NCBI RefSeq assembly: GCF_000003195.3
Contig: NC_012875.2
Location: forward strand, 12,366,174 to 12,430,173
Direction of reading: 5' to 3'
DNA length: 64,000 nt
DNA from: Sorghum bicolor
Taxonomy: Eukaryota > Streptophyta > Magnoliopsida > Poales > Poaceae
The notes under the pieces were generated by a model. That model was given only the letters and a program-made list of their open reading frames with translations, ran no database searches and was not told where the DNA came from. Positions 1 to 64,000 of the stretch are shown piece after piece. The translations under genes and the position numbers were made by a program. The number at the start of each line of letters is the position of its first letter. Within the stretch, counting starts at the first letter, position 1.

Positions 1-2761
1 AATAAAACAGGTGCCAAGGACAAGATAACAAATATCAAGGTAGTAAATGTAGCAAGTAGGTTAACCCAATTCTCAACTACCTAATGCAGCATTTTCAATT
101 CATAAGTGATAAAAGATTTAATACATTCAAGGAGGGGTTAATGCATCCGGGGCTTTCCTTGGTTGCAGAGCTGAGAGGGACCCTCGGAGACTTCCTAAGT
201 CTCGCATCCTACTTCTTCGAACGGAGCACCGACCTCGGGGTTCGGTTCAACGGTCGCTCCTTCGGTCACGTGCACTATACGCAAAATGATGGATGCTCAT
301 GATATGCGTATGACAAATATTTAAGAAGGACCGAGTTAACTACAACGGGCTTTCTCGGTGCAACACAGACTAAACAATAATTAAGGTTGTTTATCATCTT
401 AGTGTCTTTACCCAAGAGGTTGCATCAGTAAATTAAGATTTCTCTTAATTCATAATTATCCTTAATTAACTGACTATTAAACCTTTTTATTTTAATTAGT
501 TCTTAATTAAGTGTTAATGACAGTAATTAAACATTAATGCCAAACAATAATTAAATGCCAAAGGTCATTAAGGTTAATGACCTCAGGTCATCACACAATC
601 CCAAAATCACTCAAACCCTAATTTTGAGAATTTAAACTAATTATCATCTAATTATTCTAGAACTATTATTTAATTACTAATTAAGGGTTTAATGATATTT
701 TATCCAAACATTATCCAAATGCCACCAAATTTTGTGTGAAGCCAGGGAATAATATTCAAAGATTCCTCACAATTTTTGGTGATTTTTTGATATACCCATA
801 AATTATTAAAATTCATGGAATTTTCATTTATCAAATAAAAGAGGCAATTTTTATATACATGCAAACTACCAGAAAATAGAACCTAATATTTTTCCTAGGT
901 TCTACTTATTTTATGGAACCTATGCGAAAATTTCCATGATTTTTGAATCAGTACATGATTTTCTATCCAAATTCAAACATCAAGCATTTTTAAGCAAAAA
1001 AGAAAAGGGAAAACACACTGTGTTACGCGGCCGGCCCGCTTGGTCACGGCCCATGTCGGCCCGAGAGCCTCCCGCGTCGCGCGCGGGCGCTGCCCTCCTC
1101 ACGCGGCCACTGACGGGCGGGTCCCGCTCGTCAGACCGTCCTTCCTCCTCTCTCTGCGAGACGCTGACGGGGATGTCCCACCCGTCAGCTTCTTCTTCAT
1201 CACGCACGGCGGCTCGGCCACGGCTCCGGCCGTCGTTGGCGAGGGTCTTAGCCCACGCGCCGTCTCACCTTCGCGACGCCACTGCTATCCTCTAATCGTG
1301 ATCCACCCTCTCCCTCCATCTTGGCCATGCGAATGGCGGGCGGCCGCCATAGCCGACCACAGGCCGGCCACTACGGCTCGGTAGAGCACAAACGAGCAAG
1401 TCCGGGAGGTTCGGGAAGAAGCGGGGAGGATGGTGGCGGTGTCGTCGGGCTGGCGCTCTAGCTTTGGCGAGGTCGTTCTGGTGGACCTGTTCACGTCCAG
1501 GGAGAAAGAGCAAGTGCATGAGCATCTGGGGAATGAAAAGAACATGAAACGGCCGCTAGCAAGGCGTGATACCGACTGGAACAACGTGACCACGGGAAAA
1601 GCTCCACGACGGCGGTCCCGGCCGGAGTTGGGGGAGAAGAAGAAGCTCCGGCGATTGGGCGGGTTAGAGGGTGAGCTAGGGGGTACACTGAGCTCGCAAG
1701 GGTGTGGCGAACGTTGTGGAGTGCGCAATTGAGTTGGAGATGGATCGAGTGCGGTGAATTTGAGAGAGAGGGTCGTCGGGATTCTTCGGCTCTGGACGGG
1801 GAAAACGCGCGGCACCGCCCGCGCTGGTGCTCAAGGAGAGGGGGAAGCGAGCCCGGGGCGTCCACATAGCCCAGTGACACAGGCAGGCAAGCAGCTGCGT
1901 GCTTGCACGCGCGCACGCGGCGCTGCACGCGCGGCGGCCGCGCTGGACAGGGCGCCGTGATCCCTATCTGGTCACTGTAGCTGTCCATATCCACCTTGCT
2001 TTGGTATTTTGCAAAATTCGCCCAAAAGTTGAACTGAAGCCAAATTTTCACCAAAATGAAAGTTGTGCAGAAATTTACAAACTACAAAACATGTTTTGGT
2101 GACCAAAGCTAATTCGGAGTGGAAAAGGGTGAATTTGACAAAACAGTTTGAACTTCAAATCTCAAATTGGGGAAATTCAAAATTTTGAATTGGGGCAGAT
2201 CAGAATTTCCAAAATTACTTTTGATTTTCCATAACAACTTGAAAAATTTCCAACATGAAAGTTGTTCAACTTTTTGAGCTCTACAACTTTCATGTTGGTC
2301 ACTTTTCAAGATTCCAAATAGATTTTGAATTGGGAATTCAAATTGGAAAAGGGGACACTTTCTGGAAAAAATTGTATTTTCAAAATTACTTTGAATTTTG
2401 CATTGAAACTTCAAAAACTCAAAACACCAAAGTTGTACATCTTGACAAGATCTACAACTGTGCTTTTGAACTCAACTTCAAATTTTGCTTAGTTTTTAAA
2501 TTGCACAAAAGGGGGCAAAACAAGGCTTTTAAAATCAGGGTTCCCCCCCCCCCCATTTTCTCGGTAATCTTCCACCCCAGGAATTATACAACCAACACAA
2601 GCATCACTTCACAACATAAGCACACTTTACTTCCCTAAGCACAAGCAATCAAAATAAACTTGTTTTAAGTTGGTGCATCAAGTTGTGCTTAATCAACATG
2701 CTATGCAATGCTCATGATGACATGGTCCAGTTTTAGTAACCGTAACATCGGGGATGTTACA
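1..2761. repeat. Right part of a large Gypsy-type LTR (left end outside window)
   Basis: No coding region is convincing here. The stretch ends at 2761 in GGGATGTTACA, the usual 3' end of chromovirus LTRs of the TGTAACATC...GATGTTACA type. The next base resumes the 3' part of an unrelated Tat LTR, so this DNA is inserted there. CGCGT follows at 2762-2766 and would be the target duplication; the other copy is outside the window. The interior has an AT-rich start (1-1000), a GC-rich core (about 1020-1960) and a zone rich in ACAACTTT/AAAGTTGT repeats (2040-2480), as often seen in Tekay/Del-like LTRs. A poly-C run lies near 2545-2555. The orientation of the parent element cannot be decided. Confidence 0.55.
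2251..2297. repeat. Perfect 15 bp inverted repeat (hairpin) inside the LTR
   Basis: CAACATGAAAGTTGT at 2251-2265 and its exact reverse complement at 2283-2297 enclose a 17-base loop. It lies in the ACAACTTT-rich zone of the LTR. Confidence 0.75.
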
Positions 2762-2927
2762 CGCGTGAGCACCTCTTGGCCGTGACATCTGGGCGCATCG
2801 CTGTTGTCGAGACCAAAGTGTTCGAGTTACCACCTTCGTCGATTGTATGGTCAAATCGGCTGGCACGCCATAACGTTTGAATCGGGTATTAGCCCTTTGT
2901 GTCTGCAGATCAGCTTTTGCACCAACA
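2762..2927 (+). repeat. 3' end of a Tat-type LTR (remnant)
   Basis: These 166 bp match the right end of the Tat LTRs at 33995-34161, 45577-45742 and 52697-52862, including the TTGGCCGTG, GGGCGCATCGCTGTTGTCG and GGCTGGCACGCC blocks and the terminal CAACA. The Tat primer site (TGGCACGCC) does not follow, so this is the end of a 3' LTR or solo LTR, not a 5' LTR. Its left part lies beyond the LTR inserted at 1-2761. Confidence 0.85.
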
Positions 2928-2991
2928 TATTCGTCTCATAATTTACAGGCAGTGTGTGAATATATGTATGTATTTCAATATATATATATAT

Positions 2992-3228
2992 GTAGAAGTG
3001 CTATTCTACACCCTAGGTGTAGAATATTATTCTACACCAATCTGTTATACTGAACAGAATTCAGTATTATTCAGTATTTGTGTTTCAGTATTGTTCAGTA
3101 TTTCATGGTCCTAGGTGTAGTGTTGGATGATACTGAACGTTGCTCAGTACTGCTCAGTATTTTTTCTGCTCAGTTTTGACTTACGGTGTAGAATAATATT
3201 CTACACCTAGGGTGTAGAATAGCGCTAC
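2992..3228. mobile_element. MITE-like element with about 44 bp terminal inverted repeats
   Basis: The left end (2992-3037) and the right end (3185-3228) are inverted copies of each other with only a few mismatches. Each arm is itself near-palindromic around CCTAGG and TATTCTACACC. The interior holds several TCAGTATT units. There is no coding capacity. I could not find a clean target-site duplication because the left flank is a TA repeat, so the superfamily stays open. Confidence 0.65.
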
Positions 3229-3240
3229 CGTTCATTTTCC

Positions 3241-3567
3241 GTACTCCTAGGAGTAAATACTCCCATCTTTAATAAACCACGTCATGTATGTATTCATACT
3301 TGTTCATATACTTATATTAAGTACTCTAGATCTTATGTGAAAAATTTTCAAAGGAATCCATATTTTTTAATATATTACTAAAATGTCATTTCTGTAGTAT
3401 ATATAATAAGTATAACCACATACTCTATGAATATATGCATACTTAACATACAAACTACCTTAGATGGTTTAGTATGATCATATAGTTCGTCTACATACAC
3501 TTCATCGGGTCATGTACACCCTAAATCTAAAGATATACACATGGGAGTAACTACTACTGGGAGTAAA
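3241..3567. mobile_element. Second MITE-like element, about 25 bp imperfect terminal inverted repeats
   Basis: TACTCCTAGGAGTAAATACT near 3242 and the inverted ATGGGAGTA...GGGAGTA block at 3541-3565 match at about 21 of 25 positions. The interior (about 270 bp) is AT-rich and non-coding. No target duplication was resolved. Confidence 0.5.
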
Positions 3568-3585
3568 AAGGAATTATCCAATATA

Positions 3586-3754
3586 TATACATACATACAT
3601 ACATACATACATACATACATACATACATACATACATACATACATACATACATACATACGTACATACATACGTACATACATACGTACATACATACGTACAT
3701 ACATACATACATACATACATACATACATACATACATACATACATACATACATAC

Positions 3755-3782
<28 letters not shown>
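3586..3782. repeat. (TACA)n microsatellite
   Basis: About 195 bp of nearly pure tetranucleotide repeat. Between about 3656 and 3705 single A-to-G changes recur every 12 bp (ACGTACATACAT units), so a 12 bp unit has been copied inside the tetranucleotide array. All reading frames across it are repeat artefacts. Confidence 0.95.
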
Positions 3783-3797
<15 letters not shown>

Positions 3798-4460
3798 TTA
3801 TGAGTATATATAACTTGGTCATTGTATATATATATATATATTTGTTTATATGTCACATTGTATATGTATGTATTTCAATATATGTATGTATATATATTTC
3901 TATATGAGTACATGTAACTTGGTCATTATATATATATATATGTGCCTCATTGTATATATATATTTCAATAGATGTATATATTTCTCTCTATATTTCAATA
4001 GATATTATATGAATGATGTATGAATAGATGTATGATGTAACTTGATATGAATGTCTTATGACTCATTATATATATATATATATATATTTATTTATTTTAT
4101 TTATTTTATGAGACAAATCCTAGGTACTCTATGATTGGATATATATATGCCTACAATCAATATAAATGCCTCATTGTATATATATATATATATATATCTA
4201 TATGAGTATATATAACTTGATATGAATGTCATATGACTCATTGTATATATATATTTATTTATATGCCTCAATAGATGTATATATTTCTCTATATATTTCA
4301 ATGGATATATATATATGAATGATGATGTATGAATAGATGTAACTTGATATGAATGTCATATGACTCATTATATATATAGACACATCTTTTACATATTTGT
4401 ATAGTTTTTTTATATACCTTATATATACATATATATATACATATATATATATATAGACAA
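3783..4460. repeat. AT-rich low-complexity DNA with (TA)n runs
   Basis: Alternating TATATA runs with recurring phrases such as ATGAATGTCATATGACTCAT (near 4040, 4220 and 4350) suggest local duplications of about 150 bp. No gene is seen. Confidence 0.7.
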
Positions 4461-7405
4461 TGGCCGATCTGAGGGATCAACAAATCGATGATGAGGCCAT
4501 CATGATGAATCTCACCGTCGTTGGTGACGAACAAAAAAGAGTGATGATGATGGAAGTTAGTACTTGCAGGCAGATTAAGAGGTGATCATGCAGGGATCCT
4601 CCCCGCCACCTAATGAGCAAGAAATTGTCGAGCAAGCCAATACTGGCGTGGTATATTAATTATACATGTTTATTAGGGATTAGGTTTAGACTTTAGGGTA
4701 TATTACATCTTGTATTAATTTCATCTTCGTGTCTTTATATAGGTAGCCCTCTGGATTTACATGTTTATTAGGGATTAGGTTTAGACCGCGAAGAGTAGAG
4801 ACGTTTGAGGGCCAAGGAGGCCATTGGGGGGCCGTCTCGTAATATCTGAGTTCGATGAGGCTACAGGCCAACCACTAGGACCTCATGCAAAGACATATGT
4901 CGGTCATTGTGGTTCCTAGTGAGGGACAGGATACGGATCAGTGCTCGAGAATGAAAGAAGAAGCCAAGTGCTCCCCACATCAGCTTTGTCTCCGATCGTG
5001 ATAAGGCCGACATGTGGACTGACATTGGACACCATTTCACGTTAGACACGAACGATGACGAGCTGAAGGAGAGAATCCAAGAGTGGATAATGAAGAAGAT
5101 GGCAACACATTTTCAGGCTTGGAAGAAGAACTTGTACACCAAGTTTGTGAAGAAGAACGAGATGCCAAATTTCAGCACCAAGGTGTATGTCAAGCTAACA
5201 CCCTTTAGGGATGAATCATGCAGTACAAAACATCGAAAGAGAGCAAAGCTATTATCACAAGGAACAAAGAGAATGCTGCAAAAAAGAAATACCACTATCA
5301 TCTAGGATCAGGTGGCTATATGAGTGCCATTCCAAAGTGGGAGAGAATGGAACGGGAGAGATGATGGCCAGGCGGGTAGCACCTCAGACAATACGGGAGA
5401 ATTTGGGAGAATGCTCGAATCAGTGGTTATACGGTCATGGGGGAACCATAGATCCCGTAACTGGGTTGCTAGATTGGGGCCCAGAAATCTCAAGAGCAGC
5501 AAAGAGGCTAGTTCGTGCACAAGCAGAGGTTGCATCTGGTCTATTCAAGCCCAATATAGAGAAAAATGAACTCACATACACCCTTGAAAATCCAGAACAT
5601 GGCGGGCATACGAGAGGGTATGGGTCAGTTCCGTGGTACCATTCCTTCCCAGCTGATCAAGGAACTTATAGAAGCCGCCAAAGAAAGAAGGAGGAGACAG
5701 AGCGGATTCATAAGTTAGAGGAGTTTGTGCATAGCTTGCAAGAGCGTGAAAGAAGTTGAGAAGAATGGATGTAGGAGGAGATCAAGAGGCAAATGCAAGC
5801 AGCAATTAGTTCCTTGACAAGAGGAGGGGCTACATCATCACAGCCCACAAACATCAACATTACCCCCCCAGGTCAGTTGAAGAGCAGCTGCGCCTCCATG
5901 GAAGTACCAACCGCCCAAGGTGACGTGAAGCTACGGTTCCCCACGGATGACCTCATAGAACCAGTTAATTCATGTGAGCTACACATTCCAAAAGGAACCA
6001 GGACAAAGAAGGTGGCGGTCGGTGTTGTAAAGGCTATCGACCGGACGAGAACACAAGGAATCCATGGTCAACCGGTACCAGAAGGATATGCTCATGTCTC
6101 GGTGGATAGGGTGGAGAGAGGTTGTGCCAGCGTACTTCTCGACATTGAAGGGGGAGGTGGGGAGAAGACTCTAGGTGAGGTGGAGAAGACATTCATTTGT
6201 TGGCGTAAGCGCTTCATCATCATTCATGGAGTCTCACCACCGCCACCTCGTCTTATTGATGATCAAGATCCAACCCCCTCTCCTGCACGACTTTCTCCAA
6301 CGCCGCCATGGGCCGCACCCATCAAGGAACTTATAGAAGCCGCCAAAGAAAGAAGGAGGAGACAGAGCAGATTCACAAGTTAGAGGAGTTTGTGCATAGC
6401 TTGCAAGAGCATGAAAGAAGTGGAGAAGAATGGATGTAGGAGGAGATCAAGAGGCAAATGCAAGCAGCAATTAGTTCCTTGACAAGAGGAGGGGCTACAT
6501 CATCACAGCCGACATACATCAACATTACCCCCCTAGGTCAGTTGAAGAGCAGCAGCGCCTCCATGGAAGTACCAACCGCCCAAGCTGACGTGAAGCTACG
6601 GTTCCCCATGGATGACCTCATAGTACCAGTTAATTCATGTGAGCTACACATTCCAAAAGGAACCAGGACAAAGAAGGTGGCGGTCGGTGTTGTAAAGGCT
6701 ATCGACCGGACGAGAACACCAAGAATCCATGGTCAACCGGTACCAGAAGGATATGCTCGTGTCTCGGTGGATAGGGTGGAGAGAGGTTGTGCCAGCGTAC
6801 TTCTCGACATTGAAGGGGGAGATGGGGAGAAGACTCTAGGTGAGGTGGAGAAGACATTCATTTGTTGGCGTAAGCGCTTCATCATCATTCATGGAGTCTC
6901 ACCACCGCCACCTCGTCTTGTTGATGATCAAGATCCAACCCCATCTCCTCCACGACGGTCTCCAACGCCGCCATGGGCCGCACCTACCCCGCCACCGCCT
7001 TCATCACCACCTCGAACATGGTCTCCAATGCAGCCTTGGGCCGCACCATCCCCGCCACCGCCACCGCCTTAGGCTAGTAAGAAGAGGTCCGCCCCAGCAC
7101 CAAAGGCTTCGGTCCTAGATCCTAGAAAGAAGCAGGCTCAGGCTCCCTCTGGTAAAAAAGCAGCCAGTGAAAAGTTGTCTTAGAAGACTGACGAGGAGCT
7201 AATTGCATTGGTTGCTTCAGATTTGAAAGCACACATTGAAAAAACTAAAAAGGAATTTGAAGCGAAGCAGAACCTTGAAAAGCCATACTTACCAAAAGGG
7301 GAGGTGAGGAAGAGGGTGGAAGAGCACAACCGGAAAATGCGCGAAGCTTAAAAGCCTCCGCCAAAGTTGGACTATGAACGCCTGTTGACGGGAAATAAGA
7401 CCTAG
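4461..7405 (+). pseudogene. CACTA (En/Spm) TNP-like protein, degenerate
   Basis: Several plus-strand reading pieces together resemble the second (TNP-like, Transposase_24-type) protein of plant CACTA elements. At 5012-5305 is a helical segment with WIMKKMATHFQAWKKNL. At 5300-5759 is a conserved block with YGHGG, RLVRAQAEVASGLFKP, ENPEHGGHTRGYGSVPW and SRQRKKEETERI. At 5793-6383 and again at 6458-7072 is the C-terminal domain with SCELHIPKGT, VPEGYAHVSVD and TFICWRKRFIIIHG, followed by a Pro-rich tail. The frame stays readable to about 7405 through TAG and TAA stops. A frameshift near 5290 and stops at 5757 and 5775 show it is dead. The transposase (TNPD) gene itself is not in the window. Function is known only from the family: binding to element ends. 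Confidence 0.8.
5656..6985 (+). repeat. 665 bp direct tandem duplication inside the CACTA pseudogene
   Basis: Unit 1 is 5656-6320 and unit 2 is 6321-6985, at a constant offset of 665. The units differ at a small number of positions. The junction joins the Pro-rich tail (GGGCCGCACCC) directly to ATCAAGGAAC, which otherwise occurs once in the copy at 5656. Confidence 0.9.
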
Positions 7406-8047
7406 TTCTATATTCTATATACTCAAAAGCCCGTCAACAATCCTCGATTGAAGGAAGATAAGAATCACAAGAACATATTTATCACTAATAAAGTTTCACT
7501 TGTACTCTTAGCTTGTTCAATGTAGGGATGAAGGAAATGAGCCCTGTGGGCCCCATAACCCATGTCGAACAACCGGGGCTTAGGCCCACCAGGGGCTCAC
7601 CTCCATGGCATGAGCCAAGGCACACTCCAACGAGTCAATCCCAACCCTTGGAACCAAGTGTGCTTGCCCTCAACGGTTTAAACACTTAGCACATGGATCC
7701 TTGGGCTCACACGGAAGCAAGCAAGTGTTCAACTAGACTCAATTTTGGACAACACTTCACTTGACAAGTGGGGACACCACTAGGAGGCCAGTGGCCCCTA
7801 AGGTCGGTCGGCCGACCGACCAATTGGGTGATGCAACCTGGCCAAGCATCCCACCGACTTAAGGACCTTCTAGAAGGTCAGTGGGACCCACTATCAGCTA
7901 AAGTCTAGGTCGATCGACCTACAAGTGGGCCCCATCTCAAGTCGGTTCACTCCCACCGACCATCCTCAGGTGTGGCAATGCTCCAACCGTCCATCTAAGG
8001 TGGTTGGGAGGTCAGTGCATCTAATGGTGGAGAAGGTCAGTGCATCT
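7406..8047. other. Non-coding CACTA interior with three perfect palindromes
   Basis: No gene is seen. GGTCGGTCGGCCGACCGACC (7802-7821, 20 bp), GACCTTCTAGAAGGTC (7864-7879) and AGGTCGATCGACCT (7907-7920) are exact palindromes within 120 bp. GTTGACGGG near 7384 and CCCGTCAAC near 7430 form another inverted pair. Confidence 0.7.
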
Positions 8048-11000
8048 CAAAAAGTTATGAAACTTTGTAGTTGATAACTTTTGGTTTGAAATCATCTCGT
8101 CATGCAAAAACTATATTTGAATTTCTTAATTTTGAAAAATTCTGCCTTTGCCGAGTGTTTTTCTTCGATACTCGGCAAAGAGCTTCTTTCCCGAGTGTCA
8201 AAAAATACACTCGACAAAGAAAATTTTAAATCGAATTTTGAAGCCGTAAACGAATTTAAATCAAAAAGTTTCTAACTATAAAGTTGTATAACTTATCAAG
8301 ATCTGAAACATTTATTTTGATCATTTCTTTATTTGACAAAGCCAAAACAAATTTGTTTACAAATTTTACATCTCTCTCTTATAGTTTATGAAACTATATA
8401 TAAGATTTTAGAAAAATATTAGAATCACCATGTCAGATGAACATATGACAAAATAACCAAAATAAACTCCGTAGATCTTGAGAAGTTATGAAATGTTGTA
8501 TTTGGCAACTTTTTTATTTGAGTTCATCTTGTCATGCAAAACCGCGTTTTTAATTGAAAATTTTAAATTTTGAATTTTTTTAAACAACCTTGGATGGAAA
8601 AACTCTCTAAATAAACTTTGTAGATCTCAAAAAGTTATGAAACTTTGTAGTTGATAACTTTTTGTTTTGAAATCATCTTGTCACGCAAAAACTATATTTG
8701 AATTTCCTAAATTTGAAAAATTCTTTGCCGATTGTTTTTTTGACACTCGGCAAAGAAGCCTTTGCCGAGTGTTTTTCTTTGACACTCGGCAAAGAACGGT
8801 AAAGAAAATATATTAAATTAAATTTTGAAGCCCTAAACGAATTTAAATCAAAAAGTTCTTCACTACAAAGTTGTATAACTTCTCAAGATCTACAACATTT
8901 ATTTTGATCATTTCTTTATTTGACAAAGACAAAACAAATTTGTTTACAAATTTTACATCTCTCTTATAGTTTATGAAACTACAAGAGAGATATATAAGAT
9001 TTTAGAAAAATATTAGAATCACCATGTCGGATGAACATATGATAAAACAACCAAAATATACTCTGTAGATCTTGAGAAGTTATGAAATTTTGTACTTGGC
9101 AACTTTCTTATTTGAGTTCATCTTGTCATGCAAAACCACGTTTTTGATTGGAAATTTTAAAATTTGAATTTTAAAGAACCTCGGATGGAAAAACTCTCTA
9201 AATAAAATTTGTAAATCTCAAAAAGTTATAAAACTTTGTAGTTGATAACTTTTTGTTTTGAAATTATCTTGTCACGCAAAAACTATATTTAAATTTCTTA
9301 AATTTGAAAAATTCTTTGCCGAGTATTTTTTTGACACTAGACAAAGAAGCTTTGCCGAGAGTTTTACTTTGACACTGGGCAAAGAGCTTCTTTGCCGATT
9401 GTCAAAAAAACACTCCGCAAAGAAAATTTCAAATCGAATTTTGAAGCCCTAAACGAATTCAAATCAAAAGGTTCTTAACTACAAAGTTGTATAACTTCTC
9501 AAGATCTACAACATATATATTGATTATTTCTTTATTTGACAAAGCCAAGACAAATTTGTTTATAAATTTTACATCTCTCTCTTATAGTTTATGAAACTAC
9601 AATAGAGATATATAAGATTTTAGAAAAATATTAGAATCACCATGTCCGATGAACATTAAAATAACCGAAATAAACTCTGTAGATCTTGACAAGTTATGAA
9701 ATGTTGTATTTGGCAAGTTCATCTTGTCATGCAAAACCGCGTTTTCATTGAAAATTTTAAAATTTGAATTTTTTAAACAACCTCATTTGGAAAAACTCTC
9801 TAAATAAACTTTGTAGATCTCAAAAAGTTATGAAACTTTGTAGTTGATAACTTTTTGTTTTGAAATCATCTTGTCATGCAAAAACTATATTTGAATTTCT
9901 TAAATTTGAAAAATTCTTTGCGGAGTGTTTTTTTTGAGACTCGGAAAAGAAGCCTTTGCCGAGTGTTTTTCTTTGACAGTCGGTAAAGAGCTTCTTTGCG
10001 AGTGCCAAAAAAACACTCGACAAATAAAATATAAAATCGAATTTTAAAGCCCTAAACGAATTCAAATCAAAAAGTTTTTAAGTACAAACTTGTATAGCTT
10101 CTCAAGAACTACAACATTTATTTTTATCATTTCTTTATTTGATAAAGCCAAAACAAATTTATTTACAAATTTTACATCTCTCTTATAGTTTATGAAACTA
10201 TAAGAGAGATATATAAGATTTTTAAAAAAATATTAGAATCACCATGTTGGATGAACATATGACAAAATAACCAAAATAAACTCTGTAGATCTTGAGAAGT
10301 TATGAAATTTTGTATTGGGCAAAATTTTTATTTAAGTTCATCTTGTCATGCAAAACCGCCTTTTTATTGAAAGTTTTAAATTTTGAATTTTTTAACCAAC
10401 CTCGGAGGAAAAGCTCTCTAAACAAACTTTGTAGATCTCAAAAAGTTATTAAACTTTATAGTTGACAACCTTTTGTTTTGAAGTCATCTTGTCACACAAA
10501 AACTATATTTGAATTTCTTAAATTTGAAAATTCTTTGTCGAGTGTTTTTTTTGTCACTCGACAAAGAGCTTCTTTGCCGAGTGTCAAAAAAAACTCGGCA
10601 AAGAAAATATGAAATTGAATTTTGAAGCTCTAAACGAATTAAAATCAAAAAGTTTTTAATTACAAAGTTGTATAACTTCTCAAGATCTACAACATTTATT
10701 TTGATCATTTCTTTATTTGACAAATCCAAAACAAATTTGTTTACAAATTTTACATCTCTCTTATAGTTTATGAAACTACGAGAGAGATATATAAGATTTT
10801 AGAAAAAATATTAGAATCACCATGTCAGATGAACATATGACAAAATAACAAAAAAACTCCGTAGATCTGTATTTGGCAACTTTTTTATTTGAGTTCATTT
10901 TGTCATGCAAAACCGCGTTTTTCATTAAAAATTTTAAAATTTTTATTTGTTAAACAACCTCAGATGGAAAAACTCTCTAAATAAAGTTTGTAGATCTCAA

Positions 11001-11883
11001 AAAGTTATGAAACTTTGTAGTTGGTAACTTTTTGTTTTGAAATCATCTTGTCACGCAAAAACTATATTTGAATTTCCTAAATTTGAAAAATTCTTTGCCG
11101 ATTGTTTTTTTTACACTCGGCAAAGAAGCCTTTGCCGAGTGTTTTTCTTTGACACTCGGCAAAGAACGGCAAAGAAAATATATTAAATTAAATTTTAAAG
11201 CCCTAAACGAATTCAAATCAAAAAGTTCTTAACTACAAAGTTGTATAACTTCTCAAGATCTACAACATTTATTTTGATCATTTCTTTATTTGACAAAGCC
11301 AAAACAAATTTGTTTAAAACTTTTACATCTCTCTTATAGTTTATGAAACTACAAGAGAGATATATAAGATTTTAGAAAAATATTAGAATCACCATGTCGG
11401 ATGAACATATGATAAAACAACCAAAATAAACTCTGTAGATCTTGAGAAGTTATGAAATTTTGTACTTGGCAACTTTTTTATTTGAGTTCATCTTGTCATG
11501 CAAAACCACGTTTTTGATTGGAAATTTTAAAATTTGAATTTTAAAGAACCTCGGATGGAAAAACTCTCTAAATAAACTTTGTATCAAAAAGTTATAAAAC
11601 TTTGTAGTTGATAACTTTTTGTTTTGAAATTATCTTGTCACGCAAAAACTATATTTAAATTTTCTTAAATTTGAAAAATTCTTTGCCGAGTCTTTTTTTG
11701 ACACTCGACAAAGAAGCCTTTGCCGAGAGTTTTACTTTGACACTAGGCAAAGAGCTTCTTTGCCGATTGTCAAAAAAACACTCCGCAAAGAAAATTTCAA
11801 ATCGAATTTTGACACTCTAAACGAATTCAAATCAAAAGGTTCTTAACTACAAAGTTGTATAACTTCTCAAGATCTACAACATA
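8048..11883. repeat. Seven-copy tandem array, about 590 bp period, CACTA subterminal type
   Basis: The anchor AAAGTTATGAAACTTTGTAG recurs near 8051, 8631, 9222, 9824, 10442, 11001 and 11588 (spacings about 560-620). Every unit has the same order. First come TTTGCCGAGTG and CACTCGGCAAAG inverted repeats, then ATAACTTCTCAAGATCTAC, then a TCTCTCTTATAGTTT/GAAACTACAAGAGAGA hairpin, then GTAGATCTTGAGAAGTTAT (the inverse of the second block). TTTGCCGAGTG arrays are a known subterminal signature of grass CACTA elements, where the element-coded protein binds. There is no coding capacity; the few open frames are repeat artefacts. Confidence 0.85.
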
Positions 11884-12100
11884 CACTACAAGGAATGTGT
11901 TGATACATGACGGTTTTCTGGTGACGGTTTGTGAAACCGTCATCGCATACTGAATCTATGACGGCCTTGTGACGGTTTGAGAATTAGGCAGTAACTTTGT
12001 GACGGTTTCAACTAAGGGTCACTATCACAGCTATTTTTGATGATTGAGAAGGACCGTCATAGATGAATCGAAGTGACATGAGACTTGTATTTTGCTGACT
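11884..12100 (+). mobile_element. Terminus of a second CACTA element
   Basis: CACTACAAGGAATGTG at 11884 is a CACTA-type terminal repeat. It interrupts the array of the first element in the phrase CTACAACAT, after a possible 3 bp target (ATA, 11881-11883). It is followed by its own subterminal motif set, TGACGGTTT and AAACCGTCA, repeated in both orientations to about 12060. The matching right terminus (ending TAGTG) was not found downstream, so the element is truncated or ends elsewhere. Confidence 0.6.
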
Positions 12101-12281
12101 GGACTGCTGACCTGGATGCCACTGTAGCATATAATTATGCAAAATGGTGGAAAAAAATGTGCCTAACCCACATCGTACCTACGGTCGGCTAGAGAAGACG
12201 AACATTTGGTTGGTATAGTGCCAGTCCTCTAGCGCGCTACGAAAAAGGAAAACTACCTATTAGCGGCAATCTGAAAACTAA
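12101..12281. other. Unassigned spacer
   Basis: About 180 bp without a recognisable gene or repeat, between the CACTA terminus and the MITE. Confidence 0.5.
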
Positions 12282-12524
12282 GGCCTTGTTTAGTTCCCAA
12301 CAAATTTTGCAAAATTTTTCAGATTCCCCGTCACATCGAATCTTTAGACATATGCATGAAGTATTAAATATAGACGAAAATAAAAACTAATTACACAGTT
12401 TCGTCAGAATTGACGAGACGAATCTTTTGAGCCTAGTTAGTCCATAATTGGATAATATTTGCCAAATACTAATGAAAGTGGTACTATTCATATTTTGTAA
12501 AATATTTTACAAGTAAACAAGGCC
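12282..12524. mobile_element. hAT-like MITE, GGCCTTGTTTA terminal repeats
   Basis: It begins GGCCTTGTTTAGTT and ends AAGTAAACAAGGCC, with the interior phrases CAAAATTTTTCAGATTCCCC and AGACGAATCTTTTGAGCC. These are typical of a very abundant MITE of sorghum, sugarcane and maize. It is 243 bp with no coding capacity. A perfect 8 bp target duplication was not visible. Confidence 0.85.
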
Positions 12525-12539
12525 TAAAAAGGCCGGTTG

Positions 12540-12920
12540 GCGGCAAAATTCTTAGGCCCAAATCCTACCCTCTCTAAAGTCCAAACCCTAACATTTTTAC
12601 CCGCTCCGCGCGCTCCCACCGGACGCGCCGCTGCCCTTCCCCGTCCCCGCGCCGTTCCACCCCCAAACCCCCGGCCCCGGCCCCGGTCCCGGCGGGACCG
12701 CCCCGGCGACGCCCCCGAACCCGACCCCTCTGCAACCACAAACCCCCGCCGCGCCGCCTTCCTCCTCTTCGACGCGGCCGCCGCACCCATGGGAAAGCCC
12801 GCCACCGCCGCTGCCCAACCGTGAGCTCCTTCCCCGCGCCCAGCGATTCGATCTCCTTCACGGTGGAACTGCGACTGCGACCCCGTGCGGCTCACCGGCA
12901 CTCGCTGAGCACGCCCCTGC
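12540..12920 (+). promoter_or_regulatory. Possible promoter, 5' UTR and first exon of a host gene (fragment)
   Basis: GGCCCA (12555-12560, a site II-type element) and AAACCCTAA (12583-12591, a telo-box) precede a very GC-rich leader and an ATG in good context at 12789. The possible exon 12789-12820 would encode MGKPATAAAQ and ends at a consensus donor, GTGAGC (12821). Telo-box plus site II is a known promoter pair of ribosomal-protein and other translation genes. The next 100 bp read like intron start and are cut by the LTR at 12921. No second exon was found. It may be a gene fragment captured by a CACTA element or the stump of a gene broken by insertions. Confidence 0.35.
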
Positions 12921-13182
12921 TGTCACGGCCCATGGCGGCCCATGAACAAGACTAGTGATGGCTAGGCTTATGCATTTGGTATTGTAATAGACGATGACAT
13001 TGGGTCCTAGGGACCAGTCGGCCTTAGGCCTTTATATTTCCAGCTTTGGCTTGTAAGACAATTAAGAAATATTTTGCTATTGAGTAAACGGAAGACAGAG
13101 CCGACCTCTGTTCCTTCCTCGTCCGCGATATCCTCCTTGTCTCTCACGTCTCCGGCGATCGCCGGCGGCCACGGGTGTTACA
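12921..13182 (+). repeat. 5' LTR of a plus-strand chromovirus
   Basis: It runs from TGTCACGGCC to GGGTGTTACA (262 bp, TG...CA) and is followed after two bases by the primer site TGGTATCAGAGAC (13185-13197), matching the 3' end of initiator methionine tRNA. The short LTR and the gag that follows suggest a Reina-like chromovirus. The bases before it (CCTGC) would be the target copy; the partner LTR was not found. Confidence 0.75.
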
Positions 13183-13197
13183 AGTGGTATCAGAGAC

Positions 13198-13881
13198 AGT
13201 AGTTCCTCGGCACCCACCCTATCCCTCCCAACTCGACCTCGGATTCGCTCCGCAGCGGCGCCAGACAAAACCGCTCGTTGCAGATCGAGGGCATACGGGT
13301 TCGGACCACCAATTACCTGCTGGATCGTGTCGATCCACCAGCCACAAAGGCGCACGGCGGCGGCGTGACGGGGTAGGTCGCGAATCCTGCGAGCACGGGC
13401 GTACGGAGGCGGCGCGACGGGATCTGGACGCGGGGCACGACAGCCACGTCTCCAGCTTCGACTTCGCCATCATCGTCTGGGGTTCGGCATCAACTCGACG
13501 GGTTCGGCGGCGTGAACCACTGTGAGCTACACCTTCTCGCTCACGATTTGACTCTTTCTCTGGCTCGCATCGATTCCTAGCCTAGGGTTGCAGAGCATTT
13601 GTTTCTGTGTAAAATTCCGTAAGCTAGTTTCGATTGTTGAGTGGTGGCGTTTGGCGAGGAACTGTCCTTCGATTTGGGTTCCGGAGCATTGTTTTCGTGG
13701 TAAAATTCCTCGATCGAGCCTCAGTTCCAGGAGTTGGGGATTGTTGTAGCACGCGGAAGGGGAGGCTCAGCTGAACCTGTTGCTGCAACACCAGTCGTTT
13801 TGCTGTAACTCAAAGTTTGGCACAACGGCGCCATCCAAACCAGTTCAGCCTTCGGCTCAGACAAGGATACTGCTGGAACAT
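13198..13881 (+). other. Leader of the plus-strand chromovirus
   Basis: The untranslated region between the primer site and gag is GC-rich first, then mixed, without a credible start before 13882. Confidence 0.6.
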
Positions 13882-14278
13882 ATGGCTAGCAGTGTGGAAG
13901 ATGACAACAAGCGTTGGGGAGACCTAATGGATCACCTGGATCTCCTGTCTCAGCGGTTAAATGATATGGGTCTTACTCAGCAAGAGGTGAAGCAACAGTT
14001 GACTGACACTATCCGGAAGGTCGATCAGTGTACAGCGGAACAACGCTTCATTGCTCAGCAAGTCCGGGCCAATGGCCAAGCTGTTGCCCAGCTGACGGTT
14101 CGCCAGTTTGAGCATGACACTAGTTCAGTCAGCGAAGTGTCTGTGCTTGCTGAAGATGAGCAGATGATGTTCGAAAATGTGTTTGCTGCCAAAGGAAAAG
14201 CCCCTGCTAAATCTGGTCCTCATCCCAATTTTAGGCACCACAAACAACCAATGAGGGCTGACAGTCTTCCTCATTCAG
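13882..14278 (+). pseudogene. Chromovirus gag, N-terminal part only
   Basis: Starting at ATG 13882 (in-frame sequence upstream to 13780 has no other ATG) the product begins MASSVEDDNKRWGDLMDHLD. It continues with heptad-like helices (LTQQEVKQQLTDTIRKVDQ), typical of the N-terminus of plant chromovirus Gag. It would form the virus-like particle shell. Homology stops at about 14278, where the sequence abruptly becomes the reverse strand of another chromovirus RT start. Capsid core, zinc knuckle and pol of this element are absent from the window. Confidence 0.75.
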
Positions 14279-15401
14279 TACCAGGTAGTAATTCAATAAT
14301 AAATTCAATATCTCGGTCAGGTGGCATACCTGGCAATTCATCTGGAAAGACATCCGAAAACTCATCCACTACCAGGTTCTGAGGATCAACAGCATCATTC
14401 AGTTGGTTCACTTTAGCTGTGAGTGGTGCTTGCACTGTTACATTAACACTGATTCGTTCTCCCTTTGGTGTTGTCAGAGCCACTATTCTCTCTTTGCAAT
14501 TAATATTTATCTCATGTTGCTTCATCCAATCCAAACCCAAGATCACATCTATGCCTGAAGTTCTCATAACCATGGGACTGATAGGAAAATCTACCCCCCT
14601 TAAAGAAAGACTTGCTGAGGGGCAACATAAAGAAACTGGTATAGTCCCACCCGGTGAATTAACTAGCATAGGTGTTTTCATTGCAACTAGTGGAAGGCTA
14701 TGAACTCTAACAAATGCTTGTGATATAAAAGTATGTGAAGCTCCAGAATCAAATAAAACTGTAGCAGGGATAGAGTTGATGCTGAACGTACCCATCATAA
14801 TCTTTGGTCCCTCCTGAACTGTCTCTGTAGCCACATTGTTCACTGTTGCTGCATAAGCAGTAGACTTCTGGTTGTTGTTCGGCTTGTTAAACTTCTCAGG
14901 ACAATCGTATGACATGTGCCCTTCCTTCCCGCACTGTAAACACCTCGTAGGAGTGTTGGAAGCACTTCTTTTCATGGGGGTAGCACCTGAATTCCCGGTG
15001 CGAGGTGTTTGCTGACTATACTGCTGCTGTCGGGGGTTACGTTGCTGGAACGGAGGACGTTGGTTCCCACTCTGCGACTGATTCTGGAAACGCTGGGGTT
15101 GCTGGTTACGGTTCCACTGACTAACTGGTCCCTGGAACCTCTGCTGATGGCCTTGATGAGAACTGAAACGCTGACGGTTATTGCTCCCAGAACCTTGTGC
15201 CAGCATCCTTCTCTTCTTATCCTGACTCTTCCGCATGTTGTCAAGCACAATGGCACGATTCACCAGAGCTTGGAAGGTAGGATAGGTGTTTCCTGCCAAC
15301 TGCAACCTGAGTTCATAGTACAAGCCCTTCATGAATAGACGCTGCTTATCAGCATCTTCCCTGACATCATTCGGAGCATAGCGAGCCAACTGTTCAAATG
15401 T
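14279..15401 (-). pseudogene. Chromovirus gag C-terminus, zinc knuckle, protease and start of RT
   Basis: Read on the minus strand this joins the gag half at 23222-23841 once the Copia insertion is removed (YHDTFVE on one side, LARYAPNDVREDADKQ on the other). From 15389, a CCHC knuckle CLQCGKEGHMSYDC lies at residues 150-163 (about 14940). A retropepsin active site VLFDSGASHT is at residues 211-220, and the pro-RT linker reads DVFPDELPGMPPDRDIEF. Homology ends within ELLPGT at about 14279, where it meets the truncated plus-strand gag head-on. RT, RNase H and integrase are lost. The part present has no internal stop. Confidence 0.85.
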
Positions 15402-16642
15402 TGTTGGTAATATGCCCTAGAGGTAATCATAGAGATGATTGTATTACATTATATCCATGACATATTATGAGTATATTGAATATCCATTGAAAGGCAACTT
15501 GTATCGATTGACAATTATGTGAATTGTTTTGTGAAACTCTTTTACTTGTATGGTTATTCTAAAGTTGTCCCTGATCAATGTGTGTGAGACATACAAGTAT
15601 ATTAGATCAGCACAATATTAGTTGATGACCATGTTTCACAGGTCATGGACATAGAGATGTCAAACTAATATTGTGGGCACATGTATGACATAGGGCTGGA
15701 TAGACCCAACGTGAGATGTTATAGTCTCTATTCACATCATATATGTTATGTCCTTAGACCTGAGATTGTCGTATGCATTCGAGATGTGAAACGACCTACT
15801 TAGAGACTATCAAACGCTACTCCGTAACTGGGTAGCTATAAAGGTAGTCTTCAGGTTTGTCAGGAAACATGCTGCGAGGCATAGTCAATCAAGATGGAAT
15901 TTGCCCCTCTTGATTGAGAGAGATATCACTGGATCACTCAAGTGATTGGATCAACAAATGCATGGCCGTGCTTGGGTTAAGTGTTAACCCACGAGTTGAA
16001 CCAAATATCATGAGGCAAGGGAGCAACATGTATGTGGTGTAGTGGTTCGTCTGATATGATCATTTGCGTGCATATAGGAGTTGTCACGCCTTGCTAGAGG
16101 CCGCTGTCAACTATTGAGCGAGTAGGAGTACTCGGCCCATGTCTATGTGTACGTGAACCCATAGGGTCGCACGCTTAAGGGGCTGGAAGCCTAATTCGGG
16201 TTGGACCCGAATTAGACAAGGCTTAGGGTTACTAATGGGCCTCCAACTCGGGAGCACATTAGGGACGCCTATATAAGTAGAGGGAGGGGCGCGGCCAGAC
16301 TTGATCCACGCCTTTTGGCAGCCGCCGTCGCCCTTCACGCTCGCGCCTTCGCTTCTCGCGGACCTAGCAGTCCGGAGGCGCATCGCTTCTTCCCCGTACG
16401 TGTGGGACACCTCAGAGGTGCTGCATCTGGAGCACGAGGACGAACCGCAAGTGGTGGGAGGACTTGCTGGACGACCACGCAACTGCACGGCACTGCTACG
16501 ACGTGTTCGACTACATCGAGTCGTCTTCCGCTGCATCTACACGTCGAGTGGTATATCCGTAACCTATCTCTAGCAGTAGATCCTGGATTATGGGGCGAAA
16601 ATTTTGATTTTCTGGCTAGCGTAGCGTCCTCGTAACTCTACA
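15402..16642 (+). repeat. Copia 5' LTR
   Basis: TG...CA, 1241 bp. TATATAA at 16270-16276 is the probable promoter, so the transcript would start near 16300. The GC-rich part after it gives spurious open frames on both strands. Confidence 0.95.
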
Positions 16643-16643
16643 G

Positions 16644-16655
16644 TGGTATCGGAGC
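16644..16655 (+). other. Copia primer-binding site
   Basis: TGGTATCGGAGC begins one base after the LTR end and matches the 3' end of initiator methionine tRNA with one mismatch to the usual TGGTATCAGAGC. Confidence 0.85.
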
Positions 16656-18006
16656 TATTACTGCCTCGTTATAGGTTCGGTTTTGTTCATATGATGATTT
16701 GTGCGGTCGTTGATGAGTCTCTGATCTTGGTTCATCATCTTGCCGTGATTGGTCATGTAACGATCTACTCGTACCGGTCGGAATTCCGCCATCCGAGTTA
16801 AGTGATACATGTAAATCCAATCATGTCGAGTTAGAGATCAATTAGATTGATTGAATTGAACCCTAGGTCAAGTGCCGGGCGCATATGATGCGCGGCGGTG
16901 GTAGATGGGATCTACTTCTGGACGCCGGGTTACCGCTGTTCGGTAAAACAGCCATAACTCTTAAACCGTAACTCGGATTGAGACGATTCCCGCGTTGCCG
17001 CATAGGAAACGAAATTTTAGATCTGATTTCGCACTGCTTCGCCGTGATCGCCGATTTTAGAATCGCGAAAAACCTCTTGGAAAATAGAGTTTTTGCCCCT
17101 GCAAGTTTATGTGTCAGAATCGCATAACTCTGTTTTGCAGGAATTCATGACTGGTATAGCCCTTATGTGTATGTGATGCATGTGTGTAATTAATTCATGA
17201 CTTGCACGTCATGAGGACAATATGGCAGGAGCCTTTTGATATTGTCAAAATTAATGTAATGGCCTGCGTGCCAATCTGTGATGATACAATCCGCGATTAT
17301 GTAATTTTATTTCACTGCCTTGCGTTAGTGATTGATTAATCATGGCGGATTCATCACATGAAGGATGGCATACGTAAATCATGGAGATGGAGATCGCCAT
17401 GGTGAACAGAAAGATGGAGATAGAGATCCCCAAAAGGAACCATGGGCTATACCAAGTCATACGTGTTTAATGCCGTTCTTACTACATTCTACTTTCATAT
17501 GCGATGATGTTTTTGTCTACATAAGCGCGGTAGTGAAGTAGAACGATCCCTCAGCAATGTCTAAGTGGAAATGCTTCCCAAACCTTGCACTGTCACCGGT
17601 CTTGTACAATTGGTGGTGGGTCTATGAAATTAGGGTACCACTAATTTTCCTTGACTAGACAGGTTTGTATCGGATACTTACTGCATAAGGGTTGGTTGCT
17701 TAGACAAAGTCATCCCAACGGTTAGGGACTTTGAAGCATGAGAGTTGGGCGTGAGGCATAGAGATGCTACCCAACAACAAGAGTCATATGAGATATGATT
17801 AGCAAGGAGTTGCTTACCGATTTACCATGCCTGCTAGCGGTGATGCTAAAGCTCACTAGTAGACATGTTAGATGTGGATCTTGAATCACTAAGTATCAAT
17901 AGAGGGATATTGATTTTAGTGGGAGTAGATTAATAAATTGTTTATTTTGTTTTACTCCGTCTTGGATATGTTGTCTTAGTATTTTGCATACTTTTGTTGT
18001 AGATCA
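16656..18006 (+). other. Copia untranslated leader
   Basis: About 1.35 kb between primer site and gag-pol without a credible coding region. Long leaders are usual in BARE-like elements. Confidence 0.7.
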
Positions 18007-21000
18007 ATGGCTGCCGCTAACAAGCAACCGTTTTCATTGCGTTCAATTCTTGAGAAAGATAAGTTAAATGGAACAAACTACGCGGATTGGATCCGCAACC
18101 TGAGAATTGTTCTCAGGGCTGAGAAAAAGGAAGATGTTCTAGACACCCCACTTCCTGATGAGCCTGCTGAAAATGCACCCGCTGCTGAGAGAAACGCTTA
18201 CAAGAAAGCATCTGATGCTGATCTTGAAGTGAGTTGCCTCATGCTTGCTTCCATGGAACCAGACCTACAAATGCAGTTTGATGGTCACTCGGCGAACGAT
18301 ATGATCGTGGCGCTTGAGGAAATGTTCCAAACTCAAGCCAGGACTGAAAGGTTCAATGTCTCCAAGGCTTTGGTTGAAACTAAGCTAGCAGAAGGCGCAG
18401 CGGTTGGACCACACGTGATCAAGTTAGTTGGTTACACAAACAGGTTGGAGAAGCTAGGCTTCCCAATTGGCGATGAGTTAGCCACTGATTTCATTCTTGC
18501 ATCGCTTCCGCCTAGCTATGGGAACTTCATCTCGAACTACCATATGCATGGGGCCGAGAAGGGCTTGAATGAGCTGTGTGGGATGCTTAAGCAAGCAGAG
18601 GCAGACATCAAGAAGGGTGCTAGCAGTAGCCATGTGATGGCAATCCAGAACAAGCCTAACTTTAAGAAGAAGGGCAATGCGTGGAGGAAGAAAAAGGGCA
18701 AGGCTAAAGGTGAGACCTCTAAGCCAAACCCACCTGCACCTAAGGCTGGACCAACTGCGAGCACCAAGTGCTTTCACTGTGGTGGGGAAGGTCACTGGAA
18801 GAGAAACTGCAAGGTGTACTTGGAGTCCATAAAGGATCGTGGCAGTAAAGGTACTTCCACTCGTACATTTGTTGTTTATATTACAGATATTTTTCTCGCT
18901 CAATCTTATATCAATTCTTGGGTATTTGATACCGGATCGGTTGCTCATATTTGCAATACGATGCAGGGGATGATAAGAAGTAGGAGCGTGGAGAAGGGAG
19001 AAGTTGATTTCCGCGTGGGCAACAATGCAAGAGTTGCTGCGTTGAACGTCGGGATAAAGCAGCTTCACCTTCCTTCAGGATTTATTTTGGAGTTGAATAA
19101 TTGTTATTTTATTCCTAGCTTGAGTCGAAACATTGTGTCGCCTTCATGTTTGATGGAGGATGGTTATACATTCGCGAGTAAAGACAATGGTTGTGTAATA
19201 TCTCGTAATGGCATGTTTGTGGCTTCTGCTTCCATTGTGAATGGGTTATTTATTTTAAATCTTGATGATTCACCTATCTGTAATATAAGTGCTAAAAAGC
19301 CTCGGCTTAATGAGTTAAGTCCTACCTATATGTGGCATTGTCGTTTAGGTCATATTAGTGAGAATCGCATGAAGAGGCTCCATAATGATGGACTTCTAAC
19401 TTCGTTTGATTTCGAATCTTACGAGACATGTGAGGCTTGCTTGCTTGGAAAGATGACTAAAACGCCTTTCACAGGTTTTCCTGAGAGGGCGATTGACTTG
19501 TTGGAACTTATACATAGTGATGTGTGTGGACCAATGAGCACGACAGCTAGAGGCGGATTCGAATACTTTGTAACCTTCACTGATGATTTTAGTAGATATG
19601 GTTATGTCTACCTAATGAAACACAAGTCTGAAACCTTCGAAAAGTTCAAGGAATTTCAGAACGAAGTAGAGAATCAACGTGGCAAGAAAATTAAAGCTTT
19701 ACGATCTGATCGTGGAGGTGAATATTTGAGCCACGAATTTAGCAACCATCTAAAGAGTTGCGGAATTGTTCCACAGCTTACGCCGCCTGGAACGCCACAG
19801 AGAAACGGTGTGTCCGAGCGACGTAATCGGACTTTGTTAGACATGGTTCGGTCTATGATGAGCCAGACAGACCTTCCACTATCGTTTTGGGGATACGCTC
19901 TAGAAACAGCCGCTTTCACACTAAATAGGGTACCGTCTAAGTCCGTAGTTAAGACACCATATGAGATGTGGACTGGTAAGAGTCCCAGTTTGTCTTTTCT
20001 AAAAATTTGGGGTTGTGAAGTTTATGTTAAACGACTTATGTCAGATAAGTTAACACCCAAATCGGACAAGTGCTTCTTCGTGGGATACCCAAAGGAAACT
20101 TTAGGGTATTACTTCTATAACCGATCAGAGGGCAAAGTGTTTGTTGCTCGGAATGGTGTTTTCTTAGAGAAAGAGTTTCTCAAAAGAGAGAAAAGTGGAC
20201 AAAAGGTGTATCTTGAAGAAGTTCAAGATGAGCCGACAGGAAACGACTCCAAAAGTGATGCTAATGTAGCAGAACAAGATGAGATACCTGTGGCACCACC
20301 ACAACCACGAAGGTCTACAAGAGTCATAACCCCATCGGTAAGACTTCGTGAAGCACGAGGGGAGCTGTTGTTGTTAGACAATGACGAGCCAGCGACTTAT
20401 GCGGGAGCAGTGATGGGCCCAGATTCTGAGAGATGGCAAAGTGCCATGAGATCCGAGATAGATTCCATGGAAGCCAATCAAGTTTGGAACTTGGTTGATC
20501 CACCTGATGGTGTTAGACCCATCGAGTGCAAATGGATCTATAAAAAGAAAAGGGATATGGATGGAAATGTTCAAGTCTATAAAGCTCGACTTGTCGCAAA
20601 GGGTTTCCGGCAAGTTCAAGGAATTGACTACGATGAGACATTCTCTCCAGTAGCGATGCTTAAATCTATCCGGATCATTCTAGCAATAGCTGCTTATTTC
20701 GATTATGAGATTTGGCAGATGGATGTTAAAACAGCCTTTCTAAATGGAAATTTAGAAGAGGACGTGTATATGATACAGCCCGAAGGTTTTGTTGATCCAA
20801 ATAATGCTAGAAAAATATGCAAGCTAAAAAAATCTATTTATGGGTTAAAGCAAGCATCTCGGAGTTGGAACATTCGTTTTGATGAGGTTGTCAAAGGGTT
20901 TGGCTTCCGTCAGAATGAAGAAGAGCCTTGCGTTTATCAAAAGGCTAGTGGGAGCGCTGTTGTGTTTCTGATCTTGTATGTGGATGACATACTATTGATT

Positions 21001-21960
21001 GGGAATGACATTTCTATGTTGCAATCTGTAAAGACTTCAATGAATAATAGTTTTTCTATGAAGGATTTAGGAGATGCAGCATACATCTTGGGTATTAAGA
21101 TCTATAGAGATAGGTCGAAGAGGCTAATAGGATTATGCCAAGATACGTACATTGACAAGGTGTTGAAACGGTTCAACATGGAGCAGTCCAAGAAAGGGTT
21201 CTTGCCTATGTCACATGGTATGCGTTTTAGCGACAAGCAGTGTCCTTCATCAGATGAAGAGCGCAAACGCATGAGTAAGGTTCCATATGCTTCAGCAGTT
21301 GGTTCCATCATGTATGCCATGATATGTACTCGCCCAGATGTCTCATATGCTCTAAGTGTTGCGAGCAGGTACCAAGCTAATCCTGGTGAGAGTCACTGGA
21401 CGCTTGTTAAAAACATTCTTAAGTACTTGAGAAGGACTAAGGATGAGTTCCTAATCTATGGAGGTGAGGAGGAGCTCGTTGTAAATGGTTACACCGATGC
21501 TAGCTTCCAAACTGATGTAGATGATTCACAATCTCAATCAGGTTTTGTGTTCACAATAAATGGTGGTGCAGTTAGCTGGAGAAGTTCCAAGCAGGAGACA
21601 GTGTCTGATTCTACAGCAGAAGCCGAGTACATTGCAGCTTCTGAAGCTGCAAAGGAAGGTGTTTGGATGAGACGGTTCCTCATTGAGCTTGGTGTGTTTC
21701 CTAATGCGGCTAGCCCATTGAATCTACATTGTGACAACAATGGGGCCATAGCGCAGGCTAAGGAGCCAAGGAATCACCAGAAGAACAAACATGTACTTCG
21801 GAAATTTCACCTCATTCGTCAGTTCATCAAAAGAGGTGAAATTAAAATGTGCAAGATACACACGGATTTGAATGTAGCAGATCCGTTGACAAAGGCCCTT
21901 CCACAGCCTAAGCATGAGGCGCACAAGAGGTCTATGGGTATTAGACATCTTAGAGATTAA
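18007..21960 (+). CDS. Copia gag-pol polyprotein, intact, 1317 aa
   Basis: A single uninterrupted frame from ATG 18007 to TAA 21958-21960. The order is the Copia order, with integrase before RT. Gag spans about residues 1-220 (motifs LNGTNYADWIRNLRIVLRA and ATDFILASLPPSYGNF). A CCHC knuckle is at 255-268. The protease has DTGS at 308-311. GAG-pre-integrase starts at 443 (WHCRLGH). The integrase catalytic triad is D505, D568, E604, with the exact D-35-E spacing. RT has YVDD at 991-994. RNase H has its first Asp at about 1164 (YTDASF), then SKQETVSDSTAEAEYIA. No stop or frameshift was seen and key residues are present. It would form cytoplasmic virus-like particles, reverse transcribe element RNA and integrate the cDNA. 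Confidence 0.95.
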   Translation: MAAANKQPFSLRSILEKDKLNGTNYADWIRNLRIVLRAEKKEDVLDTPLPDEPAENAPAAERNAYKKASDADLEVSCLMLASMEPDLQMQFDGHSANDMIVALEEMFQTQARTERFNVSKALVETKLAEGAAVGPHVIKLVGYTNRLEKLGFPIGDELATDFILASLPPSYGNFISNYHMHGAEKGLNELCGMLKQAEADIKKGASSSHVMAIQNKPNFKKKGNAWRKKKGKAKGETSKPNPPAPKAGPTASTKCFHCGGEGHWKRNCKVYLESIKDRGSKGTSTRTFVVYITDIFLAQSYINSWVFDTGSVAHICNTMQGMIRSRSVEKGEVDFRVGNNARVAALNVGIKQLHLPSGFILELNNCYFIPSLSRNIVSPSCLMEDGYTFASKDNGCVISRNGMFVASASIVNGLFILNLDDSPICNISAKKPRLNELSPTYMWHCRLGHISENRMKRLHNDGLLTSFDFESYETCEACLLGKMTKTPFTGFPERAIDLLELIHSDVCGPMSTTARGGFEYFVTFTDDFSRYGYVYLMKHKSETFEKFKEFQNEVENQRGKKIKALRSDRGGEYLSHEFSNHLKSCGIVPQLTPPGTPQRNGVSERRNRTLLDMVRSMMSQTDLPLSFWGYALETAAFTLNRVPSKSVVKTPYEMWTGKSPSLSFLKIWGCEVYVKRLMSDKLTPKSDKCFFVGYPKETLGYYFYNRSEGKVFVARNGVFLEKEFLKREKSGQKVYLEEVQDEPTGNDSKSDANVAEQDEIPVAPPQPRRSTRVITPSVRLREARGELLLLDNDEPATYAGAVMGPDSERWQSAMRSEIDSMEANQVWNLVDPPDGVRPIECKWIYKKKRDMDGNVQVYKARLVAKGFRQVQGIDYDETFSPVAMLKSIRIILAIAAYFDYEIWQMDVKTAFLNGNLEEDVYMIQPEGFVDPNNARKICKLKKSIYGLKQASRSWNIRFDEVVKGFGFRQNEEEPCVYQKASGSAVVFLILYVDDILLIGNDISMLQSVKTSMNNSFSMKDLGDAAYILGIKIYRDRSKRLIGLCQDTYIDKVLKRFNMEQSKKGFLPMSHGMRFSDKQCPSSDEERKRMSKVPYASAVGSIMYAMICTRPDVSYALSVASRYQANPGESHWTLVKNILKYLRRTKDEFLIYGGEEELVVNGYTDASFQTDVDDSQSQSGFVFTINGGAVSWRSSKQETVSDSTAEAEYIAASEAAKEGVWMRRFLIELGVFPNAASPLNLHCDNNGAIAQAKEPRNHQKNKHVLRKFHLIRQFIKRGEIKMCKIHTDLNVADPLTKALPQPKHEAHKRSMGIRHLRD

Positions 21961-21969
21961 CTCTAGTGC

Positions 21970-21980
21970 AAGTGGGAGAC
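21970..21980 (+). other. Copia polypurine tract
   Basis: AAGTGGGAGAC directly precedes the 3' LTR; it primes plus-strand DNA synthesis. Confidence 0.85.
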
Positions 21981-23221
21981 TGTTGGTAATATGCCCTAGA
22001 GGTAATCATAGAGATGATTGTATTACATTATATCCATGACATATTATGAGTATATTGAATATCCATTGAAAGGCAACTTGTATCGATTGACAATTATGTG
22101 AATTGTTTTGTGAAACTCTTTTACTTGTATGGTTATTCTAAAGTTGTCCCTGATCAATGTGTGTGAGACATACAAGTATATTAGATCAGCACAATATTAG
22201 TTGATGACCATGTTTCACAGGTCATGGACATAGAGATGTCAAACTAATATTGTGGGCACATGTATGACATAGGGCTGGATAGACCCAACGTGAGATGTTA
22301 TAGTCTCTATTCACATCATATATGTTATGTCCTTAGACCTGAGATTGTCGTATGCATTCGAGATGTGAAACGACCTACTTAGAGACTATCAAACGCTACT
22401 CCGTAACTGGGTAGCTATAAAGGTAGTCTTCAGGTTTGTCAGGAAACATGCTGCGAGGCATAGTCAATCAAGATGGAATTTGCCCCTCTTGATTGAGAGA
22501 GATATCACTGGATCACTCAAGTGATTGGATCAACAAATGCATGGCCGTGCTTGGGTTAAGTGTTAACCCACGAGTTGAACCAAATATCATGAGGCAAGGG
22601 AGCAACATGTATGTGGTGTAGTGGTTCGTCTGATATGATCATTTGCGTGCATATAGGAGTTGTCACGCCTTGCTAGAGGCCGCTGTCAACTATTGAGCGA
22701 GTAGGAGTACTCGGCCCATGTCTATGTGTACGTGAACCCATAGGGTCGCACGCTTAAGGGGCTGGAAGCCTAATTCGGGTTGGACCCGAATTAGACAAGG
22801 CTTAGGGTTACTAATGGGCCTCCAACTCGGGAGCACATTAGGGACGCCTATATAAGTAGAGGGAGGGGCGCGGCCAGACTTGATCCACGCCTTTTGGCAG
22901 CCGCCGTCGCCCTCCACGCTCGCGCCTTCGCTTCTCGCGGACCTAGCAGTCCGGAGGCGCATCGCTTCTTCCCCGTACGTGTGGGACACCTCGGAGGTGC
23001 TGCATCTGGAGCACGAGGACGAACCGCAAGTGGTGGGAGGACTTGCTGGACGACCACGCAACTGCACGGCACTGCTACGACGTGTTCGACTACATCGAGT
23101 CGTCTTCCGCTGCATCTACACGTCGAGTGGTATATCCGTAACCTATCTCTAGCAGTAGATCCTGGATTATGGGGCGAAAATTTTGATTTTCTGGCTAGCG
23201 TAGCGTCCTCGTAACTCTACA
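21981..23221 (+). repeat. Copia 3' LTR
   Basis: 1241 bp at a constant offset of 6579 from the 5' LTR, with TATATAA at 22849-22855. Its end meets the AATGT target copy. Confidence 0.95.
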
Positions 23222-23841
23222 AATGTGTCATGATATTCTGCCACAGTCATGGAGCCCATCCTGAGTGATCTGAATTCTTCTTGTTTGAGCTCCATCACTC
23301 CTTCATTTATATGTCGAGCTCTGAAGTCTCTACAGAATTCCAGCCATGTGACAGGAGGAGCATTGTTGGGACGAGCAGCTTGGTATGACTCCCACCATGT
23401 CTGAGCTGCCCCCTGAAGCTGTCCAGTTGCATACAACACCTTCTCCAAATCGTTGCACTGTGCTATGTTCAGTTGCCTCTCCACAGCACGTAACCAATCA
23501 TCTGCCTCTATGGGATCAGCTGAGTGTGTAAAGACTGGGGGTCTTCCCTTCATAAACTCCCCCCGCTTATCTCTCACATGAACCGGTGGTGGTGTCGGTG
23601 GAGGTTGTTGTTGCAGGTGCTGCATGAAAACGTGCATCATCTGGTTTTGGGTTTGCATGAGCTCCTCCACGGTGATTGGGGCATTGCCACCATTGTCATT
23701 GCCATTGCCATTGCCACGGCCCCCTGCCTCTGCCTCTTCCCCTTGCTGCCATCTGCATTCCAAGGTACATAAACACATCTTAGTAACGTCCAACATGACA
23801 ATCACAAGAGTTAACGGAATCTGAAATTTTCTGGGTAACAT
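23222..23841 (-). pseudogene. Chromovirus gag, N-terminal half (split by the Copia element)
   Basis: The minus-strand frame contains ITVEELMQTQNQMMHVFMQH, a Pro-rich segment and the capsid core (FTHSADPIEADDWLRAVERQ; AAQTWWESYQAARP; WLEFCRDFRARHINEG). The last motif, SMTVAEYHDTFVE, runs into the Copia 3' LTR and continues at 15401 downwards. The true start is uncertain: an ATG after a GCAG near 23757 is out of frame with the capsid. Everything before about 23757 reads like leader. Confidence 0.8.
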
Positions 23842-24429
23842 CCAACATCAGCAGATCAGAAAATCAGTCATATCTCGAGTTCCAGAATTCAAAAGGATAC
23901 ATGCTGTACACTGTTGGAAAGATAAAGAAATTGTCTACAACTTTCATTTAGTTCACATTACCAGATACCAAAACTAGGTTAATCAAAAACTGGGTACAAC
24001 CGAAACTGTTCCAGAATTCCAGACTGCGCAGAAACCTCAACTTTAAACAGTCATAACTCACAGCTCATAATAGATAATATGATCATTCTTGCGGCATTGG
24101 AAAGATATGAAAGTCTACTTATTCCCAGAAAAATTTGATGAACATTGCACGAACAGAATTTGATTTACTCCAGAATCATTGCAGACTGCTCCAGAAGACA
24201 GCAAAAGACAGAAACAGGATATGACCCCAAACCACTATTTATTCATGTTCTTACTTAAGGTTCTTAACTAGGGAACTTGTGGACATGCCCACAAAGTCCC
24301 AGCACTCATTACAAAAACCCAAATCACACATGTTCATAATAACAAATCAGCAAGCACACCAAGTTCACACCACACTAGCAGGTTCCGAATAGGAGCTGAT
24401 AGGTGACTGGGTCATCTTTTTGGTCAGGA
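23842..24429. other. Non-coding leader or LTR-like stretch upstream of the chromovirus gag
   Basis: It has the AT-rich ACTCCAGAAT and CATAACTCACAG style of chromovirus leader or LTR DNA, but no primer site or TG/CA border could be identified. No gene is seen. Confidence 0.45.
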
Positions 24430-25142
24430 ATGGTGACTTAAGTTGATGATCTTGACCTCCTTGAACTTCAGTGACCATCTTAGCTAACTCGATCCACATG
24501 TGCTTGTTCTTGTTCCTCCTGTTGGTCCACTTCCTTGGTTCATGTCAGGATTGCTCTGAGGTTTGTGTAGTCTTGTTTTTTGAAGGAAAACGTCTCCTTC
24601 CTCCCCTTGATGTAGAAACTGATCTTGGCAGCACTAGCGTAGATGACAGCTCCTGAGGTGTTCAGGAATAGCCTCCCTAGGATGATGGGTTCCCTCTCAT
24701 CAGTACCAGTCTCTATCACCACGAAGTCTGCTGGGGCGTACAAGGTACCAACTCGGACGCAGAGGTTCCTGGGCATAATGTTGACGCTGGAGCCAAAGTC
24801 GCAGAGTGCTTCTGGGAAGTCCACCATGCCGATGGAGATCGAGATGACGGGGCATCCTGGATCGCCTCTCTTGACCGGCAGAAGGTCACTAATTACTTCC
24901 ACAACGGGGTTACTCCAGTAGTTACGTCCTCCAGCATCTCAAGACAGTGATTGCATGAGTGTCCAGTATCTCCAGTGTGTTTGTGCTCGTATATCTAGGT
25001 TCCTCACTTGGTGGAGTCTGGAAGTTGTAAAACTCCTTCATATTTTGCTCGAAGTGTACCTGCTCATAGAGACAAGGCAGAGATCAAGTGCATGGGCCCT
25101 ATTGGTGGAAAACACCAACATAACAGAAAATTGTAGCAGGCC
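24430..25142 (-). pseudogene. Gypsy gag-protease fragment (non-chromoviral)
   Basis: At 24540-24902 the minus strand reads a retroviral-type aspartic protease domain of the Athila/Tat sort: ALCDFGSSVNIMPR at the active site (usually D-L/F-G-S-S-V-N), then APADFVVIETG and EPIILGRLFLNTSGAVI. Just upstream (about 24950-25100), out of frame, are gag-like remnants. It does not join the pol at 26597 and is separated from it by an LTR end, so it probably belongs to a different, mostly deleted element. Confidence 0.6.
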
Positions 25143-25333
25143 TTAATATCTCTATGTAAACGTGACGTGTAGGCCTTTCCTCCATATTTCCTGATAACCC
25201 CCTGCAGAAATAGACAAACACCAAAACTCATGGAATTCTGTCACATGAAACCCTAATTTTCGATGTTGGTTGCATATAGGTCCTCTTCCATGATTAGTTG
25301 ACGGTTAAATGTGAGCATTAAGGACCGTCAACA
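25143..25333 (-). repeat. Truncated 3' LTR of the G2 Gypsy element
   Basis: This 191 bp matches the right end of the L LTR (29427-29617), sharing GACGTGT, GATAACCCCCTGCAGAAATAGA and the end GTTGACGG...CCGTCAACA. It is followed on the right by the minus-strand polypurine tract (TGCTCCCCCAAGC). Its left part is lost against the gag-protease fragment. Confidence 0.7.
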
Positions 25334-26596
25334 TGCTCCCCCAAGCTTAACCTTTGCTCGTCCCTGAGCAAAGCTAAAATTAGCAAGAAAACAGGGGTTA
25401 CTTTTATGCCTCTTACTACAGGGTTTTTTTAAGTTATCACTAAGGTCTTAAGTGATTGAAAAACAGAACGATCAAGTCAAGCACTATGTTTCAAGTTCTT
25501 CTATCTTACCTTTGTTCTGGAGTTTTTTGTAAGTTTCCAAAATAAAACTGAGGCATTTGCCTTCCTCTCGAAAGATATATAAGTAGAGTTTTAAAAGTTT
25601 TAGCATACTTACTTTGCATTTTGCTACGTCAATGCTCGGAGCAAGGGAGAGGAATGTCATACTCCTAGATCAAGACCTTTGACCTTTTTGAAAAGTTTGT
25701 CATCTCTTACTAGCATATTGCTTATTAGAGTGACCATGGGATATCATTTTTTTCTTTCTTTTTTTTAGTCTCTCTCTTTTTTTTCTTCTCAAGTGGGCAC
25801 CAAGTACCCCTAATTCTACTATCAGACACATGCCCATTTCTTCCACTCAGGTGGGTATCTTTGTACCCCTAATTCTACTTCGGACACTTGTCCATTTTTA
25901 CCTCTTGTCTCACTCTTCTTTTTTTTCGAATCAAATTTTTGCATAGTCCCATGCCTCTAATGCAATAATACTTCTGAAGAGTGAATCTTTTATATTTTTA
26001 AAACAAAAAGATCTTGATATTTGGAGCATGATAATTCTCTCAACCAAAACTACAAGAATTAACAATGGCTTGAACCAAGCAAGTGCCCACAGTTTTAATA
26101 TTTATATCTTATAAGACTCTAGGTATTATGTCAAACAGGATCTCTATTTTTTTGAATTTTTAGATTTTCAAAAGATAAAATCTCCAGAACTCTAGCGAAA
26201 CTTGGAACAAGTTAATAGTAGCTCAGACCTTCTCATATCATGTTTGTCAATTACCTAGACTTGGATCAGACTTTCTTTTTATTTTATTTAAAACTTAGGA
26301 TTACAAAAAACTATTGTATATTACTGAAATGAAAAACTTTGTTTGGTTTCATGGTTATGCATTTTTTAATTTATTTCCAAATACTAGTAAATAAAATCAA
26401 GAAAGAAAAGTAATACTTATCTAGATACACATGGGGGTGCCTCCCCCAAGCTGGATGTTGACATAGTCGTTCACTCTTGTGGCATGCATGTTCGGTCTCA
26501 CTCTTCTTAAGCCTCAAAATCCTGCACAACCCAAATAGACAACAAAACTCGTGGAGCATGTTAAGGGTTAGGTAATTTTCTAGAGCTTATGAGAGC
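25334..26596 (-). other. 3' non-coding region of G2 with polypurine tracts
   Basis: This lies between integrase and 3' LTR on the minus strand. A GCTTGGGGGAG tract abuts the LTR (about 25335-25346) and a second copy lies at about 26441-26452. The middle contains the paired ACCCCTAATTCTACT / GACACTTGTCCATTTTT units (about 25795-25905), which recur in L at 30230-30335. No gene. Confidence 0.65.
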
Positions 26597-28140
26597 TTAA
26601 TGTGAGAATTCTATGAACTCAATCACATCAAGTTCCTCTACCAGGTTGTTTTGTGGCTCGAGATAGATTTTCAAGCGTTGACCATTTACCATAAAAGTGT
26701 TACCTATGTCGTCTTGGATGGTAATGGCTCCATGAGTTGAAGTGTCAATAACCTTGTATGGTCCATCCCACTTACTTCGTAGCTTACCATGCCCAAAGAG
26801 CTTAACTCTTGAATTGAATAGTAGAACCTTATCTCCAGGCTTAAACTCCTTGTGCTTGATTCTCTTATCATGCCATCGTTTTGTTCTCTCTTTATAGATC
26901 CTTGAATTGTGGTAGGCTTTCTCTCTCCATTCTTCTAGCTCAGATGGTTGCATCAGACGATACTCGCTAGCGAGGTGGAGATCCATGTTCCATTTCTTGA
27001 GTGCCCAATGAGCCTTAAACTCTACTTCCACAGGCAAATGACAAGTTTTTCCATATACAAGTTGATAAGGTGACATGCCTATGGGTGTTTTGAATGCAGT
27101 TCTATATGACCAAAGTGCATTAGGAAGTTTGTCCTTCCACCCCTTACCCATCTCATATATGGTCTTTTGTAAAATATTTCTGATTTGTTTGTTAGATGTT
27201 TCGACTTGACCGCTAGTCTGAGGATGGTATGGTGTTGAGACGTTGTGTCGAACTCCATGATCGGTTAGGTACTTCCGGAAGATTTTGTCGATGAAGTGGG
27301 AACCTCCATCGCTTATAACTATCCGGGGTATACCAAAACGAGGAAAGATTACTTCATGGAACATTCTCTTGGCATGTTTTGAATCAGCTGATCGACAAGG
27401 TAGGGCTTCTACCCATTTGGACACGTAGTCCACAGCTACTAAGATATACTCACAATTCCCAGACATAGGGAATGTCCCCATGAAATCAATGCCCCATACA
27501 TCGAAAAGTTCTACTTGAAGATTATTTGTGAGAGGCATTTCATTTCGTGAGTTGATATTCCCATGTTTTTCACATCGGTGGCATCTCCTGACAAAGTCCT
27601 TTGTATCTTCATACATCGCTGGCCAGAAAAAGCCACTTTGCCAAACTTTAGCGTGTGTCCGAAATGCTCCATAGTGTCCTCCATATGGCGAGGCATGGCA
27701 TCTTTCCACAATTTGAGTAGCCTCAGCCATAGGAACACACCTTCTCAAGAGTCCATCAGCACAGACTCAGAAAAGATATGGCTCATCCCAAAGGTGGAAA
27801 CGACTATCATGAAGCAACTTCCTTTTGTTTGTACCAGGTGGGACATAGCCTTTTACTATAAAGTTTACAATGATTGCATACCATGGATCTGCATGTGTCA
27901 TCTTAAGCAGGCTGTCATCCCTTGGGTAGTCATTTATGGGAAGCTCATCATGTGTTTCCTTATATTGAAGCATAGACAAGTGGTCGGCTACAGAATTCTC
28001 TACTCCCTTTCATATCTTGGATTTCTATGTCGAAGTCTTGGAGTAGAAGAATCCATTTTATTATTCGAGGCTTAGCATATTTCTTAGTGAGGAGGTATTT
28101 GAGAGAAAGCATGGTCTGAATATATTATTATCGTTGCCCC
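26597..28140 (-). pseudogene. G2 RNase H end and integrase
   Basis: The minus strand carries the end of RNase H (about 28140-27990, ATIIIYSDHA then LKYLLTKK-like sequence, frameshifted), a linker (DSLLKMTHADPWYAIIVNF) and a full integrase from about 27748 to 26597. Integrase has the HHCC zinc region (CHRC at residues 56-59), then D88, D147 and E183 with exact D-35-E spacing, and a C-terminal GPYKVID segment. Breaks: a TGA at about 27765 where the family has Cys, and a frameshift near 28105. The 5' part of pol lies 20.4 kb away at 48552 because element L is inserted. Athila-like, non-chromoviral lineage by motif. Confidence 0.85.
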
Positions 28141-29617
28141 TGTTGACACTTACTAACACCACTTGAAAACTAGGTTGGCATCCCCAGCATGGTGCCAGAG
28201 TGTACAAAGGTATTTATGAACGTAAAGGATCTCTAAAAAATAATCTATTCTATCCGCAAGCGCATAGATAAAATACCTCATTGTAGCATTTCACCAGGAA
28301 AAGTATTCCGAGTATCGTTATTTATATTTTTCTTAAGAGACCGGTGAAAGTGGGTGAAATCTATCAAGGCATAGACTAGAGATAAACTTGCAAGAACATG
28401 ATTACTAATGAGAAACTCGTCACACAGTCACTTGCTTTGGCAAGAGGTAAGCCATAATAATAATGATAATGAAATATAAGCTCATGGCTAAATAACACAA
28501 CGATTAGAAAATAGGCTACTCCTCATATATGTAAGGTGACGTCGGATTAGCTAGAGAATGGATTCTAAGTATCTACTACCTACTAAGTCACAATCTACTC
28601 TAGTTATCTACAAGATCATATATAGCATAAAAGACTCTTCATTCATGTATAAGGAACATTGCTAAAGTAAATCAGAACATAGCAAGACTTACTCCGCAAT
28701 ACAAATTCTTCCTGTCCTATCAACAGAGGGTGGACTATATAAGAATCAACGAAGCTGTCACCATCGCGAACTACCACACGACCCGGCCAATAGGATACAT
28801 TTGCAGGTAAATAACATCTAAGCACCACGCCGACATGTGATCTACCACTTAACTCGCGCGCGTCAAGAGCTAAGCGCTTTGCAAACTTACACATAAACTC
28901 ATTATCAATCATAACTATATCAAATATAAAACTAGAGCAAACTAAGAACATAATAAATAGAGAGATAATGCAATTAGAATAAAGTAGTAGAGAAAGATAT
29001 GAAATAATACCAATCTTTACTGATGAAGATCCAAAATCCAGAGCACTAGGCTCTACTGCTCTAATTCTATCTAATCAATCCTATAGAACTTGAAGGAATT
29101 GGGAGTAGCTAATTCTAATTCTCTATGGGAGAGAAATTCCTAAACCCTAACTTTGATGGCTTCCTCTGATAATGATTTCTCCTCCTCCCCTGGGGTGGAG
29201 AGGCCTTGCTTATGTAGCCCCCTCAAGTGAATGTGGGCCGTTGGATCAAACCGACCTTAATCGCACAGTTATTCTTGAAGATTAGAGGCGGTGGAGCATG
29301 ATCCACGAGACGGAGCCTGATTGGCTGCTGCAGGTGGGTGGGCGCCCAGCCCCCGGGCCTGTCTGGCCTCTCGTTCGCTCCCGTGGCTTCTATACTCTTC
29401 TAGATTAAGGAAAACTGCACGACACGTAATTATCTCGTTGTAAACCTGACGTGTGGGCCTTCTTTCCATATTTTCTGATAACCCCCTGCAGAAATAGACA
29501 AACACCGAAACTCATGGAATTCTGTTAGATAAAACCCTAATTCTAGGTGTTCGGTGCATATTGATCCTTTTCCATGTTTAGTTGACGGTTAAATTTACTA
29601 CGTAAGGACCGTCAACA
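28141..29617 (-). repeat. Element L, 3' LTR
   Basis: 1477 bp, beginning TGTTGACACTTACTAACACC on the plus strand. The first 230 bp differ from the other LTR at roughly 14 positions by eye, more than the LTRs of the nested element A do. Confidence 0.85.
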
Positions 29618-31149
29618 AATTCCCCCAAGCTTACTCTTTGCTCGTCCCTGAGCAAACAACTAAACTCAGATGGATCTGGAGTTGCTTTGATGTTTTCTTT
29701 CCTGACAAGTACACATGCTTTCACATAAAAATTCTCCCAGATTAGAGTGAAGTGTCATGGAGCTTAGTACCTGCACTTAAGTCTAGAGTAATCAAAAGAT
29801 AAAATAATTAAGTCAAGCACTATTCCTCCTGTCTATACTTCACCTTTTTTCTGGAGTTTTGCATACGTTTTCAAAAATAAAGCTCAGAGTTCCCAGCTAT
29901 GATTCTCTCAGGTCTCTCTATATGTGGTATTTGTGGATCCTTACAAAGATGTCACCTACCTATAGCTAATGGAATATTCAAGTGGAGCTCATAGAAGTGA
30001 AAAACAGCTTTTACATATGTTGTCTAATCGAGCCATGGATCCAAAAGAACTCAACATATAATTAAATCAATATGTGCATGTGTGGTGGAGTAAATGATAG
30101 TGATGGTAAAAATGTATAAGTGATGATAAAACTTACTTCTCATTGCTCCTTATATTGCTATCTCTCCTCCACTCTTGATCTTTGCTTTTGGGAGAACATG
30201 GGCTATCTTATTTTTTTTTCTAGGTGGGTAGTAAATACCCCTAATTCTACTGTCAGACACTTGTCCATTTTTGCTGCTCAGGTGGGCCTCTTTGTGCCCC
30301 TAATTCTAATCCGGACACTTGTCCATTTTTACCTCTCGTCTCACTTTTTTTGTTTCTTTTTTGAGGTTCTGGGCACTTGCCCCTTTTTATTTCGTCGCAT
30401 ATTTTTGCATAACCCATGCCTCTTCTGCATTGAATCTTTTTGGAGAGAGAGAATAACAACACTTGGGACAGTGAGTGATAATATTTTTAGCAATTTTAAT
30501 GAATGGTGGTGGCTGGTGTAGTAGATGTGTGCAAGTGAATATCTTAATTTAACCACATGAAAAGCTCCTAAGGGTCTACACAGCTTGATCAAACTCAATG
30601 TGAATATAAGTAGCAAAAGATGTTATAGCAAGTATGGTTGTGGTAAGAATTTTGTCATGCTACGAACTCATCTTGTGATTTGCAAGTTTTCAAAATAAAT
30701 CTCCCGAACTCAGTGTTGTAAGAACACGATAAACAGTAGCTCAAACTTTATATCATGCCTTTCTCTTACCTAGACTTTAGTTTTAGACTCATGCTCCCAT
30801 AGATATTAAATTTCAGGTTTTAGTAATTCTTGGGAGAATTCTAATTTGAAAGCTAGGTACTTACAAGTAAGCAAACAGAGCAATCATCATTACCATCATG
30901 CATCTTTTTGGTTTTCATTTTCTAAAGATTAAACTTAGCAGGAAAAATAAAGCACACTTATCTACACACTCTTTTTATGTGGTTTTCATTTTTTTAAGTA
31001 ATGCAATAAATTAAGCAAGAAATTATTTATTGGGTTTTCTAAGTTTTTTTAAATAACAAAACAGAAAATGAATAAGAAAAACAAATATAAACTTACTTGG
31101 TAAAATGGGGAGGAACTCCCCCAAGCTGGATGTTGCTGTGTCGGTCCTA
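29618..31149 (-). other. Element L 3' non-coding region
   Basis: AT-rich, no gene. It shares the ACCCCTAATTCTA / GACACTTGTCCATTTTT paired units (about 30230-30335) and two AGCTTGGGGGA tracts (next to the LTR and near 31118) with G2, in the same order. Confidence 0.65.
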
Positions 31150-32702
31150 CTAAATGTTCCAGAATCGCATCATGATAGTGATGTTGTCGTTCATCGTCGT
31201 GGTGTCTTGCCTCAGTCCTTGTACTGCACCGGTGTGGTCCTGGTTCCACTTTTGTTGCTGTTCCAGGAGTCGTCCATGTTCTGCTTGCCTATCTTAGATG
31301 GCGAGAAGGGTGTTGTCGGTGCGGTTGAAGAAGGCGCCGGCCTCTTGGTAGTAGTCGCCGGAGAACACATAGGAGGCGTCGGAGTTCCTTCCTACATCAA
31401 ATTGGGGCTGGGGCCTAGACCCTGAAGCTCCAAACGAATCAGTGGAGTACCTGCTTGTACGGAAAGGCGGGTTCGCCCACTGGTGATATTGTCCCTCCGG
31501 CCACATCTCCTTTGTTGGCTCCTACGGCTGAGCATGTCGAACCCACAGGTCCTGAAGGACTTGGGAGTTGTAGTCACGGTAATGCAGGTACGCTGCTTCC
31601 TCTGGCCCGGAATCAGCTCCATACCAGGTGCGTTCTTAATGGGTGGTCATCCTTTCGGATGCCACTCGCTATGGAGCTCTCTGGTTTACTGGTGCCACTA
31701 CAATCTCAATCAAATAATTTTGAATGACATACAGGCCAAGGTTCAGGTTAGGTAACCGAATCTCGCCTTTATTATCGTATAACATATACATTACGTTCCC
31801 CTCTTTTTTTAGCATCCGAGCTTGCCTAAATGTGTCATAGCCATGATAAATTCATAACTCGTCAATGAATTCCAATGATGAGTTTTCTAGCAAATTGAGA
31901 CTAGAAGCTAGACGAGTGATGAGTGAAGTACAACCGACAGGTCCCTGAAGACTAGGTATACTTAACCAATGAGAAACTAAAAGAGTAACAGGTAAAGTGG
32001 GTATTTTATTTATAGCAGCATAAAGAAGTTGCAAGTCTCCTACTCTTACTTTTCTAATATCATCACAATGGAAAAGATTGTACCCGAGCCATTTGTGGTA
32101 CATCCGGAGAGTAGGATGTTCCATGTCACTAGTTCGGGCTTGAACGTAATATTCATCCCTTGAAATCTCTCTCCAAAACTGGAGCCTCTCATATTAGGCA
32201 AGTCGGAGTCAATGTCTAGGATGCATCTTGAAGAGAAACCGAGATGGTTGCTCAGTTCTCTCCAAGACAACATAATGTCTTGTTTGAACATCTGAAATGT
32301 GATTCCCCCCTCATAATATTGCAAAGTGCAGAGAAATTCAAGGGTGAGAAGACGGGAACCTAGCTCAGTTATGTCCCAAAAGTTTGTCCATCCCACCATC
32401 TGGAAAATCAAGTCAAATTCGGTATCCATACCTGTTTCTTATAGAAGGATAGGATCAAGTGTGGGGGTGTGAATGAAATCCTTATTCTTCAGCTGCTGGA
32501 AAACTTCCTTCTCCCTACAGGTCTTCAGTCCAAGGTCTCCTATCTTGAGTAGGACCTTGACTTGCGGACTAGATGAAGATGACAGAGCTTGTGGAGGCGT
32601 CAGGTCGACGCTCATCTCTGACTAGTGCGAGGAGTGTCGGGACGAACTCCTCATACCTATGTTCTTGAGGGCCTTGCCCGCGTTCTTCACATTCTTAAGC
32701 AT
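31150..32702 (-). pseudogene. Element L 3' ORF (putative plant transposon protein, env position)
   Basis: One minus-strand frame can be followed from ATG 32702 (MLKNVKNAGKALKNIG). It runs through FDLIFQMVGW, LTLEFLCTLQ and LSWRELSNHLGF, then after a frameshift near 32115 through PTLRMYHKWLGYNLF and GCTSLITRLASSLNLL, to a Gln-rich coiled end near 31150. The central part resembles the conserved ORF domain that Pfam calls a putative plant transposon protein (Transposase_32), found in the 3' ORF of Athila-like elements; I recall this, I did not search it. Stops: TAG at about 32624 and TAA at about 32441. An AG acceptor (TGTCTGTAG) just before the ATG hints at a spliced leader. Role unknown. Confidence 0.6.
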
Positions 32703-33042
32703 CCTACAGACAAAAGTTGACACAAACACAACTAGTGGAAAATGTTAAAGGCCGACTGTCCGAAATGTCAGTCGTCCAGGGGTTAGTCGTCCGAGACAAG
32801 TTTTAATTTTGGCAGCACTTCCTCCTAAACAACTTTTAATTTCGCTTTGGACAGCAGGATCACTACTTACTAATGAACCTTGCTCTCTTACTCCAAGGCT
32901 ACCAAACTCACTTTCACTCTTCTCTTCCCCTCTACTCTCCTTCTCACTTCACTACTAGGGCTCCTCCTCTGGAAACTGAGAACTAAAGTGTGCGTGGGTT
33001 TTCTGAAATGCTTGTGTGATGGAGATGGAGGCAGGAGGTGGC

Positions 33043-33052
33043 AATTTATAGG
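33043..33052 (-). promoter_or_regulatory. TATA box upstream of the element L 3' ORF
   Basis: CCTATAAATTG on the minus strand, 340 bp before the ATG at 32702 and followed by a pyrimidine/purine-rich leader. It suggests an internal promoter giving a subgenomic transcript. Confidence 0.45.
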
Positions 33053-33446
33053 AGGAAGGGGGGATAGGGCGGGCGCCCTGAATAGTAGGGTATGCGCCCC
33101 ACCCAGGTGGCTTCCCTGGCTACAACTTCTCTACTCCCTCCTTTGCTTAGTCTTTACGCAAAAAAAATGATTCATGGGTGGTGTTGGACAGTGGAAGTTG
33201 TCTGGTGAGTGGAGATATGTTGGTGGATCATATAATGTGATGAGATATATGTGAGGTATGGTGTATGACATGTGGGACCCAAGGGGTGTGGGTCATGCTT
33301 CTAGAAGGTTGATATAATTAAATATAATGCAGGAAAAACTATGAGGATTAAAACTTATTGAAAATGATCATGGAAAAATATTTTTGTGCCTCCACAATAA
33401 TTAATAAATATGGGTTGTCACACACCATAAATATTATTTATATGGG

Positions 33447-34161
33447 TGTTGCCATCGTTTTTGGACACGTACCCAGGATAGGTGGAGTATAGATCGGCAA
33501 GACAGGGCAGCAGTAACTGGTTTGCAGGAGAGTTGCCGATGAGGGCGGTTGCCGATGAAGAGACAGCCGAATGTGACTGAGTCCATGGGTGGTAATGTGT
33601 TTATGCCGATGGTCAGCATTAAGCTGTGCCGATGACTACGATGAGGGGGTTGCCGATGAGTCGGAAGAGGAACCTGAAGGTTGCCGATTGGCCTGCGGTG
33701 GTGTCCCAGTTTGTCACGGGAGAATAGTTTTATGTTTTCCTTAGTTGTTTAAGTTGTTTTGTATACGGATTCTGTTTAATTTGGAATTCGAGTTCTAGTC
33801 GTGTCTGATTGTAGCTCTTTGAGCAGGGTATAAAAGTAGACCCTAAGGCTTTGTAATTAGAGGCAATCAATCAATCGAATACAAGTTTCTACTCATATTC
33901 CAGCATCTACTTTTTCGACGACTTCGTCATATTTTCCTTTTTCATTACGAGTTCTTAGGAGTTCGTCGACTTAAGCTCGGCGTATTCTCAAGTTCCGCGT
34001 GAATACCTCTTGGCCGTGGCATCCGGGCGCATCGCTGTTGTCGGGACCAAAGTATTCGATTTATCACCTTTGCCGATAGTAAGGTCAAATCAGCTGGCAC
34101 GCCTTAACGTTTAAATCGGGTATTAGCTTTTTGTGTTTGCAGATCAACTTTTGCATCAACA
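33447..34161 (+). repeat. Element A 5' LTR
   Basis: Starts TGTTGCCATCG and ends TTGCATCAACA. TATAAAAG at 33839-33846 after GAGCAGGG is the likely promoter. The first 300 bp hold many GCCGAT hexamers. Confidence 0.9.
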
Positions 34162-34208
34162 CATCTTTTGGCATGCCCGGTGGGACCAGATTCAAGATCA
34201 AGATCGAC

Positions 34209-36316
34209 ATGTCGACTACTGCGTTTGATCAGGAGAATGTCATCCCTGTGACGGAAGCCAATCTCAAAGATGAGCAGAAGCAAGCTATTGCAAAAGCCAT
34301 GGAGGATTACAAGCAGCAATGTTTGAGGTCCTTCAGTATCAATAGGAGCGGCGAAGTGATCCAGAAGGAAGCACTGCCGATGCCTCGGCAGGTTACTTTT
34401 GAAGCCAATCCTGGTAAACTCCAAGACATGGTTGATAGTGCTATTAACCGTGCTCTGATCAATCAAGCTGGCGTGCTGTCCAATACGGTTTTCAATGCCG
34501 TGGCTAGAACATTCAAAGAAGGACAGTTGCCACCAGATTATGTGGGCCCTTCTCATAATCAGCCAGGATCACCGGTGGTCACAGCTCCGTCGGCTGCTAC
34601 AGCCGCTGCAGGCACACAAACTACCGTTCCTCCAAGCACGTTAGGAGTCACTAATGCACAATCTACACCGATGATGACTAATCCACCAACTTCAGACGGG
34701 CAGATCAAGCTTGCTACAGATCTATTGGCATCGGCAATGTCGGGATCGGTTCCTCCTCCTAACTGGTGGGGTTTTGGTATGCCCCCAGAGTTCACGCTGA
34801 AGACACCTGGTACGTCCCAGGCGGTTGATATGAGAGGCAAGGCTCCTATGGCATCGGCACCTCCAAATATGCCCATGAATCAAAGTCCCCAGTATACTAC
34901 AACCACTACTGCAAGGCCTTACACTAGGAATTCTCAAGCTCCAACGTTCCAGATGCCTAACGCATCGGCAGACTCAATGCTGATGCAACAGAGGTTTATG
35001 GCTCAGCCAGGGTATATCAATTCAATGATGATACCCAATTACTAGTCATCGGCAGGGCCTATGCCGATGAATGCTAATAGTGGAGGGCTTGGGCAGCAAG
35101 TCTTTCCGCAAATGTCCCAACAAAATCATCAGGCTACCGGGTTTCAACAAGTCCAGATCTATCCCGGATTCTAGAACCAAGGGTTGCCCAACCAGCTGAT
35201 GAATCTTGGGCAGCAGATCGGAAGACAGCAGATCGGCGGGCAACAGTTTGGTGGTCAGCAGATGGGTGGCCAAGTGACTAACCCGATATTCCATGCAGAT
35301 CGTACACCGCACAGACACGTGGAAGCTTACCAGCAGATGCCAGATCCGCAGCCGCCTCATCGGCAAGATGCCGATGCCTATTGGGCCGATAAGATTGCTG
35401 AAGTAATGAGAGACCAATTTGGGATAAAACCCAAAGTCAATACTTACTCTTATCGGACACCGTATCCTCCTGCATATTATTTAATCCCGCTTCCAAATCG
35501 GTACAAAGTGCCGGACTTTACTAAGTTTTCAAGGCAGGATGATACATCAACCATGGAGCATGTCAATAGGTTCATCATCCAATGCGGAGAAGCTGCTAAT
35601 AGGGACGAGTTAAGGGTTCACTTATTCTCGTCATCGTTGTCTGGATCGGCTTTCACTTGGTTATATCATTACCCCCCAACTCAGTGATTACTTGGGCCGA
35701 TCTGGAGAAGCAATTCCACAAATACTTCTTTTCTGGAGTCCATGAGAAGAAGATCACTGATTTGGTCAAATTGAAACAACGCAATGATGAATCAGTTGAA
35801 AGTTTTGTGCAGAGGATACGGGAAGTCAAGAACAAATGCTATAGTCTGGTTCCAGATGATCGGCAGCTAGCCGATTTGGCTTTCCAGGGCTTGTTGCCAC
35901 ATATCAGGGACAAGTACGCATCCCAGGAGTTTGAAAGCTTAAGTCATTTGGTGCAGAGGATTTCTGATCGAGATATCAAGCCTTTTGAACCCAAGAGAGC
36001 ATGGAATAAAAAGGTCTCCTTCGTTGATGAAGCAACAAGCTCAGACTCTGATGAGGAACCAGTCATCGGCTTAGCAGAATGGGTAAAAAATAAGAAGCCG
36101 ATGTCTTGTCCTTTTGGACACAAGGAGCCAGAGAAGTTCGCATTTGACATCACTAAGGACGATAGGATATTTGACTTTCTACTTCAGGAAGGTCAGATCG
36201 AATTGTCACCCAATCATGTGATCCCATCGGTTGAGGAATTGAAGAAGATGAAGTACTATAAATGGCACAATGCGACTTCTCACAACACCAATCAGTGCAA
36301 AGTTTTTAGGCAATAG
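34209..36316 (+). pseudogene. Element A gag
   Basis: Starts MSTTAFDQENVIPVTEANLK at ATG 34209, 47 bp after the LTR. An N-terminal helical part is followed by a long Pro/Ala/Gln-rich region with GGQQ repeats (about 35205-35275), then the capsid core (YWADKIAEVMRDQFG; VPDFTKFSRQDDTSTMEHV; WADLEKQFHKYFFSGVHEKK; SVESFVQRIREVKNKC) and a zinc-like end (KWHNATSHNTNQC). Breaks: TAG at 35043 and 35172, a one-base deletion near 35667 after SAFTW, and TAG at 36314. Several stops are CAG-to-TAG, as expected from cytosine deamination. Gag would build the particle. Confidence 0.85.
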
Positions 36317-37700
36317 CTGCAATCGGCTATAAAGTCTAGAAGGATCAAATTCGATAGCCCCAAAATTCAGAAGCCGATGAAGATTGATCAACACCCATTT
36401 CCAACAAACATGCTGGATGCTAAGGGGAAGGCCAAGGTCTTAACTTCGGAAGCAGCTGAAAGAAATGCATCGGTAGATCCCCAGCATCAGGTCACTACTG
36501 CCGATGCAAAAGGAAAAGGCATGATCCAGGAAGGGACCAACTCAGGAAGGCCTCCGTATTGTGATAACTCACAGAAGGCCTCGAGAAACTTGGCAGCAAC
36601 GTGAGGATCGGTATCGGCGCCAGCAAGAGGACTATCATTGGGAAGAAGAAAGACGCCGACAAGAATGGAATCGGCATAGGGATCACTGGAATGGTCCGTT
36701 CTTCATCCACTGTCGGGAGGAAAACATCAAGCTACCCACTGTCAGAGATTGTCCTGAGTGCAATGGTTATGATCGGTACGACAGATCTGATCGGCGCTAT
36801 CATGATGACGATCGGCGATTTAATAGGCCGATTAGGGGGAGAACGTCTGTTCACGATCGACTGGGGGGCAGGCTCAGTGTGCACGATACGCTCGGCAATC
36901 GTGTTGGATATTTTCCCAAGAACCGGGAAGAACTTGAAGAGATGGCTAATGCTCGAGTTCCTGATGAGTTCATATTTTGCAGGGATGCCAATACTTATCG
37001 GTAAGGCAGCGGCAACTTCCTCCATGGTGTCCAGAAGGGTTGACCAGGACACAGAAAAGAAGACTGCAGCGCGAAAGGCGAGAAGAGCTAGGCAAGGGCG
37101 AGAACTCTAGCCAGTCTGGGGATCAGCAACAATCAGATCCTCAGGGGAAAGGTCCATCGGCAGATGTCAACATGATATTTATGTTGCCGATGGAGTTCCT
37201 TGCACCATCCAGTGATGATGAGTTGGAGTTTTCCGACCAGATAGCTCAGTTGGCTCTAGATCCGATGATAGCCATCTTTGAAAAGCCTGCCGATAATGAA
37301 AGGCAACATCTTGAAGGCAATGATGCTAAAGGACTTTGAAGGCAATGTGTCTCCGTTTAAGGGAGCCATCTGTGTCGAGTTGACCATCGGCAGCAAAACC
37401 TTGCCGTCAACCTTCTTCATAATCAGTGGAAAAGGTGCTTATAACTTGCTGTTAGGGAGAGATTGGATTCATGCCAATTGTTGCATCCCGTCTACAATGC
37501 ACCAGTGCTTGGTCCAGTGGGTAGGTGACAAGATTGAGATTGTCCCAGGAGATTTTTCTTATGTCATTGCATCGGCAGAAGCAGACACCTATGAGAGAAC
37601 TAGGTGTATTTCAGGAGAAGTCTGGGAAAAGCATTTTCTCAAAGTTACCGACTATGAAATTCCACCGATCCAAGCAGTCGGTTCTGACGAAGAGTTTTAA
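36317..37700 (+). pseudogene. Element A gag end and protease, active site deleted
   Basis: Pieces in shifting frames cover a Arg-rich linker (VRDCPECNGYDRYDR; LPPWCPEGLTRTQKRRLQRE) and the protease region. Relative to element B, about 31 bp is missing near 37004 (between two ATCGG copies). About 170 bp is missing near 37312, which removes the ILIDGGAAINIMP active site. The C-terminal protease half (GKGAYNLLLGRDWIHANCCI) remains at 37330-37700. It ends in TAATG, overlapping the pol start by one base. Confidence 0.8.
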
Positions 37701-39397
37701 TGGATAGGTTCACCGATGATGGAAAATTAGGCCTGGGATTCACATCGGCCGATGATCTAGTAGAAGTAGACATAGGCAGTGGTGATAAACCTAGACCTAC
37801 TTTTATTAGTGCTAAGTTAAGTTCTGAGTGTAAGCAACAGTTAACTGATTTGTTAAAGGAATATAAAGATTGCTTTGCTTGGGATTATACTAAGATGCCT
37901 GGTTTGGACCGATCGATTGTTGAACATCGGTTGCCTATCAAGTCTGGATTTCGGCCACATCAGCAACCAGCTCGCCGATGTAATCCTAATATTCTTCCTG
38001 ATATTAAGGCTGAAATAACCAAACTGATTGAAGCTAAATTTATTCGGCAATGTCGGTATGCCGAGTGGATTTCCAATGTGGTTCCAGTCTACAAGAAAAA
38101 TGGGATGCTTCGGGTCTGCATTGATTTTAGGAATCTTAATAAAGCTACACAGATGGATGGTTACCAAATGCCAGTTGCCGATCTGCTAGTTGATGCTGTA
38201 GCCGGGCATCGGATTATTAGCTTTATGGATGGCAATGCAGGATACAATCAAATATTCATGGCTGAAGAAGATATTCCCAAGACTGCATTTAGATGTCCTG
38301 GTCATGTTGGGTTGTTTGAATGGATAGTCATGACCTTTGGCTTGAAGAATGCTGGTGCTACTTATCAGAGAGCCATGAATTTTATATTTCATGAGTTCAT
38401 CGGTAAGCTGGTGGAAATTTATATTGATGATGTGGTGGTTAAGTCTAGGGACTTCACAAAGCATCTTGCCGATTTGCGAAAGGTGTTGGAATGCACAAGG
38501 AAGCATGGTTTCAAGATGAATCCCAATAAATGTGCATTTGTTGTATCGGCAGGACAATTCCTTGGTTTCATGGTGCATCAGAGGGGGATTGAGATCAGTC
38601 GAAGATCCATTGATGCCATCAACAAAATAGTTGCTCCTAGTAACAAGACTGAGCTCCAGTCCTTGATCGGCAAGGTAAATTTTGTCAGGAGATTTATATC
38701 TAATTTATCTGGTAAATTTCATGCTTTCAGTCCTTTGCTTAAGTTGAAAGACGATCAAGAATTCGTTTGGGGGAAGGAACAACAATTGGCCTTCGATGAA
38801 ATCAAGAATTATTTGGTGAATCCTCCAGTCCTGATTCCACCTCAGCAAGGGAAGCCCTTCAGATTGTATTTGTCTACCGATGGGATGGTCATCGGTTCGG
38901 CTTTGATTCAGGAATTTGAAGGGAAGGAACGTGTGATTTACTATTTAAGCAGGAGGTTGATCGATGCTGAGACTAGGTATTCGGCTATTGAGAAGCTGTG
39001 TTTATGCTTGTATTTCTCCTGTGTCAAGTTGAGACATTATTTGTTATTGGCCGAATGCACTGTCATATGCAAAGATGATGTGGTCCGATACATGCTGTCT
39101 ATGCCGATCATGAGTGGCAGGATCGGTAACTGGATTTTGGCACTATCGGAATTTGACTTGTGTTATGAATCGGCTAAGGCGATTAAAGTACAGATTATGG
39201 CCGATTTTGTAACTCAACACTGTGGTACAGTGGAGGTCTTGGAAATTGTACCTTGGACGCTCTTCTTTGATGGATCTACGTGTGACCAGGGGGTAGGAAT
39301 CGACATATTATTAATTTCCCCTCAGGGAACGAAATATGAGTTTTCCTTGCCGATTGTTGCACGTCCGCGAATAATCAAGCTAAGTATCAAGCTTTGA
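37700..39397 (+). pseudogene. Element A reverse transcriptase and RNase H
   Basis: A 565-residue open frame from ATG 37700. RT fingers/palm include IEAKFIRQCRYAEWISNVV, LRVCIDFRNLNKAT and SFMDGNAGYNQIFMAEED. The catalytic YIDD is at residues 241-244. The first RNase H domain starts at about 394 (LSTDG). A second, RNase H-like domain starts at about 524 (FFDGSTCDQG), which is the dual arrangement of Tat elements. The frame is lost near 39365 (IVARPRIIK in place of a QAEYQA-containing stretch), so the second RNase H is broken. Confidence 0.85.
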
Positions 39398-40932
39398 TAA
39401 AGGGTTTGGAATTACTGAGGGAAGTTCATGCTGATGCTGTTGAAGCCTTCGGGGATTCTATGCTGGTTATAAATCAATTGGCTGGAAGCTATGAATGCCG
39501 AAGTGAAGTCCTCATAACTTATTACGAAAGGAGTATGCAACTATTAAAGGAATTCAAGGATTTCCGATTAGAGCATGTTCCTCGATTGCATAATGAAGAG
39601 GCCAATCGGTTGGCCCAGCATGCCTCGGGATATCAACCCATGATAAATGCAATATCGGCAACTGGGGCCGATGATTGGAGGAAAGAAATCATTGATTATT
39701 TAAAGGATCCATCTAAGAAAGTTGAGAGGCGCGTTCGGTTTCAAGCTACCAAGTATGTGCTCCTTGAAGGTGAATTGTATTACCGAACTATCGACGGGAT
39801 TCTTCTCAGATGCTTAGGTGATGATGAGGCTAAGGGTTTGATGGGAGAGATCCACGAGGGAGTATGTGGAGCACATCAGTCAGCTTTAAAGATGAAGTGG
39901 ATTATTAGAAGAAATGGGTATTATTGGCCGACCATACTTGAGGATTGCTTTAAGTATTTCAAAGGGTATCAAGGCTGTTAGAAATTTGGTAACATCCAAA
40001 GGGCACCTACATCAGCTATGAATCCTATCATCAAGCCTTGGCCGTTCCGGGGATGGGCTATTGATTTGATCGGCCAGATTTATCCGCCATCCAGCAAAGG
40101 ACATAAATTCAATCTAGTTGCCATCGATTATTTCACCAAATGGGTTGAAGCTATTCCTTTAAAGAAAGTTACATCGGCCAATATGATTGATTTTGTGAAA
40201 GAGCACATTATCTACCGATTTGGGATTCCTCAAACAATTACTACCGATCAGGGTACTATGTTCACATCAAGGGAGTTTGATGAATTTGCAATCGGTATGG
40301 GAATTAAAGTGTTAAATTCTTCTCCTTACTATGCTCAAGCTAATGGGCAGGCTGAGGCATCTAATAAAGGAATTATCAAGCTTATTAAACGGAAGATTGA
40401 AGAAAATACTAGGAGGTGGCACACATTGTTAAACGAAGCCTTATGGTCATACTGAATGGCTTGTCATGGATCGACCAAGGTTTCACCTTATCAGTTGGTG
40501 TATGGGCGTGATGCAGTGTTACCTTGGGAAATTAAGACTGGGTCTAGACGACTATCTTTTAAGGATCAATTGACTGCCGATGACTATGCTACTTTGATGA
40601 CAGACGAGTTGGATGATCTAGCAGGGCATCGGCTAAGGGCTTGGATGAGTATAGAAGAGAATAAGAAGAGAGTTGCCAGATGGTATGATAAGAAGGTAAA
40701 GGTTAAAGAATTTGCCGATGGAGACTTAGTATGGAAATTAATCTTCCCGATCGGGACTAAAAGTTCAAAATTTGGGAAGTGGTCTCCCAATTGGGAAGGT
40801 CCCTATCGGATAAGTCGATCGGCTCCTGGTAATGCCTATATTCTAGAAACTCTCGAAGGAGTTGAATTTCCCAGAGCATTAAATGGTAAATATTTAAAGA
40901 AGTATTACCCGTGCATATGGGTCGATGCATAA
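39394..40932 (+). pseudogene. Element A second RNase H end and integrase
   Basis: It continues the pol frame of element B in three pieces. 39394-39981 has DSMLVINQLAGSYECR and a linker, ending in TAG where B has Gln (GCQKFG). 40018-40455 is the integrase core with GWAIDLIGQ, TTDQGTMF and NGQAEASNKG, ending in TGA in place of Arg. 40456-40932 is the C-terminal part with GPYRISRSAPGNAYILETL. The three catalytic acids are present, but two stops disable it. Confidence 0.85.
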
Positions 40933-41090
40933 AAGTTTAAATGCCGATAACATTCCTATCGGCTGGATCAAAATGTATGTGGGGGTAGAACTCAGTGTTT
41001 TAGAAGGTGCCGACAACAGTCCTATCGGCTAGACCAAATATCAAGAAAGTTAGAAAGCAGAGAGGGGCAGGTATGTTGCCGATGAAGAGC

Positions 41091-41786
41091 TCACATGCTT
41101 AACAGCGCCTGGATCACCGATATAGCGCGCAGGCGGATTTGGTTGGCTGCTTCTATCTCTTTGGTGTCTTCATCGGCAGAGCCTTCCACCGGCTTCAACT
41201 TCTTCTTCATCTGCAGTGCTGTGCGAGCCTGGACATTGCGCTCTTGCTCAAGAAGCTTAATCGTTTCAGGCAGCTGGCTTTCTTCTTGCTGGGCTTGGGA
41301 CAAGGCTTCTTCTACTTGTTTAGGTTCTGCCAGCAGGGCTTCCCTTCTTGCCGATAAGTTAGAGATCTTTTGCTTCAGTGCCTCCCCTGAGGACTTTATG
41401 ATGCCGATGTCCTTGTGCTTCTCATCGGCAAGGAGCTTCACCTTCTTCATCTCCTCAGAGAGCTGGGCATGAGCAGCTCTATCGGCAAGACGTTGGGCAG
41501 CTCTCTGGTACTGCAGCTGACGGCTCTCTAGATGTGCAGCTTGGAAGAGGATTTCTTCCGCATCGGCAGGAATTTGGCCTCTAAGGGTCTTGAACAAGGC
41601 CTTCGCCGGGTCAGAGTCATCAACCAGTTGAGCTGTATCTTGATGAAGGAGGGCTGATAATTCTTCTAGCTTTGCCCTGATCTCTGCCGATGTAATTCCA
41701 ACTGCTCGAGAAGAACTTGCCTCTTCACCTTCATCTTCAGAGATGTCGATAGCAAAGGAGAACAAGCTGTCAGGAGAGTCCTGTTC
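41091..41786 (-). CDS. Exon 6 of the element A antisense gene (coiled coil)
   Basis: Open throughout: an acidic start (DISEDEGEEASSS), then long charged helices with heptads (KLEELSALLHQDT; AAQRLADRAAHAQLSEEMKK; PETIKLLEQERNVQ), ending VIQALLSM. It probably mediates oligomerisation. Preceded by a TTTTCAG acceptor. Confidence 0.75.
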   Translation of the reverse strand, partial: EQDSPDSLFSFAIDISEDEGEEASSSRAVGITSAEIRAKLEELSALLHQDTAQLVDDSDPAKALFKTLRGQIPADAEEILFQAAHLESRQLQYQRAAQRLADRAAHAQLSEEMKKVKLLADEKHKDIGIIKSSGEALKQKISNLSARREALLAEPKQVEEALSQAQQEESQLPETIKLLEQERNVQARTALQMKKKLKPVEGSADEDTKEIEAANQIRLRAISVIQALLSM

Positions 41787-42766
41787 CTGAAAAGGAAATA
41801 AAGTGGGTCATTCCATGGTCAAGTATTAATAGGTAATACTGATAGAGGCAGGGTGACTTACTTGTTTCAGGGCAATCTCTCGCCTCTGACTGGAAGATGC
41901 CGATGGGACTACAGGCTGATCGGCTGGGGGTGCCGATGTGACAATGTCAGCTGAAAAAAATAACAGAAATAGTTATAAGACAGAAAAGATAAGTTCATCG
42001 GCAATAATTTCATAAAAGTATGTTACCTTGAGGGGGAGCAGTGCTTGTCTGGATGGAAGAAACTACCGATGCTATCATGGGACCTGCCGGATCGGTAGTT
42101 TGTTCATGCACGTCAGTCGATATGTCTTCTGGCTGAGGTACTTCTAGTTGAGGCTCTTCTGGTTGGGGTTCTTCGACTTGTGGTGCTTCTTGTAGCTAAG
42201 AAGGGGATGGTACCTGCTGTGTGTGTGTTTCTAGAGAAGAGGGAGAAGAGTCTACCGTGATTGGAGATACTGGGGGAGGAGGAGGTGTTGCTACTCTTTG
42301 GCGCTTTGCTTGTGCCCTGGTACTCTTAGCACCCTTTCTCTTCGGTTGACTAGACTGGGGGGGCATTGACACTTTTGCCTCTGATCCTTGCCGATGCACC
42401 GGTGTTCTGACACAGAAAGGGAAATTTGTGAGTGCAAGTGCAATAGATATGAGAGTGAGATCAGTATGAAATTGTTTGAAAATGTACCTTGAACGCCTGT
42501 GCCAAAGCAGAGGCAGCTACCGATGGAGATATTTGAGTTCTCCTGGTGGTGACTTTCTTGAGGCATACGCCTCGATGCATGATGGCGGCCAGAGTGGGAG
42601 CGTTGTTGCCGATTGAGGAGATCGGACCTGATGGGAATAGATCAATCGGCTTGCCACTCCTGCTGACCGATGGAGGAGTGTCATCAACCTGCAACGTAAC
42701 ACAGAAAGTGAGTTACCGATGAAAATGAGAATAAAAGGATTAGAACATCGGTTTGGAGATACTTAC

Positions 42767-44224
42767 AGTGTTATCGGGGACTTTGTACTGGGGGTCGATC
42801 ATGCCACGGTACGTAAGAGCCGATTTGCAGAACAAATGCTCCTTCCATTCTTCCCACCACTGTTTGTACGCCTGAGTAATGAAGAGGGCTGGAACCCACT
42901 CTGAGAGGTCTGCATCTGTATCGGCATTCGGTGATAGCTGGGCTACTCGGATCCACTCAAGAAGGTTAGTGATGGCATCCCGGGGTTTTATCACATCGGC
43001 ATAACAGAGTGCAATCGGCAGCTGGCCGAAAGCTAGTTGACGGGCTAGTGCCGATGGGTTGTAAAACTCTTAGGTTTGGTTGGAGGTTTTCCCACTGCCA
43101 AAGAAGTTTATTGGTATAGCTCTAGGAGTAATCAGTGCTATCATCACATCGTGGTCCTTGATGAGAGAATCATTAAAGGGATGAAAGACCAAGGGAAACA
43201 TAGTGTGTGGATCTTCATAAGGCATCCACGCTCGCTGCTCTCGGATCAGGTCTTCATACAAGGTTTGGAAGAATCGGCTGACCTGGTCTGCGTTGCCACC
43301 TGTGCCAGGCAGAAATATGACAGCCTCGCCAAAGTTCAGAGGAGGGCGAGTTGCCGATTCTTCTTCATCCAGTTCATAGTCCTCGGCTATATCCCTGGGG
43401 AAGCGCTGTGCGAAGAGGTCAAACTCAGGACGCTTGTGCATATGGAGGCTGAGCCACATGTTGATAAACCACCAGGGACCCCCCAAGTTGCCGATGGGCT
43501 GGCCGAGTAGGAGTTTCCTGGTTACTTGATGAAGGAGGTGGTAAGCTGCACCAAGCAGGTATCGGCCGAGCGGAAATCGGCCACCATTGGCTAATCTTTC
43601 TGCTGCTACTAGGTAGACGGAAGTCGGTCCTGTCGATCGGCCACAAAATACAAATTTGTCCAACCACATGTTCAGGAAGCTGGTCTGTTCCTTTATGTTA
43701 ATAGGGCCTGCTCATTTGTATTTTTGGATGTATCCTGACCAACCGCCAATGGAGCGAGTTTCTACCTTAGCACTGGGTTTGGTTTCAAATAAGTGGGTGC
43801 TATCGGTAGAAGATACATCTAGGCCGGTGAGCATAACCACATCGGCAAGTGTAGGGGAAGTAGGGCCGTGGCCAAAGACAAAGGCATTGAGTGTGTCTGA
43901 CCAGAAATATGATGCAGCTATCAATAGTGACTCGTTCCTATGCATATCGGCAATGGACAACCTGATGCATTGGTTCAGTTTTCTCTCGCCCCACTGGACT
44001 TCGTTTGAGTGGCTAGCTCTCAAAAACCAATCCTTCCATCCCACGGTAGGACTGGGCCAGGAACGAAAGGTATCCTTCCACAGATCTAGAGAAAAGTTCT
44101 CGGCTCTAAAGGGGATTCTGTTTGTTTCTGCGTTGATTAAATCGGTGGGATCTGGGTTCCCTAACGAACCAAGACATTGAAGATGTGGCTGATCGGTGGG
44201 GATGACAATTTTATTTGACAGATC
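42767..44224 (-). pseudogene. Exon 2 of the element A antisense gene (plant mobile domain)
   Basis: It encodes the PMD core: GWKDWFLRASHSNEVQWGER, FVFGHGPTSPTLADVVMLTG, GGRFPLGRYLLGAAYHLLH and NLGGPWWFINMWLSLHMHK. It ends with FITQAYKQWWEEWKEHLF. PMD (aminotransferase-like plant mobile domain) occurs in transposon proteins and in a few host gene-silencing factors such as the MAIL family. Two stops interrupt it. Confidence 0.85.
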
Positions 44225-44520
44225 CTAATGGGTTTTGGGGTAAAAAGAAAAAAAAGAAAAAAACAAAAGGGGAATGTTCAGTAAAATGAATTGCGGATGA
44301 ACGAGGATATGGTAAAAGTACAAAAGGTAGGGTGATGAACTGACCTCGGGGACAACAAAGTTGATGGCCATCTCCTCGCGGAGAAGATGTTCGAAGACTT
44401 TGAGGTTGGTGAAGAAAGGCCTTCGTCAGAGTTCTTGAGGCTCTCGGGCAGCGCCGCCAACAGGAAAGTGGAGTTGGGGCTGTAGAATGATGCGATGGGG
44501 AAGGAGTACCCGAGAAGGAC

Positions 44521-44530
44521 CTATTTATAG
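44521..44530 (-). promoter_or_regulatory. TATA box of the element A antisense gene
   Basis: CTATAAATAG on the minus strand, 150 bp upstream of the ATG at 44371. It is conserved at the same place in copy B. Confidence 0.7.
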
Positions 44531-44673
44531 GACAAAACGAGCAAGGGAAAATATGACTTATCTCTTCGTCGTATACGTGAAACCCGAGAGTACTCAGGTA
44601 GATATGGTAACTGTTCGCACGGTAATCAAGGGATTGTGCAGGCGATTTGACAGGAAGCGGTCATAATCTAGAG

Positions 44674-44883
44674 ATATTTCAGTGTGCGGGATCTCCTGGT
44701 CGGTTCATCGGCAGCGCCTTGTAACGGTAACATTGCCGATGGACGAATAAAGTGGAGATGTCCGTTTGAGAGATTGAGATATTTCGCTGTGTGAGATTTC
44801 CTGATCAGTCTATCGGCAGTTCCTTGTAACGGTAATATTGCCGATGGGCGATTAAAGTGGGGATGTCCGTTTGGGAGGAATTC
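44674..44883. repeat. Two tandem 105 bp repeats upstream of the antisense promoter (A)
   Basis: Units 44674-44778 and 44779-44883, each with CCTTGTAACGGTAA and ATTGCCGATGG. They lie between the antisense TATA box and the 3' LTR. Confidence 0.85.
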
Positions 44884-45013
44884 GAGGAATCTGCGGAAGA
44901 ATTGGGCCAAGGTCGTTCAGATTTAGGTTGTCGGTTGCCAAATTGGGAGAATTAATTGTGGAAAGGCATCATTACTGCAGATAATTTCGGAGCATTAATG
45001 ATTTCATACTCCG

Positions 45014-45028
45014 AAATTGGGGGGCATG
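45014..45028 (+). other. Element A polypurine tract
   Basis: AAATTGGGGGGCATG directly precedes the 3' LTR. Confidence 0.8.
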
Positions 45029-45742
45029 TGTTGACATCGTTTTTAGACATGTACCCAGGATAGGTGGAGTATAGATCGGCAAGACAGGGCAGCAGTAACT
45101 GGTTTGCAGGAGAGTTGCTGATGAGTGCGGTTGCCGATGAAGAGACAGCCGAATGTGACTGAGTCCATGGGTGGTGATGTGTTTATGCCGATGGTCAGCA
45201 TAACCTGTGCCGATGACTACGATGAGGGGGCTGTCGATGAGTCGGAAGAGGAATCTGAAGGTTGCTGATTGGCCTGCGGTGGTGTCCCAGTTTGTCACTG
45301 GAGAATAGTTTTATGTTTTCGTTAGTTGTTTAAGTTGTTTTGTATACGGATTCTGTTTAATTTGGAATTCGAGTTCTAGTCGTGTCTGATTGTAGCTCTT
45401 TGAGCAGGGTATAAAAGTAGACCCTAAGGCTTTGTAATTAGAGGCAATCAATCAATCGAATACAAGTTTCTACTCATATTCCAACATCTACTTTTTCGAC
45501 GACTTCGTCATATTTTCCTTTTTCATTACGAGTTCTTAGGAGTTCGTCAACTTAAGCTCGGCGTATTCTGAAGTTCCGCATGAATACCTCTTGGCCGTGG
45601 TATCCAGGCGCATCGCTGTTGTCGGGACCAAAGTATTCGAGTTATCACCTTTGTCGATAGTAAGGTCAAATCGGCTGGCACGCCTTAACGTTTAAATCAG
45701 GTATTAGCCCTTTGTGTTTGCAGATCAACTTTTGCATGAACA
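45029..45742 (+). repeat. Element A 3' LTR
   Basis: 714 bp, TGTTGACATCG...TTGCATGAACA, TATAAAAG at 45410-45417. Followed by the ATGGG target copy. Confidence 0.9.
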
Positions 45743-45898
45743 ATGGGGCTCTTCATTATTATAATAATGCTATGAATAAATATGGATAATGCAAGAATTC
45801 AATATGAGAGAATTTTAATGATGCGGATAAATACCGATTTACCTCCTGGCGAGGGTTTGAGATTTTTTTAGGTCCCCCAAGCTAGACCTACAAATCTT

Positions 45899-46789
45899 TT
45901 AATCTTCTGAATTACCTTCCTCTAGAGGTGGTGTCTCTAATGGTTCTTCTTCACTGGGGGTTCTCTGGTGAATCTCCCTCTTCTTGTAGTTATATTGCTC
46001 TTGCAGAATTATCTCTATTAATGTAGGTTGCTTGAAATTACCTGATTTCATACCTTGATTATTGAGATGTTTGATTGCTGCCTCAATGGTCCTCTGATCT
46101 TTTTCAAGTATTTCTTCCATTTGGTGATGATGTTGAACTTTATTTTGGAACCAGCTTTGGTCTTTTGCTATCTTGTCCAAAAGTAGTTCTGCTTCTCCAA
46201 GTGTAAGTTCAAAAAGTGACCCATCAGCAATTGCATCTAGGCTCTCACGAGCCTTTTGGGTTAATCTACAGTGGAAGGTTTGGATAAGTAACCATCTGGG
46301 CATTCCATGGAGAGGACATTTTGATATGTATCCTTTAAAACGCTTCCATGCTTCTAGAATGGTTTTTGTCTTCTGTTGTTGAAAGCAGATGATCTTTCTT
46401 CTTAAGGCAACTGATTTGGTAAATTTGCCTATGGAGAAGAACTTTGCTACAAAAGCCTTTGAGCAGTTCATCCAAGTATTGATATCTTCTTTGTTGGTAT
46501 AGAACCACTTCTTTGCTCTTCCTTCAAGTGAGAATGGAAAGAGACAAAACCGTATGATATCTTGGTTGAATCCGTCGACTTTGGTTGTGCTTGTAATCTC
46601 TAAGAAATTCTGCAAGTGTGTCTTAGCATCTTCATGTGCCTTTCCACTGAATTGTGTAACTTGTACCAAATTGATGAGGCTTGGCTTGGTTGGATGTTCA
46701 AGATTTCCTTCTTCTGCTTCGTGTCCTGGATTAGTGCAAATGTTCTCAAGACTTGGAGCAGAGAATTCTTGCAAGGTCTTCTGTGCCAT
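45899..46789 (-). CDS. Element L Gag protein, open frame of 296 aa
   Basis: Starts MAQKTLQEFSAPSLENICTN and has the retrotransposon Gag capsid fold signature: FSGKAHEDAKTHLQNFLEIT, FCLFPFSLEGRAKKWFYTNK, WMNCSKAFVAKFFSIGKF and LLIQTFHCRLTQKARESLDA. A coiled, Gln-rich C-terminus follows. It is open throughout, which is notable beside the broken neighbours. It begins about 290 bp after the primer site. No zinc knuckle and no protease follow: past its stop the element has only about 160 bp and then the inserted element A. It would supply particle protein; enzymes must come from a helper. Confidence 0.8.
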   Translation of the reverse strand: MAQKTLQEFSAPSLENICTNPGHEAEEGNLEHPTKPSLINLVQVTQFSGKAHEDAKTHLQNFLEITSTTKVDGFNQDIIRFCLFPFSLEGRAKKWFYTNKEDINTWMNCSKAFVAKFFSIGKFTKSVALRRKIICFQQQKTKTILEAWKRFKGYISKCPLHGMPRWLLIQTFHCRLTQKARESLDAIADGSLFELTLGEAELLLDKIAKDQSWFQNKVQHHHQMEEILEKDQRTIEAAIKHLNNQGMKSGNFKQPTLIEIILQEQYNYKKREIHQRTPSEEEPLETPPLEEGNSED

Positions 46790-47079
46790 AGATTCAGCAA
46801 TTGGTAGCTAGCTTCTTCTTTCTTTCTTGATTGCTTTGGTTCTGATGATGAAGAGTTGAATGTACCAAAGTCAATCCTGATATACCCTGTATAAAAATAT
46901 AAACATAGAAAAACAACAGGGTGAACCTGCCAAAGCAGAGGTGCCTTGTTATGATTCCTCACTTAGTAGCTGTTTATGCAATTATTTCTCCATAGTCTAG
47001 TCTATTATTTTATGTGAATAACCTTGACTGACTTCCTGACTTTCCTTACCGTCTCCCTGGCAACGGCGCCAGAAATGCT

Positions 47080-48551
47080 TGTTGACACTTACTAACACCA
47101 CTTGAATACTAGGTTGTCATCCCCAGCATGGTGCCAGAGTGTACAAAGGTATTTATGAATGTAAAGGCTCTCTTGAAAATAATCTATTCTATCCGCAAGC
47201 GCACAGATAAAATACCTCATTGTAGCATTTCACCAGGAAAAGTATTCCGGGTATCGTTATTTATATTTTGCTTAAGAGAACGGTGAAATTGGGTGAAATC
47301 TATCAAGACATAGACTAGAGATAAACTTGCAAGAACATGATTACTAATGAGAAATTCGTCACACTGTCACTTGCTTTGGCAGGGGGTAAGCCATAATAAT
47401 AATGATAATGAAATATAAGCTCATGGGTAAATAACACAGCGATTAGAAAATAGACTACTCCTCATATATGTAAGGTGACGTCGGAGTAGCTAGAGAATGG
47501 ATTCTAAGTATCTACTACCTACTACATCACAATCTACTCTAGTTATCTACAAGATCATATAGAGCATAAAAGACTCTTCATTCATGTATAAGGAACATTG
47601 CTAAAGTAAATCAGAACATAGCAAGACTTACTCCGCAATACAAATTCTGCCTATCCTATCGACAGAGGGTGGACTATATAAGAATCAATGAAGCTGTCAC
47701 CATCACGAACTACCACACGACCTGGCCAATAGGATACATTTGCAGGTAAATAACATCTAAGCGCCACACCCACATGTGATCTACCACTTAACTCCCGTGT
47801 GTCAAGAGCTAAGCGCTTTGCAAACTTATACATAAACTCATTATCAATCATAACTATATCAAATATAGAACTAGAGCAAACTAAGAACATAATAAATAGA
47901 GACATAATGCAATTAGAATAAAGTAGTAGAGAAAGATATGAAATAATACCAATCTTTATTGATGAAGATCCAAAATCTAGAGCGCTAGGCTCTACTTCTC
48001 TAATTCTATCTAATCAATCCTATAGAACTTGAAGGAATTGGGAGTAGCTAATTCTAATTCTCGGAGAGAAAATCCTAAACCCTAACTTTGATGGCTTCCT
48101 CTGATAATGATTTCTCCTCCTCCCCTGGGGTGGTGAGGCCTTGCTTATATAGCCCCCTCAAGTGAATGTGGGCTGTCGGATCAAACCGACCTTAATCGCA
48201 CGATTATTCTTGAAGATTAGAGGCGGTGGAGCACGATCTAGGAGACGGAGCCTGATTGGCTGCTGCAGGTGGCGGGCGCCCTGCCCCCGGGCCCGTCTGG
48301 CCTCTCGTTCGCTCCCGTGGCTTCCAGACTCTTCTAGATTAAGGAAAATTGTGCGACACGTAATTATCTCGTTATAAACCTGACGTGTGGGCCTTCTTTC
48401 CATATTTTTTGATAACCCCCTACAGAAATAAACAAACACCAAAACTCGTGGAATTCTGTCAAATAAAACCCTAATTCTAGGTGTTCGGTGCATATTGATC
48501 CTTTTCCATGTTTAGTTGACGGTTAAATTTAGTACGTAAGGACCGTCAACA
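47080..48551 (-). repeat. Element L, 5' LTR
   Basis: 1472 bp, TG...CA. The minus-strand primer site TGGCGCCGTTGCCAGGGAG lies just left of 47080, close to the primer site type known from Athila-like elements. Confidence 0.85.
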
Positions 48552-49647
48552 GCGCCCACTAAGTAAGATCTAAACATGTCTATAGCAAAGACAATAGCCA
48601 AAAGCTCTTTTTCTATTGTAATGTAATTGAGCTGTGGTCCGGACATGGTTTTGCTAGCGTAGGATGTGGCATAATGCTTTTTATCCTTGGTTTGTCCTAA
48701 AATGGCACCAGCCGCAAAATCGCTAGCATCACACATATCTCAAAAGGAAGATTCTAATCAGGTGGTTGGATAATCGGGGCTGAGATGAGTGCTTTCTTAA
48801 GAGTTTGAAAAGATTCATGACACTCATCACTAAAGATGAAAGGTGCATCCTCAGCTAGGAGACTAGTTAGGGGTCTAGCAATTTGAGAGAAGTTCTTGAT
48901 AAAGCATCTATAGAACCCTGCATGTCCCAAAAAGCTACGGATTCCTTTCACATTGGTGGGAGGTGAAAGTTTTTCAATAACTTCAATCTTTGCTTTATCC
49001 ACCTCTATACCACGTTCGGACACTTTATGTCCTAGTACTATTCCTTCCTGAACCATAAATTGGCATTTCTCCCAGTTCAGGATTAAGTGCTTTTCTTCAC
49101 ATCGCTGCAAGACTCTATCTAAATTCTCTAAACAATGATCGAAGGTTTTGCCATAGACGGTAAAATCATCCATGAAAACCTCCATGATCTTCTCAACCAT
49201 GTCCGAGAAAATAGACATCATGCACCGTTGGAAAGAAGCTGGAGCATTGCACAATCCGAACGACATTCGTCGGTATGCATATGTTCCATACGGGCATGTA
49301 AAGGTAGTCTTTTCTTGGTCATCTGGGTGGATTGGGATTTGGTGATATCCAGAATAACCATCAAGGAAACAGAAGAAAGAGTGGTTTGCAAGCCGTTCCA
49401 ACATTTCATCAATGAAGGGTAACGGAAAGTGATCTTTCTTTGTAGCCTTATTGAGTTTTCGATAGTCAATACGCATACGCCACCCAGTGACAATTCGTTG
49501 AGGGATGAGTTCATTCTTCTTATTCCTAACGACCGTCATTCCTCCTTTCTTTGGCACTACTTGGACAGGGCTAACCCACTCACTATGTGGCACAGGATAA
49601 ATAATCCCAACATGATAGAGTTTGAGGACCTCTTTCTTAACAACCTC
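48552..49647 (-). pseudogene. G2 reverse transcriptase and start of RNase H
   Basis: The minus-strand frame from 49647 is continuous with the gag frame and holds RT: SEWVSPVQVVPKKGGMTVV, MRIDYRKLNKATKKDHFPLP, FLDGYSGYHQIPIHPDDQEK, RRMSFGLCNAPASFQRCMMS and the catalytic FMDD within MEVFMDDFTVYG. RNase H begins at about 48736 (CDASDFAAGAILGQ; TIEKELLAIVFAIDMFRSYL) and is cut at 48552 by element L; it resumes at 28140. Breaks: TAG at 48754 and a one-base loss near 48737. Confidence 0.9.
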
Positions 49648-51480
49648 TCACATAGCATTGTTAAGTCTCCGTTGTGGTTCCCTTGAAGGTGTAAAATTGG
49701 GATCAATAGGGATACCATGAGTGTAGAGAATGGGACTAATGCTCGTGAGATCTTTGAGAGAGTAGCCAAATGCTGATCTATGCCTTTCAAGAATAGTGAC
49801 AAGTTGTTGTGTTTCATAATTGGAAAGCTTGTCACTGACAATTACTGGAGTTTTTGGGTTGTTGTGTAAAAAGACATATCTAAGGCCAGAAGGAAGAGGT
49901 TTTAACTCTATCGAAGGAGGTGAAGGTTGTTCATTTTTGTCTAGCTCAACGGGTTCTACCAACTCTTCTTCTTCTTGAACAAAGTGTTCATGATTAAAGA
50001 ATGGTTGGGCCATCTCCTCTTGAGTCAGCATTAAGATCTCCTCAATAGGATCTGGTTCAAGTTTGGGTTCCACTATCGAGTTAATCGATCTAGCAAGAGG
50101 AACAACAATAGTGGAATTCCCAACCTTGAAGTCTAAATGACCTTGTTGTGGTTGTTCTTGTAGAAGTTTCATGATTGGTCTGTCAATCAAGAGAGGAATC
50201 TTCGATATGTCAAAAATGTGAAAATCTAGACATATTCCAGAGTCCTTGATTCTAACAGGAACTGCCCTTAATACCCCATGGCATTCTAGAATTAATCCAG
50301 ATGGACTTTGTAAAAGTTTTTGAGATGGGGTTATGGACTCGTTGGGATAAAGAGTGTCAGCTAACTCCTTGGAAATAACATTTATCCCAACATATGGATT
50401 GTAGTGGACCTTCCTAGCGGACCCTCTAATTTGGCATAGAAAAATGGTTGAAGGAGTGATGATCCGAGCTACCTCAGGAGACAGCTCTGCTTCTGTTAGC
50501 CATTCATAACTTAGAATAGACGAAAGGCTTTTGATGTGTTCTATGTTAACGGATTCTACTCTTAGAACGGATTGAGTGGTCCCTACTAGAGGTTGTGTTT
50601 GGATAGGAAAATTCGAGGTGTTTCCATAATCTTCAAAAAGATCTTCCTCGAATTCAAAGGGATGCTCTAAAGGTGGTGGTTCATCATCCCTTAGTTGGTT
50701 TTGCATTCCCTTATCAGAAGGTTTCTCTACAACCAAATTAATAGATGGGTCAGGTGGAATTTCTAACTCGGTTGCAAGTTCCTCATCTTTTGGTTTAGGA
50801 TCAGGTTTGACTTCTTTTTCTTCTTCAGGAAACTCATCAGAAATGCCTGTGTAAGGGGTATTTTCAAGGATTCTTTCTAGGATAGCTCTCTCCTCATCTA
50901 TGAGTTTGTGTGCAAATGAGCCTCCTAAAGCAATGTCAAGGTGAAGAGCAGCTTCCATGTTTAGACCACGATAAAAGTGGTAGGACAATACATGGTCAGG
51001 TAGGGAAAGGTTTGGACCAGAATTGGTAAGGCTTGTGAACCTAGCCCAAGCTGCTCCTAAAGTTTCCTTCTCTCTTTGTTTGAATGTAAGAATTTTGATT
51101 CTAAGGTCAGCGATTCGAAAAAGTGGGAAGAAAGCGAGACAAAAGTTGTCCCAAAGTTCATCCCAATTTCCATTAACGCCTCCTACAGAATGAGCATACC
51201 ACTTTTTTGCCCTTCCCAAAAGGGAGAATAGAAATAATTTCCGTTTAAGGGTTTCTTGTGTCATGCCGGCAATAGATCGGTAAGAGCACAATTGCTCGAA
51301 TTCTCTAAAGTGGGTGTATGGATCTTCATCTACTTGCCCAGAGAAGGGTTGCTCCTGAATCATGGCTATTAGATCAGGGGCGAGGTCGTAGCCATCTGTA
51401 AGAATTGGATGTGATGATGGTGGTGGCTCTAATAACTCGCCCTTTGGAGCAAAGAATTTATAGATATGAGTGAAATCCAT
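49648..51480 (-). pseudogene. G2 gag and protease-like region
   Basis: From ATG 51480 (MDFTHIYKFFAPKGELLEPP) a 610-residue frame covers the Gag capsid (PFSGQVDEDPYTHFREFEQL; FLFSLLGRAKKWYAHSVGG; WDELWDNFCLAFFPLFRIAD) and an acidic linker. A protease-like stretch follows (ARKVHYNPYVGINVISKELA), with no canonical DTG/DSG. Some Athila-like elements look like this. The frame ends in a TGA at 49648 and then continues in the same frame into RT, so one point mutation separates gag from pol. The start is the first ATG after the primer site with Gag homology. Confidence 0.85.
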
Positions 51481-51598
51481 GTGGTATGGTGAAAATGGTA
51501 AGACGAGTGTGGTAAAAAAGAAAAAGAAAAAGGATACACGGACGACTTGGTTCGAAACTAGCACAGCTACCGCTCCTCGACAACGGTGCCAGAAAGCT

Positions 51599-52148
51599 TG
51601 TTTGGTATTTTAAATGCAAACAGAAAAATCCGCAAGCGCACGGATACCGATGTAGCTTTCACCCGGGAGTATTCCAAAGTATCGATTTTCCATAGGGAAC
51701 GTGAGTGTACTAATTAAGATTCAAGATCGCTCAAGGATAACTATATAATTATTGTTGGTGGGAAGAGAGGAAGTTTCCTGAGAGTTCTCTAGTTGATCTA
51801 AGAATCAAGAATGACTTCAAAGATTATTTATTTCGGGACATCAGAACACTAACCATAGAAAGAGATGAGAAGGGGCTAGGAAGCTCTGACTACGGTCCTA
51901 CAAACACTGATCCAAACGAGGTGGAATGCGTCGACCGTTAGGGCTGTCACTACCCTGGGGCTGGTCGGGGCACCTTATATAGCATAGGAAGAGTAGCCCC
52001 CAAGAAATCTAGGAAGAGTAGCCCCCAAGGAATTTCCACGTCATCGATCCGCGTCACGTTATTCTCCACCATCCTATCAAACCAACCTTAATCGCGTGAT
52101 TTTCCTCGATCCTTAGAGTCGGTGGGGCATAATCCCCGAAGTGGACCC
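51599..52148 (-). repeat. 5' LTR of G2, truncated by insertion of element B
   Basis: The plus-strand left end TGTTTGGTATTTTAAATG follows the primer site (GGTGCCAGAAAGCT, about 51585-51598; TGGCACCGTTGTCG on the minus strand). CCGCAAGCGCACGGAT is shared with the L LTRs. The right part (TTAATCGCGTGATTTTC; GGTGGGGCATAATCC) also resembles L near 29257-29310, so G2 and L are related. It stops at 52148 where B starts. Confidence 0.75.
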
Positions 52149-52862
52149 TATTGACACCGTTTTTGGACACGTATCCAGGACCAGTAGAGTGCGGATCGGC
52201 AAGATGGGGCAACAGTAACTGGTCTGCAAAAGACTTGCCGATGAGGATGGTTGCCGATGAAGGGACGGTTGAATGTGACTAAGTCCATACTGGTGATGCG
52301 TTCATACCGATGGTTAGCGTTAACTTTTGCTGATGGCTATGATGAGGAGCCTGCCGATGATACAGAAGGAAGGCATGAAGGTTGCCGATTGGTCCGTGGT
52401 GGTGTCCCAGTTCGTCACGAGGAGATAGTTTTGTGTTTTCCTTAGTTATTTAAATCGTTTTGTGTACGGATTCTGTTTAATTTGGAATTCGAGTCCTAGT
52501 CATGTCTGATTGTAGCTCTTTGAGCAGGGTATAAATGTAGACCCTAGGGACTTGTAATTGATATCTATCAATCAATCAAATACAAGTTTTTACTCATATT
52601 CCAGCATCTACTTTTTCGACGACTTCGTCATATTTTCCTTTTTCATTACAAGTTCTTAAGAGTTCGTCGACTTAAGTTTGGCATATTCTCAAGTTCCACG
52701 TGAATACCTCTTGGCCGTGGCATCCGGGCGCATCGCTGTTGTCGGGACCAAAGTATTCGAGTTATTACCTTTGCCGATAGAAAGGTCAAATCGGCTGGCA
52801 CGCCTTAACGTTTGAATCGGGTATTAGCCCTTTGTGTTTGCAGATCAGCTTTTGCATCAACA
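52149..52862 (+). repeat. Element B 5' LTR
   Basis: 714 bp. The first bases are TATTGACACC, so the canonical TG start has mutated to TA. TATAAATG at 52530-52537 is the likely promoter. The primer site TGGCACGCCCAGTGGGAC follows at about 52870. Confidence 0.9.
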
Positions 52863-52909
52863 CATCTTTTGGCACGCCCAGTGGGACAAAAGTCAAAATC
52901 AAGATCAAC

Positions 52910-54949
52910 ATGTCGACTACCGAGTTCGACTTGGAGAACATCATCCCAGTGACAGAAGCTAGCCTCAAGGATGAGCAGAAGCAAGCTATTGCGAATGCTA
53001 TGGAGGATTACAAGCAACAATGTCTCAAGGCCTTCAGCATAAACAGGAGTGGCGAAGTGATCCAGAAAGAAGCACTGCCTGCACCTCGGCAGGTTACCTT
53101 TGACGCCAATCCTGGTAAACTCCAAGACATGGTCGATAGTGCTATCAATTGTGCCTTGATCAACCAAGCTGGTGTGCTGTCCAATACAGTTTTCAATGCC
53201 GTGGCTAGGACTTTCAAAGAAGGACAATTGCCACCGAATTATGTGGGCCCTGTCTATCATCAGCCAAGATCGCCAGTGGTGACGGCTCCATCGGCTGCTA
53301 CGGCCGCTGCAGGCACGGAAACTACTGTTCCTCCAAGCACGCTAGGAGTCTCTAATGGGCAATCCACGCCGATGCCGTCCAATCCATCAACATCGGATGA
53401 GTCGATCAAGCTTACTACAGATCTATTGGCATCAGCAATGTCAGGATCCGCTCCTCCTAATTGGTGGGGTTTTGGTATGCCCCCGGAATACTTGTTGAAG
53501 ACACCTGGCACATCTTAGGCGGCTGATATGAGAGGCAAGGCTCCTATGGCATCGGCACCTCCAAATATGCCGATGAATCAGAGTCTCTAGTATACTACAA
53601 CTACTACTGCCAGGCCTTACACTGGGAACTCTCAAGCTCCAACGTTCTAGATGCCTAATGCATCGGCAGATTCAATGCCGACGCAACAGAGGTTTATGAC
53701 TCAGCCAGGGTATGTCAATTCAATGATGACGCCCAATTACCAGTAATCGGCAGGACCTATGCCGATGAATCCTAATAGTGGATACCTTGAGCACCAGGTC
53801 TTTCCACAAATGCCCTAGCAGAATCATCAGGTTATAGGGTTTCAACAAGGCCAGATCTACCCTGGATTCCAGAACCAAGGGGTGGTCAATCAGCCGATGA
53901 ATCTCGGCCAGCAGGTTGGTGGTCAGCAGATCGGTGGTCAGCAATTTGGTGGTCAACAACTTGGTGGTCAGCAGGTTGGCGGCCAAATGATTAACCCAAT
54001 GTTCCATGCGGATCGCGCGCCGCATAGACACGTGGAGGCATATCAGCAAATCCCGGAGCCGCAACCGCCTCATCGGCAAGATGCCGATGCTTATTGGGCC
54101 GATAAGATTGCTGAAGTAATGAGAGATCAATTTGGGATAAAACCCAAAGTCAATACTTACTCTTATCGGACACCATATCCTCCTGTATACGATTTAATCC
54201 CACTTCCAAATCGGTACAAGGTACCAGATTTCACTAAGTTTTCTGGACAGGATGATACATCAACCATGGAACACGTCAACAGGTTCATCATTCAGTGTGG
54301 AGAAGCTGCTAACAGGGACGAGTTAAGAGTTTGCCTGTCCTCGTCATCATTATCGGGATCGGCTTTCACTTGGTTTATATCATTATCTCCTAACTAAGTG
54401 ATTACTTGGGCCGATCTAGAGAAGCAATTCCACAAATACTTCTTTTCTGGAGTCCATGAGAAGAAGATCATAGATTTAGTCAAATTGAGGCAACACAATG
54501 ATGAATCGGTTGAAAGTTTTGTGCAGAGGATACGAGAAGTCAAGAACAAATGCTGTAGTCTGGTTTTGGATGATCGGCAGCTAGCCGATTTGGCTTTCCA
54601 GGGTTTGTTGCCACACATCAGGGATATGTATGCATCTCAAGAGTTTGAAAGCTTAAGTCATTTGGTGCAGAGAGTTTCTGATCCAGATATCAAGCCTTTT
54701 GAGCCCAAGAGAGCATGGAACAAGAAGGTATCATTTGTGGATGAAGCAGCAAGCTCGGACTCTGAGGAGGAACCAGTCTTCGGCTTGGCAGAATGGGTAA
54801 AAAATAAGAAGCCAATGTCTTGTCCTTTTGGGCACAAAGAGCCAGAGAAGTTCGCATTTGACATCACCAAAGCCGATAGGATATTTGACTTTCTACTTCA
54901 GGAGGGCCAGATCAAATTGTCGCCCAATCATGTAATTCCATCGACTTAA
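52910..54949 (+). pseudogene. Element B gag
   Basis: Starts MSTTEFDLENIIPVTEASLK at ATG 52910. It has the same plan as in A, with one more GGQQ repeat (about 53910-53990). Stops: TAG at 53516, 53588 and 53648, TAA at 53745, and a further TAA at 54395 where A keeps Ser. The capsid core (VPDFTKFSGQDDTSTMEHVN; WADLEKQFHKYFFSGVHEKK) is otherwise well kept. At the end of the first Gag frame A has TAG and B has TAA two codons later, so the two copies were inactivated independently. Confidence 0.85.
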
Positions 54950-55927
54950 GAATTAAAGAAGATGAAGTACTGCAAATGGCACAATGCAACTTCTCACAGC
55001 ACCAATGAGTGCAAAGTTTTTAGACAACAGCTGCAAGGCTATAGAATCTGGGAGGATCAAATTTGACAGCTCCAAAACCCAGAAGCTGATGAAGATTGAT
55101 CAACACCCTTTCCCAACAAATATGTTGGATGCTAAGGGAAAGGCCAAGGTCTTAACATCGGAAGCAGCTGAAAGAAGTGCATCGGTAGATCCTCAGCATC
55201 AGATCACTACTGCCGATGCAAAAGGAAAAGGCTTGATCCAGGAGGGAACTAACTCAGGAAGGCCTCCCCGATCTGGTACTGTAATAACTCACAGAAGGCC
55301 TCGGGAGACTTGGCAGCAACGTGAGGATCGGTATCGGTATCGGCACCAGCAGGAGGGCTATCGTCGGGAAGAGGAAAGACGCTGACAAGAATGGAATCGG
55401 CACAGAGATCACTGGAATTGTCCGTTCTTCATCTATTGTTGGGAGGAAAATATCAAGCTTCCTACTGTTAGAGACTGCCCATAATGTAATGGTTATGATC
55501 GGTATGACAGATCAAATCGGCAGTATCAAGACAATAACCGCCGGTTTTATAGGCCAATTAGGGGGAGAGCGTCCGTTCATGATCGACGGGGGGCAGGCTC
55601 AGTGTGCACGACAGGCTTGGTGATCGTGTTGAATATTTTCCCAGGAACTAGGAAGAGCTTGAAGAAATGGCTAATGCACGGGTTCCCGATGAGTTCATAT
55701 TCTGCAGGGATGCCAATACATATCGGATGGAATCAAGAGAGAATCGTCACCCATCGGTAAGGCAGCAACAACTTCCTCCATGGTGTCCAGAGGGATTGAC
55801 TAGGACACAGAAAAGGAGGCTGCAGCGCGAAAGACGAGAAGAGTTGAACAAGGGCGAGAACTCTGGCCAGCTTGGGGATCAGTAACAATCAGATCCTAAG
55901 GGAAAAGGTCCATCGGCAGACGTCAAC
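54950..55927 (+). pseudogene. Element B gag C-terminal linker
   Basis: Zinc-like CKWHNATSHSTNECKVF, then Arg-rich and charged linker sequence, in shifting frames. 55667-55885 reads LPPWCPEGLTRTQKRRLQRE and ends at a TAA. It links capsid to protease. Confidence 0.75.
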
Positions 55928-56590
55928 ATGGTATTTATATTGCCGATGGAATTCCTTGCGCCGTCCAGTGATGATGAGTTGGAGTTTTCTGACCAAATAG
56001 CTCAGTTGGCTCTGGATGCGATGACAGCCATCTTCGAAAAGTCTGCCGATGATGAAAGGCGACATCTTAAGGCTCTGTTTGTCAAAGGAAGAGTGGATGG
56101 TCAGCCGATAACCAAAATTTTAATTGATGGTGGAGCTGCTATCAATATCATGCCATATGCAGTGTATCGGAAGCTTGGAAAGGGGGATCAGGATTTAACC
56201 AAGACCGATATGATGCTCAAAGACTTTGTGGGGAATGTGTCTCCAGTTACGGGAACAATATGTGTTGAATTAACTATCGTCAGCAAGACCTTGCCAACAA
56301 CCTTCTTCATGATCAGTGGAAAAGGTGCTTACAATCTGTTGCTGGGGAGAGATTGGATTCATGCCAATTGTTGTATCCCGTCTACAATGCACCGGTGCTT
56401 GGTTCAGTGGGTAGGTGACAAGATTGAAATTGTCCCGGGAGACTCTTCATATGTCATTGCATCGGCAGAGACAGACACCTATGAAAGGACTAGGTGTATT
56501 TCAGGAGAAGTTTGGGAAAAGGATTTTCTCAAAGTTGCTGATTACGAAATTCCACCGATCCAAGCAGTCGGTTCTGACGAAGGTTTTTAA
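55928..56590 (+). CDS. Element B protease region
   Basis: Open for 220 residues. The active site ILIDGGAAINIMPY has Asp at residue 67 of this frame (D-G-G-A in place of the common D-S/T-G-A). GKGAYNLLLGRDWIHANCCI follows. The frame has the region that is deleted in A. It ends in TAATG, so its stop shares one base with the pol start, and pol lies in the -1 frame; both copies keep this. The upstream start is arbitrary: in a live element it would be part of gag-pro. Confidence 0.75.
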   Translation: MVFILPMEFLAPSSDDELEFSDQIAQLALDAMTAIFEKSADDERRHLKALFVKGRVDGQPITKILIDGGAAINIMPYAVYRKLGKGDQDLTKTDMMLKDFVGNVSPVTGTICVELTIVSKTLPTTFFMISGKGAYNLLLGRDWIHANCCIPSTMHRCLVQWVGDKIEIVPGDSSYVIASAETDTYERTRCISGEVWEKDFLKVADYEIPPIQAVGSDEGF

Positions 56591-57800
56591 TGGATAGGTT
56601 CGCCGATGATGGAAAATTAGGCCAGGGATTCACATCGGCTGATGATTTAGTAGAAGTAGATATAGGTAGTGGTGATAAGCCTAGACCTACTTTTATTAGT
56701 GCTAAGTTAAATTCTGAGTGTAAGCAGCAGTTGACTGATTTGTTAATGGAATATAAAGATTGCTTTGGTTGGAATTATACTGAGATGCCTGGTTTAGACC
56801 GATCGATTGTTGAACATCGGTTGCCTATCAAGTCTGGATTTTGGCCACATCAACAGCCAGCTTGCCGATGTAATCCTAATATTCTTCCTAATATTAAGGC
56901 CGAAATAACCAAACTTATTGAAGCTAAATTTATTCGGCAGTGTCGGTATGCCGAATGGATTTCCAATGTTGTTCTGGTTTACAAGAAAAATGGGAAGCTT
57001 CGTGTCTGCATTGATTTCAGAAATCTTAGTAAAGCTACACCGATGGATGGCTACCCAATGCCAGTTGCCGATCTGCTGGTTGACGCTGTGGCTGGGCATC
57101 GGATTATCAGCTTTATGGATGGCAATGCAGGGTACAATCAAATATTCATGGCTGAAGAGGACATTCCAAAGACTGCATTTAGATGTCCTGGTCATGTTGG
57201 GTTGTTTGAATGGATAGTCATGACCTTTGGCTTGAAGAATGCTGGTGCTACTTATCAGAGGGCTATGAATTTTATTTTTCATGAGTTCATTGGCAAATTG
57301 GTGGAAATCTATATTGATGATGTGGTAGTTAAGTCTAGAAACTTCACAAAGCATCTTGCCGATTTACAAAAGGTGTTGGAATGCACAAGGAAGCATGGTT
57401 TAAAGATGAATCCCAACAAGTGTGCATTTGGTGTATCGGCAGGGCAATTTCTTGGCTTCATGGTGCATCAAAGGGGAATCGAAATTAGTCGGAGATCCAT
57501 TGATGCTATCAACAAAATAGTTGCCCCTACCAACAAGACTGAGCTCCAATCCTTGATCGGCAAGGTAAATTTTATCAGGAGGTTTATCTCTAATTTATCT
57601 CGTAAAATTCGTGCTTTCAGTCCTTTACTTAAGTTGAAGGCCGATCAAGAGTTTGTCTAGGGGAAAGAACAACAATTGGCCTTCGATGAAATCAAGAATT
57701 ATTTGGTAAATCCTCCAGTTCTGATTCCACCTCAGCAAGGGAAGCCCTTTAGATTGTATTTGTCTACCGATGGGATGGTCATCGGTTCGGCTTTAATTCA
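56590..57800 (+). pseudogene. Element B reverse transcriptase and truncated first RNase H
   Basis: RT is open from ATG 56590 to TAG 57658-57660 (Trp codon in A), with YIDD at residues 241-244, LRVCIDFRNLSKAT and SFMDGNAGYNQIFMAEED. The following RNase H starts normally (RLYLSTDGMVIGSALIQEF) but then jumps from GAATTT to TGGCACTATC. About 220 bp present in A is missing, including most of RNase H 1. Confidence 0.85.
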
Positions 57801-58529
57801 AGAATTTTGGCACTATCAGAATTCGATTTGCGTTATGAATCGGCTAAGGCGGTTAAGGGACAAATTATGGCCGATTTTGTAACTCAGCATTGCGGTACAG
57901 TGGAGACTTTGGAGATTGTACCTTGGACGCTCTTCTTTGATGGATCAACGTGTGACCGGGGGGCAGGAATCGGCATCGTGTTAATTTCCCCTCGGGGAAG
58001 GAAGTATGAATTCTCCTTACCGATTGTTGCCATGTCAACAAATAATCAAGCTGAGTATCAAGCTCTGATAAAGGGGTTGGAATTACTAAGTGATGTTCAT
58101 GCTGATGTTGTTGAAATCTTCAGGGATTCTATGGTAGTTATAAATCAATTGGCTGGAAGCTACGAATGTCGAAGTGAAGTCCTCATAACTTATCACGAAA
58201 GGAGTATGCAACTATTAAAGGAATTCAAGGATTTCCGATTAGAGCATGTTTCTCGATTGCATAATGAAGAGGCTAATCGGTTGGCTCAGCATGCCTCGGG
58301 TTATCAGCCCATGATAAATGCAGTATCGGCAATCAGTGCCGATGATTGGAGAAAAGAAATCATTAATTATTTAAAGGATCCATCTAAGAAAGTAGAGAGG
58401 CGTGTTCGGTTTCAAGCCACCAAATATTTGCTCCTCGAAGAGGAATTATATTATCGAACTATTGATGGGGTTCTTCTCAAGTGTTTAGGTGATGATGAGG
58501 CTAGAAGTTTGATGGGAGAGATCCATTAA
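57801..58529 (+). CDS. Element B second RNase H domain and linker
   Basis: Open for 240 residues. RNase H-like acids are visible: FFDGST, NNQAEYQALIKGLELL and RDSMVVINQL. The linker to integrase follows. TAA at 58527 replaces the Glu codon of A. It shows the dual RNase H arrangement of the Tat lineage. Confidence 0.75.
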   Translation, partial: RILALSEFDLRYESAKAVKGQIMADFVTQHCGTVETLEIVPWTLFFDGSTCDRGAGIGIVLISPRGRKYEFSLPIVAMSTNNQAEYQALIKGLELLSDVHADVVEIFRDSMVVINQLAGSYECRSEVLITYHERSMQLLKEFKDFRLEHVSRLHNEEANRLAQHASGYQPMINAVSAISADDWRKEIINYLKDPSKKVERRVRFQATKYLLLEEELYYRTIDGVLLKCLGDDEARSLMGEIH

Positions 58530-58562
58530 GGAGTATGTGGAGCACATCAGTCGACCTTTAAG

Positions 58563-59603
58563 ATGAAGTGGATGATTAGGCAGAATGGGTATTATTGGCC
58601 GACCATCCTTGAAGATTGCTTTAGATATTTCAAGGGGTGTCAAGGATGTCAGAAATTTGGCAATGTTCAAAGAGCACCGGCATTGGCCATGAATCCTATT
58701 ATCAAACCTTGGCCGTTCCGAGGATGTGCTATTGACTTGATCGGCCAGATTTACCCGCCATCCAGCAAAGGACATAAATTCATCTTGGTTGCTACCGATT
58801 ATTTTACTAAGTGGGTTGAAGCTATTCCTTTGGAGAAAGTTACATCGGCCAATATGATCGATTTCGTGAAAGAGCATATTATTTACCGATTTGGAATTCC
58901 TCAAACAATTACTACCGATCAGGGTACTATGTTTACATCAGGAGAATTTGATAAATTCGCAATCGGTATGGGGATTAAAGTATTAAATTCTTCTCCTTAT
59001 TATGCTCAAGCTAATGGGCAGGCCGAGGCATCTAACAAGGGAATTATCAAGCTTATTAAACGGAAGATTGAAGAAAATCCTAGGAGGTGGCATACATTGT
59101 TAAGTGAAGCTTTATGGTCATATCGGATGGCTTGTCATGGATCGACCAAAGTTTCACCTTATCAGTTGGTATATGGGCATGATGCAATGTTACCTTGGGA
59201 AATTAAGACTGGGTCTAGGCGACTATCTTTTCAAGATCAATTGGCTGCCGATGATTATGCTACTTTGATGACAGATGAGTTGGATGATCTAGCAAGACAT
59301 CGGCTAAGGGCTTTGATGAGTATAGAAGAGAATAAGAAAAGAGTTGCCAGATGGTATGATAAGAAGGTGAAAGCTAAGGAGTTTGCCGATGGTGACTTAG
59401 TATGGAAGCTAATCTTACCGATCGGGACTAAAAGTTCAAAATTTGGGAAGTGGTCTCCCAATTGGGAGGGTCCCTATCGGATAAGTCGATCGGTTCCTGG
59501 TAACGCCTATATTTTAGAAACTCTCGAAGGAGTTGAATTTCCCAGAGCATTAAATGGCAAATATTTAAAGAAATATTACCCAAGCATATGGGTCGATGCA
59601 TGA
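58563..59603 (+). CDS. Element B integrase
   Basis: An open 346-residue frame. Zinc region end CFRYFKGCQGCQKFG; catalytic D58 (CAIDLIGQ), D119 (TTDQGTMF) and E155 (NGQAEASNKG), with exact D-35-E spacing. The C-terminal domain is GPYRISRSVPGNAYILETLE. No stop inside. It is really the end of the pol polyprotein, so the given start is only the first start codon after the TAA at 58527. Confidence 0.85.
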   Translation: MKWMIRQNGYYWPTILEDCFRYFKGCQGCQKFGNVQRAPALAMNPIIKPWPFRGCAIDLIGQIYPPSSKGHKFILVATDYFTKWVEAIPLEKVTSANMIDFVKEHIIYRFGIPQTITTDQGTMFTSGEFDKFAIGMGIKVLNSSPYYAQANGQAEASNKGIIKLIKRKIEENPRRWHTLLSEALWSYRMACHGSTKVSPYQLVYGHDAMLPWEIKTGSRRLSFQDQLAADDYATLMTDELDDLARHRLRALMSIEENKKRVARWYDKKVKAKEFADGDLVWKLILPIGTKSSKFGKWSPNWEGPYRISRSVPGNAYILETLEGVEFPRALNGKYLKKYYPSIWVDA

Positions 59604-59757
59604 AAGTTTAAGTGCCGATAACATTCCTATTGGCTGATCAAAATGTATCTGGGGCCAGACTTAATGTTTTAAAAGGTGCCGATAACAGTCCTATTGGCTA
59701 GACCAACACATTAGGGGTGTTCAAAAGAAAGGAGCAAGTATGTTGCCGACGAAGGGT

Positions 59758-60453
59758 TCACATGTTCAACAGCGCTTGGATCACCGATATAGCACGCAGG
59801 CGGATTTGGTTGGCTGCTTCTATCTCTTTGATGTCTTCATCGGTAGAGCGTTCCGCCGGCTTCAGCTTCTTCTTCATCTGCAGCGCTCTACGGCCATGGA
59901 CGTTTCGCTCCTGTTCAAGGAGTTTGATCGCCTCAGGCAGCTGGCTTTCATCTTGTTGGGCTTGGGACAAGGCTTCTTCTACCTGTTTGAGTTCTGCCAA
60001 CATGGCTTCCCTTCTTGCCGATAGATCAGAAATCTTTTGCTTCAATGCATCTCCTGAGGACTTTAGGGTGCCGATGTTCTTGTGCTTCTCATCAGTAAGG
60101 AGCTTCACCTTCATCATCTCCTCAGAGAGCTGAGCATGAGCAGCTCTATCGGCAAGACGTTGGGCAGCCCTCTGATACTGCAGCTGACGGCTCTCTAGGT
60201 GTGCAGCTTGGAAAAGGGTTTCTTCAGCATCGGTAGGAATTTGGCCTCTGAGGGTCTTGAACAAAGCCTTGGCCGGGTCAGAGTCATCAACCAGTTGAGC
60301 TGTGTCTTGATGAAGGAGGGCTGATAATTCTTCTAGCTTTGCCCTGATCTCTGCCGATGTAATTCCAACTGCTCGGGAAGAACTTGTCTCCTCGCCTTCA
60401 TCTTCAGAGATGTCGATGGCAAAGGAGAACAAGCTGCCAGGAGAGTCCTGTTC
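59758..60453 (-). CDS. Exon 6 of the element B antisense gene (coiled coil)
   Basis: 231 residues, open. Acidic start (DISEDEGEETSSS), then heptad-rich helices as in A, ending VIQALLNM. Confidence 0.75.
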   Translation of the reverse strand, partial: EQDSPGSLFSFAIDISEDEGEETSSSRAVGITSAEIRAKLEELSALLHQDTAQLVDDSDPAKALFKTLRGQIPTDAEETLFQAAHLESRQLQYQRAAQRLADRAAHAQLSEEMMKVKLLTDEKHKNIGTLKSSGDALKQKISDLSARREAMLAELKQVEEALSQAQQDESQLPEAIKLLEQERNVHGRRALQMKKKLKPAERSTDEDIKEIEAANQIRLRAISVIQALLNM

Positions 60454-63060
60454 CTGAAAAGAAAATGAAGTAAGTTATTCTATGGACGAGTGTAATGAAG
60501 TAAGTTATTCTATGGACGAGTGTTGACAGATAATACAGCTAGAGATTGGGTGACTTACTTGTTTCAAGGCAATCTCTCGCCTCTGACTAGAACATGCCGA
60601 TGGGACCACGGGCTGATCGGCTGGGGTTGCCGATGAGACTATGTCAGCTGAAAGATTAACAGAAGTAATTATAAGACAGAAAAAATAGGTTCATCAGCAA
60701 TAATTTTATGAAAGGTGTGTTACCTTGAGGGGGAGCGGTACTTGTTTGGATGGAAGAAACTACCGATGCTATGATTGAACTTGCTCGATCGGCGGTTTGC
60801 TCGTGTATATCAGCCAATGTATCTTCTGGCTGAGGTCCCTCTGGCTGGAGTTCTTCTGTGCGAGCTTCTTCCTGTGGCTGAGGAGATGGTGCTTGTTGCA
60901 TCTGGACTTCTGGAGAGGAAGGAGAAGATTCCACTGGAATTGGAGACACTGGGGGAGGAGGAGGTGTTGCTGCCCTCTGGCGCTTTGCTTGTGATCTGGT
61001 ACTCTTGGAACCTTTCCTCTTCGCCTGGCTGGATTGGGGGGTATCGGCACCTGTGCTTCTGGTCCTTGCCGATGCGCCGGTGTGCTGTACCAAGAATGAG
61101 AATTCGTGAGTACAAGTATAATATATGTAAGAATGGAATCGGTAAAGAAATTTTAAGATTTACCTTGAAGGCTTGCGCCAAAGCGGATGCAGCTACCGAT
61201 GGAGATGTCCTTGTACGCTTGGTGGTGACTTTCTTGAGGCGTACACCTCGGTGCATTATGGCAGCCAAGGTGGGAGCATTGTTTCCGATTGAAGAGATCG
61301 GACCTGATGGGAAAAGCTCAATCGGCTTGCCACTCCTACTGACCGATGATGGTGTATCGTCGACCTGTAATATAACACAGAAAGTATGTTACCGATGAAA
61401 ATAAAAATAAAAGGATTGGAACATCGGCTTGGAAATAAAAGGATTGGAACATCGATTTAGTGTTATCAGAGACTTTGTACAGGGGATCGATGATGCCACG
61501 GTACGCAAGAGCCGATTTGCAGAATAAATGTTCTTTCCATTTTTCCCACCATTGTTTGTACGCCTGAGTGATGAAGAGGGCCGGAGTCCACTCTGATAAA
61601 TCTGCATCTGTATCGGCATTTGGTGGGAGTTGGGCTACTCGGGTCCACTCGAGGAGGCTAGTGATGGCTTCCCTGGGTTTTATCACATCGGCATAATAGA
61701 GTGCAATCGGCAGCTGGCCAAAAGCTAGTTGACGGGCTAGTGCTGATGGGTTGTTAAACTCATAGGTTTGGTTGGAGGCTTTCCCACTGCCAAAGAAGTT
61801 TACTGGTATAGCTCTGGGAGTGATCAATGCCATCATCACCTCGTGATCCTTGTTGAGAGCATCGTTGAACGGATGGAAGACCAAAGGAAACATGGTGTCT
61901 GGATCTTCATAAGGCATCCATGCTCGCTGTTCCCTGGTCAGGCCTTCGTACAGGGTCTGGAAGAATCGGCTGACCTGGTCTGCGTTGCCACCTGTACCAG
62001 GTAGAACTATGATAGCCTCGCCAAAGTTCAGAGAACGGCGAGTTGCCGATTCTTCTTCATCCAATTCATAGTCCTCGGCTATGTCCCTAGTGAAGCGTTG
62101 TGCAAAGAGGTTGAACTCGAGACGCTTGTGCATATGGAGACTGAGCCACATATTGATAAACCACCAGGGGCCCCCTAAGTTGCCGATGGATTGGCCAAGT
62201 AGAAGTTTTCTTGCCACTTGATGGAGGAGATGGTAAGCAGCGCCAAGAAGGTATCGGCCGAGGGGAAATCGGCCACCATTAGCTAATTTCTCTGCTGTCG
62301 ATAGGTAGACAGAGGTTGGTCCTGCCGATCGACCACAGAACACGAATTTGTCCAGCCACATGTTCAGAAAGGTGGTTTGTTCCTTTATGTTGACAGGCCC
62401 TGTTCTACGGTACTTCTGAATGTACCCAGACCAGCCGCCGATAGAGCGGGTTTCTACTTTGGCACTGGGCGTGGTGTCAAATAGGTGACTACTATCGGCA
62501 GTGGATACATCTAAGCCGGTGAGCATAAGTACATCGGCAAGAGTGGGAGAAGCAGGGCCGTGACCGAAGATAAAGGCATTAAGTGTATCCGACCAGAAAT
62601 AAGAAGCAGCAATCAGCATCGATTTGTTCCTATGCATAGTGGCAAGGGACAACCTGATGCATTGGTCCAGGTTTCGTTCACCCCATTGAACCTCATTAGA
62701 ATGGCTGACTCTCAAGAACCAATCCTTCCATCCTACGGTAGGACTGGGCCAGGAACGAAAGGTGTCCTTCCACAGATCTAGAGAAAAATTCTCGGCTCTA
62801 AAGGGGATTCTGTTTGTTTCTGCGTTGATTAGATCGGTGGGATCTGGGTTCCCTAACGGACTAAGACATTTGAGGTGTGGCTGATTGGTAGGGATGACAA
62901 TTTTATTGGACAGATCCTAATGGTTTTTGGGGTAAAAAGAAGAACAAAAGAAAAAGAGGGGAATGTTCAGTAAAATAAATTGCGGATGAACAAGGATACG
63001 GTAAAAGTACAAGAGGTAGGGTGATGAACTGACCTCGGGAACAGCAAAGTTGATGGTCAT
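59758..63060 (-). CDS. Element B antisense gene: PMD plus coiled-coil protein, six coding exons
   Basis: Coding exons on the minus strand: 63034-63060, 61459-62916, 61164-61364, 60724-61084, 60559-60647, 59758-60453. Lengths 27, 1458, 201, 361, 89 and 696 give about 943 residues plus stop with all phases in agreement. Every border has GT and AG except the intron 2 donor, where A has GTAAGT and B has AAATCG. There is no stop or frameshift inside any exon. The product starts MTINFAVPE, then PMD, a short basic segment, a Pro/Gln/Glu-rich disordered part, and a coiled coil. The ATG is the first after the TATA box. The gene converges on pol (stop-to-stop 154 bp). Antisense genes are known in Tat elements; the role of this one is unknown. 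Confidence 0.85.
61336..62916 (-). CDS. Exon 2 of the element B antisense gene (PMD) with read-through
   Basis: Open from the AG acceptor at 62917-62918 to a stop at 61336-61338. The exon proper should end at 61459, as in A; with the donor gone the frame runs on for about 40 codons of intron. PMD motifs: VGWKDWFLRVSHSNEVQWGE, FIFGHGPASPTLADVLMLTG, GRFPLGRYLLGAAYHLLHQV, NLGGPWWFINMWLSLHMHKR and FITQAYKQWWEKWKEHLFCK. Confidence 0.85.
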   Translation of the reverse strand, partial: DLSNKIVIPTNQPHLKCLSPLGNPDPTDLINAETNRIPFRAENFSLDLWKDTFRSWPSPTVGWKDWFLRVSHSNEVQWGERNLDQCIRLSLATMHRNKSMLIAASYFWSDTLNAFIFGHGPASPTLADVLMLTGLDVSTADSSHLFDTTPSAKVETRSIGGWSGYIQKYRRTGPVNIKEQTTFLNMWLDKFVFCGRSAGPTSVYLSTAEKLANGGRFPLGRYLLGAAYHLLHQVARKLLLGQSIGNLGGPWWFINMWLSLHMHKRLEFNLFAQRFTRDIAEDYELDEEESATRRSLNFGEAIIVLPGTGGNADQVSRFFQTLYEGLTREQRAWMPYEDPDTMFPLVFHPFNDALNKDHEVMMALITPRAIPVNFFGSGKASNQTYEFNNPSALARQLAFGQLPIALYYADVIKPREAITSLLEWTRVAQLPPNADTDADLSEWTPALFITQAYKQWWEKWKEHLFCKSALAYRGIIDPLYKVSDNTKSMFQSFYFQADVPILLFLFSSVTYFLCYITGRRYTIIGQ

Positions 63061-63206
63061 CTCCTCGCGAAGGTGTTCGAAGACTTTGAGGTTGGTGAAG
63101 AAAGGCCTTCGTCGGAGTTCTTGGGGCTCTCGAACTGCGCCGCTGCCAGAAAAGCAAAGTTGAGGCTGTGGAATGATGTGATGGAGAAGGAGTACCTGAG
63201 AAGGAA

Positions 63207-63216
63207 CTATTTATAG
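63207..63216 (-). promoter_or_regulatory. TATA box of the element B antisense gene
   Basis: CTATAAATAG on the minus strand, about 147 bp upstream of the ATG at 63060. Identical to the one in A. Confidence 0.7.
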
Positions 63217-63359
63217 GACACAACGGGCAAGGGTAAATTTGACTTATCTCTTCACCGTATCCGTGAAATCCGAGGGTACTCAGGTATATATGGTAACTAT
63301 TCGCACGGTAATCAAGGGATTGTGCAGATGATTTGACAGGAAGCGGTCATAATCTAGAG

Positions 63360-63569
63360 ATATTTCACTGTGCGGGATTTCCTTGTCGGTCCATCGACAG
63401 CGCCTTGTAACGGTAATATTGCCGATGGGCGAATAAAGTGGAGATGTCCGTTTGGGAAGTTAAGATATTTCACTATGCGGGATTTCCTGGTCGGCCCATC
63501 GGCAGTTCCTTGTAACGCTAATATTGCCGATGGGCGATTAAAGTGGAGATGTCCGTTTGGGAGGTTGAG
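63360..63569. repeat. Two tandem 105 bp repeats upstream of the antisense promoter (B)
   Basis: Units 63360-63464 and 63465-63569, homologous to 44674-44883 in A, with the same unit length. Confidence 0.85.
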
Positions 63570-63705
63570 CAATTCGAGGAATCTGCGGAAGAATCGGGCC
63601 AAAGTTGTTCAGATTTAGGCTATCGGTTGCCAAATTGGGAGAATTAATTGCGGAAAGGCATCATTACTATAGAGAATTTCGGAGCATTAATGATTTCATA
63701 CTCCG

Positions 63706-63720
63706 AAATTGGGGGGCATG
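63706..63720 (+). other. Element B polypurine tract
   Basis: AAATTGGGGGGCATG before the 3' LTR, the same as in A. Confidence 0.8.
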
Positions 63721-64000
63721 TGTTGACATCGTTTTTAGACACGTATCCAGGATCGGTAGAGTGTGGATCGGCAAGATGGGGCAACAGTAACTGGTCTGCA
63801 GAAGACTTGCCGATGAGGATGGTTGCCGATGAAGGGACGGTTGAATGTGACTAAGTCCATACTGGTGATGCGTTCATACCGATGGTCAGCGTTAACTTTT
63901 GCTGATGGCTATGATGAGGAGTCTACCGATGATACAGAAGGAAGGCATGAAGGTTGCCGATTGGTCCGTGGTGGTGTCCTAGTTTGTCACGAGGAGATAG
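63721..64000 (+). repeat. Element B 3' LTR, first 280 bp
   Basis: Starts TGTTGACATCG and is cut by the window end. Confidence 0.9.

What the first reader, a model, noticed from the sequence alone, without database searches (positions are those of the whole stretch)
41091..44530. Spliced antisense gene with its own promoter in a Tat retrotransposon (copy A)
Between integrase and the 3' LTR the opposite strand reads a complete gene plan: TATA box, first ATG, six coding exons with GT/AG borders and consistent phases, encoding PMD + disordered region + coiled coil. Open reading frames alone would give only unrelated fragments; the exon structure becomes clear by comparing with copy B. Antisense extra ORFs are known in the Tat lineage, but a multi-exon PMD/coiled-coil product transcribed against pol is a candidate regulator of the element or of host silencing.
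Basis: partly seen in the sequence, partly recalled or inferred. Interest (0 to 1): 0.88.

Follow-up and report, generated by a model that had tools for sequence, protein, structure and literature searches.

The report
Spliced backward gene in plant retrotransposon
A plant jumping gene carries, on its opposite strand, a real multi-exon gene whose protein is predicted to fold like a known DNA-binding anti-silencing protein, and a short DNA word is sown through the whole element, which makes a long-open question about such backward genes testable.

Summary
Between integrase and the 3' LTR of a Tat-type LTR retrotransposon the minus strand carries a TATA box, an ATG and six exons. Copy A is broken and copy B has lost one splice donor, but across 40 other copies (B plus 39 from the genome) GT is kept in 188 of 200 donors and AG in 198 of 200 acceptors. 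Exons evolve as coding (dN/dS 0.14). One database protein joins exons 4, 5 and 6 at the predicted borders. Antisense ORFs in Tat elements and PMD in Ogre elements are in print; I did not find this exon structure.

The parts
33442..33446 (.). 5-bp target-site duplication ATGGG (left)
   Evidence: matches 45743-45747
33447..34161 (+). 5' LTR of copy A, 8 GCCGAT/ATCGGC motifs
   Evidence: 3.6% divergent from the 3' LTR; motifs
34162..40932 (+). gag-pol region of copy A (gag, RT, RNase H, second RNase H, integrase), 48 motifs
   Evidence: Pfam Retrotrans_gag, RVT_1, RT_RNaseH, RVT_3 above cut-off, Integrase_H2C2 just below it (23.0 vs 25.5 bits); rve above cut-off in copy B; motifs
44671..44877 (-). 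two 105-bp tandem units upstream of the antisense TATA box, each with one inverted motif pair 28 bp apart
   Evidence: a like array in copy B
44522..44529 (-). TATAAATA box of the antisense gene
   Evidence: retained in 38 of 40 other copies
44345..44371 (-). exon 1 (ATG, 9 codons)
   Evidence: ATG retained in 39 of 40
44225..44344 (-). intron 1 (120 nt)
   Evidence: GT 40/40, AG 40/40 in other copies
42767..44224 (-). exon 2, plant mobile domain (two in-frame stops in copy A)
   Evidence: PF10536; dN/dS 0.114
42689..42766 (-). intron 2 (78 nt)
   Evidence: GT 36/40, AG 40/40; 39 of 43 unspliced database ORFs read Val right after exon 2
42488..42688 (-). exon 3
   Evidence: dN/dS 0.073
42407..42487 (-). 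intron 3 (81 nt)
   Evidence: GT 36/40, AG 40/40
42027..42406 (-). exon 4, low-complexity linker with a bipartite NLS-like cluster (one-base shift in copy A)
   Evidence: dN/dS 0.267
41951..42026 (-). intron 4 (76 nt)
   Evidence: GT 38/40, AG 39/40; absent from P0162
41862..41950 (-). exon 5
   Evidence: P0162 and gene models P0002, P0069 join it to exon 6 at this border; dN/dS 0.187
41787..41861 (-). intron 5 (75 nt)
   Evidence: GT 38/40, AG 39/40; absent from P0162
41091..41786 (-). exon 6, heptad-repeat C-terminus and stop; its homologues are annotated DUF1409
   Evidence: dN/dS 0.149; 756 homologues at E<=1e-5, the 120 listed carry PF07197; the window's own DUF1409 match is below cut-off (12.6 vs 29.2 bits in A, none listed in B)
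45029..45742 (+). 3' LTR of copy A, 5 motifs
45743..45747 (.). target-site duplication ATGGG (right)
52149..52862 (+). 5' LTR of copy B
   Evidence: 12.9% divergent from copy A 5' LTR
59758..63060 (-). antisense gene of copy B: exons 63060-63034, 62916-61459, 61364-61164, 61084-60724, 60647-60559, 60453-59758; intron-2 donor not GT
63208..63215 (-). TATAAATA box of copy B
33447..45742 (.). element A as carrier of 96 GCCGAT/ATCGGC (47 and 49 by strand)
52149..64000 (.). element B (3' LTR cut by the window end) with 84 GCCGAT/ATCGGC

Best explanation
A Tat-type LTR retrotransposon carries a real protein-coding gene on its antisense strand, read from its own TATA promoter near the 3' LTR and spliced from six exons. 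Because the genomic RNA is the opposite strand, the introns are unreadable there and survive retrotransposition. The protein has a PMD with the predicted fold of VANC21's DNA-binding region, a basic NLS-like linker and a heptad-repeat tail that may dimerise it. Most likely it enters the nucleus, binds the GCCGAT (RCCGAT) words sown through its own element, and counters silencing of that element, as VANC does for VANDAL transposons. Shown here: gene structure, coding constraint, splice-site conservation, motif enrichment and conservation. Computed but weaker: the fold. Inferred: expression, nuclear entry, that this protein reads this motif, and anti-silencing. My estimates: gene real and spliced 0.95; DNA-binding 0.6; GCCGAT is its site 0.5; anti-silencing 0.4. 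The confidence below is for the whole chain.
Confidence: 0.4

Rival explanations
1. The gene is real and spliced and its product nuclear, but it acts in the opposite or another sense: a MAIN/MAIL1-like chromatin or silencing factor, a copy-number brake, or a plain transcription regulator of the LTR (as HTLV HBZ, itself a spliced antisense product, does; recalled).
For: Host PMD proteins MAIN and MAIL1 act in silencing, and 25 of 26 genes commonly downregulated in their mutants share a promoter motif (passages of PMC7156037). Motifs lie in the LTRs and in the antisense promoter.
Against: A brake on its own element is not expected to be kept under pol-like constraint (argument, not test). Motifs over the whole body rather than the LTR alone fit region-wide chromatin action better than a promoter switch.
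Confidence: 0.23
2. The sown motif is read by a host factor, such as an AP2/ERF DREB-type protein (known core RCCGAC, recalled), and the antisense protein does something unrelated, such as nuclear import or RNA export.
For: RCCGAT resembles the DRE core in five of six bases (recalled). ACCGAT is also enriched (30 vs 4.2 in A) and is the commonest altered form (10).
Against: The last base is T, not C: GCCGAC is not among the 12 commonest CpG hexamers of A and ACCGAC has 6. The motif is in gag-pol far from the promoter and on both strands alike. TRP28 loci of the same genome (L054-L056) show other top hexamers.
Confidence: 0.21
3. The antisense RNA, not the protein, is the functional product (dsRNA or siRNA control), and the reading frame is incidental.
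For: Proposed for such antisense ORFs in general (PMC7264820, passages).
Against: Coding constraint in the exons, splice-site conservation, and homologous proteins in other grasses.
Confidence: 0.05
4. The GCCGAT excess is a mutational or codon-usage by-product rather than a functional motif.
For: It contains CpG, so local lack of methylation could slow its loss.
Against: It exceeds a permutation that keeps protein and codon usage in four coding sets, is kept better than CpG-free hexamers (75% vs 49% A-B; 79% vs 36% in non-coding parts of 40 copies), and is at or below expectation in the rest of the window (8 found, about 9.7 expected).
Confidence: 0.08
5. No gene: chance open fragments.
For: Copy A is interrupted and copy B lacks one donor.
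Confidence: 0.01

Closest known systems
Antisense extra ORFs of Tat-lineage retrotransposons (maize Grande gene23, rice RIRE2, Retand; PMC7264820, PMC11963269)
   Same: Gene between pol and 3' LTR, antisense; own promoter and nuclear product in Grande (passages).
   Different: Those surveys describe ORFs, mostly TRP28 in Retand; the word 'intron' has 0 occurrences in both main texts. Here six exons and a PMD.
PMD-A clade proteins of gypsy elements (PMC5418596) and PMD in 57% of Ogre elements (PMC6317226)
   Same: PF10536 domain in an extra ORF of a Ty3/gypsy element.
   Different: Orientation, exon structure, a fold relation to VANC21 and a sown motif were not in the passages I read.
VANC anti-silencing proteins of VANDAL transposons (PMC5735166, PMC10398659; structure 9lnj)
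   Same: Predicted fold; encoded by a plant transposon; short motif repeated in the element; multi-exon gene.
   Different: No sequence similarity found; carrier is an LTR retrotransposon; gene antisense; motif dispersed through coding DNA as well; no anti-silencing shown.
HTLV-1 HBZ (recalled; named in PMC11963269)
   Same: Spliced antisense gene of a retroelement, nuclear, coiled-coil product (splicing and coiled coil recalled).
   Different: Unrelated protein; antisense promoter inside the 3' LTR in HTLV, outside the LTR here.

Membership tests
Tat-lineage Ty3/gypsy LTR retrotransposon | LTRs, target-site duplication, gag-pol with RT-RNase H-integrase order | tested here: met
   (integrase above cut-off only in copy B)
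Tat-lineage Ty3/gypsy LTR retrotransposon | second RNase H domain between RNase H and integrase | tested here: met
   RVT_3, 37.4 bits (cut-off 21.6), in 39394-39981 between RT_RNaseH and Integrase_H2C2; that it is the aRH of Tat elements is inferred
Tat-lineage Ty3/gypsy LTR retrotransposon | RT phylogeny (Ogre, Retand or other sub-lineage) | not tested
   no tree was built
Plant mobile domain (PF10536) proteins | match above the curated cut-off | tested here: met
   58.5 bits vs 34.9 in copy B exon 2; all 58 rows of A2 match at E<=1
Antisense accessory gene with own promoter (Grande gene23 type) | antisense coding region between pol and 3' LTR | tested here: met
Antisense accessory gene with own promoter (Grande gene23 type) | demonstrated antisense transcription | not testable with these tools
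   only a conserved TATA box
VANC-type anti-silencing factor | fold of the VANC21 DNA-binding region | tested here: inconclusive
VANC-type anti-silencing factor | sequence homology to VANC | tested here: inconclusive
   profile A2 finds no VANC21 chain at E<=10; distant homology not excluded
VANC-type anti-silencing factor | short motif accumulated in its own element | tested here: met
   that this protein binds it is untested
VANC-type anti-silencing factor | motif in tandem repeats of non-coding DNA | tested here: not met
   mostly dispersed and also in coding DNA; the antisense promoter has a 105-bp tandem pair
[quoted passage not shown]
   needs plants

The most novel reading that the evidence does not exclude
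Antisense PMD proteins of Tat retrotransposons are sequence-specific anti-silencing factors with a VANC fold. Each element family carries a self-address, a short CG-containing word written through its whole body including its coding sequence, which its own antisense protein reads, and the antisense orientation lets the gene keep introns through retrotransposition. Host silencing factors MAIN and MAIL1 would then be relatives of a transposon anti-silencing fold.
Probability: 0.33. Interest if true: 0.94.

Novelty: new variant of a known kind. Interest (0 to 1): 0.85.

Why it matters
PMD is called a domain of unknown function (PMC8616336, passages), and the roles of antisense ORFs in Tat elements are called unknown in both surveys consulted. 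A predicted fold link to a plant transposon anti-silencing protein solved on its DNA, together with a motif sown through the element at DNA level, turns both into one binding experiment. If right, an LTR retrotransposon family with many copies (40 and 84 matches scored among 4601 and 5281 loose first-look candidates in one genome) would carry its own self-recognising anti-silencing system, and the host silencing factors with the same domain would have a traceable origin.

Tried and rejected
Led nowhere: the one viral-contig scan found no relative; no PDB sequence relative; BFVD gave nothing at E<=0.001; NCBIfam gave only weak SMC matches in exon 6. Chains absent from the VIA lists are not evidence of absence. 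A first NLS pattern missed the window copies; a second pattern found them and 6 of the 240 database proteins, most of which do not reach exon 4.

Considered and rejected: other elements of the window as carriers of the motif. A copia ORF has none, and the rest of the window 8. Two other segments reach high hexamer scores, but from a TA simple repeat (z 32) and a tandem array (z 22). A plan to compare a second PMD subfamily failed: the locus fetched with P0056 as lead (L058) is the window's own family, so it is not independent evidence. TRP28 loci L054-L056 (one family) show other top hexamers (CGACCA, CCGAGC), but part of that is a 70-bp tandem array, so co-evolution of motif and protein is only suggested. 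One sense-strand frame of exon 2 also gave a low ratio (0.21) but has 21 stops. Counts over copies are not independent, since copies share ancestry.

I therefore lowered DNA-binding from 0.65 to 0.6, the whole chain from 0.42 to 0.40 and the novel case from 0.35 to 0.33. My note gave 14 of 15 ORFs with Gln before exon 6; the right count is 13 of 14 unspliced ORFs, and Gln may be CAA as well as CAG, so the DNA count (AG in 39 of 40) is the test.

Full report
What is there. Copy A is an LTR retrotransposon with LTRs 33447-34161 and 45029-45742 (3.6% divergent) and ATGGG target-site duplications on both sides. Its + strand ORFs match gag, RT, RNase H and a second RNase H (RVT_3) above the Pfam cut-offs and the integrase zinc-binding domain just below (23.0 vs 25.5 bits); the integrase core is above cut-off in copy B. 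The second RNase H suggests the Tat lineage (aRH of Tat: PMC6317226, passages; equating RVT_3 with it is my inference, and no RT tree was built). Copy B (52149 to the window end) is a sister, 86-91% identical over its blocks. The window lies in an unnamed 709-Mb assembly; size and ten large contigs fit Sorghum bicolor (recalled, not tested).

The antisense gene. On the minus strand between integrase and 3' LTR, copy A shows TATAAATA at 44529, an ATG at 44371 with no ATG in the estimated leader, and six exons of 27, 1458, 201, 380, 89 and 696 nt with ten GT/AG borders. Copy A is broken: two in-frame stops in exon 2 and a one-base shift in exon 4 that 37 of 40 other copies do not share. Copy B is open in all exons but has lost the GT of intron 2. 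Neither copy alone proves the model; the family does.

Tests of the gene model. A vs B: dN/dS 0.143 over 939 codons (by exon 0.50 on nine codons, then 0.11, 0.07, 0.27, 0.19, 0.15); exons 2 and 6 in shifted frames give 1.1-3.8. The same two copies give 0.084, 0.087 and 0.188 in three pol stretches, so the antisense gene is constrained about as pol is. LTRs differ 3.6% within A and 12.9% between A and B, so most of that selection predates these insertions. From the genome I compared B and 39 fetched copies (40 in all; the search scored 40 of 4601 first-look candidates, the window copy A included) pairwise with A. GT is kept in 188 of 200 donors and AG in 198 of 200 acceptors, against 66% and 80% for other intronic GT and AG; 26 of 40 keep all ten. 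Introns carry 148 indels in 430 bases (25 multiples of three); exons 28 in 2851 (14 multiples of three), after setting aside 37 that are A's own shift. TATAAATA is kept in 38 and ATG in 39 of 40. In up to 250 random pairs of the 780 possible, median dN/dS is 0.11, 0.18 and 0.08 for exons 2, 3 and 6, and 1.28-2.81 in shifted frames. Many copies carry stops (29 of 40 in exon 2, 4 in exon 3, 21 in exon 6), as expected of old insertions.

Independent sequences. Of 120 PMD proteins listed (127 found), 43 unspliced ORFs read past the exon-2 end (14 gene models were set aside): 39 continue with Val (GTN) and 37 with Val-Ser; the commonest residue makes up 0.91 and 0.93 of these two positions and 0.21-0.45 of the next eleven. 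Of 14 unspliced ORFs whose exon-6 start fitted my pattern and that read into it, 13 have Gln just before it. P0162, a 306-residue protein from a 1457-base JGI contig, joins exons 4, 5 and 6 exactly at the predicted borders: either spliced RNA or a copy of it. Gene models named as Miscanthus (P0001, P0002), Saccharum (P0069) and Oryza (P0003, P0005-P0009 and others) carry PMD, many with DUF1409; P0002 and P0069 have the same exon 5/6 border and P0001 skips exon 5. These are predictions by others. Against expression: in a rice survey only 6 of 253 DUF1409 loci had full-length cDNA evidence; its authors thought that for such rice-specific domains this need not mean lack of transcription (PMC2084198, passages).

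The protein. Exon 2 matches PMD (58.5 bits in B, cut-off 34.9; 29.0 and 33.6, below it, in two pieces of A). Exon 4 of B is 62% P,S,T,Q,E,K and holds KRK-x9-KRQR, as do A, P0001 and P0002, with looser versions in four other proteins. Exon 6 scores as a heptad repeat (0 of 500 shuffles reach B, 6 of 500 A). The 120 listed of its 756 homologues are annotated DUF1409, though the window's own match is below cut-off.

The sown motif. GCCGAT/ATCGGC occurs 96 times in A (4.6 expected; 47 and 49 by strand) and 84 times in B (4.4 expected), in LTRs, gag-pol and the antisense region, and 8 times in the remaining 39.8 kb. It is the top hexamer in each of seven 3.2-kb slices of A and B (z 16-23), while nine control slices of the window top out at z 3.8-6.9; two segments not among those controls reach z 32 and 22 through a TA repeat and a tandem array. 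In coding sequence it exceeds a permutation keeping protein and codon usage: sense A 26 vs 4.6, sense B 31 vs 6.7, antisense A 22 vs 4.5, antisense B 24 vs 4.7; a copia ORF gives 0 vs 0.9. Between A and B 126 of 168 motif cells are kept (75%), other CpG hexamers 182 of 540 (34%), CpG-free hexamers 49%. In 40 copies of the antisense region the density is 6.1-8.8 per kb; 756 of 1014 exon and 262 of 333 non-coding motif cells are kept, against 38-39% for other CpG hexamers and 49% and 36% for CpG-free ones. Altered sites are most often ACCGAT (10). Strand symmetry argues for a duplex-DNA site rather than an RNA signal. Neighbouring motifs under 60 bp apart are often outward-inverted: 18 of 37 pairs in A and 14 of 29 in B, but 10 of 27 in L058; each 105-bp promoter unit of A holds one, as a dimer might read. 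A and B share ancestry, so these are not independent counts.

How it probably works. VANC21 binds a 9-base motif repeated in its own transposon, and its expression removes methylation there (PMC5735166, PMC10398659, passages). The MAIL1 authors (for MULE-captured PMDs) and a review have already suggested that transposon-encoded PMD proteins might act against silencing (passages). The fold and the motif make that concrete: the spliced antisense protein would find its own element by GCCGAT and keep it open. The antisense position explains why introns persist: the genomic RNA carries them as reverse complement. Shown: structure, constraint, motif. Not shown: RNA, protein, binding, demethylation.

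What is known and what is new. Known: antisense ORFs of Tat elements, own promoter and nuclear product in Grande (PMC7264820, passages), TRP28 in 97% of Retand clusters (PMC11963269, abstract, passages and section 11 part 1), PMD in 57% of Ogre elements (PMC6317226, passages; orientation not seen), PMD-A clades in gypsy elements (PMC5418596, passages), DUF1409 in Oryza gypsy elements (PMC9289625, passages). In what I read I saw no intron described for an antisense ORF; PMC7264820 itself asks that antisense and spliced transcripts be looked for. My searches did not show the exon structure, a PMD-VANC fold relation or the motif. They cover open papers only; Steinbauerova 2011 and Gomez-Orte 2013 were not looked up, so priority is not established.

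Noticed in passing
window 8147-11883: Seven tandem units of about 590 nt with TTGCCG/TGCCGA/GCCGAG/CCGAGT hexamers strongly enriched; recalls sub-terminal repeats of grass CACTA elements (recalled, not tested).
   Followed up: no
window 15402-23221: Young copia-type element: 1241-bp direct repeats 99.8% identical around a 1317-aa ORF with gag, rve and RVT_2.
   Followed up: partly
window 28141-29617 and 47080-48551: A 1.48-kb repeat at 95% identity, each copy near gypsy-type gag, RT or integrase ORFs on the minus strand.
   Followed up: no
window 2762-2930: Isolated fragment of the LTR end of the window family, 88-90% identical.
   Followed up: no
L054-L056: TRP28 (PF04195) loci of the same genome have other top hexamers (CGACCA, CCGAGC), in L055 partly in a 70-bp tandem unit holding an inverted pair: perhaps each Tat family has its own word.
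   Followed up: partly
P0002 (Miscanthus gene model): PMD protein model running into an integrase domain (rve), probably an annotation fused across a nested insertion.
   Followed up: no
P0001 against P0002 and P0069: P0001 (labelled isoform X2) lacks exon 5 exactly, which hints at alternative splicing of the antisense gene.
   Followed up: no
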